Shown here piece by piece: positions 1 to 64,000 of a stretch of 64,000 bases of DNA (position 1 is the first letter of the stretch; the number at the start of each line of letters is the position of its first letter). Location: the NCBI GenBank assembly GCA_024279135.1, contig JAJRRU010000004.1:1-64000 (forward strand), read 5' to 3'. Below the pieces are notes generated by a model. The model did not search any database, was not told the DNA's origin, and saw nothing but the letters and a program-made list of their open reading frames with translations. The translations under genes were made by a program, and so were the position numbers. The DNA is from Alphaproteobacteria bacterium (GTDB lineage: Bacteria; Pseudomonadota; Alphaproteobacteria; Rhodospirillales; Casp-alpha2).

Positions 1-28
1 TAATGATTTTTACGTTACTTTGTATCAT

Positions 29-91
29 GAGAGTTACCTTTTCTAAGTTTTCGATGGTTGGGTTGCACCACCATCAAAACTGGTAACTCTC
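29..91. repeat. 63-bp imperfect inverted repeat
   Basis: The outer arms GAGAGTTACC (29-38) and GGTAACTCTC (82-91) are perfect complements. The inner arms AGTTTTCGATGGT and ACCATCAAAACT pair with one unpaired base, and a 7-nt bulge (TTTTCTA) separates the two stems on the left side. The loop is about 8-10 nt. No T-run follows, so a simple Rho-independent terminator is unlikely. It could be a short palindromic repeat or a folded end of a lost element beside the tRNA-Ser scar. I cannot name a family. Confidence 0.5.
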
Positions 92-194
92 GCTCTTTCA
101 AGGGAGCAGTGTCAGATCAGATCGGAACTAATACACCTTATACAACAACACATTTCAGAACGTATGAACACAGCCTAACACCAGCCCCGTCAAT

Positions 195-252
195 CTCGAA
201 AACCGTTGTACTCTTGCGAGTACCCAGGGTTCGAATCCCTGTCTCTCCGCCA
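195..252 (+). tRNA. tRNA-Ser(CGA) 3' fragment, probable att scar
   Basis: The segment reads as the 3' part of a tRNA-Ser: an anticodon loop CTCGAAA with anticodon CGA, the long variable arm (GTACTC/GAGTAC), the T-loop GGTTCGAATCC, an acceptor strand ending CTCTCCG and an encoded CCA. The bases before 195 (CCCCGTCAAT) cannot pair with the anticodon stem strand ACCGT, and no GGAGAG acceptor partner is visible upstream. It is therefore not a complete gene. Homology starts exactly at the anticodon loop, where many tyrosine integrases exchange strands, so it is best read as an attachment-site half left by an integrated element. Confidence 0.75.
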
Positions 253-317
253 TCACTTTAAAAACAACAGGTTAGATAGCAGTCATCGACGGTGAAACAC
301 CGGAGTGAGACATTGCT

Positions 318-560
318 ATGCGCATACCTTCTTATCTAGTCATATCCAGACACCACGTATTTTACTTTCGTTGGCCTATACCCAGAGCCTTGCACCCTAT
401 TGGCAAAAACTCTGATATTAAGCTATCTCTTCATTCGCGAGACCAACATACTGTTTTACAACTTGCACGCCTTCTCTCATATCTTGCATATCAACTACTT
501 AACGATATTTCAGAGGGTGGGATGCGATACGACGAGATCAGGACGCTTACTTACGTGTGA
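318..560 (+). pseudogene. Truncated tyrosine integrase, N-terminal remnant
   Basis: The 80-residue product starts at an ATG and resembles the N-terminal segment of phage-type integrases with a DUF6538-like start: a short basic leader, an aromatic beta-strand (VFYFRWPIP), then SLHSRD and a leucine-rich helix. The core-binding and catalytic domains, with the R-H-R-Y residues, are absent. A complete integrase of this kind is usually 350-450 residues. It starts 65 bp after the tRNA-Ser fragment, the usual place for an island integrase, which supports reading the two together as an old island edge. Family assignment rests on pattern only. Confidence 0.55.
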
Positions 561-608
561 CTATTATCACATCAGGAATACGTTTGGATTTGTAGAAGTT
601 CAAAGTGA

Positions 609-2117
609 CTACGAAAGAACTGCGTGTGGATTTAAATTTGGATATTCTCGAATTTTAGTTTCCTGCTCAAATGCATAGGCCATATTTATAAGTTTGGCCT
701 CCTCTCCAGCAGATGAAAAGAAAGACAACCCGATAGGTAATCCGAATACATAACCCGCTGGAACAGTAAGACTAGGATACCCTGCTACAGCAGCAGGACA
801 AGCACTGCCGCCTGATCTATTATCGCCATTCACCCAATCTATAAGCCAGGGTGGACAAGTCGTCGGTGCGATTATGGCATCCAGTTGATGTTCGGTTAAT
901 AATTTGTCGATACCGTCCTCACGAGAAAGTCGACGGCACTCTTTAAGCGCGTCCAGATAAACCGGATTATCCGGATCGCCCCTGGTTTCTGACATTTTGA
1001 GTATTTCCTGTCTGAAATAAGGCATAACATTCTGAACATTTATTTCGTTGAAAGCGATGACGTCCGCGAGAGAGCAAGTGGGATGTGTTGTATTGCTTAA
1101 ATATTTATTGAGACCGGATTTAAACTCAGTCGACATAACAATCGTTTCATCGGACCTGATATCGCTCGTGGGTGTTAATTCTAAATTATCAACAACCTCA
1201 CCACCAGCATTCCTAATGGAATTTATTGCGCGATCAACAATGTCATCAACGTGTTCATTATATCCACAGTAATTGCGTGGAAGGCCGACCCGTTTCCCCT
1301 TCAGATCATCTGCTTTCATATTTTCAAAAGTGTTAAGGTCATAAGAGTTTGAAAACGTGGTCGTTTTGGCATCATCAGCATCTTCCCCAGCAATAACGCC
1401 CAGAACAATAGCCGCATCCTCCACGCAACGAGCCATTGGCCCAGCTGTATCCTGAGTATAAGATATTGGAATAATACCGGATCGGCTGACAAGCCCAACC
1501 GTTGGTTTGATGCCGACAATTGAATTCATGGCAGATGGGCTGACAATACTGCCATCCGTCTCGGTGCCAATGGCGGCGACACACATTCCTGTTGCAACAG
1601 CGACGGCGGAACCTGAACTGGAGCCACCCGGCGAACGATCAAGCGCGTATGCATTTCGTGTCTGGCCGCCCCGACTGCTCCAACCACTGGAGGAGCGAGG
1701 CGAGCGAAAATTCGCCCATTCACTTAAATTCGTCTTACCGAGAATTATCGCACCAGCCTCACGAAGTTTCGCAACGACAAAAGCATCCTTGGTGGCGTGA
1801 GAGCCAAGCAAGGCAAGTGATCCAGCGGTGGTCATCATTTTATCGGCCGTATCGAGATTATCTTTAACCAATACAGGCATGCCATGCATAAGGCTTCGTG
1901 GGCCACTCAATTGCAGCTCATGATCTAAATGATCAGCAATTTCCAAAGCATCCGAATTGGCTTCCAGAACGGCATTGACCATGGGGTTCATAAGGTCAAT
2001 CTGATCCAGACAATGCCGGGTTAGGGACCGGGCTGAGATGTCACCAGCCAGCATCCGTTTGTTTAGGGTCCGGATTGTCTCAGACTGCAGGTTTATTGCC
2101 CCTGAGTTAACCGTCAT
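609..2117 (-). CDS. Amidase signature family hydrolase
   Basis: A 502-residue cytoplasmic amidase of the amidase-signature superfamily, which hydrolyses carboxamide bonds to acid plus ammonia or amine. The Ser-cisSer-Lys triad can be placed: Lys85 (in VLVKDN), Ser166 in the GGSSSGS stretch and Ser190 in ETDGSI. The 24-residue gap between the two serines is usual for the family. No signal peptide is seen. It is the last gene of the minus-strand transporter operon and starts 2 nt after the permease stop, so translation is probably coupled. Context suggests it hydrolyses an amide or peptide-like compound imported by that system. The substrate cannot be read from the sequence, and a GatA role is unlikely without gatB/gatC nearby. 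Confidence 0.88.
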   Translation of the reverse strand: MTVNSGAINLQSETIRTLNKRMLAGDISARSLTRHCLDQIDLMNPMVNAVLEANSDALEIADHLDHELQLSGPRSLMHGMPVLVKDNLDTADKMMTTAGSLALLGSHATKDAFVVAKLREAGAIILGKTNLSEWANFRSPRSSSGWSSRGGQTRNAYALDRSPGGSSSGSAVAVATGMCVAAIGTETDGSIVSPSAMNSIVGIKPTVGLVSRSGIIPISYTQDTAGPMARCVEDAAIVLGVIAGEDADDAKTTTFSNSYDLNTFENMKADDLKGKRVGLPRNYCGYNEHVDDIVDRAINSIRNAGGEVVDNLELTPTSDIRSDETIVMSTEFKSGLNKYLSNTTHPTCSLADVIAFNEINVQNVMPYFRQEILKMSETRGDPDNPVYLDALKECRRLSREDGIDKLLTEHQLDAIIAPTTCPPWLIDWVNGDNRSGGSACPAAVAGYPSLTVPAGYVFGLPIGLSFFSSAGEEAKLINMAYAFEQETKIREYPNLNPHAVLS

Positions 2118-2119
2118 GC

Positions 2120-3010
2120 CTAAACGTCTTTCACTTCGCGAACATCGAAATGATCTCGCAGGCCATCACCGAGAAAATTAATGCTGAGCACAGTTAACAT
2201 AATGGCGACACCAGGGAAGATACCAATCCACCAAGCCCGTGAGATAAAGCTACGCGCATCGGCGAGAATAAGCCCCCACGTTGGCGTATCAGATTCAACC
2301 CCTAGCCCCAGAAATGACAGGCTGGCTTCACCAAGAATGGCGTAGGAAACACTGACCGTGGCTTGTACGATAATCGGTGCCACTGCGTTGGGTAAAATAT
2401 GGCGCCACATGATCCTGAAATCCGAAGCACCCGAGACACGGGCTGCTGAGATATATTGTTCTTCTTTAATGGTCAGCACCATGCTGCGCGCGATGCGGGC
2501 AAAATCATCCAGAAAGGCCAGGGAGATGGCAACAATAACATTCAATAATCCTGCCCCAAATACAGCGACCAGATAAACCGCGATAATAAAATTCGGGAAA
2601 GCCCACTGCAAATCAATATAGCGCATAATGATCATGTCGACCCAGCCGCCGAAATACCCCGCGGCGACTCCCATGGCCACACCAAAGAAAAGGGCAATAG
2701 CCACCGTGGATACCCCAACCAACAATGAAATTTGTGTGCCATGGATAATACGACTGAGCAGGTCGCGGCCCAGATCATCTGTGCCTAATGGAAATTCCAA
2801 ACTGGGCGCGATCATCATTTCAAAGTCCATGGCCGTGGGATCATGGGGGGCAATCCAGGGGGCGAAGATGGCAAAGAAGGTAAAGATTGATAGCGTGATC
2901 AATCCAAACATAGCTTTTTTATCTTTTTTCACAACGGCGAAAAAGCTGGCTTTCTGAGAGGCTGGTGAACGCTCTCCTTCAGTGCCTAAAACGGTAGAAT
3001 ACTTTGTCAT
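2120..3010 (-). CDS. Peptide-type ABC permease (DppC-like)
   Basis: A 296-residue inner-membrane permease of the dipeptide/oligopeptide/nickel class. About six hydrophobic segments are visible. The N-terminal region has the conserved luminal motif GTDDLGRDLLSR, and the cytoplasmic EAA loop reads AARVSGASDFRIMWRHILPN. It pairs with the DppB-like permease upstream; their genes overlap by 4 bp, which is typical of co-translated subunits. The amidase follows after 2 nt. The N-terminal 40 residues are polar and cytoplasmic, as in other DppC proteins. Substrate is unknown; dipeptides, opines or other small amides are all possible for this family. Confidence 0.92.
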   Translation of the reverse strand: MTKYSTVLGTEGERSPASQKASFFAVVKKDKKAMFGLITLSIFTFFAIFAPWIAPHDPTAMDFEMMIAPSLEFPLGTDDLGRDLLSRIIHGTQISLLVGVSTVAIALFFGVAMGVAAGYFGGWVDMIIMRYIDLQWAFPNFIIAVYLVAVFGAGLLNVIVAISLAFLDDFARIARSMVLTIKEEQYISAARVSGASDFRIMWRHILPNAVAPIIVQATVSVSYAILGEASLSFLGLGVESDTPTWGLILADARSFISRAWWIGIFPGVAIMLTVLSINFLGDGLRDHFDVREVKDV

Positions 3011-3969
3011 GATTGAAGTCTAATTCTTGGGTCAATGATGGAATAGAGTACATCGACCAATAAGTTGGAAAATACAAATATCGCCGATACCACAAGGATC
3101 GTTCCCTGAACCACCGGATAATCACGGTTTAGAATGCCCTGAATTAATAATCGGCCCAAACCTTTGATGGCAAAGACGTTTTCCACGACAACCGTGCCTG
3201 ACATCAACAACGCAAAGGCAATGCCAATGACGGTCACAACAGGAATGAGGGCGTTAGGCAATGCGTGGGTCATGATTAATGTTCGTTCGCTCAATCCTTT
3301 GGAGCGAGCGACGCGCATATATTCTGTATTGAGGACCTCAAGCATGGAGGATCGGATCATGCGCGCGACAATCGCCGAAAACGCCGTTCCAACGGCCAGA
3401 GCCGGTAATATCAAATGTGAAAGCCAGGGCCAAAAACCCTTGGCAAGCGGCACGTAACCGATAGCGGGCAGCCAATGCAGGTTTGCTGCAAACGCAATAA
3501 TAAGCAAAATAGCCAACCAGAAATCAGGCATACTAAGCCCCAGGAAAGCAACAAATGTAACGGCATAATCCGCCCTGGAATTCCGTCTGGTTGCTGCAAT
3601 CAATCCGGCTGGAACCGCAATAACCATGGCAATAATAAAAGACAGCGAGGCAAGCGACAAGGTCCTTGGAAGGGCTTCCATAAGCAATCGGCTGACCTCT
3701 ACCCGACTGCCATAAATTGATCTGCCGAAATCACCCTGCACTGCGTTCCAGAGCCATTTTCCATACTGAACATACATTGGTCGATCCAGACCCAATTTTG
3801 TTCGAATTTCATCGACGGCATCAGGATCACCGGCATCATATAACATGGCAGCAATAGGATCGCCCGGAACAAGCCGCAACATAATGAAGACCAGTGTCGC
3901 AACGGCGAACATGACGATCAACGCGCCAAAAATTCGGCGTACAAGAAAACGGGACATTTTAACTCTCAA
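3007..3969 (-). CDS. Peptide-type ABC permease (DppB-like)
   Basis: A 320-residue permease with an N-terminal anchor (residues about 8-30), the periplasmic segment with LRLVPGDP and LGLDRP characteristic of DppB/OppB proteins, and an EAA loop (YMRVARSKGLSERTLIMTHA) near residue 220. It probably forms the translocation pore with the DppC-like subunit, whose start overlaps its stop by 4 bp. It follows the binding-protein gene after 55 bp containing a strong stem-loop, so it may be translated less than the binding protein. Confidence 0.92.
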   Translation of the reverse strand: MRVKMSRFLVRRIFGALIVMFAVATLVFIMLRLVPGDPIAAMLYDAGDPDAVDEIRTKLGLDRPMYVQYGKWLWNAVQGDFGRSIYGSRVEVSRLLMEALPRTLSLASLSFIIAMVIAVPAGLIAATRRNSRADYAVTFVAFLGLSMPDFWLAILLIIAFAANLHWLPAIGYVPLAKGFWPWLSHLILPALAVGTAFSAIVARMIRSSMLEVLNTEYMRVARSKGLSERTLIMTHALPNALIPVVTVIGIAFALLMSGTVVVENVFAIKGLGRLLIQGILNRDYPVVQGTILVVSAIFVFSNLLVDVLYSIIDPRIRLQS

Positions 3970-3979
3970 TAATTATACA

Positions 3980-4007
3980 GACCAGGCTACATGACTGCAG
4001 CCTGGTC
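3980..4007 (-). terminator. Stem-loop between binding protein and permease genes
   Basis: Arms GACCAGGCT (3980-3988) and AGCCTGGTC (3999-4007) are a perfect 9-bp inverted repeat with a 10-nt loop, in the gap after the binding-protein stop. In the transcribed direction it is followed by TGTATAATTATT rather than a clean T-run, so it is more likely a partial terminator or 3'-end stabiliser that raises binding-protein mRNA over permease mRNA. The same arrangement occurs in the other two transporter operons here. Confidence 0.6.
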
Positions 4008-4024
4008 CATAAATTTAGCTCGGT

Positions 4025-5815
4025 TTAAGAAATGGTCACACGATCTAAATCGACCAATCCAGGTATCCGACTTTGTTTCGGGAAGTTCACGCTGATATGG
4101 TGAACCAGAATGTTAGCGGGGTGGAACAAGAAGATACTAGCAACTTTATCCGACGTAATCTTGTCCACTTTTCGCACCAGAGCCCGACGTTTTTCAAGAT
4201 CAGCCTCGGTACTTTGCTCGGCGATTAATTCATCGGCTTCCTTATCAGAGAAGTAACCGAATGGATAAATTGATTTATCCCGATTACGGCCGTTAAATTT
4301 GGATTCAGTCTGCATCCAATCAACAATACCATCATCCGGATCAAAGTCACCGCCACTACCTGAACGACGGAGATCCCATTTCATGGTATCGAATTCTTCA
4401 ACGTTAACGGACCATTCTTTGGCTTCAATTTGAATTTTAACACCCAGATTACGCTTAAAAATATCCGCAACAACGGTCGCCTCACGACGCCCTGAAGGGG
4501 TTGTTGTCAACTTTAATGTCGGGAACCCTTCACCACCGGGATAACCGGCAGCAGCCATCAGACGCTGAGCTTCCGTAACGTCAAATTTTTGATTTGACGT
4601 TTCAGCAAGCGTTTCATCGAAATAGAAACCCATAGCAGGGTTAATCGTCCCATGCGCAGGTGTGCCGCGACCAAACTGTGCCTGTTTGAGATAACGATCA
4701 CGATCCATCGCTTTGGCAAATGCAAGACGAACCATGAACCCTTTTTCTTTCATCAATTCAGAAACAGGTTTATTAAAATCGCTGACTTTCATGTGTTCAT
4801 GCCATGGGTTAATCCAGATCGACTGGAACCCGGGGCCAGCAACTTCATCGACAACCAGATCAGGGTTGGCAACAAAACGGTCAACCAGTTCAGCGGCAAT
4901 AGGGTTGCCACCAATTAACTGGATGTCGCCCGATTCGATAGCCGCCGCCAGTGGTTCTGCGTCACTGATTGGCTTAATGATAACTTTATCAAGTTTGGGG
5001 CGTTCGGGATCATAATAATCCGCAAATTTATCCATTTCTACGCCTTGACCAAGTTGGTGTTCAATAATCTTGAAAGGTCCTGTACCAACCGGTGTCAGGC
5101 CATATTGTGACTCACCCATTGATTCCAAAGCGCCTCGGCAAACAATGGTCATGGCACGACCGCTTGAGCGTTCAAGAGTTTTGGTCAGGAAAGAAGCCTG
5201 TGGTTTATCAAGCTTGAAACGAACCTGAAGGTCATTCACTTTTTCGACATCATTAACATTAGCCAAAACACGAGAGTGGATAGATTTGGTGCTGTCTTTG
5301 GAGCGGTTGTAGGTGAATAAAACATCATCGGCATCAAATTTATCGCCGTTGTGGAACGTCACACCACTGCGCAATGTGAACAGGTAATCTGTACCGGAAC
5401 TATCGATTTCCCAGCTCTCGGCCAGATCACCTTCACCAACCAGATCAGGGTTGATATGCATAAGGCCACTGAGCACATTTGACATGATCTGGAACTGCAC
5501 AACCTGATTGATTTGTGCAGGATCAAGGGTGACGATTTGGCCAACACCGGCCCAACCGCAGGTTAATGTGCCACCGGAAACGGCTTCGGAATCATTAAAG
5601 CCGGCAGCCATGGGGATCATATTCGTTGCCGTTAGCGTACCAGCAGCGGCCATCAGTCGCAGAATTGAGCGACGGCTCATATGTGGGCCGCTCATATCAT
5701 GTTTTGACAGGCCAAAGAGTGGATCCTTAGAATCAAAATCATAAGCGCTAGCCAATTCCCTTTCGAGTTCGGCTCTCTCGATGAGGGTTAACCCATCTAA
5801 TGTTTTTATCGACAT
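4025..5815 (-). CDS. Peptide-type ABC substrate-binding protein (SBP family 5), Tat signal
   Basis: A 596-residue periplasmic binding protein of the extracellular solute-binding family 5 (DppA/OppA/NikA type). A twin-arginine signal is visible at residues 46-70 (MSRRSILRLMAAAG), after an unusually long 45-residue acidic lead. An AGGGAGAA-like ribosome site upstream supports the start at 5815 rather than the internal Met46. The mature part begins near GGTLTCGW and keeps family landmarks such as LAESWEI, TFHNGDKFDADDV and GTGPFKI. It sits between the ATPase pair and the permeases. Tat export suggests folding before export; the ligand is not predictable. Confidence 0.92.
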   Translation of the reverse strand: MSIKTLDGLTLIERAELERELASAYDFDSKDPLFGLSKHDMSGPHMSRRSILRLMAAAGTLTATNMIPMAAGFNDSEAVSGGTLTCGWAGVGQIVTLDPAQINQVVQFQIMSNVLSGLMHINPDLVGEGDLAESWEIDSSGTDYLFTLRSGVTFHNGDKFDADDVLFTYNRSKDSTKSIHSRVLANVNDVEKVNDLQVRFKLDKPQASFLTKTLERSSGRAMTIVCRGALESMGESQYGLTPVGTGPFKIIEHQLGQGVEMDKFADYYDPERPKLDKVIIKPISDAEPLAAAIESGDIQLIGGNPIAAELVDRFVANPDLVVDEVAGPGFQSIWINPWHEHMKVSDFNKPVSELMKEKGFMVRLAFAKAMDRDRYLKQAQFGRGTPAHGTINPAMGFYFDETLAETSNQKFDVTEAQRLMAAAGYPGGEGFPTLKLTTTPSGRREATVVADIFKRNLGVKIQIEAKEWSVNVEEFDTMKWDLRRSGSGGDFDPDDGIVDWMQTESKFNGRNRDKSIYPFGYFSDKEADELIAEQSTEADLEKRRALVRKVDKITSDKVASIFLFHPANILVHHISVNFPKQSRIPGLVDLDRVTIS

Positions 5816-5877
5816 ACTAAAATTCTCCCTAATTAAATTTTGTGTTTCTAATGGTCTTCCTCAATTTCGCTGTTCTC

Positions 5878-6897
5878 TCAACTGAGAGGGCAAGCGACTA
5901 TCCGTCCACCGGGTAAATCCCGAGATTCTGGAATCTGTGTTTTACAACTATCGACCGCCATCGAGCACCTTGGATGAAATACACATCCGGAGGGCGGATT
6001 TATTGGGCTTGGCACTTCACCACCAAGATAGGTATGGGAACGACCCTGTTCTATTTCAGGATCAGGAATGGGAACGGCAGTTAGAAGGGCCTTGGTGTAG
6101 GGGTGTTTAGGATCTTTGAATATGTCATCACACTCACCAATCTCAACGATCTTTCCAAGATACATAACGGCCACCCTGTGACACAAATGACGCACTACGC
6201 TCAAGTCATGACCGATGAAGAGATAAGTCAGTCCGAATTCTTCGCGCAGGTCTTCTAACAAACGAATGATTTGGGCTTGAATTGACACATCCAAAGCCGA
6301 TACGGCCTCATCACAAACAATGAATTCCGGGCGCAGTGCCAACGCACGGGCGATACCAACGCGTTGTCGCTGTCCGCCGGACATCTCATGGGGGTAACGA
6401 TCGGCCAGATTTACTGGCAGGCCGCAAGTTGACAAGAGCTCCCCGACCCGGCGAGCGCGATCAATAAAGCGCATTCCCTTTTCATGGATAATCAATGGCT
6501 CGGCAATAATATCGCCAACCGACATTCTTGGATTGAGCGAACTGAATGGGTCTTGAAAAACGGCTTGTACTTTGCGCCGGCAATCAATCATTTCTTCCGG
6601 TTTCAGGTTGTTGATATCATACCCTTCGAAATTCACACGGCCACTCGTCGGAGCTTGCAAATTCAACAGGCAACGACCAATGGTGGTTTTGCCACAACCG
6701 GATTCACCCACAAGCCCCAATGTCTCGCCGCGCTTGATTTGAAATGAAACCCCGTCAACGGCTTTTACGTGACCAATAGTTTTTTGAATAAAGATGCCAT
6801 CTCTTACAGGGAAATGGACTTGAAGGTTATCAACCCTTAGCAGATAATCCTGCTCGGAAAACTGGTCTGCCTGTAATGCTGTGCTGGACTGGCTCAC
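5878..6897 (-). CDS. Peptide-type ABC ATPase (DppF/OppF-like)
   Basis: A 339-residue cytoplasmic ATPase. Walker A is [11 protein letters not shown], the signature is MSGGQRQR, Walker B with catalytic Glu is [12 protein letters not shown], and the H-loop is FIGHDLSV. The C-terminal oligopeptide-transporter extension (from about residue 250) carries [14 protein letters not shown], the cysteine cluster that binds a 4Fe-4S centre in DppD/DppF proteins. The preceding ATPase gene overlaps its start by 4 bp, and the binding-protein gene follows after 62 bp. It is the F-type partner of a heterodimeric motor. Confidence 0.93.
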
Positions 6898-7886
6898 GCC
6901 GCATTCTCCCTTTGCAACGCTTCAATTTCCCAACAGGCAGATCGATGTTCATCATCAACAACCGCTAAAACTGGAATTTCTATATGACACTTCTCAGTGG
7001 CAAAGCGGCACCTGGGGGCAAAAGCACACCCGTCTCCGAGTGCAGAAAGATCTGGTGGGTTTCCTGGAATTGGTTCAAGTGGCTTTCCTCGTTCCTGATC
7101 AAGCCGAGGAACGGAATTTAGCAATCCCACCGTATACGGGTGACTGGGATTAGCGTAGAGGTTCCGAGCACTGCCGGATTCCACAATGCGCCCCGCATAC
7201 ATGACATTCACCCATTCAGCATAGCGCGCGACAATACCCAAATTATGGGTAATAAGAACCAGAGCCACATTCATTTTTTTGCACAAATCCTGCATCAGGG
7301 ACAAGACCTGTGCTTGAATTGTCACATCCAGAGCCGTTGTCGGCTCATCGGCAATAATAAGCTTCGGTTTGCAAGATAGGGCCATGGCAATCATCACCCG
7401 TTGGCGCATACCACCGCTCAGTTGATGCGGGTACTGATTTAATCTCTCTACTGGATCGGAAATGCCAACCATGGATAAAAGCTCAACCGCGCGTGCGTTA
7501 GCTTGCTTTTTATCCAGGCCAAGATGCAGCTTCATCCCTTCGGTAAGCTGCCGTCTAATCGACAACACAGGGTTCAAAGCGCTCATGGGTTCCTGGAATA
7601 CCATTGCGATATCCTGTCCCCGCATATCTCTGATAGCCTGATCATCCAGGCTCAGCAGATCGGTTCCATCAAATAAAATCTCGCCACCAACAATTCTGCC
7701 AGGTGGGGTTTGAACAAGGCCCAGTATGGTAAGTGCGCTGACTGACTTACCACTGCCAGATTCACCCACAATTGCGACGATATCTCCCCCGGAAACTGAA
7801 TAGGAAATACCGTTTACAGCTTGCACCAGACCACCCGGGGTCTTGAATTCAACGATCAAGTCTTTAATTTGGAGAAGTTTCTCCAA
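6894..7886 (-). CDS. Peptide-type ABC ATPase (DppD/OppD-like)
   Basis: A 330-residue ATPase and the first gene of the minus-strand transporter operon. Walker A is [12 protein letters not shown], the signature LSGGMRQRV, Walker [13 protein letters not shown], and the switch His is in LITHNLGIV. The C-terminal oligopeptide extension includes [14 protein letters not shown], a likely Fe-S cysteine cluster. It couples ATP hydrolysis to transport with the F-type ATPase encoded immediately downstream (4-bp overlap). Its upstream region (7887-8082) is shared with the divergent GntR regulator and holds two palindromes, so the operon is probably controlled by that regulator. Confidence 0.93.
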
Positions 7887-7954
7887 TATACCGCCCTCCC
7901 TGGCAACACACGTAATTGACTTTTTTCGGTAACTGCAATTTTTTTAACAACAAA

Positions 7955-7974
7955 AATTCTGGTTCAACAGAATT
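7955..7974. promoter_or_regulatory. Inverted repeat, candidate GntR operator
   Basis: AATTCTG (7955-7961) and CAGAATT (7968-7974) form a perfect 7-bp inverted repeat with a 6-bp spacer. It lies in the divergent gap between the ABC operon start (7886) and the GntR gene (8083). Size and placement suit a dimeric regulator; assignment to the adjacent GntR protein is inference. Confidence 0.4.
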
Positions 7975-8039
7975 CACTGCTTTTTTTTAGCGTTGTATAA
8001 ATCCTTGTTGAAAATATTTTAATTTTGATTATTATTCAG

Positions 8040-8051
8040 ATTATCGATAAT
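8040..8051. promoter_or_regulatory. Palindrome upstream of gntR-type gene
   Basis: ATTATCGATAAT is a perfect 12-bp palindrome 31 bp before the regulator start, followed at once by another GATAAT half and an ATCGAT. The clustering of three ATTATC/GATAAT half-sites near the start codon suggests an autoregulatory site, but the region is AT-rich and this could be chance. Confidence 0.35.
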
Positions 8052-8082
8052 GATAATCGATTGATGTGAAGTTCAAGTCAAG

Positions 8083-8775
8083 ATGAATCTACCTAAATCA
8101 AGCAGCCCATTGTATAATTTTAAATTTTCGACCTTAACCAAAGGAAGCACTGTTTTCCATGCGGTTCGTCGACGTATCCTTTTGGGTGAAATTCCTTCAG
8201 GCTCCCCCCTTGTCGAGCAAAGCCTGGGGCGGGAATTCAATTGTAGTCAGGGCACGGTACGTGAAGCTTTACTACGATTGCAGGAAGATGGCTTGGTTGA
8301 ACGCCGGGGTTATCGCGGAACGATTGTTGCCCGAACCTACGTGACCGAAGCTATTCAGATGGCAAAAATAAGAATTGGCCTTGAGGTTGAAGGTATTCGG
8401 CAAGCCGCCCTTTCCTTCACAACAAAGGATCTGGAAAACGTCGAAAATATGCTCGATAAAATGGAAAAAGCCATGGCTGGCGGAGATCAATATGCTGTCA
8501 GTGAATTGGACAGATTGATCCATATGACCATATTCCGCGCATCAAACCTGAAAGCCCTTGAATCCATTTTGATGCGTTGCACATTGCATATGCATCTTTT
8601 CACGTTTGGCAGTCAAGAGACAAAAGATCTGAGAATGTCACCAACTGAAGCGCATAAACCAATAATGCAAGCTCTCGCTGCACAGAACCCGGATCAAGCC
8701 GCGGAGGCTATGCGAGACCATATCACCCAGGTTATTGAGTTATGGGCCCCGCCGCTTAAGTCTGCATTAGATTAA
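8083..8775 (+). CDS. GntR-family regulator, FCD subfamily
   Basis: A 230-residue transcription factor. The N-terminal winged helix-turn-helix (about residues 20-85) contains LVEQSLGREFNCSQGTVREALLRLQEDGLVERRG split around the recognition helix, and the C-terminal all-helical FCD domain (about 95-220) carries the usual metal-ligand histidines in its helices. FCD regulators usually sense small organic acids or amino-acid derivatives. The gene is divergent from the peptide-type ABC/amidase operon and convergent (6-bp gap) with the gamma-glutamyltransferase gene, so it is the likely local regulator. The ATG at 8083 has only a weak ribosome site. Confidence 0.9.
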   Translation: MNLPKSSSPLYNFKFSTLTKGSTVFHAVRRRILLGEIPSGSPLVEQSLGREFNCSQGTVREALLRLQEDGLVERRGYRGTIVARTYVTEAIQMAKIRIGLEVEGIRQAALSFTTKDLENVENMLDKMEKAMAGGDQYAVSELDRLIHMTIFRASNLKALESILMRCTLHMHLFTFGSQETKDLRMSPTEAHKPIMQALAAQNPDQAAEAMRDHITQVIELWAPPLKSALD

Positions 8776-8781
8776 CATATA

Positions 8782-10581
8782 TCACCGGCCAGCCGCATAT
8801 CCTTGCATATATCGGGGGTTGGCTGCAGCGTGGAGCAAGTCTTTGTTCCTGGATGCAGCCGTTACGCGGCCAATGGACCAATCACTATCAACCGTGACGT
8901 TGTGTCCACGCCTGATGAGCTCATCAATTGTCGATTGAGGAAAGCGGCCTTCCACAATCAGAGAGCCCGCATCATATTCCCTGGGATAGAACGAGTTTGG
9001 GAAATGAGCAGTATGGAAACTTGGCGCCTCGATTGATTCTTGCAAGTTCAGGCCAAAATGCACATGCCGCAAAAAGAAATGTAATGACCACTGATCCTGT
9101 TGATCACCACCAGGCGTGCCGAATGCCATATAGGGTATTCCATCACGTTTACAAAATGACGGCGTCAGCGTCGTTCTTGGGCGCTTCTTTGGTTCCAGTT
9201 TCGAGGTTGAATTTTCATCCAGCCAGAACATCTGGGCACGGGTATTAAGACAGAAACCCAGCCCCGGAATGGCGGGTGAGCTTTGCAGCCATCCCCCGCT
9301 CGGGGTAGCCGAAATCATATTACCCCATTTATCGATGATATCGAAATGGCAGGTATCACCTTTAACGTCACCGTTTTTATCTGTGGGATTTTCTTCATAT
9401 CTGGCAACGGTAGGCTCACCGGCACCGGCCGACCCTTCGGCATGTCCGACAGGCCGGGCAATGATTTTGCCCCCATATCCTTCAATCTCGCCGGGGCGTA
9501 ATCTAAGAGATGCTTGTTTGGTGATTAATTGAGCCCGTTGTTTGTTGTAGCTATCAGAAAGCAGCGTTTGCATTGGCACATCAACAAAATCGGGATCGCC
9601 ATAAAAAAGTTCACGGTCGGCAAAGGCCAGTTTTGTTGCTTCGGCAATGGTGTGAACAAAATCAGGATCGTTTTCGTCCATGGCGCTCAAATCAAATTGA
9701 TTGAGCAGAGCCAATTGTTGCAGGAAGGCAGGACCTTGCCCCCAGGGGCCGGTTTTATAAACCGTATACCCGTGGTAATCATAGCTGAGAGGTTCTTCAT
9801 AACTGGCCTGCCATGCCGCCATGTCCGCCCCGCTCAGCAAACCCCGGTGGCGTTCACCAGATGAGTCCATGACTTCATTATTACGGCAAAAATCGTCAAT
9901 GGCTTCGGCAATGAAACCTTCGCTCCAGATTTTACGGGCCGCGTCAATTTCGCTTTCCCGGTTTGAGCCGGCAGCCTCTGCTTCGCGAATAATACGCAAA
10001 TAGGTTTCCGCGAGTAGCGGATTTTTAAAGAGCTCACCTGATTTGGGAACATTACCACCGGGTAAGAAAATCTCGGCAGATGTCGTCCATTCGGTCTCAA
10101 ACATCTCTTTTACATTGTTAATCGCATTACTGACGTTTTCAATGAGCGGACAGCCATCCTTGGCAAAGGTGATTGCGTATTCCATGACCTCGCTTAGCCG
10201 CATGGTGCCATGATCGCGCAACATCAGCATCCAGGAATCAAAGGCACCAGGGACAACGGTCGCAAGTAACCCAGTGCCGGGAATAATACCCAGCCCCTGA
10301 TCACGGTACGTTTGAATTGTAGCGGCTTCGGGAGATACACCTTGTCCACAAAGAACTTGAACATCACCTCCAGCCGGGGCTATCAAGGTAGCAACATCTC
10401 CGGCCGGTCCATTTAGATGCGGCTCGACAATTTGCAGGGCAAAAGCAGTAGCAACACCCGCATCAAACGCATTTCCGCCTTTTTCCAAAGTGGCCATACC
10501 TGCGGCAGTAGCAAGCCAATGGGTTGATGTAACAACGCCAAAGGTTCCTTTGATTTCTGGTCTTGTCGTAAATCGTGCCAC
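8782..10581 (-). CDS. Gamma-glutamyltransferase family protein
   Basis: A 599-residue Ntn-hydrolase of the gamma-glutamyltransferase superfamily. The probable autoprocessing nucleophile is Thr410 in GDTCHFDIID, in the position of the TTH motif of classical GGTs. The region after it (GNMISATPSGGW) matches the small-subunit start, and RPRTTLTPS and GTPGGDQQ are later family landmarks. No signal peptide is visible, unlike periplasmic GGT, so it probably acts in the cytoplasm on an imported gamma-glutamyl or acyl compound. The gene lies convergent with gntR and next to an amidase/transporter operon. Cephalosporin-acylase-like relatives share the fold, so the exact substrate is open. Confidence 0.88.
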   Translation of the reverse strand: MARFTTRPEIKGTFGVVTSTHWLATAAGMATLEKGGNAFDAGVATAFALQIVEPHLNGPAGDVATLIAPAGGDVQVLCGQGVSPEAATIQTYRDQGLGIIPGTGLLATVVPGAFDSWMLMLRDHGTMRLSEVMEYAITFAKDGCPLIENVSNAINNVKEMFETEWTTSAEIFLPGGNVPKSGELFKNPLLAETYLRIIREAEAAGSNRESEIDAARKIWSEGFIAEAIDDFCRNNEVMDSSGERHRGLLSGADMAAWQASYEEPLSYDYHGYTVYKTGPWGQGPAFLQQLALLNQFDLSAMDENDPDFVHTIAEATKLAFADRELFYGDPDFVDVPMQTLLSDSYNKQRAQLITKQASLRLRPGEIEGYGGKIIARPVGHAEGSAGAGEPTVARYEENPTDKNGDVKGDTCHFDIIDKWGNMISATPSGGWLQSSPAIPGLGFCLNTRAQMFWLDENSTSKLEPKKRPRTTLTPSFCKRDGIPYMAFGTPGGDQQDQWSLHFFLRHVHFGLNLQESIEAPSFHTAHFPNSFYPREYDAGSLIVEGRFPQSTIDELIRRGHNVTVDSDWSIGRVTAASRNKDLLHAAANPRYMQGYAAGR

Positions 10582-10748
10582 AGTATTATCCTTATGAACT
10601 AAAAATTATGAGAAATTGGATAACTCAATTCATTCCGCCCAGCAAGTAGCAATAAAATAATTTGAACCTGCACGCACTGTGTCCATTGGTAATACCCCCA
10701 TTATTAGGAGCGATGGATTCAACTGGTCGAAGCAACATACCATGTAGA

Positions 10749-11342
10749 GGCAATGTCAGAGGAAACGGGCTTAAGTCTTCATGGCAAGTTCCGTAGCGTC
10801 AGCTGATGAAAAACTCATTCCGTTATTTTAAGACTTCTCCCGAAGTTATTCGTCTGGCAGTGATGATGTATATTCGCTTCCCCATGTCGCTACGGCAGGT
10901 CGAGGACCTTCTCGACGAACGCGGTATTGACATCAGCTATGAGACAGTGCGTGGCTGGTGGAACCGGTTCGGACCGATGTTTGCGGCGGAAATCAGAAAG
11001 AATCGATCGGCATCCGGCCAAGGATCGCCGCAATGGAAGTGATCGGTAACGAGGCCCGCCAAGTTACTGGACGTTGGCTCAACAATCGTGCCGAAAACTC
11101 ACATCAACCGTTCCGGCGACGAGAGCGAGCGATGGCCAAATTCAGGAACGTGAAATCGCTTCAGAAATTCGTCTCGGATCATGCCTCGATCCACAACCAC
11201 TTTAATCAGGAACGCCACCTCTATAATCGGCAAATTTTCAAGTTCAACCGTGCCGCTGCCCTGGCCGAGTGGCGTCAGCTTGCCGCCTAAATTCGGAGAG
11301 TTGCTGTCTTCAGGTATACGTTCTTTTTAGTCTGACAACGCC
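10749..11342 (+). mobile_element. IS6-family element, copy 1, internally deleted
   Basis: The left end GGCAATGTCAGAGG at 10749 and the right end, read on the other strand as GGCGTTGTCAGACT (11342 inwards), share the TGTCAGA core also found at the ends of the other two copies. The element is about 594 bp against 820 bp for copy 3, because part of the transposase gene is missing. Flanking 8-mers do not match, so no target duplication is left. Confidence 0.7.
10806..11290 (+). pseudogene. IS6-family transposase, catalytic core deleted
   Basis: The first 65 codons (from MKNSFRYFKTSPEVIRLAV) match the IS6 N-terminal DNA-binding region. The C-terminal part reappears in another frame from EVIGNEARQVTGRWLNNRAE to EWRQLAA at 11290. 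Compared with copy 3 at 50.8 kb, about 75 codons are gone between about 11000 and 11035, including the two catalytic aspartates of the DDE triad; the third acidic residue (NNRAEN) remains. The join also shifts frame, so no active product is possible. Confidence 0.85.
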
Positions 11343-11493
11343 AATTTTCGGTTTATATCACCCACCGTGCGGCGAAACGGACGGGATAAACGGGTTAATT
11401 CAAATTTGAACTTGGCTGAAATATGCCAAGCCCTTGTTTCGTTCTGCTAACCCCCTTAAATAGTAGGCCACTGTAACAGGCAGATGTGAACCC

Positions 11494-13296
11494 ATGACAA
11501 AACCCCAATTTATCTGGCATTATTTTTTACTTAATAAATACTCTTACCTTTTTGCCATGGTTTGTATCTTTATCGTCAACTGGCTACAGGTGGAAATTCC
11601 CCGGTTTATTCAGCAGGCAATTGATTTGTTGAACCAGTCATCCAGTGGCGCAAAGGCGGATTTGATCGAAAACGTGCAGGCTGTCATCGGATTGTCGCTG
11701 GTGATGGTGATGGTGCGGATATTGTCTCGTATGTATGCCCTTAACCCGGGGCGTAAAACGGAGATGGTCCTGAAGAATGATTTGTTTTACCGCCTAAACC
11801 GTCTGCCCAGAGCCTTTCATTATAAATACTCTTCAGGAAAACTAATCTCCATTATTAATAACGATTTAGGTGGGATTCGCCGATTTTTTGGCATTGGATT
11901 TTTACAGCTGTTTAATATTTTATTTGCCCTCTCCTTAACGCCCATATGGATGTGGCAAATTTCACCCAGACTTACTCTCTATTCCGTCATCCCCATTTTA
12001 ATTGGATTCGTATTTTTCCGGATTGGTTTCCGTCATTTACGTGAGCTCGTCGCACAACGATTAATCCGATTACAAGATTTGTCGGAACAATTGATGAATT
12101 ATCTATCGGGTATTGATCTGATTAAAAATCAGCAGATGGGGCCCTGGGTTTCTGAAAGAGTAGAGGACGTAAACCAGCGACTGTTCCGATGCACGATGCA
12201 GATCACCCGCATTCAAACCTTTGTTATGCCGGTCATTGATTATGCCAACCATGTGATGAAGGTGCTGATTCTAGGCTTAGGGGGGTATTACGTCTTGCAA
12301 AGTGAATTGAGTATTGGCGAGATTACGGCGTTTCTCTCCTACTCAGTTTTATTGGCGCTTCCCCTTGTCAGTTTGGGGCGAATTATGACGGTTTTCCAAA
12401 TGGGTATGGCCAGCATTGATAGTGTGCAAACCGTTCTAAACAGCAAAGTGGCTGATCGTGATCTCAATTTATTGGAGGAGTCTCAAAAACAAAGTCTGGA
12501 AAAAAACACCTTATCAGTAAAAAATCTCTGTTACCGTTATCCGAAACAAACAGATCAGGAAAACAAACTGGTTTTAGATAATATCAGTTTTACGATTGAA
12601 CCTGGGAAAAAGCTTGGCGTCCTGGGCAGCATTGGTTCCGGGAAAAGCACACTGGTAAATTGCCTGAACCACTATCTGGATGTTAAGCCTGGTTGTATAT
12701 TCTGGAGTGACATGGATATCACGCAGATTTCGCGCCAGGACCTGAGATCGTTCATTCGAACCATTACCCAGGAAGCGTATTTATTCTCTGAAACCATTGA
12801 AAAAAACGTACGTTTCGGATCAGCTAAATCACCACAGACACCCAGCCGTGAGCAAGTTAATCAAGTCCTCAGCATAAGCCAGTTAAGCGATGATATTCGC
12901 TCTTTCAGAGAACATGAAAAAACCATCGTTGGTGAAAAAGGAATTATGCTCTCGGGGGGACAAAAACAACGCTTAAGTATTGCCAGAGCGATCCTTACCC
13001 CCAGTGATCTGATCATCATGGATAATGTCTTATCGGCCGTCGATTACGAAACCGAGCGAAAAATACTCAATGCTGTATTTCATCATATAAAAGAAAAGAG
13101 TTTATTGGTTGTCTCTCACCGTATCAGTGCACTGGAGAATATGGATGAAATTCTCGTTTTGGAAGAAGGGCGAATTATTGCCCGCGGTACACATTCTCAA
13201 CTGCTTGCATCCTCCCGTTATTACCGTGAGACCTGGGAGCTACAACAACATAATGGGCAAAGCACAGTTTCAGAAGTGAAGGAGGTGAGCTTGTGA
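11494..13296 (+). CDS. Heterodimeric ABC exporter subunit (MdlA-like, degenerate site)
   Basis: A 600-residue half-transporter: six membrane helices in about the first 310 residues, then a nucleotide-binding domain with Walker A GSIGSGKST, signature LSGGQKQR, Walker B IIMDNVLSAVD and H-loop VVSHRIS. The residue after the Walker B aspartate is Asn instead of the catalytic Glu, a hallmark of the non-catalytic site in heterodimeric type IV exporters. It overlaps the partner gene by 4 bp. The family exports lipids, peptides or drugs; the cargo is unknown. The gene lies between a dead IS6 copy and a tRNA-Met scar, and its codon choice (many TTA, ATT and AAA codons) looks richer in A and T than the amino-acid genes around it, so transfer is possible. 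Confidence 0.9.
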   Translation: MTKPQFIWHYFLLNKYSYLFAMVCIFIVNWLQVEIPRFIQQAIDLLNQSSSGAKADLIENVQAVIGLSLVMVMVRILSRMYALNPGRKTEMVLKNDLFYRLNRLPRAFHYKYSSGKLISIINNDLGGIRRFFGIGFLQLFNILFALSLTPIWMWQISPRLTLYSVIPILIGFVFFRIGFRHLRELVAQRLIRLQDLSEQLMNYLSGIDLIKNQQMGPWVSERVEDVNQRLFRCTMQITRIQTFVMPVIDYANHVMKVLILGLGGYYVLQSELSIGEITAFLSYSVLLALPLVSLGRIMTVFQMGMASIDSVQTVLNSKVADRDLNLLEESQKQSLEKNTLSVKNLCYRYPKQTDQENKLVLDNISFTIEPGKKLGVLGSIGSGKSTLVNCLNHYLDVKPGCIFWSDMDITQISRQDLRSFIRTITQEAYLFSETIEKNVRFGSAKSPQTPSREQVNQVLSISQLSDDIRSFREHEKTIVGEKGIMLSGGQKQRLSIARAILTPSDLIIMDNVLSAVDYETERKILNAVFHHIKEKSLLVVSHRISALENMDEILVLEEGRIIARGTHSQLLASSRYYRETWELQQHNGQSTVSEVKEVSL

Positions 13297-15083
13297 TTAA
13301 GGCCCTGGATCTTCATTATTTAAAACATTTTTATCTCTATGCGCAGAAATATAAAAAGACCGCCTTGCTCGGGTTGATGATGATGCCCCTGTCGATTGCC
13401 TGTAATTTATTATTCCCCTGGCTGGTCATTCAAGTCATCGACACAAAGCTGATGGCGGGGCAACAGGATGGATTGTATACGCTCATTTTCTGGATGATTA
13501 TCGTCCTGATTGTTAACTATCTGGCCGATGCGTTCTATTCCTATTTCTTACGCAAAACCGGACAATTAACCGTATTTGATATGCGATCTGCCCTGTTTAA
13601 ACGCATCTTGCAATTGCCCCGATCATATTTCGATAAAACACCAACGGGTGTGACACTGTCACGGTTGACCAGTGATTTAGAAGCCATCGGGGAATCCTTT
13701 GTGCAGGGTGTTTTAAGTCTGGTTAAAGACTCGATTAACACCGTGGCCGTGTTGCTATTTATGTTTTATATCAATTGGCAACTCACCCTTGTGGTGCTCG
13801 TAGTGTTTCCGCCGATACTTTTTCTCACACGGTTTGTGCGCAATAAACTCCGCGCCCAATATTATATTACACGTTACTCCCTGGCCAAAGGAACAGGGTT
13901 TTTGCAGGAGTGCCTGTTAGGGGTAAAAACGGTCCAGCTGTATGGTGCCGAGCAAGAAGTGGAAGACCAGTACCGAGAGCATACGACAGACTTCCTGCGG
14001 GCACAGCTAAAAACCAATAAATACGATGCTACCCTCTATTCTCTTATCACGGGCATCACCTCAATTACCATCGGCCTCATTATATGGTACGGGGCGGACC
14101 GGATAATTCTAGGTACATTATCTCTTGGAGTTTTGATTGCCTTTATTAATACATTGGAAAAAATATTTATTCCGTTACGTGATTTCACCTCCCAGATCGC
14201 ATCAATTCAACGCTCCTTTGCGGCGTTCGAGCATATAGAAGAGCTATTTGTCGAGCCCCTGGAGGAGGAAGGCCGCTCACTGCTCGTCCCCGATGAGATT
14301 AAAGATTGCCTGAGTACCTTTGAAACGTTGCAATTCATCAACGTGACTTTCCGGTATAACGAACAGGGGCCGTATGTTTTACGGGATGTTTCGTTTACCC
14401 TGTACAAGGGTCAGCAACTGGCGATGGTCGGTAAGACGGGATCCGGTAAATCTACAATCCTGCGCTTGATGAATAAAGTCTATCTGGACTACGAAGGCAG
14501 CATTTTATTAAATGGCATCGAGCTCTCCCGCATCCCAAAAGAAAGCATGTTGCATCTGTTCTCCCTGATGCAGCAGGATGCTTTTCTGTTTGAGGAAAAT
14601 GTTCATTTTAATATTTCCCTGGGTGATAATAATGTCAGCGATAATGTTGTTCTCGATGCTGCACAATATGTCTATGCGCACGATTTTATTATGGAACTGC
14701 CCCATCAGTATGAGTTTCAATTGACCAATAGTGGCGGAAATTTATCCGCCGGGCAGACACAACTCATTTCATTTGCACGTGCAATTGCACAAGGTGGACA
14801 GGTTATGATGCTGGATGAAGCGACAAGCTCGGTGGATTCAATAACTGAAGAATCGATTCAAAAAGCTATTGGTCGGTTATTTAACGACAAAACCGTAATC
14901 GCCATTGCCCACCGATTGAGTACGATCCGACATTCCGATCAGATCCTCGTCATGTCGAGGGGTGAAATTGTTGAACGTGGAAACCATCAAACTCTGCTGG
15001 CTTTAGACGGCGTCTACGCCGGATTGTTGCAAGACAGTACTGACATCGAAGATGATACACTGGCAACCGCATGTAGCAGGTGA
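13293..15083 (+). CDS. Heterodimeric ABC exporter subunit (MdlB-like, catalytic)
   Basis: A 596-residue half-transporter with six membrane helices (about residues 15-310) and a C-terminal ATPase: Walker A GKTGSGKST, signature LSAGQTQL, Walker B VMMLDEATSSVD with the catalytic Glu, and H-loop AIAHRLST. The altered signature LSAGQ would face the Asn-bearing Walker B of the partner, so both defects fall in the same composite site, as in TM287/288- and BmrCD-type exporters. The start overlaps the first subunit by 4 bp. A small membrane protein gene follows. Confidence 0.9.
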   Translation: MIKALDLHYLKHFYLYAQKYKKTALLGLMMMPLSIACNLLFPWLVIQVIDTKLMAGQQDGLYTLIFWMIIVLIVNYLADAFYSYFLRKTGQLTVFDMRSALFKRILQLPRSYFDKTPTGVTLSRLTSDLEAIGESFVQGVLSLVKDSINTVAVLLFMFYINWQLTLVVLVVFPPILFLTRFVRNKLRAQYYITRYSLAKGTGFLQECLLGVKTVQLYGAEQEVEDQYREHTTDFLRAQLKTNKYDATLYSLITGITSITIGLIIWYGADRIILGTLSLGVLIAFINTLEKIFIPLRDFTSQIASIQRSFAAFEHIEELFVEPLEEEGRSLLVPDEIKDCLSTFETLQFINVTFRYNEQGPYVLRDVSFTLYKGQQLAMVGKTGSGKSTILRLMNKVYLDYEGSILLNGIELSRIPKESMLHLFSLMQQDAFLFEENVHFNISLGDNNVSDNVVLDAAQYVYAHDFIMELPHQYEFQLTNSGGNLSAGQTQLISFARAIAQGGQVMMLDEATSSVDSITEESIQKAIGRLFNDKTVIAIAHRLSTIRHSDQILVMSRGEIVERGNHQTLLALDGVYAGLLQDSTDIEDDTLATACSR

Positions 15084-15189
15084 CAATGAGATGGTGAAAC
15101 GGGGAAAAATCAACTTGAACATTGGTGGCAACAATCGAACCACTAAGCCATTGAGTAGGTTCATTTATGTCATTAAACATCAGGCATAC

Positions 15190-15666
15190 ATGAAGGTACT
15201 CAGCAAATCACCGACATTACGTTATGTTCTTGCAGCTTTCGCAACGCCACTGCTAGCGACCGGCATGACAATTTGGGGATTCTCTGGCTACGCTGTATAT
15301 CTGCCGGGTAGACCATGGCGGGTTGATCACAACAGCGGACAGACGGTGCTTGCCTTAACTATATTTTTCTTACTTATAGCTGGATGGCCGATCATGCTGT
15401 GCGTCATGATGCCCTTTGTTAAGGCAATGCGTCGGCGTCGAAAGACCAAACTAGCCTATTTCCTCCTTGCGGGTTTTGTCACCGGTGTTGTGATTTCTAG
15501 CGCGTATTTCCCTATCATATTTTCATGGAGAGATGCAAAAGCGTTTTTCTACCCCACAGTTACGGCCAGTACTCTAACAATGTTCTTAGTTTGGATGACT
15601 TGTATCGTTGGTGATCCGGATTACCCCTTTGATAAGAGCGAAGAGGTGGTACACGAAGAAAAATGA
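15190..15666 (+). CDS. Small membrane protein of unknown function
   Basis: I do not recognise this protein. From the ATG at 15190 it has 158 residues and about four hydrophobic segments (around residues 12-35, 55-80, 92-115 and 122-142), with a basic loop KAMRRRRKTK and an acidic, lysine-rich tail. An in-frame start at 15052 would overlap the exporter gene by 32 bp and add 46 polar residues; the later start directly before the first membrane segment is more likely. It follows the exporter pair on the same strand and could be co-transcribed or a stray cargo gene of the second island edge. Confidence 0.55.
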   Translation: MKVLSKSPTLRYVLAAFATPLLATGMTIWGFSGYAVYLPGRPWRVDHNSGQTVLALTIFFLLIAGWPIMLCVMMPFVKAMRRRRKTKLAYFLLAGFVTGVVISSAYFPIIFSWRDAKAFFYPTVTASTLTMFLVWMTCIVGDPDYPFDKSEEVVHEEK

Positions 15667-15798
15667 TGAATGTTTGATTGGAACGACAACCCGGTCCAAA
15701 CAAGCCCATAGCCAGAGCAAGCCTTACTTATGAATAAGAGTAAGTTGGGGAGTATGTCAGCTTGAATACAAACGGACACTATACGGACACAAAGAAAG

Positions 15799-15828
15799 AA
15801 GGACCTAGCGAATAACTGCTAAGTCCTT
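15799..15828 (-). terminator. Hairpin downstream of the tRNA-Met fragment
   Basis: AAGGAC (15799-15804) pairs with GTCCTT (15823-15828), extended by TAGC/GCTA after one mismatch. On the minus strand the hairpin is followed by TTCTTTCTTTG, a T-rich tail. It lies 9 bp past the CCA end of the tRNA-Met fragment and is probably the native terminator of the tRNA gene that was split. Confidence 0.6.
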
Positions 15829-15836
15829 GATATGTT

Positions 15837-15881
15837 TGGTTGCGGGGGTTGGATTTGAACCAACGACCTTCAGGTTATGAG
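15837..15881 (-). tRNA. tRNA-Met(CAT) 3' fragment, probable att site
   Basis: Read on the minus strand the segment gives an anticodon loop CTCATAA (anticodon CAT), stem strand CCTGA, variable loop, T-arm GGTTCAAATCC, acceptor strand CCCCCGCA and CCA. The 5' half is missing: the bases before the loop (ATCAAA) cannot pair with CCTGA. As with the tRNA-Ser fragment, homology begins at the anticodon loop. An intact tyrosine integrase starts 175 bp away with phased repeats between, so this is very probably one attachment half of an integrated element. The intact partner copy is not in the window. Confidence 0.8.
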
Positions 15882-15897
15882 TTTGATTAGCCGAAAT

Positions 15898-16000
15898 GGA
15901 CATAGATAGACATGCTTAGACATAAATAGACATTTATATTGTTTTTCAATTAGTTAGACTATTCACTTGTGGACATAGGTGGACATAGATAGACTGGAAT
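15898..16000 (+). repeat. Phased RGACAT repeats, candidate integrase arm sites
   Basis: Hexamers GGACAT or AGACAT begin at 15898, 15908, 15918 and 15928, then at 15971 and 15981, with a degenerate unit (AGACTG) at 15991. Units within each group are exactly 10 bp apart, about one helical turn. They fill the gap between the tRNA-Met fragment and the integrase gene, where arm-type binding sites of tyrosine integrases lie. Confidence 0.6.
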
Positions 16001-16055
16001 ATGCGTCACGCGGCTGCCCATAGGGTGCCCAATAATTTCAGACAGGTTATATACT

Positions 16056-17372
16056 ATGCCCAGATTAACAAAAAAATTCGTCGAAAACCTGCCGGCCCCT
16101 GAAGACAAGTACATCACTGTTTGGGATGACAAGCTAATCGGTTTTGGGGTCCGCATTCGACCAAGTGGCAGGAAAGCCTACATTGTTCAGGCCAAGAAGA
16201 ACCGCAAAACAATTCGTAAGAATGTGGGCATTCACGGAACCATGACTTCCGACCAGGCACGAGAAGTGGCGGCTGACCTGCTCCGCCAAATTCACGCCGG
16301 GATAAATCCCAACGAAGAAGCCCGGAAGGAGCAGGCCAAACGCACGGTAAATAGCCTTTGCGAACAATTTCTCGATGAATATGTCCCCTCACATTGCAAG
16401 CCTCGCACCAGTGTTGAGTACCGTCACTGCGTTGATAAGTATATCACCCCTGTTCTTGGCAACATGAAAGTCGAAAACGTGGCCCGCGAGGATGTCGCCA
16501 AACTTCATAACGCCATGCGTAACGTCATCTATCAGGCAAACCGGACTCTCGGCGTTCTTTCGGTGATTTTCAACCAGGCCGAGGTTTGGGGGCTACGCCC
16601 GGAACGCTCCAACCCTTGCTACCATATTAAAAAATACAAAGAGCAAAAACGTGAGCGTTTTTTGTCACCCGAAGAGTTGGCTTGCCTTGGCGAAGCTCTG
16701 GAGGATGAGAAGCGCCTATCCCCTTCAGCCGTGGCAGCCTTCCAACTGCTTATTTTCACCGGGGCCAGATTATCAGAAATCCAAACCCTCAAATGGGAGT
16801 ACGTTCGAGGCAACAAAATCCAATTACCCGATTCAAAGACTGGTGCAAAAGGTGTTCCGCTCAATCAGCCCGCTCTTGAAGCCTTATCAGAGATCGAGCG
16901 AATTGAAGGTAACCCCTATGTCATCACTGGGAAAAATGATGGGGCGTATCTCTCCGACTTACAAAAGCCATGGAGGCGCATTCGCAAACAAGCAACAGTC
17001 TTGTTCTGGCTCCGCCATACAGATATAGCCGCCAAATTAGTAAATAAATTAACCGAAAAAACTGGTCAACGCCCGACCTGGGAAGAGTGCCAGAAAGCAG
17101 TGGAAGTAAATAAACTTGAACTCCCAATCGGCTTGGCCGATGTCCGTATCCACGACCTGCGCCACACCTTCGCTTCCGAAGCCGTCATGAGTGGAGAAAG
17201 CCTGCCAATGATCGGCAAGATACTCGGACACACTCAAACCCAGACAACGGCCCGCTACGCCCACCTCGCCGATGACCCACTACAATTGGCATCGGAACGT
17301 ATTGCGAATTCGCTTAAAAAGGCGATGGCGGGATACGAACAACGCCCTTTGGTCGTTTCATCATGCTCGTGA
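16056..17372 (+). CDS. Tyrosine-type site-specific integrase
   Basis: A 438-residue integrase of the P4/DUF4102-like class. Residues 1-90 form the N-terminal arm-binding region (DKLIGFGVRIRPSGRKAY), 95-190 the SAM-like core-binding domain, and 200-420 the catalytic domain. The active-site set is complete: Arg238 (TGARLSE), Lys261, His366-x-x-Arg369 (HDLRH), His392 (GHTQ) and nucleophile Tyr401 (ARYAHL). Between about residues 318 and 355 the catalytic domain has an extra polar segment (KLTEKTGQRPTWEECQKA). The adjacent tRNA-Met fragment and phased repeats point to a tRNA-targeting island or prophage-like element; whether the catabolic genes to the right are its cargo is inference. Confidence 0.93.
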   Translation: MPRLTKKFVENLPAPEDKYITVWDDKLIGFGVRIRPSGRKAYIVQAKKNRKTIRKNVGIHGTMTSDQAREVAADLLRQIHAGINPNEEARKEQAKRTVNSLCEQFLDEYVPSHCKPRTSVEYRHCVDKYITPVLGNMKVENVAREDVAKLHNAMRNVIYQANRTLGVLSVIFNQAEVWGLRPERSNPCYHIKKYKEQKRERFLSPEELACLGEALEDEKRLSPSAVAAFQLLIFTGARLSEIQTLKWEYVRGNKIQLPDSKTGAKGVPLNQPALEALSEIERIEGNPYVITGKNDGAYLSDLQKPWRRIRKQATVLFWLRHTDIAAKLVNKLTEKTGQRPTWEECQKAVEVNKLELPIGLADVRIHDLRHTFASEAVMSGESLPMIGKILGHTQTQTTARYAHLADDPLQLASERIANSLKKAMAGYEQRPLVVSSCS

Positions 17373-17984
17373 GTGCCGGGAAAGGATACGATTAAGTGAG
17401 GAAGAGTATCGACATTTGGTCGAACGACTCACTGATTCAATCCTAATTTTGGAAAATTTTCGTGTTTCATTCACCAATAAGCATTGTTTAATTTGAAGAG
17501 ACTTCTGCATAACGCCTAAATCTCTAAAATATTAAAATTGTAGCATTGCTTTATTGGATTATTTTTCGAGAAATTGGAAAAAAAGAAATCCTCACCCAAT
17601 CAGCAAGACGAAACAGCCCCCTAAAATCCCAAGGGGTTGAGGCTTGTCCGACACCGGCCCAACAGAGTTCAAAGCTGGCGATGTGTCAGGGCAGGTGTCC
17701 GACAACCCTTAACAACAAGAGACCAAAATGGAGGCCAAATAATTGGTCTGCTTAGCCTTGATCTGCTTAGCCCTCGATAGAAAAAATTCCAGAAATTACA
17801 ATAACTTAGTGTAATTATGGTATTTCACACTGAGTTGACAAAAAACAATGTTTTATTGGATTTTTCACTTTTACAAAGTTTCGATCAGCACACTAAAATT
17901 ATAACTGGTCATGTGCGCTAAGCGGACATTCTGAGCATTTGATTCCTGCTGTGAGTGTTATTCTATGCAAAGCTAAAATTACTC
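17373..17984. other. Gene-poor AT-rich stretch
   Basis: No convincing gene is seen. A reading frame overlapping the integrase end (17272-17496) ends in a plausible helical stretch (RIRLSEEEYRHLVERLTDS), which could be the tail of a degraded small gene, but it has no clear start. A direct repeat TCTGCTTAGCC occurs near 17745-17775. The rest is AT-rich and ends at the 8-bp target duplication of the IS66 element. Confidence 0.4.
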
Positions 17985-17992
17985 TCAAGAAC

Positions 17993-19623
17993 GTAAGCGT
18001 TCGCTGTGGGTGACCTTACATCCTGTCGTCAGATTTGCGATTATGTCCATAGGAAGCGGGCAACAGGTGTCCGCTTGATTTAAGTGGACACTTATTAATG
18101 ACAGAGAAGCAGCGACGCCGGAGATGGAGTGATGAGGAAAAGAGCCGGATAGTTTTGCAGACGCGTGTTTCTGGCATTTCGGTTTCTCAGGTTGCGCGCT
18201 GCCATCGTTTTGAAGCAAGCTCCGAGACCCTGGACCAACTCCAGTTCTCTTTGGAAGATGAAGAAGTTGCCCAGGCGGCTGAGGGCGCACCACCACCGGC
18301 TGATCAGGATACGACACCTGATCAGAAGCCAAAAGGTCAAGCCAGACGCAAGCCATTGCCTGATCACCTGCCGCGTCATGAAGATGTCCTGTCGCCGGGC
18401 GAAGGCTATGCCCAGTGCGGTGGCCGTCTCAAAACCCTTGGTCAGGATGTCACCGAGGAACTTGAATATGTTCCCGGTCGTTTTGTGGTCAACCGGATTA
18501 TCCGTCCGCGTATGTCGTGTTCGTGTTGCGAGACCATGCATCAGGCCCCGCTGCCGTCCCGACCCATTGAGCGTGGACGACCCGGTCCGGGACTGTTGGC
18601 CCATGTGCTGGTCTCGAAGTATGCAGATCATCTGACGCTCTACAGGCAGAGTCAGATTTTTGAACGCGATGGTATTGACTTGCCGCGTTCCACATTGACC
18701 GACTTGGTTGGTCAATCGACGGCACTTCTGGAGCCGTTGGCTGATGCCATCAAAAAACATGTGCTGGCGGGACAGGCCATCTTCGCTGATGATACCCCGG
18801 TAAATATGCTGGCACCGGGTTCCGGTAAAACAAAGACCGCAAGACTTTGGGCATACGTGCGCGACGAGCGACCTTGGGGCGGAGAGGGGCAACCCGCATC
18901 ATGGTATCAATTCTCCACAGACAGAAAAGGGCAGCGGCCCAGCAAACATCTGGCCAGTTATAAAGGCTGGATGCACGCTGATGGCTACGCGGGGTTTAAC
19001 GATTTGTATCGCAAAGGGGATATTCAGAAAGTTGCCTGCATGGCTCATATCCGGCGTAAGTTTGTCGATGTGCACAAGTCCCAGGGATCAGCCATCCCCG
19101 AGGAAGCCATAAAGCGGATTACCAGTCTCTATGGCATCGACTAAGATGTCCGTGGTCAGCCGCCGGACCAACGGGTGAAGATCAGGCAGGACAAATCAAA
19201 ACCTGTGTTTGATGATCTCGAATCCTGGCTGCGGGTCCAATTGCACAGGATATCGGGCAAAACACCCCTTGGCGGGGCCATTCACTATGCCCTGACACGT
19301 ATGAAAAAGCTGAGGCCATATCTGGATCACGGCTTTCTCGAACTCGACAATAATGCCGCAGAACGCTCCATGCGCCCCATAGCTGTGGGCCGTAAAAACT
19401 ATCTGTTCATGGGCTCTAAACGCGGCGGCAAGTCCGCTGCCATCGCCTACACCCTTATCGAAACCGCAAAACTCAACAACATTGATCCACAAGCATGGCT
19501 GGCCGATACCCTCGCCCACATCGCCGATCACAAAATCAATCGTATCGACGAATTGCTCCCATGGAATTATACTCAAGCCTAAAAATAATGAACCAGTCAA
19601 GGTCAGGAGCACCGGACGCTTAC
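17993..19623 (+). mobile_element. IS66-family element with 8-bp target duplication, internally deleted
   Basis: The left end GTAAGCGTTCGCTGTGGGTG begins at 17993. The right end, read inward from 19623 on the minus strand, is GTAAGCGTCCGGTGCTCCTG, matching the left end over most of its length and the GTAAGCG start usual for IS66. Both flanks carry the identical octamer TCAAGAAC (17985-17992 and 19624-19631), the 8-bp duplication expected for IS66. Length is 1631 bp against about 2.5 kb for complete relatives. A hairpin (GTGTCC at 18067, GGACAC ending 18091) precedes the open reading frame. Confidence 0.9.
18098..19582 (+). pseudogene. IS66 tnpA-tnpC fusion with in-frame stop
   Basis: The first 38 codons (MTEKQRRRRWSDEEKSRIVL and on) are the helix-turn-helix start of IS66 TnpA. 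Sequence then passes in frame into a TnpC N-terminal region (ETLDQLQFSLEDEE), so the rest of tnpA, all of tnpB and the TnpC start were deleted. The DDE residues are visible: IFADDTPV, MHADGYAG and NNAAERSM. The zinc-finger region has YAQCGG where a CxxC pair is usual, so one cysteine is lost. A TAA at 19142-19144 interrupts the frame between GID and DVRGQPPDQ; the frame then continues to 19582. Two separate defects make activity unlikely. Confidence 0.88.
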
Positions 19624-19758
19624 TCAAGAACTTCCACTTGAGACACAAAGCAGTCCTTATTTTGAACCGCTGAAAAGGGCAGGAGTTGACCCAGAGTGTG
19701 TAAAAACGTGAGTATTAATAGAACTTTGCAATAACTCTGATAGAATCACTTCATCACT

Positions 19759-20146
19759 TTGGTGGAGAGTTTCATGAAGCGTTATGGCAATCCCGTGGAG
19801 ATTGTTACAGACAGCCTTCGCTCCTATCGTGCTTCTGTGAAAGAGATAGGCAATGAGGCACGTCAAACAATAGGACGTTGGCTGAACAACCGAGCCGAGA
19901 ACTCCCATCAAACGTTTCAGCGACGAGAGCGAGCGATGGCGAAGTTCAGAAATTTTAAGTCACTAAAGAAATTCGTTTCTATTCACTCATCCATTCACAA
20001 TCACTTTAATCAAGATCGCCATCTCTATGATCGTCACACCTTTAGACTCAACCAATCTATTGCCTTGGACGAATGGCGTCAACTTACCGCCTAAATTTTG
20101 TCTATCCTAGGTTTCGTAGCTCCGGTCGTTTTACTCTGACACTGCC
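19759..20146 (+). mobile_element. IS6-family element, copy 2, 3' remnant
   Basis: Only the right part of the element is left. Homology to the transposase starts near 19765, with no left end before it. The right end is intact: read inward from 20146 it is GGCAGTGTCAGAGTAAAACG, close to the left end of copy 1. The end abuts a cut-off thiamine-diphosphate enzyme gene at 20149. A scrap reading AGTGTGTAAAAACG at about 19696 may be the edge of another lost element. Confidence 0.75.
19765..20094 (+). pseudogene. IS6-family transposase, C-terminal half
   Basis: The product keeps the second catalytic aspartate region (EIVTDSLRSYRAS), the RWLNNRAENSHQ motif with the third acidic residue, the basic FQRRERAMAKFR segment and the C-terminus EWRQLTA. 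The N-terminal DNA-binding region and the first aspartate are missing. Sequence is closer to copy 1 than to copy 3 (for example GRWLNNRAENSHQ against GRWKNNRCENSHL). Confidence 0.8.
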
Positions 20147-20148
20147 GT

Positions 20149-20328
20149 CAAATTGCCCCCATATTTATCAATTGTAAGAACCCTGATTTCTGCATGCTGG
20201 CTAATGCCATGGGGGCTAAATCAGCCCGCCTTGAAACGTATGCTGATCTGGAACAAGCTATTGAGCAAGCCTTTAAAGAAAATGTCCCTACGCTTATCGA
20301 AGCAAGAGAAGATATTCTGGAATGCTAA
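20149..20328 (+). pseudogene. C-terminal remnant of an AruI-like thiamine-diphosphate enzyme
   Basis: The frame encodes 59 residues from QIAPIFINCKNPDFCMLA to EAREDILEC. It aligns without gaps to the last 59 residues of the complete thiamine-diphosphate enzyme at 51596-53188 (QITPTSVTCLNPDFCMLA to EARADVLNR). Homology begins 3 bp after the IS6 end at 20146, so the IS6 insertion or a later deletion removed the rest of the gene. It overlaps the stop of the convergent MttB gene by 4 bp. It is a diverged paralogue, not a recent duplicate, and shows that a similar decarboxylase once lay beside the MttB/DMGDH genes. Confidence 0.85.
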
Positions 20329-21833
20329 ATTAAAATGTCCGGCAATTCTGCATTTCGACGTTTCATATACTCAAGTAATGCTTCATCCAGACCTGGGTCG
20401 ATGCCCGGGTCTTCGTACTCTTCGATCTTTTGTGATATTAGTGCCAAGGCACGCTCTGTGACAGAAGATCTGCCTTCTTCATCCCATTGTTCATAAGTGA
20501 TGGTGGTTTGCAGGTCAGGATCATAAAAGGCTGAACGGAATCTCTTTTGGGTGTGGTCGCAGCCGAAATAAATACTACCTGGTCCGACTTCATCAATAGC
20601 ATCCATGGCAAAGTCATCCTCGGCCATATCAAATCCGGCCATTAGGCGTTGAATAATGGTCAGTTGTTCCAGATCAGTGATGTATTTCAGATAACAGGTT
20701 GAAAGGGCTGACTCGATCCATCCGGCGCAATGGGTGAAAAAGTTACCACCAGCCAGTGCTGGCATCATAAAGGATTGGATGGATTGATAGCCCGCTTCGA
20801 TGTCAACCTCCATGGCGTTGGTCTTGAACCCCGTCATTCTGATGGGCAACCCGAGACGCCGGGCTATTTTAGACCCGGCGCAGGAAACCTGGTTAGCCTC
20901 CGCCGATCCATACAGGACACCGCCGGTTTTCATGGAGGTGATAGTGGTGGTTAAGCCGAACAAACAAGGACAGCCCGGCTGAACAAGCTGAACATAGGCA
21001 ATACCAGCCAATGCTTCGGCAACAATCTGAACGATTGTACCGGCCACGGTTATCGGTGTGCTGGCCCCTGTCATGATGAACGGAGACAGAATAATCGCCT
21101 GGTTATGGCGAGCATAAATCCGCATGGCATCCAGCATGGTAGTGTCCCATACCAGAGGAGAGGTGCAATTAAACAGAGATGTTGTGACCACGTTATTATG
21201 AACAAAGTCCTCGCCGAACGAGAGCTTGCACATCGTCATACAGTCTTCAGCCTGGGTTTGTGAGGAGATTGATCCCATGAACGGTTTGTCTGAATACCGT
21301 AAGTGGGCATATGTCATATCCAGATGACGTTTCGGTACAGGGATATCCACGGGCTCGACAACGGTGCCACCGCCACAATTTAGTGCGGGGCTCATTTGGG
21401 TGATTTTCAGCATTTTATGGAAATCATCAATTGTCGCGTACCGGCGTTCGCCACCTATATCGCGAACAAACGGTGAGCCGTATGATGGACCAAACAACAT
21501 ATGACGACCGCCAACCTTGGCACTGCGTTCCGGATTTCTGGCATGATGTGTATAGCTGCCAGGGACTTTTGATAATGCATCACGGATATAATCAGCGGAA
21601 AATCGCACCCGCTCATTCTCGACGGAAAGCCCGGCATCTTTCCATTGGGCAAGGGCTTTCTCGTCTCGGAAGTCACACCCTGTTTTTTCAAGAATCTGTA
21701 GGGCGCGCTCAATGAAATCATCCGCCTGTTCATCATCAATGATGTCATAGTGCGGTACTTTCTTTTCGAAGTTTGACAACATAACTGAAGGGCTTGATAC
21801 ATCCTTCTCGTTGCGACGTTTTCTTCTTGCCAT
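20325..21833 (-). CDS. MttB-family (trimethylamine methyltransferase-like) protein
   Basis: A 502-residue TIM-barrel protein of the MttB superfamily (COG5598), whose characterised members move a methyl group from a quaternary or tertiary amine to a corrinoid protein. Landmarks include RALQILEKTGCDF near the start, HARNPERS, the central VTVAGTIVQIVAEALAG-like segment (PITVAGTIVQIV) and the C-terminal GPGSIYFGCDHTQKRFRSAFY. There is no in-frame amber codon, so it is a non-pyrrolysine member like the glycine-betaine enzyme MtgB. It lies 24 bp downstream of the DMGDH-type flavoprotein gene in the same operon. No MtgC-type corrinoid protein is adjacent; substrate and methyl acceptor are unknown. 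Confidence 0.85.
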   Translation of the reverse strand: MARRKRRNEKDVSSPSVMLSNFEKKVPHYDIIDDEQADDFIERALQILEKTGCDFRDEKALAQWKDAGLSVENERVRFSADYIRDALSKVPGSYTHHARNPERSAKVGGRHMLFGPSYGSPFVRDIGGERRYATIDDFHKMLKITQMSPALNCGGGTVVEPVDIPVPKRHLDMTYAHLRYSDKPFMGSISSQTQAEDCMTMCKLSFGEDFVHNNVVTTSLFNCTSPLVWDTTMLDAMRIYARHNQAIILSPFIMTGASTPITVAGTIVQIVAEALAGIAYVQLVQPGCPCLFGLTTTITSMKTGGVLYGSAEANQVSCAGSKIARRLGLPIRMTGFKTNAMEVDIEAGYQSIQSFMMPALAGGNFFTHCAGWIESALSTCYLKYITDLEQLTIIQRLMAGFDMAEDDFAMDAIDEVGPGSIYFGCDHTQKRFRSAFYDPDLQTTITYEQWDEEGRSSVTERALALISQKIEEYEDPGIDPGLDEALLEYMKRRNAELPDILI

Positions 21834-21857
21834 AGTCCAGTCCTTTTAAGTGATTGC

Positions 21858-24314
21858 TTACATCCGGGAGCGAAGATGCTCTGGGTCATAGGGTGAGTCT
21901 GGAATTACAACAGCTTGCACATTCCCGTCGAAATACTCAATCTCAAGACAGGTATCGGCTTGCGCAAATGGTGTGTCCACATAAGCTAGCCCTACAACAC
22001 ACCCTTCATGGAAAGAATAATTAGCGGACGTAATATAACCAACTTGCTTCCCGGAAGAATACAGTCCTTCGTTTCCGGAGAGGACATCCTGAGCCTTTTC
22101 TGACTTAAAACTAACCAACCGTTTTTTTAATCCAGTTTTTTGTTCTGCCAGCAAGGCACTGCGACCTATAAAGTCTTGTTTGTCGAAGTCAATGAACCTT
22201 TCAAGGCCTGCTTGCAGGGCGCTGTGTTCGATATTGAGATCCCGACCGATGACCTTGTACGATTTCTCCAACCGCAGTCCATCGATAGCGCGGGACCCCA
22301 TAAACCGTGCATTAAATTCCTTGCCTGCATCCATCAGAGCACACACAAGATTACGTTGATAGGCAATTGGGTGATGCAATTCCCAGCCTAATTCGCCGAC
22401 AAAATTTACCCGCAGCATACGTACTTCAGGCACAAGAGCGACATCTGAAACCCTGCAATTCAACCATGGCGCTGCTTTATGGGAAATATCCTGATCGACA
22501 AGTTTTTCCAGCACGTGTCGTGCATCAGGTCCATGTACGGCAATAATTCCCCGTTCTTCAGAGACGTTCCGGATAGAAATACTACTTTCTAATGGTAAAG
22601 CTTTTGAAAGCACATCAAAGTCATGCTCACCACGGGTCGGTGATGAAACCAGATAGAATTGATCTGGTCCCAAATTAACAACCACAAACTCAGACAACAC
22701 TCCACCAGAAGGTGTTAACAGATGACACAACCTCAAGCCGCCTGTTTTGCGAGGAATGCGATTTGCCAGTAATTGATCAAGCCAGTCGCCAGCGCCATCG
22801 CCACTTATTTCAAACTTGACCATATAGGTCATTTCTTGAAGGGCGACACCCTCTCGTACAGCTTTTGCTTCTTGTTTAAGATTTTCGAAAAAACTGACTT
22901 CTTTATATTTAAAAGCTAGCTTTTCGTCCCTTGATTTCCTCTCGTCAGCAAACCACAGAGGAACTTCCCATCCGGCAACGGATCCCCAAACAGCACCTTT
23001 TTGATCAAGCACATCATAACAGGGTGTGGTTTTCTGGGGGCGGGCAGAGAACAATTGTTGCCCTGGAAAGCCATCATCAAACGAATGTGTATAGGTCTCG
23101 ATATTACGTGCCATGGTCCATGTTTTGGTGGCAAAATTACCAAATCGACGGATATCGAAATCTCGCAAATCAATCTCTGCCTCACCGCTAACAATCCACT
23201 GGGCTAAATAGTGCCCGACACCCGGACCGGCCTGAATACCACCAGCGAAACCTTCGGCCAGCCAGAAATTATCCAGCCCCGGCGCAGGCCCTATCATGGG
23301 GAAGCGATCCCCGGTCACATTAATGGGCCCCCGGATAATACTCTTGATGCCAACGTTACCGAATGAGGGCACCATCTTGATGCCTTCCTCGATCTGATCT
23401 TCAATATCCTCAATAGCCGGTGGCAAAAGATCAGCACCGAAAGATTTTGGTACACCATTAACGGCAAAATGTTCGATCTTGTCAGCTGTTTCATAAGGTC
23501 CAAAGATCATGCTATCGCCTTCTTCTCGGAAATAACCGCGAAATCTGTCGTCGCGAAGAATGGGAAGTTCCGGCAGGCCTGATTGTTTGCGATGCTGAAT
23601 TTCCGGCATGGCTTCACCAACCAGATATTGATGAACCAGCGGAATAGCTGGAATATTCAAGCCAACCATTTTACCGCTTTGCATGGCGTAGTTGCCTGTC
23701 GCCATGACAACTTTTTCAGCAATGATATCGCCTTTGTTTGTTTTGATACGCCAGTTTGCATCGGAGGTTTTCTCAAGCCCGAGAACTTCGGTCCGAAGGG
23801 CAATGCTACCCCCCAATGACCGGGCCTCTGTCACCAGCGACTGTGTGCAGTCTGCGGGTGCAGCATGACCATCCTCAAGGTTAATCAGACCACCAATTAT
23901 CCTGTTCTCAGGGTCTTCCAGGAGAGGCCAGTATTCCTGTACTTCACGCTTGCTTAGTAAATGAGCGTCAATGCCAAAAGATTTTGCGATGGGCATATAG
24001 GCCTTGTATTCATCAAGCCTGTCATTGGTTGACGCTAAACGAAGATTACCACACTTGTGCCAGCCAGCGGATAAAGCCGGGTGGGCTTCATAGCCTTCAT
24101 AAATTTTGATGGTTTTTTTAACAATTTCAGAAATTGAACGATGGGCCGTATAAATTGGTACAAGCCCGGCGGCATGCCATGTCGACCCGGCAGTCAGTTC
24201 AGTGCGTTCAATCAGTAATAAATCTGTTTGCCCAAGTCTCGCCAATGCATTCAAAATTGAGGCACCAACAATACCACCCCCGATAATCGCAATTTGAACT
24301 TTTCTGTCAGACAT
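21858..24314 (-). CDS. Dimethylglycine/sarcosine dehydrogenase-type FAD protein with GcvT domain
   Basis: An 818-residue two-domain enzyme. Residues 1-390 are a DAO-type FAD domain starting with AIIGGGIVGASI; the STWHAAGL segment holds the His that carries covalent FAD in the DMGDH/SDH family. Residues about 420-818 form the folate-binding GcvT-like part (GVALQEMTYMVKFEISGDGA, LGWELHHPIAYQ). Family members oxidatively remove an N-methyl group and pass formaldehyde to tetrahydrofolate. It is the first gene of an operon with the MttB paralogue, divergent from a nadX-like gene. A chain from a quaternary amine (MttB) to a secondary amine (this enzyme) is plausible. Confidence 0.9.
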   Translation of the reverse strand: MSDRKVQIAIIGGGIVGASILNALARLGQTDLLLIERTELTAGSTWHAAGLVPIYTAHRSISEIVKKTIKIYEGYEAHPALSAGWHKCGNLRLASTNDRLDEYKAYMPIAKSFGIDAHLLSKREVQEYWPLLEDPENRIIGGLINLEDGHAAPADCTQSLVTEARSLGGSIALRTEVLGLEKTSDANWRIKTNKGDIIAEKVVMATGNYAMQSGKMVGLNIPAIPLVHQYLVGEAMPEIQHRKQSGLPELPILRDDRFRGYFREEGDSMIFGPYETADKIEHFAVNGVPKSFGADLLPPAIEDIEDQIEEGIKMVPSFGNVGIKSIIRGPINVTGDRFPMIGPAPGLDNFWLAEGFAGGIQAGPGVGHYLAQWIVSGEAEIDLRDFDIRRFGNFATKTWTMARNIETYTHSFDDGFPGQQLFSARPQKTTPCYDVLDQKGAVWGSVAGWEVPLWFADERKSRDEKLAFKYKEVSFFENLKQEAKAVREGVALQEMTYMVKFEISGDGAGDWLDQLLANRIPRKTGGLRLCHLLTPSGGVLSEFVVVNLGPDQFYLVSSPTRGEHDFDVLSKALPLESSISIRNVSEERGIIAVHGPDARHVLEKLVDQDISHKAAPWLNCRVSDVALVPEVRMLRVNFVGELGWELHHPIAYQRNLVCALMDAGKEFNARFMGSRAIDGLRLEKSYKVIGRDLNIEHSALQAGLERFIDFDKQDFIGRSALLAEQKTGLKKRLVSFKSEKAQDVLSGNEGLYSSGKQVGYITSANYSFHEGCVVGLAYVDTPFAQADTCLEIEYFDGNVQAVVIPDSPYDPEHLRSRM

Positions 24315-24428
24315 ACCTTATTGACGAGCTTTCATTTTTGGAAACCCTACGAGAAAATTCGCATTCCTTAACCTAATTTAGACCCTGAAAATCAATATCG
24401 CAATAAAAATCATATTAATGAATAATAA

Positions 24429-24442
24429 TTCTTATACATAAA
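24429..24442. promoter_or_regulatory. Candidate IclR-regulon site (DMGDH/nadX gap)
   Basis: TTCTTATACATAAA matches 12 of 14 bases of the site TTCTTATATATGAA found upstream of the PLP enzyme and is similar to the sites around the iclR gene. It lies in the 259-bp AT-rich gap between the divergent DMGDH-type and nadX-like genes. AT-richness makes a chance match possible. Confidence 0.35.
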
Positions 24443-24573
24443 AATATTATAATTATTAATCACATATATAAATTATTCATCTCAATTAAGAATAATTTGA
24501 CGATTATGTCCATACAACCTAGGTTAGGGATAACCCATCAACAAAACAGTTAATATTTAAGGATTTAAACAAC

Positions 24574-25347
24574 ATGGAACAACAACGAAAAAAAATAGGC
24601 CTGATCGGGTGCGGCACGATTGGCAGCAGGATTGTCAAACGCGTAACGGAGGCTGATGCCGCAGATATCGGTTTTATTTGTGTTCGAAACGTTGAGCGGG
24701 TAAAAGACCTATTCCCTGGCATTCCGGTTTTTTCTGATCTTTCAGAAGTCAAAAACCACGATGTTGATCTGGTCATAGAAGCAGCAACAGCCGAGGTTGT
24801 TCGTGAAGTTGCAATGGATATTCTTGCCAAATGTGATTTTCTGCCATTTACCATGACAGGCTTTGCCGATGAAGAGTTCCTTAATCAGGTTAAAAAACAG
24901 AGCGAAGAATATGGCAACCGGATCTACATTGCTCACGGTGCCGTACTCGGCCTGGACGGTGTTGCAGATGGTCAGAGGGTGATTGAGGAAGTAACGATCA
25001 TAACAACAAAACCACCAAAGAACCTGGACGTATCTGAAGATACATCTGGCGTTATCTACGAAGGCCCAACCCGGCCTGCCTGTAAGGACTTTGCCCGCAA
25101 TGTAAATATTCATGCGGCCTTTGCCTTGATGGGTATCGGTTTTGACAAGATGCGTAGTGTGGTGATCTCTGATCCGACCTCAAAGAAAATGAAAACAGAG
25201 GTCAATGTAAGAGGCGAAGGGCTGGAATGGAACATCAACATTACCAGTACGCCTGTCGGGGCCGTGTCAGGCAATTATATGCCAGAATCCGCTGCCTCGA
25301 CAGTATTGCGATTACTCGGCGCCAATGCCGGTATCACACTCGCCTGA
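24574..25347 (+). CDS. Aspartate dehydrogenase-like protein
   Basis: A 257-residue NAD(P)-dependent enzyme of the NadX (L-aspartate dehydrogenase) family. The Rossmann motif GLIGCGTIGSRI is at residues 8-19, followed by DLVIEAAT, the central EDTSGVIYEGPTRPACKDF and the C-terminal STPVGAVSGNYMPESAAST. NadX oxidises L-aspartate to iminoaspartate, or runs the reverse amination. It is not next to nadA/nadC, so a catabolic or amination role linked to the divergent DMGDH/MttB operon is more likely than NAD synthesis. A strong terminator follows directly. Confidence 0.85.
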   Translation: MEQQRKKIGLIGCGTIGSRIVKRVTEADAADIGFICVRNVERVKDLFPGIPVFSDLSEVKNHDVDLVIEAATAEVVREVAMDILAKCDFLPFTMTGFADEEFLNQVKKQSEEYGNRIYIAHGAVLGLDGVADGQRVIEEVTIITTKPPKNLDVSEDTSGVIYEGPTRPACKDFARNVNIHAAFALMGIGFDKMRSVVISDPTSKKMKTEVNVRGEGLEWNINITSTPVGAVSGNYMPESAASTVLRLLGANAGITLA

Positions 25348-25383
25348 TTTGCGGCTAACATATCGTCGCAACTCCCTGAGGAG

Positions 25384-25419
25384 CCTGGAAAGTACATTCT
25401 TACTTTCCAGGTTTTCTTT
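25384..25419 (+). terminator. Rho-independent terminator of the nadX-like gene
   Basis: CCTGGAAAGTA (25384-25394) and TACTTTCCAGG (25401-25411) form a perfect 11-bp stem with a 6-nt loop, followed by TTTTCTTT. The IS5-type element begins 1-2 bp after the T-run. Confidence 0.9.
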
Positions 25420-25420
25420 A

Positions 25421-26357
25421 AGTGTCCGTCCAGAAAGTTCTTGAATCATTATAGTCAGTTGTGATTCAAGGGTCTTATTTCCAAATGGAGGATAAGACCG
25501 GTGTGGACATCAGACGATCGTGGCCGTTATGACCGCAGCAAGCTTCGCTACCCAAGTGACCTTACAGATGCTGAATGGGGTCATATTGATCCGCAGATAC
25601 CGCCTCTGCGAAACGGAGTGGACGCAAGCGTAGCGTGGATGTCCGTGAGGTGGTGAATAGCATGATGTATATCCTGAGCACCGGTTGTAAATGGCATGCG
25701 ATCCCAAAGGGTTTCCCTGCGCGCAGCACCTTGTTTGCCTATTTTGATCTTTGGGATTATGACGGGACACTGGAGCGTACCCACCACTCCCTGTACATAA
25801 AATGCCGCGAGGCAATGGGACGAGGCCAGCCCGACGGCAGGCGTTATCGAAAGTCAGAGCGTGAAAGGCGCAGAAAAAGGGAGGCCTGCACTGATCCGTC
25901 TGGCTTTGACGCGGGCAAGAAAATCAAAGGCAAGAAACGCCACATTCTCGTAGACGCGACATGCCTGTTGCTCCACGCCATTGTACATCCAGCCAATATT
26001 CAGGATCGTGATGGTGGAATTCTGGTTTTGCAGACCTTGTTTGGCAAGTTTCCGTTTCTGAAGAAGCTCTTCGCCGACGGAGGGTATCAGGGTCCAGTTT
26101 TTAGGCAGGCTCAGAAGAAAGCCTTGCCCAGTCTGGAAACTGAAATCGTAAAACGATCTGATACGGCAGTCGGTTTCGAGATCATTCCCAGATGGCGGAT
26201 CGTGGAAAGAACTATCGCCTGACTCAATCGATGCCGTCGCCTCGCCAAGGATTTTGAGAACCGGACCAGAACCGCCAGAGCATTCCTCCTCTTGGCATCA
26301 ATACGCCTGATGGTTAGAAGAATATGTTTTGAATGGTAAACTTTTCGGACGGACTCT
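25421..26357 (+). mobile_element. IS5-family (IS427-like) element
   Basis: The left end AGTGTCCGTCCAGAAAGTT begins at 25421. The right end, read inward from 26357, is AGAGTCCGTCCGAAAAGTT, so 16 of 19 bases match. The flanks TTAA (left) and TTAG (right) fit the YTAR targets of IS5-type elements, although they are not identical. Length is about 937 bp. It sits exactly between the nadX terminator and the terminator of the PLP gene, so it broke no gene. Confidence 0.85.
25501..26339 (+). pseudogene. IS5-family transposase, frameshift and nonsense
   Basis: From a GTG at 25501 the first frame reads VWTSDDRGRYDRSKLRYPSD and LTDAEWGHIDPQIPP, the usual IS427-type start. A frameshift near 25605 moves the coding to another frame (VDVREVVNSMMYILSTGCKW) which continues through GYDAGKKIKG-like SGFDAGKKIKGKKRHIL and LFADGGYQGP to VERTIA. 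A TGA at 26220-26222 then replaces the tryptophan usually found before LNRCRRLAKDFE, and the frame runs on to TAA at 26337-26339. Some IS5 elements use programmed frameshifting, but the nonsense codon argues for inactivity. Confidence 0.82.
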
Positions 26358-26375
26358 TAGGTGAAAGGTAAAAGC

Positions 26376-26407
26376 AAAAAAACCGACCCGTAAAGGTCGG
26401 TTTTTGT
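26376..26407 (-). terminator. Terminator of the PLP-enzyme gene
   Basis: AAAAACCGACC (26378-26388) and GGTCGGTTTTT (26395-26405) form an 11-bp stem with a 6-nt loop. T-runs lie on both sides, so it can work in either direction. It ends the minus-strand PLP-enzyme transcript 28 bp after its stop. Confidence 0.85.
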
Positions 26408-26434
26408 TGTTCTCAACACTGTTTAAGCGCAGTC

Positions 26435-27901
26435 TTAGTCCATGATGCCAGACAATTCGCACAGACGCTCCATGAAGCGTGCCATGGCTTGAACAGCGTA
26501 ACGGGTTGAACCTTCCAGAATATCACCTTTTTCATCGGTGGTTCCCAGACCCAGTGACATTTTGACGTTGGCGTCATAAGCGAGGCAAGGAATGATCCCC
26601 ATTAATTTACCTGCCGTCTGTGGTAAAGCCGTACCGGCGTACATGTCCTCAATAGAAAATATTGGCCATCCCATCTTGCCGTCTTTCCAAGTATCCTGAT
26701 AGTTAACTTCGACACCGCAGCTACCGTAGTCTTTGTCGATGGTAACATTTTCCATGAGCCCGGAATCTATTTTGCCGAACTCTTCGGTAACGATACCGTG
26801 GAAGATGTCACAGTTTCGGTGGAACTGATCGCGATTATCAAGCAGAACCCGCAAGGTGGCAATGACACCCATAAGAGATTCTTTGCCAGGATCAACCTGT
26901 ACATAAGCGGCTTTTGCATGGGATATCAATCCGCCCATCCGAGGACCGGAAACGCCCAGCCCGCGAGCCAATGGAACAATGGCTTCTTCCTTGCCGATCG
27001 CCAGACCACATGTGGTGCCGCCACTGGCCTTATCCATACTGAACAGCATCATATCGGCTTCGGCTTTACGAATATCCAGGCAATGGAATGGAATAGCCGC
27101 AGCAGCATCGATGACGTAAGGGACGTTATAGTGTTTCGAGAGACGAGCGATTTCTTTGGTCAGGATTGGTGTGTCTTCTTCATCAACATCGCTATAGCCG
27201 TAGGATGGGTTAGTGTAGCCAATGGATGTAAAGCCTGTCAGCATGCTTTCATGCCGTTTGGCCATTTCCTCGATTTTAATCGCTGTGGCTTTCCCATCAA
27301 CATGGGTTAGCTGTGCACATGGATTGTACTTAAGCCCGTGACAGCTGTAATCGGCACCTTCCATAGGAACCATAAGAGTGTCGAGGTTGTTCAAGCGCCG
27401 TCCAAGGAAACCAAACTCGCCAGCGGTCACGCCGCGATCAGCAAATGCGTCTTTGTACTTCGGTGGGAAGGGTCGCCCGTAGCCACCATGGTGGTGAACA
27501 TGACGCTCGAATGGTGCAATATAACGTGCACGGTAATTGTCTCCACGTCCGGCAATCGGGGGGGTGAACAACGTATCAGAGCTAACCATCACCAACGCCT
27601 CACAGGTGCTGGCCGTTACCGCATCATATTCGTCACCGTAGTATTCTTTAACGAGTTTGCGAATCTCGAAATCCAGATTGCCACTATTTACAATCTTGCG
27701 GTGTCCACCATCAACCGCATCCGAAATTTCCTTTCGAAGCAGCCCGTGACACTCCGAAATCATTCCCGAAAGCCCAACCTTGCCAAGAAGTTCATCCGGA
27801 AATCCGATCTCACCGGGGATTTTTGCTGCTTCAGCAAATATCTGACCTCTGATATCAGAGAGATGTTGGTACATCTCGATTTTATACTTCCATTTCGACA
27901 T
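26435..27901 (-). CDS. PLP-dependent fold-type I enzyme of unknown specificity
   Basis: A 488-residue protein resembling aminotransferase class V/SelA-like PLP enzymes. Asp265 (YVIDAAAAIP) should contact the pyridine nitrogen, and Lys291 in SMDKASGG should carry the PLP Schiff base. An unusual His-rich stretch HVHHHGGYGRPFPP lies at residues 134-147. The start at 27901 is preferred over the longer 27976 because it has an AGGAG ribosome site and removes a hydrophobic lead with no homology pattern. It is transcribed alone, with its own terminator and two inverted repeats upstream. It could be a lyase, desulfurase or aminotransferase; I cannot say which. Confidence 0.8.
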   Translation of the reverse strand: MSKWKYKIEMYQHLSDIRGQIFAEAAKIPGEIGFPDELLGKVGLSGMISECHGLLRKEISDAVDGGHRKIVNSGNLDFEIRKLVKEYYGDEYDAVTASTCEALVMVSSDTLFTPPIAGRGDNYRARYIAPFERHVHHHGGYGRPFPPKYKDAFADRGVTAGEFGFLGRRLNNLDTLMVPMEGADYSCHGLKYNPCAQLTHVDGKATAIKIEEMAKRHESMLTGFTSIGYTNPSYGYSDVDEEDTPILTKEIARLSKHYNVPYVIDAAAAIPFHCLDIRKAEADMMLFSMDKASGGTTCGLAIGKEEAIVPLARGLGVSGPRMGGLISHAKAAYVQVDPGKESLMGVIATLRVLLDNRDQFHRNCDIFHGIVTEEFGKIDSGLMENVTIDKDYGSCGVEVNYQDTWKDGKMGWPIFSIEDMYAGTALPQTAGKLMGIIPCLAYDANVKMSLGLGTTDEKGDILEGSTRYAVQAMARFMERLCELSGIMD

Positions 27902-27971
27902 AAAGGGGCTCCTGTAATTGATTGGTGAAATTGATAATAGTCTTGGGAGCATGATAGACGGACAGAAAAAT

Positions 27972-28017
27972 TTCACAAGTTATTACATGATTGTGAATGA
28001 ATATTCTTATATATGAA
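27972..28017. promoter_or_regulatory. Two operator-like sites upstream of the PLP gene
   Basis: TTCACAA (27972-27978) and TTGTGAA (27991-27997) are a perfect inverted repeat with a 12-bp spacer. Next to it, TTCTTATATATGAA (28004-28017) matches 13 of 14 bases of the site TTCTTAAATATGAA before the ALDH operon at 57.9 kb. They lie 70-116 bp upstream of the PLP-enzyme start. An IclR-type regulator is the likely ligand. Confidence 0.5.
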
Positions 28018-28521
28018 TTTTCAATAACCATGAACATTCTTAAATCAATAAAGCAGGGGCATGTCTTCTGGGTGCCGTTAGAGGACCCCTTTCTAGCAAT
28101 GTGAAAGAACATTAGCCATCCCTTCTCCCTCTTAAGCTGAAAGGCAAAGGTTTAGATCTTTGTTTGTAATTGTTGAAAGTAGTAACAACGGAGGTGAATA
28201 GGGAAAAAATACAGGTGATCCCTTGCCCATAAATTGGGGAGGGCACCATAAGCATACCCCCCTATATTTTCCCCGTCAGCATTTATGAGACAGAATATTG
28301 AGTTTGCATAATAGAGGGTTTTTGGTTCCTCGTAATGACGTAAGGAATGAAGATGAGACAAAAATCCTTTTAAATCAGTATAAGCAAGATTGGTGTGGTC
28401 ACAATTTGGGCACAGTGAGTCTTGTATGTAATATTCACCATGATGGCTAATCTTTAAGCTTGTTTGAATAGCTTTTGGTTAAGGGAATTTACCATTAGAA
28501 ATTCAACTGAAATGACTATTC
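28018..28521. other. Intergenic stretch without a recognised gene
   Basis: A minus-strand frame of 69 codons (28152-28361) has no family resemblance and looks like a chance translation; CCTCGTAATGACG near 28331 resembles scattered intergenic repeats. A GC-rich patch (28190-28275) contains the partly complementary runs AGGGAAAAAATA and TATATTTTCCCC, which could fold, but I see no named riboswitch. Confidence 0.35.
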
Positions 28522-28617
28522 ATGGGGGCAATACGTTATACCGAAGAATTCAAACGCGATACTGTTGCTCAGGCCACAGATTGCGGCTATTCCGTCAAGG
28601 AGGTTTCATTATTATAA
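28522..28617 (+). pseudogene. IS3-family orfA N-terminal scrap
   Basis: The 31 codons read MGAIRYTEEFKRDTVAQATD followed by CGYSVKEVS, the helix-turn-helix start of IS3-type OrfA proteins. The frame then meets TAA after two leucines, and no further OrfA or OrfB sequence is found. No terminal repeats are recognised. It marks a lost IS3 insertion 290 bp upstream of the B12-protein gene. Confidence 0.65.
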
Positions 28618-28905
28618 GCTGGTTATAAAAATTATAATTCCGTGGATAGATTTTTTGATTCTACATTTACATTAACTTGCATTAGCTAGGTTGATGGATG
28701 AGATGAGGAGTTTCTCGGAAGGAATGCCTAGTTCTCTGTATTATGACTGATGAGCGCATGGTCAGGACGGTTTGAATTTTGAGCTTATTAATTTAGGTAT
28801 CACGGTAGCCTGAAATATTCAATTCAGATAAAATGCAGGCTCGGATAGTTTCTATATTGGGGATGCCGTGTTGAATAAATTTGTATTTTAGGGTGGAGCT
28901 GAACC

Positions 28906-30669
28906 ATGCTGCAATTGAAACGGCGAGATTTGATTCAAGAGGCAGAGTTGGTGCCATACGGGAATTTGCTTGCAGCCGGTCGTATGATTGCCCGCGATTG
29001 GCAAGTCGGTCCATGTGCATTCCTCGAATACACGGACCACACTTCCGAAGCCAGTTACAAGCGGGCGCAGATGGCCGCAGGCAATTTGATGCAGCATGCC
29101 CATGTTGGATTCCGGGAGATTTCAAAAAGCGTTGAAGCCTGCAAAGAGATCTATGAGCGGTGTAACAGACATGGCGCCGTCGTTGATCGTTACGGACTGT
29201 GTCTTGATTGGTCGATGGGCTATCCGGCTGATGTGCGGAAAAACCGCCCGCGTGGCACCGGGATGATCCTCAATGGTCCGGAGGATTTCGTTAAAATAAC
29301 CTCTGCTGCACCCGTGGCACCACATTTTGGCGATTTCGTTCTGGGCTTGCCGAATGCCGTTGAGAATACCAAGGCGGCGCTCGCTGCGGGATCGACATCA
29401 CTTGGAAATCTGGGCCAGTACTTTACCTTTCGCCTGCCGCACTGGGATGATGACGTAGCGACCACCGAGGCGACAATTACCGCTCTGGGGTTGATTGTGG
29501 CGCAAGATGTAGAGGTGTTAATCCATTCAAATTTGGATGATGGGTTCGCCGCCATGTTCATGGATCTGAGTTCGTGCCTGGGGATGGTGTTGATTGAAAA
29601 ATGGATCATTGAAGATCTGATAGGCGGGCAGGTTTCCCATTGTTTTGGGCATCATTTTGCGGACCCGGTGATCCGGAATGCCTTTCAAAGTGCTTTAAAC
29701 AGGGTATCAACGACACCGGGAACCATGATTTTCGGCAGCACAGTCAGCTATCGTTCAACACCGGCGGGCAATTATGCCAGTCTCGCGAGCTACATGCTGG
29801 CTGATATCATCGGACAACGCCGGCACCCGAGCGGACATGCGCTCAATCCCGTTCCGGTAACCGAAAATGAGCGCATTCCCGATATCGATGAAATAATTGA
29901 CGCACAAATTTTTGCCCATCGACTGGTAGAACATGCCACATATTATGAGCCGATGCTGGGGTGGGATAAAGTTGATCAGATCGCCGACACCATCGTTGAG
30001 GGTGGCCGTCGCTTCCGGGATAATGTTCTCAAAGGATTGCATAACGCAGGCATTGATACGAATGATGCAATGGAGCTAATGCTCGCTATACGCCGGTTGG
30101 GTCCAAAGCGTATGGAAAAATTATTTGGTGTTGGGCTGCTTGATACTGACAATAATAACGGACGTATTCCACAGGTTCCTACAACCACAATTGTTGACTT
30201 AAATGACATGTCGATGGCCGTCATTGAAAATGCCGACATCACCATCGTGGATGAAATTTCCCGGGCTGGCCTGAAATGCATAATAGCAACAACCGATGTT
30301 CATGAACACGGGAAGTACCTTGTTGAGAGGGTGTTATCCCATCTTGGCGTGGATATTATTGATGGTGGAGTGGCTGTGGACCCTGATGATCTGGTCAGAA
30401 CTGCGAAACTCAATGACATCGATTTTATCGCCCTGAGCACATATAACGGGATAGCTCTTAGATATATTGAGGAATTGAAAGGTGAAATGAAGAGGGCCTC
30501 TCTCAATCTTCCAGTCCTTGTCGGCGGTAAGCTGAACCAGATACCGGCGGATACAAATTCCAGCTTGCCGATTGATGTCACTTCAGAGATTCGTGCGCTA
30601 GATGTTGTGGTGTGTGATGAAATAGAAATGATGATACCGGCACTTCATATGCTGGCTCGAGAAACCTAA
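28906..30669 (+). CDS. Fused glutamate-mutase-E-like / cobalamin-binding protein
   Basis: A 587-residue cytoplasmic protein. Residues about 455-580 form a B12-binding domain: DVHEHG (464-469) is the DxHxxG base-off motif with His466 as cobalt ligand, S511 lies in the SxL-equivalent position (ALSTYNG) and VGGKLN (539-544) is the nucleotide-tail motif. Residues about 90-410 resemble the TIM barrel of methylaspartate (glutamate) mutase E, notably AAGSTSLGNLGQYFTFRLPH and NPVPVTENERIPDIDEI. Glutamate mutase normally has separate E and S chains; here both are on one chain, with the B12 part C-terminal. The start has a GGTGGAG ribosome site. The next gene starts directly after its stop. It may be an isomerase of an amino acid or its derivative; a methyl-carrier role is less likely given the mutase-like barrel. 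Substrate unknown. Confidence 0.75.
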   Translation: MLQLKRRDLIQEAELVPYGNLLAAGRMIARDWQVGPCAFLEYTDHTSEASYKRAQMAAGNLMQHAHVGFREISKSVEACKEIYERCNRHGAVVDRYGLCLDWSMGYPADVRKNRPRGTGMILNGPEDFVKITSAAPVAPHFGDFVLGLPNAVENTKAALAAGSTSLGNLGQYFTFRLPHWDDDVATTEATITALGLIVAQDVEVLIHSNLDDGFAAMFMDLSSCLGMVLIEKWIIEDLIGGQVSHCFGHHFADPVIRNAFQSALNRVSTTPGTMIFGSTVSYRSTPAGNYASLASYMLADIIGQRRHPSGHALNPVPVTENERIPDIDEIIDAQIFAHRLVEHATYYEPMLGWDKVDQIADTIVEGGRRFRDNVLKGLHNAGIDTNDAMELMLAIRRLGPKRMEKLFGVGLLDTDNNNGRIPQVPTTTIVDLNDMSMAVIENADITIVDEISRAGLKCIIATTDVHEHGKYLVERVLSHLGVDIIDGGVAVDPDDLVRTAKLNDIDFIALSTYNGIALRYIEELKGEMKRASLNLPVLVGGKLNQIPADTNSSLPIDVTSEIRALDVVVCDEIEMMIPALHMLARET

Positions 30670-32610
30670 ATGAATATCGATACGTCAGTGTTGTCCAACC
30701 CGTTACTGTTAGCACTCGCTCCCGGCGTATTGATTTTGTCATTATGCATAATAACGGGGTTACGCGCTCGCCTCTGGCGTCGAGGTCGAAAACAGCCGGG
30801 TTTGCGGTTTTGCAATTTGTTATTGGTCCCAAAACGCTATCTTGTTGATCTCCACAATATCGTAGCGCGTGACACCCTCAGCGCACACATGCACGCCGCG
30901 AGCGCCGCTGGCTTCTGCCTGGCATTATTTTCCCTGCTGGTTTATTCCGTTGTATCCGGGATTGATGGAGAAAAACTGGCTGGCTGGGTTACTCTTGTCT
31001 CGTCCATTATCATGTTGGGCGGCATCATAGCGGTGTATGGACGTCGTTACGCACACCCTGTGGGGACAAGCGGGCAATTATCAAAGGGCATCTGGTTACA
31101 GCAAATTTTTCTACTCTTTATCGTCGCGGTATGCATGTTTGTAATAGGCCTGCTTGCCGTTTTCGATAGCTGGATTACTTCAGAATTCATTCTGTTACGG
31201 GTTTTGGTAACAGGGATTTTAATAACTACGGTTTGCGTTCTTGGCGTTACAGCCATGTATGGCGGTCTTCTGAAGCATGTTGTCGCGGGTGTGTTTCACC
31301 TTGCATTTCATCCTCGTCCCGAACGATTTAGAGAGGGGGGGATTTCAAGCGCCCTACAGCCGCTTGATTTCGAACAAGGTCGGCTTGGCATAGAGAAAGC
31401 AGAAGATTTCAAATGGAACATGCTGTTGGGGTTTGACGCCTGTGTGCAATGCGGACGGTGTGAAGTCGCATGCCCGGCATTTGCCGCAGGTATGCCTTTA
31501 AATCCAAAGAAAATGATTCAGGATTTCGTGGTCGGAATGCAAGGAGGGAAGATATGCTTTCCTTACGCCGGAAGACCACACCCCGGAGTTGATCCGAAAA
31601 CCCAACAGCATATGAAATCCGGGACTATACTTCCCGGTTTGGTGCCGGGCGAAACAATCTGGTCCTGTACGACCTGTCGCGCGTGCGTTCAAGAATGCCC
31701 GATGATGATCGAACATGTTGATGCTGTTATTGATATGCGTCGTTTTCAAACTCTGGAGCTCGGTAATTTACCGAGCATTGCCCCCGCAACCTTGCAAATC
31801 ATTCGGGAAACAGACAATGCTGCCGGGCGTTGTCTTTCTGAACGCCTGGACTGGACTGCCGGGCTTGAGCTGAATAAATTTTCGACGGTTAAGACAATGG
31901 ACGTATTGCTATGGCTTGGAAACGGTGCCTTCGTCCAACGCAACCAACGTACGTTACGAGCACTGGTTACGCTTCTCAACCGGGCGAATGTCCGCTTCGC
32001 GGTATTGGCAGATGAAGAACTCGACAGTGGTGATTTAGCACGACGGCTCGGAGATGAAGTGACCTTTCAAAATCTTGCCCGCCGTAATATTGAGATACTC
32101 TCAAAGTACCGGTTCGATACAATTGTTACGGCGGATCCTCACGATTTCCATAGCCTGAAAAATGAATACCCTGCATTTGGTGGGCACTATACAGTGAAAC
32201 ACCATACGACATTTCTCTGCCAATTGATTGATCGTGGAAAGCTGGCCAAGAGTGCTTTCAATCAATCCCCTGCATCTGTGACATATCATGATCCATGTTA
32301 TTTGGGTCGGTACAACGGGGAGGTTGTTATGCCGAGGCGATTACTTCGGTTTGCCGGCATGGAGCTGATAGAAATGAAACGGGCAGGTTTAAATTCTCGT
32401 TGCTGTGGCGGCGGCGGCGGCTCGCAGTATACTGATATTCCCGGCGAGCGCCGCATTGCAGATATTCGTATGGAGGATGCCAGAGATACAGGGGCATCCA
32501 CACTTGTAGTAGCCTGCCCCAATTGTGCGGTAATGTTGGAAGGTACGACTGGCAAGCGGTTAGCGGTTAAGGATATCGCGGAGATTCTTGCCGAGAGGTT
32601 GGAGAGTTAA
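30670..32610 (+). CDS. Membrane Fe-S oxidoreductase, DgcB-like
   Basis: A 646-residue protein with about five membrane segments in residues 10-215, then two 4Fe-4S cysteine sets (CVQCGRCEVACP near 258 and CTTCRACVQECP near 337) and a C-terminal CCG-type domain (HDPCYLGRY, RCCGGGGGS, ACPNCAVML). This is the plan of DgcB-type proteins that take electrons from ETF and pass them to the quinone pool in dimethylglycine and related N-demethylation systems; HdrD/GlpC are more distant relatives. It starts immediately after the B12-protein stop and is directly followed by the ETF alpha-like gene, so one electron-transfer unit is clear. Confidence 0.88.
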   Translation: MNIDTSVLSNPLLLALAPGVLILSLCIITGLRARLWRRGRKQPGLRFCNLLLVPKRYLVDLHNIVARDTLSAHMHAASAAGFCLALFSLLVYSVVSGIDGEKLAGWVTLVSSIIMLGGIIAVYGRRYAHPVGTSGQLSKGIWLQQIFLLFIVAVCMFVIGLLAVFDSWITSEFILLRVLVTGILITTVCVLGVTAMYGGLLKHVVAGVFHLAFHPRPERFREGGISSALQPLDFEQGRLGIEKAEDFKWNMLLGFDACVQCGRCEVACPAFAAGMPLNPKKMIQDFVVGMQGGKICFPYAGRPHPGVDPKTQQHMKSGTILPGLVPGETIWSCTTCRACVQECPMMIEHVDAVIDMRRFQTLELGNLPSIAPATLQIIRETDNAAGRCLSERLDWTAGLELNKFSTVKTMDVLLWLGNGAFVQRNQRTLRALVTLLNRANVRFAVLADEELDSGDLARRLGDEVTFQNLARRNIEILSKYRFDTIVTADPHDFHSLKNEYPAFGGHYTVKHHTTFLCQLIDRGKLAKSAFNQSPASVTYHDPCYLGRYNGEVVMPRRLLRFAGMELIEMKRAGLNSRCCGGGGGSQYTDIPGERRIADIRMEDARDTGASTLVVACPNCAVMLEGTTGKRLAVKDIAEILAERLES

Positions 32611-33822
32611 ATGCCAAAAAACAAGGATCGAAGGATCCGACGTGACCCACGTAGAGAAAGAATTGCACGGCAGGGAAAGTCGGTGGGCGGGTCTGAGCAT
32701 TTTGATATTGATGGCAGAGCGGATCGAGTACGAAAGTTCCCACATTTCTGCCGAAGTGTCACTTATGGTGAGCGGGTACGGATTAATCCGTTTGCTGCCA
32801 CCCAGAATATCCGGTGCTCGAAATCTGAATCACAGCCAAAGAAACACGAATCAAAATCAGATATTAAACCCAGCATCATCACAGACCCATCCTACTTTGT
32901 CGTTGTCGTTCCTGATTTGCTCGCCGGACGCCCCACAGACCACGATCGATTGACTTTTTCAGCTGCTCGCCAACTGGCAAGTGATACTGATGGGGCTGTA
33001 CTGGCTGTTCTTTTCGAAGACTCTGATTTCGATTTCGGCAAACTCGGAGTTGACCGGATCATGAAATTCAGCACCGTTTTGCTTGCGGGATATTCACCTG
33101 AATACCGTGCAGATGCAATTGTTTCTATTGCACAGGAGACACCTGTTCGTCACATTCTTTTTCCCGACAGTAAATTCGGGAGTGGTGATTTGGGGCGTCG
33201 GGTAGCCGCAAGATTGGGGTGCCGCCCAGCATCAGGGGTTCGGCAAATCGGGGAAGGCCAGATTGTCTGTAAAAGTGCTGATCCATTGCTGGAGATACAT
33301 CGCTCTCTTTGCACAATTATGTTGATGGACCCTGAAATTGATGTGGAAACGACTCAAATATATTGTGAAGGACGGGAATTAAACGCACCACTTGTGGATA
33401 TATCAATGCCGAAATTGCAGGACGGCGGCCTGGAACAGGTTGATGTGTCTGGCATTCCCCTGTCAGAGGCTTCGTTAATCCTTGCTGCTGGAGCTGGGGT
33501 CTCCGATTGGCAGGAGTTCTATAATCTGGCTGAATCACTTGGCGCCGCTATCGCAGGCAGCCGTGTCGTCGTCGACAAGGGATTTGTGGGACGTGATCGT
33601 CAGGTTGGGGCCAGTGGTGTTTCAGTTGCCGGACGTTGTTACATTGCACTTGGCATATCCGGCGCACCCCAACACTTACAGGGGATCGTTGATTGCGATT
33701 TGGTAATCGCGGTGAACACCGACCCGGGATGTCCCATGTCCTTGCGTGCCGATCTCATGATTGTTGGAGACGTAAACTCAATAATGCCGATATTAAGGGA
33801 AATTATCAGTGACAGGCTTTGA
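32611..33822 (+). CDS. Electron-transfer flavoprotein alpha-like subunit
   Basis: A 403-residue protein. The C-terminal FAD domain is typical of ETF alpha: AGSRVVVDKGFVGRDRQVG, then SVAGRCYIALGISGAPQHLQ and VNTDPGCPM. The first 80 residues are a polar, strongly basic extension (KNKDRRIRRDPRRERIARQ) not found in housekeeping EtfA but seen in DgcB-linked versions. It should bind FAD with the beta-like subunit, whose start overlaps its end by 14 bp, and deliver electrons to the DgcB-like protein upstream. Confidence 0.88.
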   Translation: MPKNKDRRIRRDPRRERIARQGKSVGGSEHFDIDGRADRVRKFPHFCRSVTYGERVRINPFAATQNIRCSKSESQPKKHESKSDIKPSIITDPSYFVVVVPDLLAGRPTDHDRLTFSAARQLASDTDGAVLAVLFEDSDFDFGKLGVDRIMKFSTVLLAGYSPEYRADAIVSIAQETPVRHILFPDSKFGSGDLGRRVAARLGCRPASGVRQIGEGQIVCKSADPLLEIHRSLCTIMLMDPEIDVETTQIYCEGRELNAPLVDISMPKLQDGGLEQVDVSGIPLSEASLILAAGAGVSDWQEFYNLAESLGAAIAGSRVVVDKGFVGRDRQVGASGVSVAGRCYIALGISGAPQHLQGIVDCDLVIAVNTDPGCPMSLRADLMIVGDVNSIMPILREIISDRL

Positions 33823-34651
33823 AAAGCAAAACGGCCAGAGACTCTTGGTTGCCGTCCTGATTTCAACAGGACGCAACCCTGTATCAGGGGTCGTTCGACG
33901 GGCAGAACTTGATGCGCGTGCGCTTGAAATTGTCCTTGCACTCGATACGGATGTGCAGTTTGAGGTTATTCATGCCGGAGACCCGGAGAACCCGGTCCTG
34001 AAGGACTACCTAGGTATGGGCCTCTCTGACATAACAGTGCTTCCATGTGATCCGGACGATGACCCGGCAAGCAGCCTTGTGTGGTACCTGAATCGCATCC
34101 GCCCTGACGTGGTTTTGACAGGCAATCGTGCCGAAACAGGAGAAGGCTCTGGTTTTATTCCTTATGCAGTTGCCCAGCAACTCGGGGCATTGTTTGTCGC
34201 TCAAATTACCGCACTGAAATTTCTTGCAGATAGCAAATTGCAGTTAAGCCAATCCATACCAGGTGGCTACCGCAGAAGATTGTATGCCCAGCCACCAATT
34301 GTTGGTAGCGTCGATGGCTCTGCTCTCCCGCCACGCATTCCAGCCTATGCACGATCACAACGGGGCAAAATTCATATCGTGGAAGCTCCTCGTCAAAATG
34401 ATGCCCAGTCGGCAGATTGGAATATTTTGACTGGGCGTAATAAACCTAAGAAAATTACCCGCTATCATGGTGAAACCATGGCAGAGCGACTGGACTTTGC
34501 GTGGGGGCAGGATCGTACTGGTGGTACGACAATCGAGGCACGCAAAAACCCCCGTAATGGGGCAGACGCTATACATCGTGCCCTCGGCGATGCCGGTCTG
34601 CTGGACCGCGCGGGTAAGGGTGACAATAGCAAGCTTACAGACATTACCTGA
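33809..34651 (+). CDS. Electron-transfer flavoprotein beta-like subunit
   Basis: A 280-residue ETF beta-type protein using a GTG start inside the alpha gene. Landmarks are GRNPVSGVVRRAELDARALE (beta-fold start), VVLTGNRAETGEGSGFIPY (nucleotide-binding loop) and AVAQQLGALFVAQITAL. The recognition loop is diverged from housekeeping EtfB, which suits a dedicated partner of the DgcA-like enzyme. It receives electrons from the demethylase flavoprotein encoded after a 158-bp gap in which I see no terminator. Confidence 0.85.
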   Translation: MTGFEKQNGQRLLVAVLISTGRNPVSGVVRRAELDARALEIVLALDTDVQFEVIHAGDPENPVLKDYLGMGLSDITVLPCDPDDDPASSLVWYLNRIRPDVVLTGNRAETGEGSGFIPYAVAQQLGALFVAQITALKFLADSKLQLSQSIPGGYRRRLYAQPPIVGSVDGSALPPRIPAYARSQRGKIHIVEAPRQNDAQSADWNILTGRNKPKKITRYHGETMAERLDFAWGQDRTGGTTIEARKNPRNGADAIHRALGDAGLLDRAGKGDNSKLTDIT

Positions 34652-34809
34652 TGACAAATTTTATCATTGATAAATTGATTAGTTTTTCTGGTCTCCCGAA
34701 TAGGAAAACTCACTAACGTCTCAATTTTTTTTATGCAAAGTTCTTATTGAAATGGACGTGGTTAAATTCTGTGCCCCGATCATGAGCTTAGACTGGAAAA
34801 ATTTGTGGC

Positions 34810-36849
34810 ATGTCAAATCTTGAAATTCTTTTAAAGCCATTCCGGCTCCGCCATCTTGAACTGAAAAATCGCGTCATAACCACATCTCACGCACCTGCTT
34901 ATGCTGAAGACGGAATGCCTCAGGAACGCTACCAGCTTTACCAGGAGGAGCGAGCTAAGGGTGGAGTTGCAATGATCATGTTCGGAGGCTCATCCACGGT
35001 GTCGCCCGACAGCCCGGCCACCTTTGGCCAAATATGTATCGACGATGACAGGGTGATACCTTATCTGCGGGAACTTGCTGACCGAATCCATTATTACAAT
35101 ACTGCCATCATTTGTCAGATCACTCATATGGGTCGGCGATCGCGTTGGGATATCGGAAGCTGGCTACCTTCCGTAGCACCTTCATCGAGATGGGAGCCCG
35201 AACACCAATCCTTTCCAAAAGAAATGGAAGATTGGGATTTTCGTCGTATTGTAGATGACTTTGTGGCTGCAGTCCGACGTTGTCGTGAAGCAAAACTGGA
35301 TGGCGTCGAATTATCTTTCAATGCCCAACACCTCATTCCCCAATTTTGGTCACCAGGCGTCAATCACCGTACCGATGACTATGGCGGCAGCCTTGAAAAT
35401 CGAATGCGGTTTGGCTTCGAGATACTTGATGCAGTGCGAAAAGAAATCGGTGATGCGTTTATTGTCGGCATACGATTATCGGTTGATGAGTTGCTCGACA
35501 ATGGCCTCTCGGATGCAGATTGCCGAGAGATAGCCGTTATATTGGCGCGATCCGGAAAAGTCGATTTTTTTAATGTCGTGGGCGGGCAACCATCTGATTT
35601 TCCATCTCATGCGGTGAACATGGCTGGCATGGCCTTCCCCGTTGCGCCATTCCTCCATTTAGCTAGTGCCTTAAAATCCGTTGTTGAGATACCTGTAATA
35701 CAGGCCCATCGGATAAGCGATCTCCATACTGCGGCTAAAGCGGTTGAGGACAGACATCTCGATCTTGTCGGGCTTACCCGACCCCACATGGCTGACCCGT
35801 ATATCATGAAAAAATTGATGGAGGGCCGGGTCGACGACATCCGTCAATGCATTGGTGCAAACTATTGCATAGATCGCCTTTTTGCTGGCAAGGAGGCGTT
35901 GTGCATTCAAGCTCCGGCAACTGGGCGGGAAGCTACGATGCCCCACATTATTGCCAAGGCCAGTGAAAAGAAGCAGGCGGTGGTGATTGGCGGCGGTCCA
36001 GGTGGGTTAGAAGCGAGCAGGGTTCTGGCCGAGCGGGGTCATCATGTGGTCCTGTTTGAAGCAACTGAGCACCTGGGAGGCCAGGTTAAACTCGCCGCTT
36101 GCGCAACATGGCGTAACGGGTTGGATGGTATCACCCGCTGGCTTGTCAGCCAGATTGACAAGCTTGGCGTTATTGTTCATCTGTCCACGCTTGCTGACGC
36201 TGATAGGGTGAAGGCTGAGAAACCCGATATTGTTATTGTTGCAACGGGGGGGCATGCCAACAAAGGTTACTTTAAGGGCAATGATCTTGCTGTTTCCACT
36301 TGGGATATCATTTCCGGTCAAATTGAACCGGGTGAGAATGTGTTGCTATATGACGACAATGATGGCCATCAGGGAATGTCTTGCGCCGAGGTGCTGGCAA
36401 AAAAGGGAAGCAAGGTGGAAATTGTGACACCTGACCGCTTTACCGGTCGAGACGTTGGTGGAACCAGTTTTCCTGTATATCTGCGAAATCTGTATCAGAC
36501 TGATACGATCTTCTCCCCCGATCTCAAGTTAATCGAAATTCAACGTGAGGGGAATCTATTGATCCCAGTGCTGCGGAATATTTATTCGGGTATTGAGGAG
36601 GAGCGTGCTGTAGATCAAGTAGTTTGCGAACATGGATCACTTCCAAACGATGAGCTGTATTTTGCGCTCAAGAATTATTCGACCAACCTTGGTGAAGTTG
36701 ATTACTACGCCTTACGTGAAAATAGCCCTCAAAACGTTACAACCAACCCCGATGGAGAATTCGTTTTGTTCCGGGTTGGTGACGCAGTTTCAAGTCGCAA
36801 CATCCATGCTGCAATATTTGATTCACTGCGTCTTTGCAAGGACTTGTAA
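34810..36849 (+). CDS. TMADH/DgcA-like FMN, Fe-S and FAD oxidoreductase
   Basis: A 679-residue enzyme of the trimethylamine-dehydrogenase/dienoyl-CoA-reductase family. Residues 1-345 form the old-yellow-enzyme barrel (LKNRVITTSHAP, DYGGSLENRMRF), and residues about 390-650 the FAD/NAD-type domains (AVVIGGGPGGLEASRVLAE). The Fe-S loop reads CIGANYCIDRLFAGKEALC: the second of the four usual cysteines is Ala, leaving three, so the cluster may be altered or use another ligand. DgcA-type proteins oxidatively demethylate tertiary amines and reduce a partner ETF, here encoded directly upstream. Substrate unknown; dimethylglycine or an N-methyl cyclic amino acid are options. Confidence 0.88.
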   Translation: MSNLEILLKPFRLRHLELKNRVITTSHAPAYAEDGMPQERYQLYQEERAKGGVAMIMFGGSSTVSPDSPATFGQICIDDDRVIPYLRELADRIHYYNTAIICQITHMGRRSRWDIGSWLPSVAPSSRWEPEHQSFPKEMEDWDFRRIVDDFVAAVRRCREAKLDGVELSFNAQHLIPQFWSPGVNHRTDDYGGSLENRMRFGFEILDAVRKEIGDAFIVGIRLSVDELLDNGLSDADCREIAVILARSGKVDFFNVVGGQPSDFPSHAVNMAGMAFPVAPFLHLASALKSVVEIPVIQAHRISDLHTAAKAVEDRHLDLVGLTRPHMADPYIMKKLMEGRVDDIRQCIGANYCIDRLFAGKEALCIQAPATGREATMPHIIAKASEKKQAVVIGGGPGGLEASRVLAERGHHVVLFEATEHLGGQVKLAACATWRNGLDGITRWLVSQIDKLGVIVHLSTLADADRVKAEKPDIVIVATGGHANKGYFKGNDLAVSTWDIISGQIEPGENVLLYDDNDGHQGMSCAEVLAKKGSKVEIVTPDRFTGRDVGGTSFPVYLRNLYQTDTIFSPDLKLIEIQREGNLLIPVLRNIYSGIEEERAVDQVVCEHGSLPNDELYFALKNYSTNLGEVDYYALRENSPQNVTTNPDGEFVLFRVGDAVSSRNIHAAIFDSLRLCKDL

Positions 36850-36854
36850 CCGAT

Positions 36855-37814
36855 ATGCAGATGGTGAACGCCGAAGATATAAGTCGCGTCATGGAGTACC
36901 CGGGACTGGTTGCAGCCCTGCGCGAGGCACACTTGCAGGACATCTTGATTGAGCCTGAAATTCTCTTGTCACGTCCCTTGGATGGCGAAAGGCAAAACAA
37001 CTTCAATGTGTTTCCCGCATGGCAGGACGGTGTTGTATTCGGCGCAAAGCTGGTTTCGCTGTTTCCTGAAAATCTTCACAAAGCCGAAAGGCTTCCAATG
37101 GTTCAGGGTGTCTATGTTCTTTTTGATGGCAAGAATGGTTCGCCGGTTGCCGTTATCGATGGTACGGCATTAACCTATTGGAAAGCGGCTGCTGATTCAG
37201 CTCTTGGTGCTTCCCTGCTGGCCCGGAATGACATACAGAGTATGGTGATGGTGGGGGCAGGTGCGCTCTCGCCACATGTGATCTCCGCGCACCTGGCTAT
37301 CCGTCCCTCCCTGTCCAAGATCCGTATCTTTGATATCGATACCCAACGGGCGGAAGCGCTGGTTCAGCAATTCAACTCGCTAAACATGGATATCGCAGTT
37401 TCAGACACGCTAGAGCGTGATGTTGGAAATGCAGACCTGGTGTCATGTGCAACCACGGCACGCAAACCTGTCATCTGTGGTGGCTGGCTCAAACCCGGAA
37501 CCCATGTGGACCTCATCGGGGGGTGGACACCGGAGATGCGTGAAGTCGATGATGAAGCAATCAGGCATGCCAGTTTATATGTTGATTCTATTCTATTAGG
37601 TAAACGTTGCGGCGATATATCTAATCCATTGTCACGTGGAATTATTAGTGAGAGTGACATTCTTGGTGATTTGTTTGATTTGTGTCGGGGCTCAGTATCT
37701 GTTCGGCAAAATGAGAACAAAACCACAATATTCAAAAACGCTGGAGGCGGGCATCTTGATTTAATTGTTGCCCGCTATCTACTTGCTAAAATCAACTTAC
37801 CAGACATCGTGTGA
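36855..37814 (+). CDS. Ornithine cyclodeaminase/mu-crystallin family protein
   Basis: A 319-residue NAD(P)-binding protein. The N-terminal substrate part includes LLSRPLDGERQNNFNVFPAW split by a short loop and VFGAKLVSLFPEN; the Rossmann motif MVGAGALSPH (near residue 138) follows the usual ALTYWKAAADSALGAS helix; STWL-like DLIGGWTPEMREVDD comes later. Family members form proline from ornithine, or reduce delta-1-pyrroline-2-carboxylate and other cyclic imines. A TTG start at 36834 would overlap the upstream gene; the ATG at 36855 is preferred. In this operon an imine reductase or cyclic-imino-acid role would fit a demethylation product. Confidence 0.86.
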   Translation: MQMVNAEDISRVMEYPGLVAALREAHLQDILIEPEILLSRPLDGERQNNFNVFPAWQDGVVFGAKLVSLFPENLHKAERLPMVQGVYVLFDGKNGSPVAVIDGTALTYWKAAADSALGASLLARNDIQSMVMVGAGALSPHVISAHLAIRPSLSKIRIFDIDTQRAEALVQQFNSLNMDIAVSDTLERDVGNADLVSCATTARKPVICGGWLKPGTHVDLIGGWTPEMREVDDEAIRHASLYVDSILLGKRCGDISNPLSRGIISESDILGDLFDLCRGSVSVRQNENKTTIFKNAGGGHLDLIVARYLLAKINLPDIV

Positions 37815-37832
37815 AGGATAGAGGTTTATTGG

Positions 37833-39365
37833 ATGACCAGACGTACAGGTGGAGCGGCAAATACCCGGAAAATTCGGTCTCATGGCAATGCTATTGATCA
37901 ACTGCCATTTAAACAAGTGATCAACCCGTTCACACCGCTCGAAATTGTTTCAGCGGATGAATTGGAGAGTATTCATCAGACTTCTCTACGCATTCTCAAA
38001 GAGATCGGCATTAATTTTTTGCTTCCAGAGGCTCGAGAAATTTTTCGATGCGTAGGAGCTGATATTGATGGCGAGAGGGTCCGGCTTGATCCCGAATTGG
38101 TAGAAGCCTCAATTGCCTTGGCACCCCCCAGTTTCAAAATTCACGCCCGAAACCCAGCTCACTCTCTGATCTTCGGTGATAAGTACATGAACTTTGGCAC
38201 AATTGGTGGCCCGCCGTGGGTAACTGATCAAGACCGCGGAAGACGCTATGGCAACTATGAGGATTTCTGCGATCTTTTGCGTCTCGGCCAATCCCTGAAC
38301 ACAGCTCATCTAACTTCTGGCTACCCTGTAGAACCGGATGATATTGCGGTTCCGGTCCGGCACCTTAAAGCGACCATGGCGATGATCGAGTTAACCGATA
38401 AGGTTTTTAGAATTTATGCATCAAGCCGGGAGCGAATTCTCGACCAGTTAACAATGGTTCGAATTATGTGGGATATGACAGAGGAAGAGTTTGAAAATCA
38501 TCCGTGTGTCCATACAAATGTCAACGCAAATACCCCTATGCAGTACGATATCCCGATGACATGGGGGATAATTGAGATGGCTAAACGGAACCAACCTGTA
38601 GGGATTACACCATTTACATTAGCGGGTGCAATGGCGCCCGTGACGATAGCGGGGGCTCTGGCTCAACAAAATGCCGAAGCATTGGCAGGGATCACTTTGA
38701 CTCAATTGGTGCGCCCTGGTGCGCCGGTGATTTATGGTGGTTTTACATCGAACGTAAACATGAAAACAGGTTCTCCTTCCTTCGCAACCCCTGAGTTCGT
38801 CAAAGCGGCCATTATTACCGGACAGTTAACGCGTCGTTATAAGTTACCATTTCGCTCATCCAACACGAGCACATCCAATATTCCAGACGCCCAAAGTGCC
38901 TATGAATCCCAGACGTCTATCTGGTCGAGTGTCCTTAGTGGCGTCAATTATCTGCAACACGCACACGGGTGGATGGAAGGAAGCCTGTGTGCGTCGTATG
39001 AAAAATATATTCTCGATGCTGAGATGCTTCAGATGATCACCGAAGTCATGAAACCAGTCATAGTTAATTCAGATGAACTGGCATTTGATGCAATTCGCGA
39101 AGTGGGCCCTGGAGGCCATTTCTTTGGTGTTTCCCACACCATGGAACGCTACGAAACGGCATTCTATCACCCCTTGTTATCGGATCATCGCAATTTTGAA
39201 CCGTGGGCTGAAGATGGCGCTCAGGATGCCACAACCCGTGCTAATCACATCTATAAGAAATTGTTGTCAGATTACGAACAACCTCCCCTCAATCTAGCGA
39301 TACAGGAGGCGCTGAATACCTTTGTCAGGAAACGTGAAGATGAGGGGGGAGCTCATGTCTATTGA
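37833..39365 (+). CDS. MttB-family (trimethylamine methyltransferase-like) protein, second copy
   Basis: A 510-residue MttB-superfamily protein, clearly diverged from the first (20.3 kb). Shared landmarks: SLRILKEIGINFLLPEARE, HARNPAHSLIFG, a central APVTIAGALAQQNAEALAG and C-terminal GPGGHFFGVSHTMERYETAFY. No amber codon interrupts the frame, so pyrrolysine is not used. It starts 18 bp after the cyclodeaminase-family gene and is part of the operon headed by the B12 protein, the only cobalamin-binding protein in the window. Whether that protein serves as its methyl carrier, or an unlinked MtgC-like protein does, cannot be told. Confidence 0.85.
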   Translation: MTRRTGGAANTRKIRSHGNAIDQLPFKQVINPFTPLEIVSADELESIHQTSLRILKEIGINFLLPEAREIFRCVGADIDGERVRLDPELVEASIALAPPSFKIHARNPAHSLIFGDKYMNFGTIGGPPWVTDQDRGRRYGNYEDFCDLLRLGQSLNTAHLTSGYPVEPDDIAVPVRHLKATMAMIELTDKVFRIYASSRERILDQLTMVRIMWDMTEEEFENHPCVHTNVNANTPMQYDIPMTWGIIEMAKRNQPVGITPFTLAGAMAPVTIAGALAQQNAEALAGITLTQLVRPGAPVIYGGFTSNVNMKTGSPSFATPEFVKAAIITGQLTRRYKLPFRSSNTSTSNIPDAQSAYESQTSIWSSVLSGVNYLQHAHGWMEGSLCASYEKYILDAEMLQMITEVMKPVIVNSDELAFDAIREVGPGGHFFGVSHTMERYETAFYHPLLSDHRNFEPWAEDGAQDATTRANHIYKKLLSDYEQPPLNLAIQEALNTFVRKREDEGGAHVY

Positions 39366-39436
39366 GAACCCGCATAAAAGAGATGCAGCCATGATTGAGG
39401 GCGTACTAACTTTTAATTTGTATATAGGAAAACCAG

Positions 39437-40969
39437 ATGGACAACTTGAATAATCGGGATTTTGATGTGGTCATCATCGGAGGGGGGATCAATGGTGCCG
39501 CATCGGCGCAGCATTTGTCAGCAGCAGGTTACTCGGTTATGCTTGTGGAAAAGGCTGATTTTGCCTCGGGTACCAGCAGCACCTCCAGCCGGCTTCTGCA
39601 TTGTGGAATAAGATATCTAGTTCCCGGCAGTTCGGTATTTGAATTCGTTCGCCACCCCTCCCGTTTTCTGAATGGCTCCCGGATGGCACGCGATGCCATG
39701 CGATGTCGAAGCCAGTTTGTCAACGAGTCCGCAGAAAGAGTTAAATCATTTAATCTCTATTACCCTGTTTATCAAGAGGACCCCTTTAAGCCGTGGCAGG
39801 TTGACTTGGCTTTCAAGTTTCTTGATTGGCTGGGGCCCAGGGACGTCCCGCTTGATTATCAGAGGTTCCCTGTCTCGTCGGTTGCCAAGACTCCAATGCT
39901 CAAGTGGCTGCGTGACCAGGATAAGCTTACTGGAGTCGTTCGTTTTCGTGAGTACGTCTTTGATTGGCCGGAACGAATTGCTATGGATACGATCCTTGAC
40001 GCCGAACGTCTCGGCGCCGAGGTCTGTAATTATACTGCCGCAGTGGCTATAGAATCCCTTCCCGACAAACGCTGGCGTATTGAATTGGAGGATACCCGGG
40101 GCGATCAGGAACGAGTCAGTGTTCAGGGTTCCGTATTAATTAATATGGCCGGAATATGGATAGACCAGGTTAACCAGTTGTCCAGTAAGCCGGTTGGCCG
40201 CAAGATCACGGGCACAAAGGGTAGCCATATAGTCGTCAAACTACCACCAGAGTGTGCCGATTTCGGGATCGCGGCCATGCATCGGGAGAAGGAGCCTTTT
40301 TATTGCATACCCTGGCGTGGGCTGCATTTCTTTGGCCCGACAGAAACATTATTCGAGGGCAATATCGACGATATAAGGCCCAGTGAAGAAGAAATATTGT
40401 GGCTGTTGGAAGAGGCAAATTATCTTTTTCCTGGTATGGGTCTGCGGCGCTCGGACATACTCCATTCCTGGTCAGTAGTACGCCCTTTGACCTATGACCC
40501 GGATCAGCCTCGCGGCGCACGAGCACGAATACTATATGATTTGGCTGACGAAGGATTAAGCAACGCCTTCACAATGACAGCAGGCCCAATCTTCACGCAT
40601 CGGGTCGCAGGGCATGAGGTCCTTCAGGCGGTAGAGGGGAAGATCAGGCCATCGGGCTCACCCCAATCGCTCTCATATGCCCCGAGGATATTTTCAGGGA
40701 ACAAGAACTCACCAAGCTTGCTTGGGGACTGTGACCAGATCAGGTTATCTGATGTCCAGCATGTTGCCCAAAATGAGCACTGCTACACCCTGATGGATAT
40801 TCTTTGTCGTCGGTTGGGAGTTCATTGGACAGAGAGTATGGCATTCGATGCAGCGCAAGAAGCTGCCGAAGTTGCAGGAGCCGAATTGGGTTGGAATCAG
40901 GAGCGGGTTGATAAAGAAGTCGGAGATTATCGCGAGTACCTGACTAGATATTTTCTGGGTCCATTTTGA
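39437..40969 (+). CDS. GlpD-like FAD-dependent dehydrogenase
   Basis: A 510-residue FAD enzyme of the glycerol-3-phosphate dehydrogenase family. The dinucleotide motif VVIIGGGINGAASAQHL is at residues 10-26, followed by EKADFASGTSSTSSRLLHCG and the KGSHIVV segment before the substrate domain. The C-terminal helical domain typical of GlpD is present (residues about 420-500). No glpF/glpK/glpR lie nearby, and it closes the B12/ETF/MttB operon 71 bp after the MttB gene, so a different hydroxy or amino substrate is likely. Membrane association, as in GlpD, is possible. Confidence 0.82.
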   Translation: MDNLNNRDFDVVIIGGGINGAASAQHLSAAGYSVMLVEKADFASGTSSTSSRLLHCGIRYLVPGSSVFEFVRHPSRFLNGSRMARDAMRCRSQFVNESAERVKSFNLYYPVYQEDPFKPWQVDLAFKFLDWLGPRDVPLDYQRFPVSSVAKTPMLKWLRDQDKLTGVVRFREYVFDWPERIAMDTILDAERLGAEVCNYTAAVAIESLPDKRWRIELEDTRGDQERVSVQGSVLINMAGIWIDQVNQLSSKPVGRKITGTKGSHIVVKLPPECADFGIAAMHREKEPFYCIPWRGLHFFGPTETLFEGNIDDIRPSEEEILWLLEEANYLFPGMGLRRSDILHSWSVVRPLTYDPDQPRGARARILYDLADEGLSNAFTMTAGPIFTHRVAGHEVLQAVEGKIRPSGSPQSLSYAPRIFSGNKNSPSLLGDCDQIRLSDVQHVAQNEHCYTLMDILCRRLGVHWTESMAFDAAQEAAEVAGAELGWNQERVDKEVGDYREYLTRYFLGPF

Positions 40970-41042
40970 AACAATTAATGAATGCAATGTTCGGAACGTG
41001 TCATGAGACGTATTGGCAGTCCGCAATGATTATTTGTTGCCG

Positions 41043-41067
41043 CCTGACAGGGAAGCGCTTTGTCAGG
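41043..41067. terminator. Stem-loop between convergent genes
   Basis: CCTGACA (41043-41049) and TGTCAGG (41061-41067) are a perfect 7-bp inverted repeat with an 11-nt loop, between the convergent GlpD-like and LysR genes. No T-run follows, so terminator function is only a guess from position. Confidence 0.35.
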
Positions 41068-41119
41068 TTCGTTCGTAATTATCTGGTTTGTTCTGTTCGC
41101 GCACTGGCGGGGCGAGGTT

Positions 41120-42040
41120 TTATCCAAATAATGTATCCTGATACTCCTGATGCAACCACTTGCGAAAGGCTACAATTTTGTGTTTTTTGGCCATCCAATT
41201 CTGACACACAATATTATAGGATAAAGCAACCGGTATAGCGTAATCAAAGGGGCGAACTAGGCGACCGGAAGCTAAATCGTCGGCAACAAGAAGCTTGCTG
41301 CTTAAAGCTACGCCGTGGCCGTCTACAGCAGCTTGGGTCGCCATGCTGGCAACGCTGAAAACGGGGCCTCTCGTTGCATCACACCCTTCCATGTTGGTGT
41401 CATCTAGCCACATTTGCCAGTTTGGATAACGTATCTTGCCAAATTCCATTTTTTCGATGTGCAATAATGTGTAATGGTGAAGGTTGCCTGGGTTCTGGAG
41501 GCCGGTTTTTCCCTCAAGCAACTTTGGGCTGCAAACTGGGAAAATAATATCGTTGTTCGTCAGGTTGTTGACGTAATATTCCTTATAAATATTGCAGCCA
41601 TACAATATTCCCACGTCGACATCTTCAATAGTGAGGTTCGGATCATTAATCTGGGCGTGAATTTGAACATCAAACTCAGGGCAAATTTTGGAAAATTTGG
41701 CAAGCCGAGGAGCCAGCCACTTGGAGCACAATGTAGGCGGTGCAATAACTTTCAAGGTTTGATTGACGCGTTTGTCCTGAGCTTCTGATACGACTTCGGC
41801 TAACCGGTCGAAGGCCTCAGTTAGGCCCGGAAGGCAATCCTTACCGACATCAGTCAATACCATGAGGTTGCCATTTCGAGAAAACAGTTTCACGCCGAGA
41901 TAACTCTCGAGGGACTTCATATGATGGCTTATCGCTGCAGGAGTGACGCACAATTCGTCTGCTGCAAGTGTCAGGCTTAGATGTCGTGCAGTCGCCTCGA
42001 ATGAGCGAAGAGAATTTAGCGAGGGTAATCGACGTTTCAC
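41120..42040 (-). CDS. LysR-family regulator (GcvA-like)
   Basis: A 306-residue LysR-type regulator. The N-terminal winged helix (residues 5-65) reads LRSFEATARHLSLTLAADEL and CVTPAAISHHMKSLE, close to the GcvA/AmpR branch. The effector domain (about 95-300) starts with LKVIAPPTLCSKWLAPRLAKF. The gene is divergent from the MmgE/PrpD-family gene and the following peptide-type transporter operon, its probable targets. Two related AT-rich direct repeats lie in the shared gap. Confidence 0.9.
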   Translation of the reverse strand: MKRRLPSLNSLRSFEATARHLSLTLAADELCVTPAAISHHMKSLESYLGVKLFSRNGNLMVLTDVGKDCLPGLTEAFDRLAEVVSEAQDKRVNQTLKVIAPPTLCSKWLAPRLAKFSKICPEFDVQIHAQINDPNLTIEDVDVGILYGCNIYKEYYVNNLTNNDIIFPVCSPKLLEGKTGLQNPGNLHHYTLLHIEKMEFGKIRYPNWQMWLDDTNMEGCDATRGPVFSVASMATQAAVDGHGVALSSKLLVADDLASGRLVRPFDYAIPVALSYNIVCQNWMAKKHKIVAFRKWLHQEYQDTLFG

Positions 42041-42077
42041 TGGCGGCCTTTTAGGTTAATTGAACAAAGCATGAAAT

Positions 42078-42177
42078 TTTCTAATTTGAAACTCGTATCA
42101 ATCCACGGAATATTGTGGAGGCAATAATTAATGATGCTCACCAAGTTTCAGTTCAGTCAAGTTTCTTGATTTGAGAC
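42078..42177. promoter_or_regulatory. Two LysR-type repeat sites
   Basis: TTTCTAATTTGAAAC (42078-42092), which is itself near-palindromic (TTTC...GAAA), and TTTCTTGATTTGAGAC (42162-42177) resemble each other and lie 70 bp apart in the gap between the divergent LysR and MmgE/PrpD genes. Paired sites with that spread fit LysR recognition and activation sites. Confidence 0.4.
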
Positions 42178-42217
42178 GGTGAACATTAGGTTGTTTGAGG
42201 TAGGGGACATTTTTTGC

Positions 42218-43594
42218 ATGACCGCCATCAACACGTTCGCTGAGTGGATAGCATCAACACCGATAATTCAGGACACTGTGCCTCAGGATATGGCACGAGA
42301 TGCGCTACTCGATACGCTGGCGTGTATCTGTGCTGGCCTTGACGAACCGGCGTCTGTAATTGTCCGCCAGACGATTAGCGACTGGGGTGCCGGAACTTCA
42401 TCGTTGATTGGAGCCACTGATAAAGTTTCCACCCCTTGGGCCGCAATGGCAAATGCGACGGCGGCACATGCGCTTGACCTGGATGATTGGGACTACACTT
42501 CACATTGTCATATCAGTGCAGTTCTGATTCCCGCACTCCTCGCATTGGGTGAACAGCTTGAATGTTCGGGAGCTCAATTTCTAGACGCTTTCATTGTTGG
42601 TGTCGAAATAACCATGCGGATTGGTGAAGTGGTCAATCCAGATCACCTTAACAACGGGTGGCATCCAACATCGACTATCGGAGCCCTGGGTGCAGCGGCT
42701 TCATGCGCTCGATTATATGGCTTAGATAGTAATAAGTCCGCTGCTGCGTTAAGCTTGGCGACAAGCATGGGGGCGGGCTCCATTGCACAGTTTGGCACAA
42801 TGGCAAAGCCTACACATGCCGGGCTAGCCGCCCAGTCAGGCGTTGTTGCAGCGAGTTTGGCTGCCGCCGGGATAAGTGCGGCGGGCGATACTCTCGATGG
42901 CGCCTGGGGGTTTATTAACCTACGTACTCCATCAATAAATAATGATTTCAGTAGCCTGAAGGATAAGCTCGGCGCTCCGTATGCAGTTGAACAGCACGGT
43001 TTAATCAAGAAGCGGTACGCTTGCTGTGGCGGCATTCATCGGTCAATTGATGGCCTTCGCCAGCTTCGCGCAAAGAACGGGTTGCGAGTTGATGACATAG
43101 CGTCTGTAATCGTACGGTTGCCCGCACCGGAGGCGAACTACCTGAATGTCGCCATTCCAGACAATGAGATGCAGGCGCGCTTTAGTATTCATTATTGCCT
43201 TGCCGTCGTACTACTAGAGGGTAGCCTTAGTATTAGTGACTTCACCTTAGAGGCCATCTCCCGCCCACAAGTACGTGCATTAATTCCATTGATTTTCCTT
43301 GAGCCATTCGATATCGAAGGCCAGGAGACAAACAAACCAATTGGGCCTCCTCATACTATTATAGTCAATTTGACAAACGGGAATCAACTTGAAATCGCCG
43401 TTGAGCATGCCATGGGATGGCCGCAGGAACCGTTTAGTGAAGAGGATTTAGCCTCGAAGTTTTACGAACATTGCACCCCGATTTTCGGCGTTGACAATAC
43501 AAAAGTGATATTCTCGATGATTCATAACTTTAAGGAAATGAAAAATATCTGCGCGTTGCAAAATTATCTGAATAAGAGGGGGGCAGATAACTGA
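42218..43594 (+). CDS. MmgE/PrpD-family protein
   Basis: A 458-residue protein of the MmgE/PrpD family, which includes 2-methylcitrate dehydratase, aconitate decarboxylase and iminodisuccinate epimerase-type enzymes. Recognisable parts are FAEWIAS at the start, the helix MANATAAHALDLDDWD that holds the active-site region, GWHPTSTIGALGAAA and KKRYACCGGIHRSIDGL. The ATG at 42218 with a GGTAGGGG-like ribosome site fits the family start better than the GTG at 42179. It is the first gene on this side of the LysR regulator, before the second peptide-type transporter; no prpB/prpC lie nearby, so a methylcitrate role is unlikely. Confidence 0.85.
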   Translation: MTAINTFAEWIASTPIIQDTVPQDMARDALLDTLACICAGLDEPASVIVRQTISDWGAGTSSLIGATDKVSTPWAAMANATAAHALDLDDWDYTSHCHISAVLIPALLALGEQLECSGAQFLDAFIVGVEITMRIGEVVNPDHLNNGWHPTSTIGALGAAASCARLYGLDSNKSAAALSLATSMGAGSIAQFGTMAKPTHAGLAAQSGVVAASLAAAGISAAGDTLDGAWGFINLRTPSINNDFSSLKDKLGAPYAVEQHGLIKKRYACCGGIHRSIDGLRQLRAKNGLRVDDIASVIVRLPAPEANYLNVAIPDNEMQARFSIHYCLAVVLLEGSLSISDFTLEAISRPQVRALIPLIFLEPFDIEGQETNKPIGPPHTIIVNLTNGNQLEIAVEHAMGWPQEPFSEEDLASKFYEHCTPIFGVDNTKVIFSMIHNFKEMKNICALQNYLNKRGADN

Positions 43595-43841
43595 AATTAA
43601 TTTAATAATATTCGTATATGAAAATTAATATTCAAAATGGAGAATTTTATTGAGCGATCTAAATACCTGATGTTAATATGCAGGCTAATTGGAAATTGCT
43701 TGTCAAGCATAAGGCGGTCGGAATCAATAGTAAGCGCTCATCTGACAATGGTCTTAATAAGAAATGAAAATTATTTTTGTTACAGGCCTCAGATGGAATG
43801 GAGAGAAACAATAACGAGACCTTATAAAGGGAGGCTTTAAA

Positions 43842-45419
43842 ATGAAGCACGTAAAGAACAGTGTCCATAAATTAACGAACTCATACAAGTTAAATCGTCG
43901 CGAATTCGGAGCCGGAGTAGCTGCTACAGCAATTGTAACTGCTGGTGCCACTGTTGCTCCTGGTATGGCGAAAGCGAATACCCCAAAGCGAGGTGGGCGG
44001 GTCAGAATAGGCGTGACGAGTGTCGGTGCGGATGACACGCTTGATCCAATTTTTGCAAAATCCTCGACTGACTATTGCCGTCTCGAGCAATTTTATAACG
44101 GTCTGACTGAATTCGATACTGGCATGAATGCCAAGCCTGACCTTGCGTCGGAATGGAGCGTAAGCGACGACGGTCTCACTTGGAAATTCCGACTTAGCGA
44201 TGGAATTGAGTTCCATAATGGCAAAACGATGACTGCAGAAGATGTTGTGTTCTCTATGAACCGCAGCATGGGTGATGATTCCGTCTCGAAAGGGAAGCCT
44301 CTACTCAGTATGGTTAAGGAATGGCGAGCCGATGACCCATCGACAGTAACAGCTATTCTTGAAACCCCGAACGCCGAACTCACTTCCGGGCTTGCTACTT
44401 GGGCTTTTAAAATCCTCCCTGCCGGAACGACATCCTTTAACGATGGCGTTGGCACGGGTCCGTTTAAAGTAAAGGATTTCACGCCAGGTATTGGTTCCCT
44501 GGCGGTGCGTAACGATAATTACTGGAATGGTGACGGCCCATACATAGATGAAGTTGAGGTCATTGGTATCGGTGATACAGTGGCACGGGTGAATGCATTG
44601 ATCTCAGGCGAAATCGATTTCTTGACGGATCTGGATACAAAATCTATCAATCAGATTGCCAGCGCAGACGGTGTTGAGATATTCGATGTTGCAAGCGGCA
44701 AGGTTGCCGGGCTCAATGTCATGATGGACCGTGAGCCGACTATAAACCGTGACCTTCGCCTGGCGATCGCCCATCTGCAGAATCGCGAGGTTTTTGTTAA
44801 GAAAATCCTCAAAGGATTTGGTTCTATTGGCAATGATACGCCAATTGCGAGTACGTATGCTGACTATTGCTCCGACATTCCGCAACGTGAGCTTGATCAC
44901 GATAAGGCTAAATTTCACTTGAAGAAGGCGGGTATCACTGAAATTGAGGTTAATGCCGCAGAAGTCGGCCACGGTCTTGTTGATTTGTGCCTGCTCTTGC
45001 AGCAGGAAGGTGCCAAGGCAGGCTTGAGAGTAAAAGTGAATAAAGTTCCGACATCGGGTTACTGGTCAACCTATTGGGCGAAAACACCCATACACGTATC
45101 TGTTTGGAATCCACGGCCAACCGCCAACATTATGATGTCGCTTGGCTGGAAAGGTGGAGCCCCATGGAATGATTCTGGTATCGATAACCCACGTTTGGAC
45201 AAATTACTGGTCGAATCAAGGGCCGTGCTTGACCCTGTGCTTCGCAATGAGATGTTTTGTGAAATGCAGAGAATTATTCATGATGGTGCTGCAACGCAGG
45301 TGCCTGCCTTCACAAGTTTCCTTGATGCTAAAACAACAAAGCTAAAAGGAATTAAACCTGTTCCTGTTTCATCAGGCGGTGGATGGGCTTGGGTTGAGAG
45401 CGCATGGTTAGAATCTTAA
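43842..45419 (+). CDS. Peptide-type ABC substrate-binding protein, Tat signal
   Basis: A 525-residue solute-binding family 5 protein. The Tat signal is at residues 17-45 (LNRREFGAGVAATAIVTAG, then a PGMAKA cleavage region). Family landmarks include DLASEWSVSDDGLTWKFRL, FHNGKTMTAEDV and GTGPFKVKDF. It is the first gene of the second transporter operon and is followed by a strong terminator-like stem-loop. The gap before it (43595-43841) holds TTCGTATATGAA at 43611, a loose relative of the IclR-type sites with a shorter spacer. Ligand unknown. Confidence 0.92.
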   Translation: MKHVKNSVHKLTNSYKLNRREFGAGVAATAIVTAGATVAPGMAKANTPKRGGRVRIGVTSVGADDTLDPIFAKSSTDYCRLEQFYNGLTEFDTGMNAKPDLASEWSVSDDGLTWKFRLSDGIEFHNGKTMTAEDVVFSMNRSMGDDSVSKGKPLLSMVKEWRADDPSTVTAILETPNAELTSGLATWAFKILPAGTTSFNDGVGTGPFKVKDFTPGIGSLAVRNDNYWNGDGPYIDEVEVIGIGDTVARVNALISGEIDFLTDLDTKSINQIASADGVEIFDVASGKVAGLNVMMDREPTINRDLRLAIAHLQNREVFVKKILKGFGSIGNDTPIASTYADYCSDIPQRELDHDKAKFHLKKAGITEIEVNAAEVGHGLVDLCLLLQQEGAKAGLRVKVNKVPTSGYWSTYWAKTPIHVSVWNPRPTANIMMSLGWKGGAPWNDSGIDNPRLDKLLVESRAVLDPVLRNEMFCEMQRIIHDGAATQVPAFTSFLDAKTTKLKGIKPVPVSSGGGWAWVESAWLES

Positions 45420-45445
45420 TGCGCATTCTTTTCAGTTGACAACTT

Positions 45446-45472
45446 AAAGCCGACTCATTCGAGTCGGCTTTT
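45446..45472 (+). terminator. Terminator-like stem-loop after the binding-protein gene
   Basis: AAAGCCGACTC (45446-45456) and GAGTCGGCTTT (45461-45471) form a perfect 11-bp stem with a 4-nt loop and a short TTTT tail. It lies between the binding-protein gene and the permease gene 146 bp further on, so most transcripts may stop here and the permeases receive read-through or use their own promoter. Confidence 0.85.
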
Positions 45473-45617
45473 CGTGCCATATGGCTAACCTGTATTTGTT
45501 ATACTTCAGAAAGAGTTTTTTCAGAGATGGGTTGTGATAAATTCTCTGGGTAATTTTCTGTCTATATTTTGAGAGTGTTATTATTAAGATCAAATAATTT
45601 AAATTTTTTGACAGGTG

Positions 45618-46577
45618 ATGTGTCCGAGAATGCTAAGTATGCTGTTGAAACGGGTAGGTGTTGGATTGTTGACACTTTTTGTTGTCTCGATTCTGGTTTT
45701 TATCGGCACCGAAATTCTTCCTGGTGATGTTGCTGAGGTCATGCTTGGCCAGACAGCAACACCGGAATCGCTTGCTGCTTTACGTACTCAACTGAATCTA
45801 GATCAACCCGCATGGCTTCGGTATTTCGGCTGGCTCGCGGATTTGGCTAATGGTGATCTTGGCTCCTCAATGACAGGTTCGACAACGATTGAAACACTGA
45901 TCAAAGATCGTTTTGCTAACACGATGCTGTTGGCGGGTGTTGTTTCTATCGTTGCAATTCCAATATCACTTATGATCGGAATTACAGCGGCGATGTATGC
46001 TGGCAGTGCTATCGATAGAACAGTTACGACTGGAAGTCTTTGTGCTGTATCAGTGCCGGAATTTTTCACAGCAACCATCCTGGTCATGGTATTCTCCATA
46101 CAGCTTAAATTACTCCCGTCGATCGCGCGCCCGACGCCCTATATGTCATTTTTCGAAATTCTGCGAACCCTTACTTTACCAGTTCTCACGCTGAGCTTCG
46201 CCATCGCAGCGCAAATGATTCGAATGACCCGGGCTGCGGTCCTGAACGTGCTTGATGCCGCATATATCGAAATGGGAATACTTAAGGGAGTGCCGCGAAA
46301 GCAGATTATTCTCAAACATGCGCTCCTGAATGCAATATCGCCAATCGTTAACGTGATAGCACTTAATCTTGCCTATCTGGTTAGTGGCGTGGTGATCGTT
46401 GAGACTGTATTTGCCTATCCAGGACTCGCGAAGTTGATGGTTGAGGGGGTGCAGACCCGTGATATGCCGCTGGTCCAGGCTTGCGCTATTATTTTTGGTA
46501 GTATTTATGTTGTCCTGATGATGCTCGCTGATTTGGCTTCATTTTTGTCCAACCCTCGACTACGTCACCCAAAATGA
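45618..46577 (+). CDS. Peptide-type ABC permease (DppB-like), second system
   Basis: About 319 residues with six membrane segments. DppB landmarks are EILPGDVAEVMLG, LNLDQPAWLRYFGW and the EAA loop MGILKGVPRKQIILKHALLN. Several starts are close together (GTG 45615, ATG 45618, 45630, 45639); the last lies right before the first membrane helix (MLLKRVGVGLL), so the true start is uncertain by a few codons. The DppC-like partner follows after 28 bp. Confidence 0.9.
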   Translation: MCPRMLSMLLKRVGVGLLTLFVVSILVFIGTEILPGDVAEVMLGQTATPESLAALRTQLNLDQPAWLRYFGWLADLANGDLGSSMTGSTTIETLIKDRFANTMLLAGVVSIVAIPISLMIGITAAMYAGSAIDRTVTTGSLCAVSVPEFFTATILVMVFSIQLKLLPSIARPTPYMSFFEILRTLTLPVLTLSFAIAAQMIRMTRAAVLNVLDAAYIEMGILKGVPRKQIILKHALLNAISPIVNVIALNLAYLVSGVVIVETVFAYPGLAKLMVEGVQTRDMPLVQACAIIFGSIYVVLMMLADLASFLSNPRLRHPK

Positions 46578-46605
46578 AATTATTCTTGATGGAGGGCTTC
46601 TGATT

Positions 46606-47487
46606 ATGAACGATTCAGAAAATCCAATAATCACGTTCAACGAAGGCAGCGGCATAGATAAAAAGCGATTCAGATTCTCATGGACAGGATGGTTGGGCAT
46701 CATAATCGTAACATTCTGGGTGATCATGGCTTTTGCCGGTCCTTATATTGCTCCCTTTCACGAAGCTGAATGGATTTCAGATAATACCTTCGACCCGATA
46801 GGGACGACCTATTTACTTGGAACAGATTATCTCGGACGCGATGTGCTCTCGCGTGTTCTCTGGGGTGCCAGAATTACGATGGGTTTGGCCTTTGCGGCAA
46901 CCGTTATCGCCTATCTTGTCGGAGTAACTTTAGGAATTGCCGCAGCAGTCTCAGCTGATTGGGTGGATACATTACTAAGCCGTTTGAATGATGCATTTTT
47001 ATCGTTGCCCACTATTTTGCTCGGTTTAATTGTCATTGCTGCTCTTGGCTCGTCATTAACGATCCTCGTTTTTACGGCGGGCTTGATATATGCGTCTAGT
47101 GTATTTCGTATTGCACGGGCGTTGGCAAAGGATGTCTTCGTTCAAGATTTCGTAGAAGTCGCAAGGGCGCGTGGTGAAACGATTTGGTGGATAATATTTC
47201 GTGAGGTCTTGCCAAACATAATTATGCCCATCTCGTCTGATTTTGGCATCCGGCTGGTATTCGTAATCTTGTTTATTGCAGGACTAAGTTTTCTCGGACT
47301 TGGCGTTCAGCCGCCGATGTCAGATTGGGGTAGCATGGTGCGTGAAAATCTGCAGGGCATTGCGTATTCCTCCCCGGCACCCCTTGCGCCGGCTTTCGCG
47401 ACGGCGTCTCTGACGATCGCAATTAATTTCATTGTCGATGATTTTACGTCAAAATCGGGTGGCGCCTTAATCAAGGAAATCGTTTGA
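46606..47487 (+). CDS. Peptide-type ABC permease (DppC-like), second system
   Basis: A 293-residue permease with the DppC motif GTDYLGRDVLSRVLWGA (from about residue 72), and an EAA loop EVARARGETIWWIIFREVLPN near residue 185. Six membrane segments are apparent. It ends with a 4-bp overlap with the fused ATPase gene, so subunit synthesis is probably coupled. Confidence 0.92.
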   Translation: MNDSENPIITFNEGSGIDKKRFRFSWTGWLGIIIVTFWVIMAFAGPYIAPFHEAEWISDNTFDPIGTTYLLGTDYLGRDVLSRVLWGARITMGLAFAATVIAYLVGVTLGIAAAVSADWVDTLLSRLNDAFLSLPTILLGLIVIAALGSSLTILVFTAGLIYASSVFRIARALAKDVFVQDFVEVARARGETIWWIIFREVLPNIIMPISSDFGIRLVFVILFIAGLSFLGLGVQPPMSDWGSMVRENLQGIAYSSPAPLAPAFATASLTIAINFIVDDFTSKSGGALIKEIV

Positions 47488-49328
47488 TGATCAAACCAGT
47501 CCTGAAAGTAGAAGATCTTCACATAGTCGTTAAAGGACTGAACGGCACTGAAAAATTGATAGTTAAGGGGATTAATTTCGAAGTTCAACCTGGCCAGGTT
47601 GTGGCCTTAATTGGAGAATCCGGCTCAGGTAAAACGTCGATAGCCCTCGCTGCCCTTGGATATTGCCGTCCCGGCCTGGAGTTTGCTGGCGGTAAAATAG
47701 AATTTAAAGGCGTTGATTTGATATCGACATCAAGGCTGGAAAGACGAGCGCTGCGCGGCCATAAGATCGCTTACCTGGCACAAAGCGCGGCGGCGACATT
47801 CAATCCGAGTATTAGGATCGGCGATCAGGTGACTGAGTCTGCGGTGCTTCACAATGTATTGAGTCAAAAAGAGGCGGATAATAAGGCGGTCTTACTTTAT
47901 CATGACCTGGAATTACCGAAAGCTGAAACAATTGGCCAACGATATCCGCATCAAGTCAGCGGAGGGCAATTACAAAGACTTATGGCGGCGATGGCATTGT
48001 GTTCAGGTCCTGAATTGATGCTGCTTGACGAACCGACAACCGCTCTAGATGTCACAACCCAAATCGAAGTCCTTAAGTCTTTCAAGTCGTTAATTCGGGA
48101 AAAAGGCACGAGTGCGATATATGTAACGCACGACCTCGCCGTTGTTGCGCAAATAGCCGATCATATTATTGTTCTTTGTGATGGCGAGATCATGGAGAGC
48201 GGTCCCACCGACCAGATTATCCACCACCCGGCGCATGCGTACACTCGAAAACTTATGGCGGCTGTGAACCCTATACCGACAGACAAACGGGAAATTAAAA
48301 TCTCTGATAAGCAGGGCAGACTTACCCTGGAGGTCGAAGCCCTTTACGCTGGTTATGGACAGATTCAAAATGGCAGGCCGGAAATACCGGTTTTACAGGA
48401 TATAACATTTTCTCTTCCAAGTGGATCAACCACGGCCATTATTGGTGAATCTGGGTGTGGAAAAAGCACGCTTGGGCTATCGATTGCCGGTATTTTGCCA
48501 CGTGCCAGCGGTAATGTACGTCTTGATGGCAAAAATCTTCCTGCTCGGTTGGAAGTCCGATCACGCGAAAATTTAAAACATATTCAGTTTGTCTTCCAAA
48601 TGGCAGATACAGCATTGAACCCTCGGCAGCGGGTCAGTGATATTATAGGCAGACCACTTCGTTTCTATAAAAAAATGAACCGTATTGATGTTCGAAATCG
48701 AGTCCTCGAAATTCTTGAGATGGTGGATCTTTCACCAGAATTAGTCACCCGCTATCCAAAAGAGCTATCGGGCGGGCAAAAACAAAGGGTCAATCTGGCG
48801 AGAGCTTTGGCCGCGGATCCGGAAATTCTGATTTGTGATGAAGTGACATCGGCCCTGGATACAATTGTCGGTGCAAATATCATCAGTCTGTTGTCTCGAC
48901 TTCGCAGTAAACTGGGTGTTTCGTTTATTTTTATCAGCCATGACATTTCGACAGTCGCAACATTTGCAAACCAGATCATTGTTCTTTATGCGGGTATAAT
49001 TGTCGAACAAGGTCCAGCAGATCTGGTTTTATCACCGCCCTATCATCCCTATACAAAGCTTCTCTTGGCATCCGTACCGGAGCTTCGAACGGATTGGCTG
49101 GATGACACGGTTCAGCTTCAGGAAACAAAGGCTGCTATTGCACGCCAGGTGGAAATCAATGAAACCGGCTGTCCTTTTTATACACGTTGCCCATTTGCAA
49201 TTTCGGGCACCTGCAATGAAAGCTTACCACCAGTACGTGATCTTGGAGCTCAACATAGTGTAACCTGTCATCTTGATGGTTTGGCATTGCCAGGAAATAA
49301 TGATCCGTATCAACAACGGGTTGGTTGA
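47484..49328 (+). CDS. Fused DppD-DppF type ABC ATPase
   Basis: A 614-residue protein carrying both ATPase domains of a peptide-type transporter. Domain 1 (residues about 5-260): [30 protein letters not shown]. Domain 2 (about 275-590): [30 protein letters not shown]. The Fe-S-type C-terminal cysteine cluster is kept once, at the end (CPFYTRCPFAISGTC). The first operon in this window has two separate ATPases, while this and the third system use fused ones. A FAD-enzyme gene follows after 3 bp. Confidence 0.93.
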   Translation: MMIKPVLKVEDLHIVVKGLNGTEKLIVKGINFEVQPGQVVALIGESGSGKTSIALAALGYCRPGLEFAGGKIEFKGVDLISTSRLERRALRGHKIAYLAQSAAATFNPSIRIGDQVTESAVLHNVLSQKEADNKAVLLYHDLELPKAETIGQRYPHQVSGGQLQRLMAAMALCSGPELMLLDEPTTALDVTTQIEVLKSFKSLIREKGTSAIYVTHDLAVVAQIADHIIVLCDGEIMESGPTDQIIHHPAHAYTRKLMAAVNPIPTDKREIKISDKQGRLTLEVEALYAGYGQIQNGRPEIPVLQDITFSLPSGSTTAIIGESGCGKSTLGLSIAGILPRASGNVRLDGKNLPARLEVRSRENLKHIQFVFQMADTALNPRQRVSDIIGRPLRFYKKMNRIDVRNRVLEILEMVDLSPELVTRYPKELSGGQKQRVNLARALAADPEILICDEVTSALDTIVGANIISLLSRLRSKLGVSFIFISHDISTVATFANQIIVLYAGIIVEQGPADLVLSPPYHPYTKLLLASVPELRTDWLDDTVQLQETKAAIARQVEINETGCPFYTRCPFAISGTCNESLPPVRDLGAQHSVTCHLDGLALPGNNDPYQQRVG

Positions 49329-49331
49329 ATT

Positions 49332-50780
49332 ATGCTGGCAGATCCATCAATGTATCTTCTGGGTTTAATCGCTGGGTGTTTGGATGAAGATGGTTTTATT
49401 GAAGCAGACTCCGATATGGCCCAGCGTTATCTTGTTGAGCCGCTCGGTCTATATCAAGGGACACCCGCGGCAATCATACGACCAACGTCCGCTGAGCAAA
49501 TATCCGCAGTTATCCGGATTTGTAATCATCATCACATAGGAGTTGTCCCCTATGGAGGTGGCACCGGCGTCGTAGGCGGGCAAGTCTGCATTGAAAGTCC
49601 TCCTTCTGTCGTATTATCGTTAGAACGTATGAATTCCATACGTGCCGTATTAGATAATGACTGGGCCGTCGTTGCCGAGGCAGGTGTTATTCTGGCGGAT
49701 TTAAAAGAGGCCGTTGACGCTGCCGATAGAATGTTTCCTTTATCATTGGCTGCCGAGGGATCATGTCAGATTGGTGGAAATCTGGCTACAAATGCAGGTG
49801 GGGTGCAGGTCTTGCGCTATGGGAATATTCGCGACCTGACACTCGGAATTGAAGCTGTAATGGCCGATGGGTCTGTGTATTCGGACCTAGAGCCGCTGAG
49901 GAAAAATAATACCGGTTACGACCTTCGTCATTTGCTGATTGGATCGGAAGGGACGCTAGGTGTGATTACGGCAGCCACCCTTAAAGTCTTTCCCAAACCG
50001 GTTGAAACGGTGACGGGAATGCTAGCAATCTCATTACCAGAAGATGCCGTGAATGTGCTGGGGTATATACGCGAACGATTGGGTTATGTTGTCTCAGCGT
50101 TTGAGCTGATTGCGGGTTCAGGTGTTAAATTTATTGATGATTTCTATCCGGATAGCCCTGACCCTCTCGATAATCACCCCGCTTGGCGTGTACTGATTGA
50201 ATTTAGTTCATCATCGAAAAGCAATCTGGTTGTAAGAAGTTCTACGGTATTCGAAGAATTGTTGCTATCTGGTCAGATCACAGGTGGTAGTATTGCCCGC
50301 AACGAATCACAGCGGCGTCATATGTGGTGGATGCGCGAAACTATTCCGGAGTGTAATGCACGGGTAGGGGGCATTGCCTCTTTCGATATTTCGGTTCCGA
50401 TTAGCAAGGTTGCGTCATTTATAATGGATGCACAAAGCGCGATAAATGATATAGACCCAGATCTTCGTATTAATTGTTATGGTCATGTAGGCGATGGAAA
50501 CCTTCACTATAATGTATTTACGCCCGATTGTGTGGCTGCATTTGAATACGACCATTGCGCTGACCTCATAAAAACAGCCATTTATGATTTAGTTCAGGTG
50601 AGAGGCGGATCTTTCAGCGCCGAGCATGGAATTGGACGTCTGAAGACAAGTGATTTAGTAAAGTATGGAAATCCGGCAAAGTTGAGTATTATCCGAACAA
50701 TAAAAGATGCTCTCGACCCAAATGGGATTCTAAACCCTAGTGTCTTGATGGCGGCACTGTCAGACGAAATGTCCTTTTGA
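49332..50780 (+). CDS. GlcD-like FAD-linked oxidase
   Basis: A 482-residue enzyme of the FAD-binding type 4/FAD-oxidase C family (glycolate oxidase GlcD, D-lactate and D-2-hydroxyglutarate dehydrogenases). The FAD domain has VVPYGGGTGVVGGQ (near residue 75), GGNLATNAGGVQVLRYG and GSEGTLGVIT; the C-terminal domain has NCYGHVGDGNLHYNV and FSAEHGIGRLK. It probably oxidises a D-2-hydroxy acid and is the last gene of the second transporter operon. After NPNGILNPSV the final residues are encoded by the left end of an IS6 element inserted at 50753; the core fold should be unaffected. Confidence 0.9.
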   Translation: MLADPSMYLLGLIAGCLDEDGFIEADSDMAQRYLVEPLGLYQGTPAAIIRPTSAEQISAVIRICNHHHIGVVPYGGGTGVVGGQVCIESPPSVVLSLERMNSIRAVLDNDWAVVAEAGVILADLKEAVDAADRMFPLSLAAEGSCQIGGNLATNAGGVQVLRYGNIRDLTLGIEAVMADGSVYSDLEPLRKNNTGYDLRHLLIGSEGTLGVITAATLKVFPKPVETVTGMLAISLPEDAVNVLGYIRERLGYVVSAFELIAGSGVKFIDDFYPDSPDPLDNHPAWRVLIEFSSSSKSNLVVRSSTVFEELLLSGQITGGSIARNESQRRHMWWMRETIPECNARVGGIASFDISVPISKVASFIMDAQSAINDIDPDLRINCYGHVGDGNLHYNVFTPDCVAAFEYDHCADLIKTAIYDLVQVRGGSFSAEHGIGRLKTSDLVKYGNPAKLSIIRTIKDALDPNGILNPSVLMAALSDEMSF

Positions 50781-51572
50781 CCAGACCCTAGAAATTTCCT
50801 AATGTTTTGGGATGATAAAACACAATCCATTCCGCTATTTTAAAACATCCCCTGAGGTCATCCGATTAGCTGTGATGATGTATGTCAGGTTTCCGCTTTC
50901 ACTACGCAGCGTCGAAAACCTGCTTCATGAGCGGGGCATCGACATTAGCTATGAGACTGTGCGCTATTGATGGAACCGATTTGGTCCGTTGTTTACTCAC
51001 GATATCCGTAAGAAACGTATTCACCCTTCCCCTAATTATTTCAACTGGCGTTGGCATCTTGATGAAGTCTTTGTGAAAATCAACGGCGAGTTACATTACC
51101 TGTGGCGGGCCGTTGATCATGAAGGTGAAGTGCTAGAAGCCTTTGTTACCAAGCGTCGCGACCGTAAAGCAGCGTTGAAATTCCTCAAGAAAATCATGAA
51201 TCGTCATGGAAAACCGTATGAAATTGTTACAGATCGGCTAAAATCATACCGCGCCGCCATGAAGATGATCGGAAATGCGGCGGTTCAAGAGGTTGGCCGA
51301 TGGAAGAACAACCGCTGTGAAAATTCACATCTTCCATTTCGTCGACGAGAGCAGGCAATGTTGAAGTTTAGGCGCCTGCGAAATTTACAAAAGTTCGTCT
51401 CAATTCACTCTTCAATCCATAATCACTTCAATCATGAGTGCCATTTAAACAACCGAGAAATTTTCAAACTTCAACGAAATGCCGCACTGGCCGAGTGGCG
51501 GCAACTTTGTGCAGCATAATAGAGACACATCCATGATATACTGAGACGAGTTCGCATTCGTCTGACAGCACC
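50753..51572 (+). mobile_element. IS6-family element, copy 3, full length
   Basis: The left end GGCACTGTCAGACGAAATG starts at 50753, inside the end of the GlcD-like gene; the right end read inward from 51572 is GGTGCTGTCAGACGAATGC. This 820-bp copy is the longest of the three and sets the reference for the deletions in the others. Flanking octamers do not match, which suggests a rearrangement after insertion or very old age. The right end is 24 bp from the stop of the convergent thiamine-diphosphate enzyme gene. Confidence 0.8.
50812..51519 (+). pseudogene. IS6-family transposase with one nonsense codon
   Basis: The frame encodes a full-length IS6 transposase of about 235 codons: MIKHNPFRYFKTSPEVIR start, first aspartate region NWRWHLDEVFVKING, second EIVTDRLKSY, third acidic residue in RWKNNRCEN and C-terminus EWRQLCAA. 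The only lesion seen is TGA at 50968-50970 (codon 53), where copy 1 has tryptophan (VRGWWNRFGP against VRY-stop-WNRFGP). One base change (TGG to TGA) inactivated it; it is otherwise the best preserved copy. Confidence 0.88.
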
Positions 51573-51595
51573 GCTGAGCTTCCCGATATTGAGCT

Positions 51596-53188
51596 TTAAC
51601 GATTTAGAACATCGGCCCTTGCTTCGATAAGAGTTGGTACATTTTCCGCAAAGGCCAGTGTAATCGCAGCTTCCAGACTTTCGTATGTTTCAGGCCGTGC
51701 CGACTTCGCCCCCATAGCCTCAGCCAGCATGCAGAAATCAGGATTGAGGCACGTCACCGAGGTCGGGGTAATCTGGCGGCGTACCATTTCATCTTTGATG
51801 GCATACAGGCTGTCGTTGTTCCAGATAATCACAGGAATCGGAAGCGCGTGTTGCACAGCAACAGCCAGTTCCTGCATGGTGAATTGAAATCCGTAATCAC
51901 CAGCAAGTGCTGCAACCGGACGCTCGGGCGCTCCGAACTTTGCGCCTATGGCTGCTGGCAGAGCGTAACCAAGTGTGCCGAAACCATTGGGATGCAGCCA
52001 GCTTCGCGGTTCATAGGTTTTATATACCTGACTGCCTAAATATGCGGGCATTGTCATATCGCTGGCGAGGATTGCGTTTCTTGGAAAAACACGATCAAGG
52101 CAGCCTAACAATGGATCACATGACGGGTTTTGGGCGCGCGCCTCTACCTGAGACACAGCCTTTAACTTCGTGATCTCCGCCTCGGATATTCCAGATAGCG
52201 CGTCGGTGAGGCGCGACAATAACCCATCAATAGCGTACCTGGCATCGGAAATAATCGGTAGGTGTGACGTTCGATGTCCCGCCAAGGTATTTGAGTCAAT
52301 GTCGATCCGAATAACTTCCCCACCAAACGGGAGAGAATCACACCAGAACTCTCTCGATCCCAATTCACTTCCAATGACCAACACAACATCAGCGCTTTGC
52401 AAAAATTGATGGGTAGCGGTTTGCTGTAAAGCGGCCCCGAGTGTGCGCGGGTGGTCTTCCGACACGATGCCCTTACCGGCAATCGTCGTGACGACAGCAG
52501 CCTGTAACCTTACTGCCAACTCAAGCAATTGCGGCCCTACATTCATGGCACCGCCACCGGCAAGAATAACCGTGCGGTTTGAAGCAGCTAGAATGGCAGC
52601 GGCCTTATCCAGTGATTTCGGTGCAGCAGCGGGTGGCTCTGGAAGCTCACGGGCAGCGGTTTGGCGTGAAGTCGGGCTGTTCATCAAGTCGATGGGAACT
52701 TGCAGATAAGCGGGCCTTGGCCTTCCCGTTTGAAACATGGAAAATGCCAGCGAGCAAAATTCCTCGATGTCGTTTTCGCTATCCGCCGTCATACAGAGTC
52801 CGCTAACCGTGCTTACCGCACATTCCTGGTTCTTCATGGCGTGCAGATGACCATGATCCTTGTGATCGTGTTCCCTGGAGAGAGATGATGAGATCATCAT
52901 GACCGGAACGGAATCTGAATAGGACTGTCCAAGTGCCGTCAGGGAGTTTGTTACACCCGGCCCTGAGATAGAGAAACACACGCCGGGTCGTCCACTGGAC
53001 CTGGCGTAACCATCGGCCATAAATGCAGAGCCTTGTTCGTGGCGCGGCAAGATAAAATTCATGCCAAGATCCTCAACGCTGCGAAACATTTCAACATTAT
53101 GGACACCCGGAATTCCAAACACCGTATCAACACCATATTGATTGAGCAAAACACTGATATTTTTGCCGACCGTTTGCGATGAACTCAT
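51596..53188 (-). CDS. Thiamine-diphosphate enzyme, AruI-like 2-oxo-acid decarboxylase
   Basis: A 530-residue enzyme of the acetolactate-synthase-like superfamily. Glu51 in PRHEQGSAFMADGYAR is the conserved cofactor-activating residue, the central domain has AGGGAMNVGPQL, and the diphosphate/Mg motif is LAGDYGFQFTMQEL ending in IWNND. FGIPGVHNVEMFR and the overall pattern are closest to 5-guanidino-2-oxopentanoate decarboxylase (AruI) rather than to true acetolactate synthases. The ATG at 53188 has an AAAGAG ribosome site; the longer start at 53224 lacks support. It is divergent from a DadA-like oxidase, its probable upstream step. A truncated paralogue lies at 20.1 kb. Confidence 0.85.
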   Translation of the reverse strand: MSSSQTVGKNISVLLNQYGVDTVFGIPGVHNVEMFRSVEDLGMNFILPRHEQGSAFMADGYARSSGRPGVCFSISGPGVTNSLTALGQSYSDSVPVMMISSSLSREHDHKDHGHLHAMKNQECAVSTVSGLCMTADSENDIEEFCSLAFSMFQTGRPRPAYLQVPIDLMNSPTSRQTAARELPEPPAAAPKSLDKAAAILAASNRTVILAGGGAMNVGPQLLELAVRLQAAVVTTIAGKGIVSEDHPRTLGAALQQTATHQFLQSADVVLVIGSELGSREFWCDSLPFGGEVIRIDIDSNTLAGHRTSHLPIISDARYAIDGLLSRLTDALSGISEAEITKLKAVSQVEARAQNPSCDPLLGCLDRVFPRNAILASDMTMPAYLGSQVYKTYEPRSWLHPNGFGTLGYALPAAIGAKFGAPERPVAALAGDYGFQFTMQELAVAVQHALPIPVIIWNNDSLYAIKDEMVRRQITPTSVTCLNPDFCMLAEAMGAKSARPETYESLEAAITLAFAENVPTLIEARADVLNR

Positions 53189-53310
53189 GTTCGCTCTTTC
53201 ATGGTTATTTATGCTCTGTAACACAGTTTATGTTGCTCTTTTGCAATAGAAAATACGGTAAACCAAACAAAAGAACAGGTCCATATATTTTTCATATTGC
53301 GGAATTATTA

Positions 53311-53324
53311 ATCTCATATTAGAA
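53311..53324. promoter_or_regulatory. Candidate IclR-regulon site (decarboxylase/dadA-like gap)
   Basis: ATCTCATATTAGAA, extended by TT, matches 12 of 16 bases of the site upstream of iclR (TTCTCAAATGTGAATT). It lies in the 170-bp gap between the divergent AruI-like and DadA-like genes, 35 bp before the latter. It is the weakest member of the set. Confidence 0.3.
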
Positions 53325-53358
53325 TTTTACATATTTTTATGATATAAGGATTTTTTCA

Positions 53359-54618
53359 GTGCCAGTAACAGAAACAACAAAAAGCGCCATCGTCATTGGT
53401 GGCGGTATCGTCGGCGTAAGCTGTGCACTCTACCTGCAACGTGAGGGCTATCATTGTACACTGATCGACAAGGACAAACCTGGACTGGCGTGCTCTGCTG
53501 GTAATGCAGGCAACCTTGGTGAAGCGTCCTTCGTCCCGACGGCCCTACCCGGTTTTATCTGGAGGATTCCCATGATGATGCTGGATGGCAGCTCCCCCCT
53601 GCAATTACACTATGCACAGTTCCCATTCCAGCTGCCCTGGTTCCTGCGTTTCATGGCCACCTCACGGCTTGAAAAGGTTACCGAGATTGCCAGTTCTCTG
53701 CGAACACTGATGATACCAATCATGGATGCCTACGAACCTTTGCTGGAAATATCGGGTACCAAACATCTTGTGCAAAAGCGCGGGCGCTTACAGGTCCACG
53801 GCAGTGCAAAAAAATTCAAGGGTGCAGGCTTTGCCATGAATATGCGCCGTGAAGGTGGCATCGAAGTTCAGGAATTGAGTGGCGATGAGGCACGCGAGCT
53901 TGAACCGGCCCTGGGACCTGCGATCCATTCCGCTTACTATATGCCCAACGCTTATATCAGCACCCAGCCCTCAAAAATGGTTCAGGCCTTTGCCAAAGCC
54001 TTGACGGCAAACGGCGGAGCGGTCCTGCGTGAAGAAGTCCGTCGGTTGGAGCCAGCCGGTGATGGTCGTGGTTGCGTCATCACTGATAAGGGCCGTCATA
54101 GCGCAAATGCCGTCATCATGGCTGCTGGTGCCTGGTCAACAAAGCTTGTTAAGCCTCTTGGAGTCCGTGTGCCAATGATCGCTGAACGCGGTTATAACGC
54201 GACACTGCCCCATAACGGCGTGGATTTGAAAATACCCATAACCGCAGCTGACAGCTACGTTGTATTATCTCCCATGGAAGATGGATTGAGAGTTTGCGGG
54301 ATGGCTGAATATGCCTCTATAGAAACACCGCCAAACTGGCGGCTTGTTGACCAAATGATCGAGAGTGTTGAACAGGTCTTACCGGGAATTTCACAACAAG
54401 GTCGCTTTGACTGGCAAGGAGCACGCCCGTCAACGCCCGATAACAAGCCCATCATCGATCAGCTGGAAAAACACCCGTGGGCATATATGGCCTTTGGACA
54501 CGGCCATGTGGGTTTCGGGACCGGTGCCATTACCGGTCGCATCATCAGCCAACTGGTCACTGGACAAACCCCAGAAATTGACCTGACACCGTTCCGCCAC
54601 AACCGTAAATTCTATTAA
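53359..54618 (+). CDS. DadA-like D-amino-acid dehydrogenase
   Basis: A 419-residue FAD enzyme of the DAO family. The dinucleotide-binding motif AIVIGGGIVGVSCALYLQ is at residues 10-27 and CSAGNAGNLGEASFVP follows, as in DadA. The C-terminal GARPSTPDNKPIIDQ and GHGHVGFGTGAITGR segments complete the FAD site. Translation starts at a GTG with ATAAGGA 9 bp upstream. It would oxidise a D- or N-alkyl amino acid to a 2-oxo acid or imine, feeding the divergent AruI-like decarboxylase. It converges on the GMC gene with an 17-bp gap and no clear terminator. Confidence 0.88.
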   Translation: MPVTETTKSAIVIGGGIVGVSCALYLQREGYHCTLIDKDKPGLACSAGNAGNLGEASFVPTALPGFIWRIPMMMLDGSSPLQLHYAQFPFQLPWFLRFMATSRLEKVTEIASSLRTLMIPIMDAYEPLLEISGTKHLVQKRGRLQVHGSAKKFKGAGFAMNMRREGGIEVQELSGDEARELEPALGPAIHSAYYMPNAYISTQPSKMVQAFAKALTANGGAVLREEVRRLEPAGDGRGCVITDKGRHSANAVIMAAGAWSTKLVKPLGVRVPMIAERGYNATLPHNGVDLKIPITAADSYVVLSPMEDGLRVCGMAEYASIETPPNWRLVDQMIESVEQVLPGISQQGRFDWQGARPSTPDNKPIIDQLEKHPWAYMAFGHGHVGFGTGAITGRIISQLVTGQTPEIDLTPFRHNRKFY

Positions 54619-54635
54619 TACTGCTTGGTATAAGA

Positions 54636-56354
54636 TTAATCAGCCAGGATAGAATCGCTGATTTTTTCAGCAATCATGATCGTCGGGATGTTGGTATTGG
54701 CCGCCGGAATGTCGGGCATCACCGAAGCATCGACAACATACAGGCCTTCCACGCCATAGACTCGACCCTGCGGGTCCGTCACAGCGTTCACGTCGTCTGA
54801 GGAGCCCATCCGGCACGTCCCCGATGGATGCCAGTCGCCCGTAATGGTATCGCGAAGATAGTTTACCAATGTTGCCTCGTCAGCCATCAAGCCCTTAAGC
54901 GTAACCCCATGGGTAATCAGGTGACGTGTAAGGAGTTGGCGGGCAAGCGGCCCTGCATCCATCAATCCGGCGAGAATGGATGTCAGAAAATAGTTCTTTT
55001 TATTATATTTTGTTACTTTGCGCACGCGTTCTGAATAGCTGCTGGGGAAAGGATTCTTGAATACGTCTTTCATGGAATCATGTTGCAAAATCTCAAACAA
55101 GGTTTGATACCCCGACTTCATGCGCTCCATATCAAGTGGGTCTTTGAGCAGGTTCAATTCGACCTTTGGCCATTCTTTCGGGTTCGCAGACAGCAAGCTA
55201 ACTTTACCCCGGGAGAACGGCTTGTTCAGGCATAATGAAAAACTGCCCAACCGCTTGCCCAATGGATGCCAGCCTGAGCGCTGCACAACGTTCACCAGCA
55301 TATCCGTTTCAGGACACCCGTTCAGCTTTGAGGAAAACCTCAGTCCTAACTGTATATGGCGTGTTGATTCAGGGTTAAGTCTAGCTGCATATGGCATATA
55401 GCCACTGATAATCGACATTGGATGGTCGCACAGATTACCACCGACACCGGGGCGATCGGCCATCACATTAATACCATGTTCCTTAAGGTGTACGGCGTCA
55501 CCAATGCCAGCACGCATCAAAAAGGCTGGCGACTGAAGAGCACCAGCCGAGAGAATAACCGTCTTACTATGCGCAGTTTCAGGCTTGTTATCCTTAAGCA
55601 GCTCAACGCCAGAAATGCGGTTGCCATCAAAAAGTAAGTTATTCACTCGGGACTTGGTCAGAATCGTCAGATTTTCGCGCTGCCGCACGGTTTGCCCCAG
55701 GTAGCCCATAGCCGTTGATACACGACGCCGGAAAGAATTGCTTGATGGAACCGGATAGTAACTATCAACCGCCCCAGCGTTAATATCATCCACATAAGGA
55801 TAACCGGCAGCCGCGAACGCTTCGGCGGCTTTGGCCGTCAGGCCGGACCATTGCTCTGCAAACATCCGCGAAAGCGGGATCGGGCCATCTTTGCCATGGT
55901 CAGGGCCCTCAAAATCCATATCCCGTTCAAGCTTGTTAAAATAGGGCAGGACATCGTCCCAGCCCCAGCCCTTAGCCCCCAGAGCATCCCACGCATCATA
56001 ATCAGCTATCGTGCCACGTAGCGCCATTTGCCCATTGATGGATGATCCGCCCCCCAAAATACGGGCCTGTTCATAAGAGGTCGTCTTGCGGCGTTTCTCA
56101 TGTATCCGCTCAGTAGCGGGGTGTGGAAATACCTTGGTATTGGGCCATGTATAGCTGGGATAGAAAAAAGCGATTCCAGGATAACTATCGATAACATTTT
56201 CCGGTTCGTTCCAGGGCGGTGTATCCGGTCCGGCTTCTACGAGCAATACCTTATTTTTGCTATTGCTCGACAGGCGGTTGGCAAGCACACAACCGGCCGA
56301 TCCGCCACCCACTATAATATAATCGAATGTGCCCATGGTGCTCAAGGTGCTCAT
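54636..56354 (-). CDS. GMC-family oxidoreductase (choline-dehydrogenase-like)
   Basis: A 572-residue FAD alcohol oxidase/dehydrogenase of the GMC family. The N-terminal motif YIIVGGGSAGCVLANRLS, the second GMC signature ARILGGGSSINGQMALRG and the C-terminal GDWHPSGTCRMGSSDD with the active-site His, then YVVDASVMPDIPAANTN, are all present. It starts 4 bp inside the aldehyde dehydrogenase gene upstream, so the two form an alcohol to aldehyde to acid pair like BetA-BetB. Whether the substrate is choline itself is uncertain; the operon lies beside an AruI-like decarboxylase that also makes aldehydes. Confidence 0.9.
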   Translation of the reverse strand: MSTLSTMGTFDYIIVGGGSAGCVLANRLSSNSKNKVLLVEAGPDTPPWNEPENVIDSYPGIAFFYPSYTWPNTKVFPHPATERIHEKRRKTTSYEQARILGGGSSINGQMALRGTIADYDAWDALGAKGWGWDDVLPYFNKLERDMDFEGPDHGKDGPIPLSRMFAEQWSGLTAKAAEAFAAAGYPYVDDINAGAVDSYYPVPSSNSFRRRVSTAMGYLGQTVRQRENLTILTKSRVNNLLFDGNRISGVELLKDNKPETAHSKTVILSAGALQSPAFLMRAGIGDAVHLKEHGINVMADRPGVGGNLCDHPMSIISGYMPYAARLNPESTRHIQLGLRFSSKLNGCPETDMLVNVVQRSGWHPLGKRLGSFSLCLNKPFSRGKVSLLSANPKEWPKVELNLLKDPLDMERMKSGYQTLFEILQHDSMKDVFKNPFPSSYSERVRKVTKYNKKNYFLTSILAGLMDAGPLARQLLTRHLITHGVTLKGLMADEATLVNYLRDTITGDWHPSGTCRMGSSDDVNAVTDPQGRVYGVEGLYVVDASVMPDIPAANTNIPTIMIAEKISDSILAD

Positions 56355-57799
56355 GATGCGCTCCTGTTAATCCGCATACCGATGTTCTTAACTTGCACGT
56401 AGTCCATGATCGCATCCTGGCCGCGCTCCCGACCATAGCCGGACCGCTTCATACCGCCGGATGGTGCGCCAGCACCGCCAATTCCCCAATCATTGACAAA
56501 CACGGCTCCGGCCTCCAATTGATCTGTCATCCAGTGGGCCATATTAAAGTCTTTTGTAAAGACACCAGCAGCAAGGCCATATTCTGTCCCGTTGGCGATG
56601 ACAACGGCTTCTTCGGGTTCATCGAAGCTCAACAGTGCCAACACAGGGCCAAAGACCTCTTCCTGGTTAATCTGCATTTCAGAAGTAACGCCGTAAAACG
56701 CCGTGGGCTGGAAGAAATAGCCACCACCTTGATCATCCGTGCGGCCGCCAAAAATCAACTTGGCCCCCTCTTTGCCCGCACCCTCACAATAAGCCGCAAC
56801 ACGTTGCCGTTGCTGCTCGCTGATTAATGGTGTGATATCACACTCATCCTTACCCGGACCAACTTTGAAATTACTCAACACATCACGAACCTGATCAACT
56901 ACCTGCTCCAGGCGGGAGCGATGAACGATTAAGCGTGTCATGGCAGCACAGTTTTGGCCTGAATTTTTAAACGGAGCCGTACTAAGTGTTTTTCGAACCA
57001 CATCCATATCCGCATCAGCAAGCACAATACCCGGTGACTTACCACCCAGTTCCATGATTGCCGGCACGGCCCGGTCAGCCAAGGCATGCAACACTTTACC
57101 GCCTGTTACGCGTGAGCCGGTAAAGACCAGATGATCGATATCGAGGTGCTGTGCGAGCATGGCACCGGTTTTGGCACCTTCCCCACACAAGACACTTAGT
57201 GAACCTTCTGGCGCACCAGCTCTCTCAAAAGCTTCAGCGATTAAATATAATGCCAGCGGCGCAAGTTCCGGTGATTTTACCACACTGGCATTGCCGGTAA
57301 CCATGGCCGCCGCCAATGACCGGCAGGCAATACCAATGGGGTAATTCCACGGCACGATTTGAGCTGAAACCCCATAGGGCACCAACATTGTATAATCGAT
57401 TACGCCACCGCCAACGGGGATATACCGGCCTTCAAGTTTATCGGAAAGTCCGGCAAAATAATCGAAATAGGAGGCAGAGCCCAAAACTTCGCCGTTACAT
57501 TCGGAAAGTTTTTTCCCGGTCTCAAGGCACAAATACTCAGCAATTTCGAATTTCGCAGCACGAATTTCCTGTGCAATTCGGCGCATCAGATTACCGCGTT
57601 CCGCTGGTGCCATCCCTGTTAAACATCGTTGAGAGACACAACGCCGTGCGGCGGCAACAGCCCTGTCAACGTCTTGTGAACTCGCAGCATCGCAACTGGC
57701 AAAAACCAGTCCAGTTGCAGGATCATCGATCTCGATCTGATCGCCACTAGTGCTGTCAGACCAAGATCCAGCAATAAAATTTTTCCAGTGATTTTTCAT
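56351..57799 (-). CDS. Aldehyde dehydrogenase (BetB/KauB-like)
   Basis: A 482-residue NAD(P)-dependent aldehyde dehydrogenase. The catalytic Glu lies in IMELGGKSPGIV, the catalytic Cys in KNSGQNCAAMTR, and the NAD-binding glycine motif in FTGSRVTGGKV. The C-terminal NDWGIGGAGAPSGGMKRSGYGRE contains the usual oligomerisation segment. Betaine-aldehyde, gamma-aminobutyraldehyde and guanidinobutyraldehyde dehydrogenases share this pattern. It is the first gene of an operon with the GMC enzyme, preceded by two tandem IclR-type sites 109-142 bp upstream. Confidence 0.92.
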   Translation of the reverse strand: MKNHWKNFIAGSWSDSTSGDQIEIDDPATGLVFASCDAASSQDVDRAVAAARRCVSQRCLTGMAPAERGNLMRRIAQEIRAAKFEIAEYLCLETGKKLSECNGEVLGSASYFDYFAGLSDKLEGRYIPVGGGVIDYTMLVPYGVSAQIVPWNYPIGIACRSLAAAMVTGNASVVKSPELAPLALYLIAEAFERAGAPEGSLSVLCGEGAKTGAMLAQHLDIDHLVFTGSRVTGGKVLHALADRAVPAIMELGGKSPGIVLADADMDVVRKTLSTAPFKNSGQNCAAMTRLIVHRSRLEQVVDQVRDVLSNFKVGPGKDECDITPLISEQQRQRVAAYCEGAGKEGAKLIFGGRTDDQGGGYFFQPTAFYGVTSEMQINQEEVFGPVLALLSFDEPEEAVVIANGTEYGLAAGVFTKDFNMAHWMTDQLEAGAVFVNDWGIGGAGAPSGGMKRSGYGRERGQDAIMDYVQVKNIGMRINRSAS

Positions 57800-57907
57800 G
57801 TCTCAATGCCACGCCTAAGAAATTAGTAAATCGCGTTATCAACGGCGGTAAAGTTGCACAACCGATGCTATTTACTCTATACAATGACGGGGCATTTTCA
57901 TAACAAT

Positions 57908-57941
57908 TTCTTAAATATGATTTATAATTCTTAAATATGAA
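57908..57941. promoter_or_regulatory. Tandem IclR-type sites upstream of the ALDH-GMC operon
   Basis: TTCTTAAATATGAT (57908-57921) and TTCTTAAATATGAA (57928-57941) are repeated with a 20-bp period, two helical turns, so both sites face the same side of the DNA. The second is close to the site TTCTTATATATGAA near 28.0 kb. They lie between the 3' end of iclR and the ALDH start. Confidence 0.55.
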
Positions 57942-58676
57942 TTAAACGTGTTTTTTAATCTCCCGTTGGGCAATTTTCACGACCTCTTCAATTCGGTGTT
58001 CCAGTCGATTAATAGGCGCTCCAACGCCCAGGGCAAGCGCAGGACGTCCATCGAGAGGAGGGATCGCAACCGCCACCATACCGGCACCTTCTACAATTCG
58101 ATTTGCTGCATAGACGTACCTGTCACGGCGAATTTGATTAATCTCTTCCATGACAGATTCATAAGTATATCTCGTGCCTTTTTTTCCGGCTTTGCTGTTA
58201 ACACGTAGAACCATCCGCTCGATGAAATCATCACTTTGGGGAGCAAGTAAAACCAAACCAACGCTGGAATTTAAAAGCGAACGGCGAACTCCGATAGACG
58301 GCGCATACGGTAACGGATGCTCCGTCTGCACTTGAAGAATATACTGTGCTTCGTTGCCATTCATTGTTGCAATAACAGTCGATTCACCTGTTTCCTTGGC
58401 AACCGCTTCAGCTATGCTCTTTATGTTTCCACTTGCAAAAATATAATCATTCAACCATGACCCCAGTTGTTGCACACGGACTGATGGCAGGTATTTCTTG
58501 GTCAATGGGTCAAAGGTCATGTAGTCAACAGACTCAAGTGATCGCAGTAAAGCAATGCAACTTGACATAGGCATCTTCAAATCTCTGGAAATTTCGGTAA
58601 GAGTTCGCGGTTCTTTAACATCATCAAAGTATTCCAACACCAGAAACACCCTAACCGCAGACTTTACTTTTTGCAT
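57942..58676 (-). CDS. IclR-family regulator
   Basis: A 244-residue regulator. The N-terminal winged helix (residues 8-70) includes LTEISRDLKMPMSSCIALLRS; the effector domain follows with VGLVLLAPQSDDFIERM and the conserved end VAVAIPPLDGRPALALGVGAP. The ATG at 58676 (MQKVKSAVRVF) matches the usual IclR start; the longer frame from 58718 adds 14 residues with no family pattern. It is transcribed toward the ALDH-GMC operon, and a site like those before the operon lies in its own promoter region, so it probably regulates itself, the adjacent pathway and perhaps the distant DMGDH/PLP genes. Confidence 0.9.
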   Translation of the reverse strand: MQKVKSAVRVFLVLEYFDDVKEPRTLTEISRDLKMPMSSCIALLRSLESVDYMTFDPLTKKYLPSVRVQQLGSWLNDYIFASGNIKSIAEAVAKETGESTVIATMNGNEAQYILQVQTEHPLPYAPSIGVRRSLLNSSVGLVLLAPQSDDFIERMVLRVNSKAGKKGTRYTYESVMEEINQIRRDRYVYAANRIVEGAGMVAVAIPPLDGRPALALGVGAPINRLEHRIEEVVKIAQREIKKHV

Positions 58677-58772
58677 AGATACAAACTCCCAACATTCACA
58701 TTTCAACCGAATAATCACCCATAAACCGAGTGTCGACTATACCAAGAAACATTACCTACGTAATAAGAAAAT

Positions 58773-58786
58773 TTCTCAAATGTGAA
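58773..58786. promoter_or_regulatory. IclR-type site in the iclR promoter region
   Basis: TTCTCAAATGTGAA differs from the ALDH-operon site TTCTTAAATATGAA at 2 of 14 positions, and the flanking TT is also shared. It lies 97-110 bp upstream of the iclR start, consistent with autoregulation. Confidence 0.5.
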
Positions 58787-58866
58787 TTTTATCGCACATA
58801 CATGACCACAAACAGGTAACCCGGACAAACATCGATTTCTCGACAAGTTATTCAGGCCCTATATAT

Positions 58867-60903
58867 TTAATCCGTCGCCAATGCAGTAAGATTATCCAGT
58901 TCACGGTGACAGCGAATACTATGCTTACCGGTTACTTTACGCCATGGTGGGGGGGTTGTTTCACACTGCGAGCCTAGCTTCCATTGGCAGCGTCCAGCAA
59001 ATGGGCAAGCCCTGCCACCGGATGATGTCTCCTGCTCAATAATATTCTCATGCATTTCATTGCGCCGCTCAATATCTGGTACGGCTTGCAGCAAAGCATA
59101 GGTATAAGGGTGATACGGGGGTGCGTATACTGCCGATGTGTCGCCAATTTCTAGCATGAGGCCATTAAACAATACTGCAACCCGATCAGCCAGGGACCGC
59201 ACGACTGCTAAATCGTGAGATATGAAGAGCATTGCGACTTCCCTGTCTTTCTTGAAATCCTCAAGCATGGAAAGTATATTTGCTTGCACCGACACGTCTA
59301 GAGCAGATAGAGCCTCATCACATAGCAATAAACTTGGTTTTGCGACCAAAGCCCGTGCAATTGCTACACGCTGACGCTCACCACCGGAAAGCTGGTCCGG
59401 GAATCGAGCGGCATATGTTTTTGGCAGCCGGACTTCTTCGAGGGCCGCTGCAATCTTGGAGGTAATCTCGGAAACCTTCATAGCGAAAAACTTGGCCAAT
59501 GGACGTCCGAGGGCCCCGCGTACCCGAGCCCGGGGATTTAAAGACGAATCCGGATTTTGAAAGATGTATTGGATTGTGCGCTTTTGCTCTTCAGAGCGCC
59601 CGTCAAGTTGGCCCGGCAAAGGCTTCCCATTGAATTTAATTTGCCCCTTACAAGGCGGCAAAAGGCCACTCACAGCCTTCGCGATGGTAGATTTTCCACT
59701 ACCGGACTCACCAACCAGAGCGACAACCTCACCACGTCTAATGGTGAATGAAAGATCATGGACAACGGTTAGCGGTGAATAACCGATCAGCTTATCCAAC
59801 CTTCCAGGCTGAGAGTAGCTCAACGATACATCATCAAATTCAACCAGGGGATCATCACCGTCAAGCTCTGTTACAGGGCTGCTTTCAGGGACATCTTTCA
59901 AACGGGTCTGTTCTTCTTGTTCCACATGTTGCCAACGTTGACAGGCCACATAATGATCCGAGGCAACCTCGACGGGATGCTGATGAACCTCGGCGCAGGA
60001 TGGTTCGGTAAAGTCACAACGTGGTTGGAACGGGCATCCTTTCGGAAGTTGGGAACGACGTAAGAGCCCACGCAACGGGCGAGCGGTTTTATCTTGATCA
60101 AGATCAAGGCGAGGAACCGACCCAATCAAGCCTCGTGTATAGGGGTGGCGCGGCTCACTAAATATCCGTTCAGTAGCCGCTGTTTCGACCACATGCCCAG
60201 CGTACATAACGCATACCCGATCCGCAATCTGGGCGACCACACCAAGATCATGCGTCACATACAGCATGGCGATACCAAGGCGCGAGCGCAATTGAACCAA
60301 CAGGCGCAGTATCTGATCCTGTGTCGTTACATCAAGCGCCGTTGTCGGTTCATCAAGAACCACCAGCGATGGATTACAGGCAAGTGCCATGGCGATGGTG
60401 ACGCGTTGTTGTTGTCCACCCGATAGCTGGTGCGGAAAGCGTTTCACCAGGAATTCAGGGTTCGGCAGACCAACATTTTCAAACAGCTCAATAATACGCG
60501 CCGTAATTTCTTCTTCAGATTTCTCATCGCCATGTTCACACAACACCTCAGCAATCTGAGCACCGACCCGCATGGAGGGATTTAAGGCTGTTGTCGGATC
60601 TTGCGGTACCAGGGCGACCCGCCGGCCACGAATACCATCCAGAGAGTTCCGCTCAAGCCCGAGAAGATCGACGTCCTCAAGTATCGCCCGGCCACTTTCG
60701 ATACGCGAACTGGGATGGCGATAACCAAGCAATAGTCGGGCAAGCGTCGATTTACCACAGCCCGATTCCCCCACAAGGCCGACGACTTCGCCAGGAGCAA
60801 TATCAAGTGAAACACCCTGCAGCACCTTAAGCCACGACTCATCGTGTCGATAGGACAGATGAATTTCTTCCAACCGCGCGAGATAGGGTGAACTGTTATT
60901 CAT
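58867..60903 (-). CDS. Fused DppD-DppF type ABC ATPase, third system
   Basis: A 678-residue protein with two ATPase domains. Domain 1 (about 10-270): [30 protein letters not shown], then a cysteine cluster [14 protein letters not shown]. Domain 2 (about 340-620): [30 protein letters not shown], then [15 protein letters not shown]. Unlike the fused ATPase of the second system, both halves keep the cysteine-rich Fe-S-type extension. The ATG at 60903 overlaps the DppC-like stop by 4 bp, preferred over the longer start at 60954. It is the last gene of the third transporter operon. Confidence 0.93.
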
Positions 60904-61814
60904 TCTTCGTGCCTCACACTGCGACCAAGGATACGGGCCAGTCCCTCGGTCCACATATTTAATCCAATGATGAGGGAGGCCAGCATCAAGGCTGGTGCCA
61001 GCACAACAACCGGTGAAGCCAAAACCAGATCCCGATATTCACTGATCATCAAGCCCCACTCCGGATTTGGTGGGGCTACGCCGAAACCAAGAAATCCGAG
61101 TGTGCCGATGAGCACTGGTGCGTAACCGGTACGCAAGGCAAATTCAACCAACAAGGTTCCCGATGCATTAGGCAGTAGCTCTCGCCAGATCACAGACCAG
61201 GCACTCTCACCGCGTAAACGGGCGATCGTAACATAATCGTTCATCACAACATCGAGCCCTGCCGCACGGGCCAGACGCGTAACTCGAGGCGCAAACACAA
61301 AAGCAACGACGAGAACCACAAGAGTGGGCTCCCCTGAATATTTTGGACCTGCTGCTGTTACCAGAAGCAGGGCCAGCACCAGGTAGGGAATACTGATCAA
61401 CGTTTCGATCAGTCGCATCACGACTTCGTCAAACCATCCCCGTAAGTAAGCACTCAATAATCCGAGAGCCGTACCCAAGGCAACACCCAGGAAGGATCCT
61501 GAAATTGACAGAATGATGACCAGATGGGCACCATGGATAACCCGGCTAAAAACATCTCGTCCCAGCATATCGGTACCGAACAGGTGTTCCCAACTCATGC
61601 CCATGAGCGGTGGTCCGGTAAATATTGTGGCCTGATCATAGGGTGCCCAGAACGGCCCTGTAATGGCGATGAACACATGGACGAACATGATTGCCCCACC
61701 AATACGAAAGCTCATGGGGGACTGTCGCAATACCCGTTTCAAGGCTTCAAAGCGGGAGATCGGTGCATCTTCCAGTTGGTCTGAATTAATCTGGATTTCC
61801 GTGCTCATCTTCAT
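60900..61814 (-). CDS. Peptide-type ABC permease (DppC-like), third system
   Basis: A 304-residue permease with a polar N-terminus, the DppC motif GTDMLGRDVFSRVIHGA (near residue 82) and an EAA loop VTIARLRGESAWSVIWRELL near residue 195. About six membrane segments are visible. It overlaps both neighbours by 4 bp, so B, C and ATPase subunits are likely co-translated. Confidence 0.92.
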   Translation of the reverse strand: MKMSTEIQINSDQLEDAPISRFEALKRVLRQSPMSFRIGGAIMFVHVFIAITGPFWAPYDQATIFTGPPLMGMSWEHLFGTDMLGRDVFSRVIHGAHLVIILSISGSFLGVALGTALGLLSAYLRGWFDEVVMRLIETLISIPYLVLALLLVTAAGPKYSGEPTLVVLVVAFVFAPRVTRLARAAGLDVVMNDYVTIARLRGESAWSVIWRELLPNASGTLLVEFALRTGYAPVLIGTLGFLGFGVAPPNPEWGLMISEYRDLVLASPVVVLAPALMLASLIIGLNMWTEGLARILGRSVRHEE

Positions 61815-62761
61815 TGCTCCCTAAGTCGGGGGTTGAGAAGCATGGAACCAAGATCAGCAGCAAGGTTTGCAAAAATATACACCATCGAAGCCAGTAATAC
61901 TGTAGCTTGAACAACGGGTTGATCTTCAACAAGCAAGGCATCGACCAGTTCTCGTCCGAAGCCTGGAAAAGCAAATACTTTTTCCACGACAACCATGCCG
62001 CTAACCAGAAAATTAATATTCAGGGCGGTGATATGCAGGCTGGGACCAAGCGCATTGGGAAGCGCGTGACGCAGCAACACCCGGTGTTTAGACATGCCCT
62101 TCAATTCCGCCATGCGAATATAATCAGAATCAAATACCTCGATAAGATTGTCGCGTAACATGCGCATTGTATGGGCGGCCATAACAATCGCCATGGTCAT
62201 CACGGGCAGGATTATAGCAATCGCAAACTCGCCCACCGTACTCTCGTCCGTAACGGCCGATATTGCGGGCAATATGGGGAAGGTGATGACAAATAGTATG
62301 AGCAAAAATGTTGCCAGCAGAAAGGGCGGTATAGAAACGGCAAGCAGATTGATGCTGGAGATCATATGGTCCATCAGCTTGTCACGATTGGCAGCGGCGA
62401 ATACCGCCGGGACCACGGAAAACGGGATGTAAACCAGGAAGGCAACAGTGGCTAAAATCACTGTGTTAAAGATCTTTGGCGCAAGGACTTCGGTGACTGG
62501 ACGTCCACTGGTGAGCGATGTGCCAAAATCGCCCGTGACGGCACCGCTAATCCATTTTATATAACGCTCGTGCGCTGGGTCGTTGAGATGCATGCGTTCC
62601 CGCAAGACTTCGAGTGCTTCGGGTGTCGCATCGCGGCCAAGATAACGCGTGGCGGCATCACCCGGGATGATCTCTATGGCAGCAAAGACCACCACGGATA
62701 CCATTAATAAAGTCACCATAGCAAATGCCGCCCGGGTTACTAGCAATCTTACAAGGTTCAC
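61811..62761 (-). CDS. Peptide-type ABC permease (DppB-like), third system
   Basis: A 316-residue permease. Landmarks are IEIIPGDAATRYLG, MHLNDPAHERYIKW and the EAA loop MAELKGMSKHRVLLRHALPN. Six membrane helices are expected. It follows the binding-protein gene after 55 bp that hold a stem-loop, repeating the layout of the other two systems. Confidence 0.92.
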   Translation of the reverse strand: MNLVRLLVTRAAFAMVTLLMVSVVVFAAIEIIPGDAATRYLGRDATPEALEVLRERMHLNDPAHERYIKWISGAVTGDFGTSLTSGRPVTEVLAPKIFNTVILATVAFLVYIPFSVVPAVFAAANRDKLMDHMISSINLLAVSIPPFLLATFLLILFVITFPILPAISAVTDESTVGEFAIAIILPVMTMAIVMAAHTMRMLRDNLIEVFDSDYIRMAELKGMSKHRVLLRHALPNALGPSLHITALNINFLVSGMVVVEKVFAFPGFGRELVDALLVEDQPVVQATVLLASMVYIFANLAADLGSMLLNPRLREQ

Positions 62762-62778
62762 TTTTTTACACCCAGGTT

Positions 62779-62806
62779 ACCGCTTGCCGTTAATACGGCA
62801 AGCGGT
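62779..62806 (-). terminator. Stem-loop after the third binding-protein gene
   Basis: ACCGCTTGCCGT (62779-62790) and ACGGCAAGCGGT (62795-62806) are a perfect 12-bp inverted repeat with a TAAT loop. On the transcribed strand it is followed by AACCTGGGTGTAAAAAAG, with no T-run, so it more likely protects the upstream mRNA or weakens read-through than ends transcription. Confidence 0.65.
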
Positions 62807-62816
62807 GGATTGACCA

Positions 62817-64000
62817 TTATTTACATTCTACTTCACGGAAATCGAAATAGAATGCTGTTGTATGAGGCTTGTAACCACTGCAGTTTGATCTTGATGCGGC
62901 GACCTGAGAGTAAAATGCAACGGTGATTGCACCACCTTCTTCGGCAAGCAATTTTTGTGCTTTCTTCCAAGATTCAATCCGCTCATTGTCATCAAGTGTG
63001 GAATCCGCCTTGTCGAGCAAAGCATCATAATCATCGCGATACCAGTGGGTATCATTCCATTTACTGGCTTTACGATAAGGAGCCGACAATGCCGCAGATG
63101 GATGTCTGGCCGACCAGCCAGCAACAACGAAAGGCATTTTCATCCAAGTCTCTTTCCAATACGTTGCAGCGGGAACCTGCTTGAGCTTAACCGTGATACC
63201 GGCTTCTGCAGCCATTTGCACATAGGTCTGGGCAATGTTCATATAACCTGCTGAGGCTGGTGCAACGTATAGCTCAATTTCCAGACCATCAGGATACCCT
63301 GCTTCGGCAAGCAAACGCTTGGCTTTTGGAATATCCTGTTTTGGAATTTCATGTGAAAAGGCTATGTCGCTGGAAGGGGGAATAGGATTGTCTGCCCCTG
63401 GTTCCCCAACGCCCAGAAGGGCACCATCAACCATGGCCTGTCTATCAACAACAGCTTTAAGAGCCTGGCGGACCCGCACATCATCGAAGGGGGGGTGGTC
63501 AATCAACATGGTCAGGTTTCTCGAACTGCCACCTTTTGTTTGCATCAAGGTAATATCTTCATTCTTACTCAGCATTGGCATAAGCTGAGGGTCAAGTGCT
63601 GTCGCGATGTCCACATCACCTGAAATAAGGGCTGCTGCTCGAGTAATAGGTTCAAGAATCGAGGTAAACCGGATGCAATCTGACTTTGGCAGCCCGGCAG
63701 CCCAGTAATTCACATTCCGCTTCACGGTCCAGAACGGGGAACTCTTGTTGAAGTCATCTATGATAAATGGGCCTGTACCAACAGCATGACTTTCCATTCC
63801 TTCTGTCGTCGCACCTTCCGGTACGATGTAGGCAAAACGGTTCTTCATCATCAGCGGCAACTGTGCCACAGGTTTATCTGTGGTAAAACGGACTGAATAT
63901 TTATCGACTGCCTCAATGCCATCTGCATTCAGGAAGGAGAGCTGCTCGCGAGCAGGAGATCCGGTGCTCTCATCCAGTAGTCGTTTAAATGTATAAACAA
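62817..64000 (-). CDS. Peptide-type ABC substrate-binding protein, third system (partial)
   Basis: The open frame runs from its stop at 62817 through the right window edge without interruption; about 393 residues are visible and the N-terminus with its signal is missing. Family 5 landmarks are YTFKRLLD near the edge, VGTGPFIIDDF, FDDVRVRQALKAVVDR and LLAEAGYPDGLEIEL. A GTG at 63869 is internal and should not be taken as the start, since the family pattern (VDKYSVRFTTDKPVAQLP) continues upstream of it. Only the C-terminal two thirds are present. Confidence 0.9.
   Translation of the reverse strand, partial: VYTFKRLLDESTGSPAREQLSFLNADGIEAVDKYSVRFTTDKPVAQLPLMMKNRFAYIVPEGATTEGMESHAVGTGPFIIDDFNKSSPFWTVKRNVNYWAAGLPKSDCIRFTSILEPITRAAALISGDVDIATALDPQLMPMLSKNEDITLMQTKGGSSRNLTMLIDHPPFDDVRVRQALKAVVDRQAMVDGALLGVGEPGADNPIPPSSDIAFSHEIPKQDIPKAKRLLAEAGYPDGLEIELYVAPASAGYMNIAQTYVQMAAEAGITVKLKQVPAATYWKETWMKMPFVVAGWSARHPSAALSAPYRKASKWNDTHWYRDDYDALLDKADSTLDDNERIESWKKAQKLLAEEGGAITVAFYSQVAASRSNCSGYKPHTTAFYFDFREVECK

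Follow-up and report, generated by a model that had tools for sequence, protein, structure and literature searches.

The 587-residue protein encoded at positions 28906-30669 (+ strand) of the window, by which we mean the whole 64-kb stretch of DNA analysed here, is best explained, with a probability of roughly 60%, as a single-chain class I AdoCbl radical mutase of a new family whose substrate or product would be shared with an imine reductase. Its assignment to the class I AdoCbl-dependent radical mutases, which draws on the fold, the B12 motifs and a glutamate motif of the kind that contacts the adenosyl ribose, is very likely correct. The family is new, being uncharacterised and having a barrel without detectable sequence similarity to glutamate mutase, and the mutase, as we call the protein for short, was detected by fold comparison where sequence profiles fail. 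Databases label family members only as 'cobalamin-dependent protein' or 'hypothetical protein', and our literature search found no paper on the family.

To our knowledge, few AdoCbl mutase reactions have been described, and every new one has led to a new catabolic route. If the proposed reading is true, the family would represent a B12 radical reaction and a catabolic route for nitrogen-containing compounds not described before. Members occur in several families of Alphaproteobacteria, a predicted structure and a recurring partner reductase are in hand, and culturable hosts (Shinella, Mesorhizobium, Rhizobium and Gemmobacter) allow the search for such a reaction in amine catabolism to be put to the test directly.

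Domain architecture and predicted fold of the protein

The open reading frame is a real gene with a good start: it runs from an ATG at 28906 to a TAA at 30667-30669, and a Shine-Dalgarno-like sequence, AGGGTGGAG (28890..28898, +), can be read directly 7 nt 5' of the ATG. No Rfam element, and hence no cobalamin riboswitch, was found across the 64-kb window, and a scan for promoters and terminators gave no enrichment over shuffled sequence.

The C-terminal ~130 residues (455-587; 30268..30666, +) form a base-off/His-on cobalamin-binding Rossmann domain, as the earlier note had proposed from its DxHxxG (DVHEHG) and GG motifs. PF02310 matches residues 462-545 above its cut-off (E 2.2e-11), and the motifs are conserved in homologues. 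These comprise DxHxxG, read as D464-V-H466-E-H-G469 (30295-30312, +), STYNG beginning at S511 (30436-30450, +) and the GG pair G540-G541 (30523-30528, +). All 33 aligned homologues are identical at D464, V465, H466, E467, S511, Y513, N514, G515, G540 and G541. The base-off B12 signature is therefore present, with D464, H466, G469 and GG conserved and with STY at the SxL position.

The preceding region, residues 1-432 (28906..30201, +), is assigned to an AdoCbl-mutase-type TIM barrel with a helical linker on the basis of AlphaFold2 and Foldseek. In sequence searches, the first ~430-450 residues matched no Pfam or NCBIfam model, the glutamate mutase E profile PF06368 found nothing in the mutase open reading frame or anywhere else in the window's genome (G000), and profile-profile comparison (hhalign) of the barrel with true GlmE proteins revealed no similarity. 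Membership of PF06368 was dropped on these three results. A profile of 34 homologues retrieved from the PDB only B12 domains, plus weak chance-level matches; a weak adrenodoxin match of the barrel profile (E about 0.02) was likewise discarded as chance.

A full-length AlphaFold2 model, built from an alignment of 33 homologues, reached a pLDDT of 92.2 and a pTM of 0.92, the latter pointing to two domains in a defined arrangement. Its Foldseek matches in the PDB were methylmalonyl-CoA mutases, ornithine aminomutase and glutamate mutase E (best E 3.5e-14). As the shared B12 domain might account for these matches, residues 1-432 were also modelled by themselves (pLDDT 92.4, pTM 0.93) and used for a second search. 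Ranks 1-7 of 350,542 chains were then all AdoCbl mutases (GlmE, LAM, MCM and OAM), with E-values from 2.1e-9 to 2.3e-5, and unrelated TIM barrels followed from 1.5e-4. Rank 1 was the glutamate mutase GlmE chain 1cb7_B (E 2.1e-9, TMq 0.61), and 6h9e_B gave a TMq of 0.65; at 12% identity, such TM-scores (0.61-0.65) fit either distantly related or convergent TIM barrels. The earlier comparison of this region with methylaspartate mutase E thus holds at the level of fold, where GlmE ranks first, and fails at the level of sequence, where the profile test against methylaspartate mutase E and the Pfam, NCBIfam and profile-profile searches are negative.

Since, by sequence, the B12 domain matches MetH best among PDB entries, and a gene for the corrinoid methyltransferase MttB lies in the same operon, the protein might instead be a corrinoid methyl carrier or methyltransferase serving that MttB, its B12 domain accepting a methyl group from MttB and its barrel handing this group to folate or another acceptor in the manner of MetH or MttC-type proteins. 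Two MttB homologues in Gemmobacter caeruleus (L052; 1.9 kb away and further) and one at L061 (7.5 kb away) would also fit. We regard this as improbable: the other loci lack a nearby MttB, the barrel ranks among radical mutases while MetH is matched by Foldseek through its B12 domain only, and the four-helix cap domain PF02607 that precedes such a B12 domain is absent from the Pfam search. In addition, the genome has a separate gene for a B12-binding protein of 231 residues, some 5 kb from a further MttB, and an AdoCbl-ribose glutamate motif would serve no role in a methyl carrier.

Read as a radical mutase, the protein resembles several known systems. It has in common with glutamate mutase (GlmE + GlmS, EC 5.4.99.1) the barrel fold, the base-off B12 domain and the E-x3-IP motif, in which E320 would be the ribose glutamate, but differs in its 12% identity, the lack of profile similarity, its gene neighbours and the apparent absence, judged by eye, of the arginine claw. 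The B12 domain is fused C-terminally here, whereas in glutamate mutase it is separate or N-terminal. The earlier statement that the known enzyme has separate E and S chains does not hold universally, as two pseudomonadotal loci (L087:1474-3405 and L088:1477-4080) encode true GlmE with an N-terminal GlmS-like B12-binding region in the same chain. Methylmalonyl-CoA and isobutyryl-CoA mutases likewise carry a barrel and, after it, a C-terminal B12 domain on a single chain, and gave the best full-length Foldseek E-values; the window protein is shorter, its barrel sequence is dissimilar and it has no MCM Pfam match.

Candidate active-site residues and substrates

Residues E320-N-E-R-I324-P325 (29863..29880, +) resemble the adenosyl-ribose glutamate motif of GlmE and OAM. 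E320, R323, I324 and P325 are invariant in all 33 homologues, and the AlphaFold2 barrel model places E-x3-IP at the final barrel strand, directly before a long helix. The GlmE counterpart in the 1cb7 sequence is E330-AIG-IP, to which E320 was matched by eye at the expected place; in ornithine aminomutase it is E338-GRN-VP, as read from mutagenesis primers (PMC4413051). In both GlmE and ornithine aminomutase the motif glutamate contacts the adenosyl ribose (PMC3958899).

The PLP-dependent enzymes lysine 5,6-aminomutase (LAM) and ornithine 4,5-aminomutase (OAM) have the barrel fold of the window protein and a conserved ribose glutamate, to which E320 may correspond; they give the next-best folds after GlmE. 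A PLP- and B12-dependent aminomutase of this type would also give the partner reductase described below a parallel in 2,4-diaminopentanoate dehydrogenase. In aminomutases the PLP lysine lies 11 residues past the axial histidine (K629/H618, K144/H133; PMC3958899); this His+11 position is Leu477 in the window protein and is not lysine in the aligned homologues, which makes such an enzyme very unlikely.

The second comparison concerns the substrate. The residues considered typical of glutamate mutase E are E171 and the glutamate-binding arginines R66, R100 and R149, the arginines being read from the 1cb7 sequence. At the matching strand ends, located by eye from predicted secondary structure, the family appears to have no arginine. 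Residues near the strand ends that are invariant or nearly so are H64, D101, H140, D143, N168, N209, D211 and D212. The apparent lack of arginine together with invariant Asp, Asn and His at strand ends suggests a cationic rather than a dicarboxylate substrate, and an amino or imino compound with a positive charge is, on this evidence, a plausible one; glutamate is an unlikely substrate.

These residues also bear on whether the family could share the function and ancestry of glutamate mutase or those of 2-methyleneglutarate mutase, a single-chain enzyme of nicotinate fermenters. The latter enzyme, from Eubacterium barkeri, is one chain that uses AdoCbl and has a C-terminal B12 domain, an architecture that we liken to that of the window protein by description rather than by sequence. 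GlmE being the closest fold speaks for a dicarboxylate mutase, as does the aspartate-dehydrogenase-like protein encoded at some rhizobial loci. Against it, R66, R100 and R149 appear to have no counterpart, His, Asp and Asn standing in their place in the by-eye mapping, nor could genes for methylaspartase or methylitaconate be recognised in the vicinity. We therefore consider a dicarboxylate mutase unlikely, though it is the least unlikely of the alternatives weighed here. That the protein has no catalytic role and acts as a B12 sensor or scaffold, an idea that the lack of a known substrate would allow, is the most improbable of them: 136 alignment columns are identical in at least 31 of the 33 homologues, many of them polar residues close to barrel strand ends, and the gene is found amid metabolic genes.

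For the radical mutase that we favour, a mechanism can be outlined. AdoCbl would be bound in the base-off state, its cobalt ligated from below by H466, and the B12 domain would presumably cap the TIM barrel at its mouth, where E320 would grip the adenosyl ribose and promote Co-C homolysis. The resulting 5'-deoxyadenosyl radical could then take a hydrogen from the substrate, and a 1,2-rearrangement would proceed in the barrel without PLP. The substrate or product, putatively an amino or imino compound, may be interconverted by the imine reductase, before or after this step. The domains, the fold, the motif conservation and the linkage to the partner gene come from the analysis itself, whereas AdoCbl use, domain closure, substrate class and the sequence of steps are inferred. 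Put together, we tentatively propose a PLP-independent AdoCbl mutase family of aerobic alphaproteobacteria that has a P5CR-like or OCD partner and rearranges cationic amino or imino acids, of which a demethylated betaine would be an example. The earlier suggestion of a rearrangement of the demethylated product is kept in modified form, as the rearrangement of a nitrogen compound in a catabolic route; that the compound is a demethylated product is not established.

Gene neighbourhoods and the proposed imine reductase partner

About 60 full-length homologues were found, at 42-58% identity, in Rhizobiaceae, Phyllobacteriaceae, Brucellaceae, Paracoccaceae, Acetobacteraceae and metagenome-assembled genomes (MAGs). 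Full-length relatives are almost exclusively alphaproteobacterial, with one gammaproteobacterial MAG, and the gene is carried by 4 of 398 evenly drawn Pseudomonadota genomes, all 4 of them Alphaproteobacteria. Neighbour counts are based on tblastn and mechanically called open reading frames in sampled genome collections. In two MAGs the mutase gene is repeated in tandem, four to five diverged copies forming an array (L057:641-9637 and L058:878-8400), and the aligned copies retain the B12 and E-x3-IP motifs; P5CR-like genes follow the L057 array. Probable gene remnants were also seen, namely a stop-bearing mutase fragment in a relative (L007:1501-1737, G031) and, in Rhizobium lentis, a piece of the C-terminal region that lies next to an IS66 transposase (L077:7746-8711).

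The earlier note had drawn its functional inference from the operon in the window. The dgcB-etfAB-dgcA set is absent at all of the about 60 homologous loci, and a search for dgcB in 60 relatives found no homologue adjoining a mutase. The census, in which the mutase occurs in dozens of genomes without ETF/DgcAB neighbours, rules out the operon as a conserved unit and overturns the inference; a P5CR-like gene recurs instead. Homologues of dao-dgcA-ocd lie 6-10 kb upstream of the mutase at a single locus, L039. The one other close pairing of MttB and mutase that was seen is in Gemmobacter caeruleus, where a LysR gene and two genes of the MttB family lie 1-5 kb upstream of the mutase (L052:4931-8107).

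In rhizobia the mutase lies within a conserved uncharacterised catabolic cluster, found at L073:8151-23634 and about 30 rhizobial loci. Its first part encodes a KstD-like flavoprotein, a cupin, the aspartate-dehydrogenase-like protein, an alpha/beta hydrolase, the mutase and an SDR, followed by 2-oxoacid dehydrogenase E1/E2, NIPSNAP and a ~285-residue protein whose cyclophilin-like match is borderline at most. The last part comprises a carnitine-dehydrogenase-like 3HCDH, an SDR, a P5CR-like reductase, GntR and a branched-chain-type (liv-type) ABC transporter. In most rhizobial loci the P5CR-like gene is 1-7 kb from the mutase, on the opposite strand.

Outside the Rhizobiales cluster, the P5CR-like reductase is the one recurring neighbour of the mutase. 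In ten lineages, delimited at 70% identity, the two genes are adjacent, meaning that they overlap or lie at most 18 bp apart edge to edge; stop and start codons overlap at L080, L062 and L082, and Pfam domains confirm P5CR at L078, L080 and L082. As a control, the same scan found no P5CR-like gene at seven unrelated mutase-free loci of 6-20 kb each. The partner is missing at L033, L035, L052 and L053 and in the window, and the whole of the window's genome (G000) lacks it, containing just one ProC-like gene of 23% identity; a genome of the same genus retains the P5CR-like gene adjacent to the mutase. An upstream Ldh_2 gene at L061 was considered as a third type of imine reductase (DpkA) and dropped, its nearest NCBIfam families being ureidoglycolate and sulfolactate dehydrogenases.

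The sole imine-reductase-type gene near the window mutase encodes an OCD/mu-crystallin family protein (36834..37814, +; PF02423; NF004793 at 303 bits against a cut-off of 322), which is closest to Pyr2C/Pip2C (ketimine) reductases (PDB 6t3e, Pyr2C reductase; 4bv8, ketimine reductase). One other lineage, Telmatospirillum (L071), has an OCD-family gene next to the mutase, on its downstream side, and the proteins from these two loci are only 29% identical. On the simplest reading, which rests on these two loci, one imine reductase has been replaced non-orthologously by another. From the neighbourhoods, the mutase may have a substrate or product in common with an NAD(P)H-dependent imine reductase, P5CR-like or, in the window, OCD.

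The operon in the window and the probable origin of its mutase gene

As the earlier note stated, the mutase gene is joined without a gap to a DgcB-like gene, whose ATG falls on the base directly after the mutase stop codon (30670), and the families that it named downstream (ETF, DgcA-like, OCD/cyclodeaminase and MttB) are confirmed by Pfam and NCBIfam. The first gene encodes a DgcB/EtfD-like membrane Fe-S protein (30670..32610, +; DUF3483, 4Fe-4S and CCG). It is followed by etfA, for the electron transfer flavoprotein alpha subunit (32611..33822, +; PF00766/PF01012, NF051845 below cut-off), and by etfB, for the beta subunit (33809..34651, +; PF01012), which overlaps etfA by 14 bp. After a 158-bp AT-rich gap comes a DgcA/TMADH/OYE-type FMN and FAD oxidoreductase (34810..36849, +; PF00724), whose matches include the structures of histamine dehydrogenase and trimethylamine dehydrogenase. 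Beyond the OCD gene lie those for a non-Pyl MttB-family corrinoid methyltransferase (37833..39365, +; PF06253; PDB 9yce, glycine betaine methyltransferase), a DAO/GlpD-like FAD oxidoreductase (39437..40969, +; PF01266 and PF16901) and a LysR regulator of the GcvA subfamily (41120..42040, - strand; NF008352 above cut-off). The downstream genes thus belong to the families of DgcAB/ETF and MttB-type N-demethylation modules. Such modules are not linked to the mutase family elsewhere, and the dgcA-mttB pair recurs without a mutase in relatives (L106-L108).

In a maximum-likelihood tree, the window protein falls within a rhizobial-type clade (fork support 100/99), and the copies from its own genus and family (G001, G002, G015, G008 and G025) form part of a different clade. 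Just upstream of the mutase there is an N-terminal remnant of an IS-type transposase (HTH_Tnp_1, PF01527, 1.2e-4; 28525-28614, +). The tree position, the transposase remnant and the mutase-free dgcA-mttB pairs fit the acquisition of a mutase gene in front of an existing N-demethylation module, and we consider it probable that the gene was acquired horizontally in this genome and placed ahead of the N-demethylation/ETF module. In G+C content and GC3 the genes do not stand out from their neighbours, which indicates that any transfer was not recent.

A phage-type integrase gene was also noted in the window at 16056-17372. In one relative, an arginase/agmatinase-family gene (L106:2523-3572, - strand) lies between the mttB and dgcA homologues, a hint that this variant may involve a guanidino compound. 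Elsewhere in the window (20325-24314, - strand), a second MttB-family gene adjoins one for an 818-residue DAO and GcvT-like protein related to sarcosine/TMAO-type demethylases, the two together making up another N-demethylation pair.

Follow-up and report, generated by a model that had tools for sequence, protein, structure and literature searches.

We propose that a run of eight genes on the plus strand of an alphaproteobacterial genome serves to degrade, aerobically, an N-methylated amino acid that is quaternary, bears a carboxylate and is not glycine betaine, a reading whose chances we put at about even. Its first gene, ORF1, most likely specifies an adenosylcobalamin (AdoCbl) isomerase, with a predicted barrel of the glutamate mutase type fused to a B12 domain. 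The run occupies positions 28906–40969 of the window, i.e. the whole 64,000-nucleotide stretch of DNA that was analysed. Boundaries of the ORFs are exact according to the ORF list, and domains of all eight were assigned by Pfam/NCBIfam profile searches. The run, in order, and the genes that follow it are:

28906–30669, plus strand: ORF1, 587 aa, an adenosylcobalamin isomerase by prediction, fusing a barrel (about 14–430) to a B12 domain (about 455–587)
30670–32610, plus strand: DgcB-type membrane/Fe-S electron acceptor, 646 aa (DUF3483, 4Fe-4S and CCG domains)
32611–33822, plus strand: EtfA, 403 aa (ETF_alpha and ETF domains; NF051845 at 316 bits, cut-off 600)
33809–34651, plus strand: EtfB, 280 aa, GTG start (ETF domain; NF051844 at 204.8 bits, cut-off 350)
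34810–36849, plus strand: OYE flavoprotein of the DgcA/StcD type, 679 aa, predicted to remove N-methyl groups by oxidation (Oxidored_FMN and Rossmann domains)
36834–37814, plus strand: imine (ketimine) reductase of the OCD/mu-crystallin family, 326 aa (PF02423); the start is TTG as listed, and ATG at 36855 is possible
37833–39365, plus strand: MttB superfamily methyltransferase, 510 aa, no in-frame amber codon (PF06253, 3–500 of 500, 640.6 bits)
39437–40969, plus strand: GlpD-like FAD oxidoreductase, 510 aa, predicted to oxidise or dehydrogenate an amine or amino acid (DAO and DAO_C domains)
41120–42040, minus strand: GcvA-like regulator of the LysR type, which may control the operon (LysR domains; NF008352 at 304.9 bits, cut-off 288)
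42179–43594, plus strand: protein of the MmgE/PrpD family, which may extend the pathway (PF03972/PF19305)
43842–49328, plus strand: ABC importer with an SBP_bac_5 domain, possibly for substrate uptake (binding protein 43842–45419; permease-like 45615–46577 and 46606–47487; fused ATPase-like 47484–49328)

The original prediction described an eight-gene run with short or zero gaps between most genes, and both points were borne out: from 5′ to 3′ the gaps are 0, 0, –14 (the etfB start overlaps etfA by 14 nt), 158, –16, 18 and 71 nt. Seven of its gene families were identified as well, while ORF1 had been left out of its reasoning. Between 28.0 and 43.9 kb, terminator-like sites (10 found, 15.0 expected) and promoter-like sites (20 found, 23.0 expected) occur at chance level, with no terminator-like site inside any intergenic gap of the run, and an Rfam search of 18–55 kb gave no match, including no cobalamin riboswitch near the operon. 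Since these scans are uninformative, co-transcription of the eight genes, which we consider likely, is judged from spacing; the 158-nt gap before the OYE gene may split the run in two.

Some of the genes associate beyond chance. MttB is present on 4 of the 15 stretches of relatives that were fetched for OYE alone, and of the plasmid stretches chosen for their GlpD-like gene, 4/4 carry OYE and 2/4 OCD. An MmgE/PrpD-like gene adjoins OYE in one stretch (L148) and shares a run with it in another (L150), and a binding protein related to that of the importer (34–35%) lies beside OYE, GlpD-like and OCD genes in two more (L110 and L114).

The DgcAB/EtfAB proteins constitute the dimethylglycine system, in which DgcB and EtfAB are the partners of the OYE protein, and StcD is the N-methylproline demethylase. 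The operon has the OYE, DgcB, EtfA and EtfB set in common with these systems (DgcB with DUF3483, Fe-S and CCG domains), and this set is 38–57% identical to that of an Azospirillum cluster of Rieske, OYE, DgcB, EtfAB and ProVW genes. The OYE protein is 57% identical to its counterpart there and carries an Fe-S motif of the CxGAxYC form, common to 10 of the 11 homologs compared, and the DgcB-type protein is 48% identical to its Azospirillum counterpart (stretch L106). Unlike the DgcAB and StcD systems, however, the operon contains MttB in place of a Rieske GbcA/Stc2 partner. The Rieske alpha subunit (Ring_hydroxyl_A, PF00848) had no match anywhere in the genome, in a search whose controls matched in 4 of 14 cases, and MttB would therefore have to replace Stc2/GbcA. 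For dimethylglycine this operon is probably dispensable, since a cluster on another contig of the same genome (C12) owns an FAD+GCV_T oxidase and full-length DgcB is found, within the genome, in this operon only.

With its full-length MTTB domain and lack of an in-frame amber codon, the operon MttB is of the non-pyrrolysine type. Its PDB matches include 9yce, a glycine betaine methyltransferase, and in a 13-row tree it falls in a clade separate from the MtgB-type paralog on C12 (41% identity), outside the MtgB (glycine betaine) subgroup. Genes for a corrinoid protein, an activase and a tetrahydrofolate methyltransferase are absent from the operon and were found on C12. This contig encodes a capped corrinoid protein (MtgC-type), a pterin-binding protein, RACo/RamA, DUF1638, MTHFR, the FAD+GCV_T protein and MttB, along with an ETF-like pair recognised by eye. 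The genome has seven MttB genes in all and no MetH activation domain. Judging by these sequences, the corrinoid half of the scheme is feasible if the C12 partners act in trans.

A set of the C12 type has been shown or proposed to act in aerobic glycine betaine demethylation in Ruegeria, according to Mausz et al. 2025 (PMC12478193). The MtgBCD/MtgE system of Ruegeria pomeroyi resembles the present genome in several respects: it performs aerobic demethylation by an enzyme of the MttB family, its MtgC, MtgD, RamA, DUF1638 and MetF components are also present on C12, MetH is absent in both cases, and up to seven pfam06253 genes compare with seven here. In contrast to Ruegeria, the operon MttB belongs to another clade and is coupled to DgcA/DgcB/ETF rather than FAD+GCV_T, and the operon adds the predicted isomerase, OCD and the GlpD-like enzyme.

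Relatives of ORF1 occur in bacteria and Asgard archaea. A greedy gene caller recovered ORF1 in 69 of 80 loci, and the count was redone by tblastn on all 80. The usual companion is a ProC-like reductase (42/80 loci), which directly adjoins ORF1 in 31/69; other usual neighbours are housekeeping genes, e.g. gyrB and clpX. MttB lies within 3 of the 80 loci, never adjacent, and in two an ORF1 relative immediately precedes, on its upstream side, a Rieske gene of the GbcA/Stc2-like kind. DgcB, EtfA, EtfB and GlpD-like genes were found near ORF1 relatives in 0/80 loci, so the link between ORF1 and the rest of the run comes from one operon. In the single same-genus genome searched, ORF1 (49% identity) has a ProC-like/AFOR setting, and a search of the source genome, made without a positive control, found no ProC-like gene of the ORF1-partner type.

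Both the single sighting of ORF1 with these partners and its setting in the same-genus genome would fit a mosaic, in which two or three independent units (ORF1-dgcB-etfAB and OYE-OCD-mttB-glpD-like) were joined on a stretch rich in mobile elements and ORF1 has no role in demethylation. The window does hold transposase-like/integrase-like ORFs (recognised by eye, at 16056, 18098, 25635 and 50989), and its G+C content, 48.0%, is below that of five of the six other stretches of the genome (45.5–54.1%). However, the zero gaps between ORF1, dgcB and etfA, as well as the partnership of OYE with DgcB/EtfAB in the known DgcAB system, tie the two halves to each other, and we regard such a mosaic as unlikely.

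If the eight genes act as one aerobic pathway, the order of steps that we infer would be as follows. MttB would pass one methyl group to MtgC, the corrinoid protein whose gene lies on C12, and MtgD, MetF and RamA from the same contig would move it to tetrahydrofolate and hold the cobalt reduced. The DgcA/StcD-type OYE protein would then oxidise off a second methyl group, the electrons being accepted by DgcB and EtfAB and passed on to the respiratory chain. The secondary or cyclic imine or amine left by these steps would be the substrate of the GlpD-like flavoenzyme and of the OCD reductase. Finally, ORF1 with adenosylcobalamin would rearrange the carbon skeleton by a radical 1,2-shift, giving entry to central metabolism. 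The GlpD-like protein scores 138–144 bits against GlpD models with cut-offs of 352–360. Homarine breakdown was also considered as a role for the operon, with nothing seen for or against it.

An alternative holds that MttB and DgcAB/ETF strip the methyl groups from a proline-type betaine and that OCD imine chemistry completes the route, ORF1 being incidental. A precedent is MtpB of Eubacterium limosum, an MttB-superfamily member which demethylates proline betaine, i.e. a quaternary, carboxylate-bearing amino acid as proposed here; its host is an anaerobic acetogen, and the accessible text (PMC12155760) describes no DgcAB or isomerase, both of which the operon has (the latter by prediction). The best model for OCD is pyrroline-2-carboxylate/piperideine-2-carboxylate reductase (NF004793), but its score of 303.1 bits is under the cut-off of 322. 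Of the demethylation scheme put forward in the original prediction, the parts made up of MttB and DgcAB/ETF do exist, and C12 makes the corrinoid half feasible, while the proline-type substrate did not gain the same footing; proline betaine is a guess. The nearest plasmid OYE, whose Azospirillum cluster also encodes a Rieske enzyme, DgcB, EtfAB and ProVW, would suit such a substrate, yet that cluster is equally compatible with glycine betaine. The ProC-like genes adjoining ORF1 relatives, and a Phyllobacterium relative near a cluster resembling hydroxyproline breakdown, also point towards proline chemistry. To our knowledge, however, turning proline betaine into proline requires no isomerase and no pyrroline-2-carboxylate reductase, and we know of no proline betaine demethylation scheme that calls for an AdoCbl isomerase. 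We therefore consider this alternative improbable. Separately, a mandelate-racemase-family neighbour of a Neorhizobium OYE gene gained no support as a hydroxyproline-betaine epimerase: it matches 2poz best, and nothing bearing the name of that epimerase is among the best 60 of its 129 matches.

The assignment of ORF1 as an AdoCbl isomerase follows from its predicted barrel fold and the lack of a methyl-carrier cap. Pfam matches only its B12-binding domain (462–545) and has no model for the barrel. The AlphaFold model (pLDDT 93.4, pTM 0.93) adopts the MutE barrel fold, aligning by VIA-align with glutamate mutase epsilon (1cb7_B) at Z 29.1 over 366 residues (3.5 Å, 9% identity), far above dihydropteroate synthase (Z 14). 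The motif of base-off/His-on AdoCbl enzymes, DxHxxG...S...GG, which the glutamate mutase (MutE/MutS) B12 domain shares, is present and conserved in the family (D464, H466 and G540-G541 in 61/61 sequences, S511 in 60/61, G469 in 59/61), and the genome has an adenosyltransferase gene. In contrast to glutamate mutase, ORF1 is a single fused chain, and Met_asp_mut_E (PF06368) has no match in ORF1 or elsewhere in its genome; none of four weak PF06368 matches in other genomes is similar to ORF1. A profile comparison of the barrel with two MutE loci was negative, but it makes a weak test, as one of the two sequences is a long reading frame of high G+C whose ends are uncertain. Against PDB sequences, ORF1 gave B12-domain matches and, beyond these, weak unrelated ones, e.g. 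adrenodoxin. The eleventh residue after the motif histidine, which we take to be the spacing of the PLP-binding lysine of OraE, is most commonly Leu (47 of 61), Phe (8), Met (4) or Cys (1), and lysines elsewhere are possible. Such lysines of the PLP/AdoCbl aminomutases (OraE, KamDE) lie in the B12 domain (Lys629 of OraE, Lys144 of 5,6-LAM; PMC3958899).

MttB proteins need a corrinoid partner. It is very improbable that ORF1 is the methyl carrier of the operon's MttB, with a barrel that accepts methyl groups or serves for docking: the B12 domain of ORF1 does score best against MetH (49.9 bits, versus 28.5 for the glutamate mutase S chain), but the barrel resembles glutamate mutase much more than dihydropteroate synthase, the four-helix cap that precedes a B12 domain (B12-binding_2, PF02607) is absent though identified by that profile library in the C12 protein, MttB is so rare in ORF1 loci, and a dedicated MtgC-type protein exists in the genome.

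We found no published description of the ORF1 family or of this operon in the open-licence literature, nor, judging by titles and the openings of abstracts, a paper that pairs a P5C reductase with an uncharacterised B12 mutase. The demethylation steps are already known; the combination, and the role of ORF1 as a predicted isomerase, appear to be new. The recurrent reductase partner, ProC-like in relatives and OCD here, might be explained if the ORF1 family acts on cyclic or imine-forming amino acids. As a tentative and rather doubtful extension, the family may represent widespread single-chain, glutamate-mutase-like AdoCbl isomerases rearranging such substrates, built here into a betaine operon where MttB methylcobalamin, DgcAB flavin and AdoCbl radical chemistry would meet on one substrate. 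The operon exposes a predicted B12-dependent isomerase family that lacks a Pfam barrel model, and its fixed partner genes narrow the chemistry, each step of which is testable using the operon's own genes. AdoCbl isomerase reactions are few, which makes a new one notable; if ORF1 is indeed an isomerase within a betaine operon, both its B12 reaction and the route of osmolyte degradation would be new.

Eight consecutive plus-strand ORFs occupy positions 28906-40969, exactly where the original prediction had placed them, and that observation is right. They encode, in order, ORF1 (587 aa, 28906-30669, with a B12 domain), DgcB, EtfA, EtfB, a DgcA/StcD-type flavoprotein (OYE), an OCD/mu-crystallin family protein (OCD), the non-pyrrolysine methyltransferase MttB and a GlpD-like FAD oxidoreductase. 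The intergenic gaps (0, 0, -14, 158, -16, 18 and 71 nt) suggest one transcript, for which the likeliest break is the 158-nt gap upstream of OYE. In the operon region, promoter and terminator scans performed no better than chance, and Rfam gave no match in 18-55 kb of the window. The proposed interpretation, demethylation of a proline-type betaine by MttB and DgcAB/ETF, holds in part: the demethylation modules stand, while the first gene, ORF1, had been passed over.

The Pfam match in ORF1 is confined to residues 462-545, a B12-binding domain, and matches in a PDB profile search were restricted to the B12 part. An AlphaFold model built from 61 aligned family members (mean pLDDT 93.4, pTM 0.93) was compared with known structures by VIA-align. 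The top match was glutamate mutase epsilon 1cb7_B (Z 29.1, 366 residues, 3.5 A, 9% identity), and a second such structure, 6h9e_B, scored similarly (Z 28.9, 375 residues, 3.5 A). Next came lysine 5,6-aminomutase (26.6), ornithine 4,5-aminomutase (22.9) and methylmalonyl-CoA mutase (about 20); the C-terminal part also matches MtaC (15.4), the glutamate mutase small subunit (15.3) and MttC (14.5). Foldseek ranked methylmalonyl-CoA mutases at the top (E 5e-14) and glutamate mutase 21st. Because the modelled fold is of the glutamate mutase type, the B12 His-on motif is intact across the family, and no methyl-carrier cap domain was found with a library that detects it in the host genome's corrinoid protein, we read ORF1 as a predicted single-chain AdoCbl isomerase. 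Assignment as glutamate mutase by sequence was rejected: ORF1 has no PF06368 match, and profile comparison with two MutE loci was negative.

Scanning a single genome for each species returned 116 ORF1 relatives, and the 80 best loci among them were retained. These are 47-56% identical to ORF1 over the best segment, and their record titles include Alpha- and Gammaproteobacteria, Chloroflexota, an Acidobacteriota genome and two Asgard archaea; Bacteroidota were left out, as a Mesoflavibacter-titled record groups with alphaproteobacteria by sequence. Nine plasmid records match ORF1, eight of them with a query coverage of 80% or more, and in a 70-row tree the window's copy clusters with two rhizobial plasmid and two Rhodovibrionaceae copies. 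Full-length relatives occur in 5/60 relatives of the host genome; in the stretches read, none adjoins the operon's other genes. One Rhodospirillaceae genome carries three tandem family genes (L054:3199-8403).

Among these 80 loci, many on short contigs (43 exceed 21 kb), tblastn found a ProC-like gene in 42, PhyH in 11, MttB in three, OYE in two and OCD in one; DgcB, EtfA, EtfB and the GlpD-like gene were found in none. A Stc2/GbcA-like Rieske gene was found in three, lying immediately 3' of ORF1 in L074 and L062 and, as a partial match, far from it in the third. In the 69 loci where the gene caller recovered ORF1, the ProC-like gene is directly downstream in 30 and directly upstream in one; the remaining 51 immediately adjacent genes are of mixed kinds, housekeeping genes among them. 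Annotations in the vicinity of a Phyllobacterium relative name a proline racemase family member, an aldehyde dehydrogenase, an FAD oxidoreductase and DapA. In two host relatives (L013:5667-7430 and L011:4962-6794) the ORF1 relative and a ProC-like gene adjoin a probable aldehyde:ferredoxin oxidoreductase, Pfam-confirmed in the former and judged by eye in the latter. These distribution and neighbour surveys show that the family is widespread and that its demethylation-operon setting is seen only in this window.

The host genome has seven MttB genes, and PMC12478193 takes pfam06253 genes, up to seven per genome, as pointing to further methylated substrates. Contig C12 holds one MttB with a corrinoid protein (MtgC), a DUF1638 protein, MTHFR, a pterin-binding protein, RACo and an FAD+GCV_T oxidase, adjoined by etfA- and etfB-like genes (by eye). 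The same source assigns this set to the aerobic demethylation of glycine betaine in Ruegeria pomeroyi, and reports MetH absent from most genomes of this type; judged by the activation domain, the host genome likewise has none. The host genome has no Rieske alpha subunit, which leaves MttB as the one evident candidate to open a quaternary betaine there. The operon MttB falls outside the clade of the C12 MttB in our tree. Because C12 comes with an oxidase of its own, and DgcB at full length is confined to the operon, the operon substrate is probably not glycine betaine. On contig C17 (L172:4108-10071), an aldehyde:ferredoxin oxidoreductase and a ferredoxin-like gene lie between two oppositely oriented MttB paralogs, one of which is the closest in this genome to the operon MttB (57%).

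The main rival explanation is a mosaic origin of the operon, favoured by ORF1 being with these partners in a single case and by transposase-like ORFs on the same stretch. Features of the window outside the operon are:

16056-19144, 25635-26222 and 50989-51519: ORFs that by eye resemble integrases and transposases
20325-24314, minus strand: second MttB (502 aa) and adjoining FAD+GCV_T (dimethylglycine-dehydrogenase-like) protein
24574-25347, divergent from that pair: aspartate-dehydrogenase-like gene, with it likely another N-methyl compound unit
26435-27976, minus strand, divergent from ORF1: poorly known PLP-type protein of 513 aa; its class-V aminotransferase signal is weak (E 1.5e-6), NCBIfam gives no match at 1e-20, and a single PDB match is weak (E 0.0048)
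51596-57799: 5-guanidino-2-oxopentanoate decarboxylase (532 bits, cut-off 500), DadA-like, GMC-like and aldehyde dehydrogenase genes, likely an arginine/guanidino-acid catabolic cluster

The G+C content of the window (48.0%) is below that of five of six other host-genome stretches. Recurrent pairings elsewhere make the strongest case against a chance assembly of the operon. MttB accompanies OYE in four of 15 relatives' stretches around good OYE matches (L147, L150, L152 and L155; 15 of 30 listed); in L150 and L152 one is 54-56% identical to the operon MttB. L150 reads OYE, arginase-family protein, MttB, MmgE/PrpD-like, and the window also carries an MmgE/PrpD gene at 42179. OYE is present in all four plasmid loci opened for the GlpD-like gene (L110, L111, L112 and L114; 4 of 12 listed matches among 559 records), with OCD and a related ABC binding protein too in L110 and L114. 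L113, one of 15 listed MttB plasmid loci and the only one opened, lacks OYE, DgcB and the GlpD-like gene. The operon OYE shares 57% identity with its counterpart in an Azospirillum plasmid cluster that also holds DgcB, EtfAB, ProVW and a Rieske enzyme. Its Fe-S motif has the CxGAxYC form, as in 10 of the 11 homologs it was compared with; only an outgroup copy differs.

In the proposed order, MttB would transfer a methyl group to MtgC, OYE/DgcB/EtfAB would act after it, the GlpD-like protein and OCD would act on the amine or imine, and ORF1 may rearrange the skeleton. Phosphocholine aside, the known MttB substrates are carboxylated quaternary amines (PMC12155760). Four weak hints suggest a cyclic imino acid skeleton: the best model for the OCD protein (below its cut-off), the ProC-like partners of ORF1 in other genomes, the Stc2/GbcA-like enzyme behind it in two loci, and the neighbours of the Phyllobacterium relative. 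The demethylation steps are known modules in a new combination; the predicted isomerase belongs to an uncharacterised family, and it is what makes the operon worth testing.
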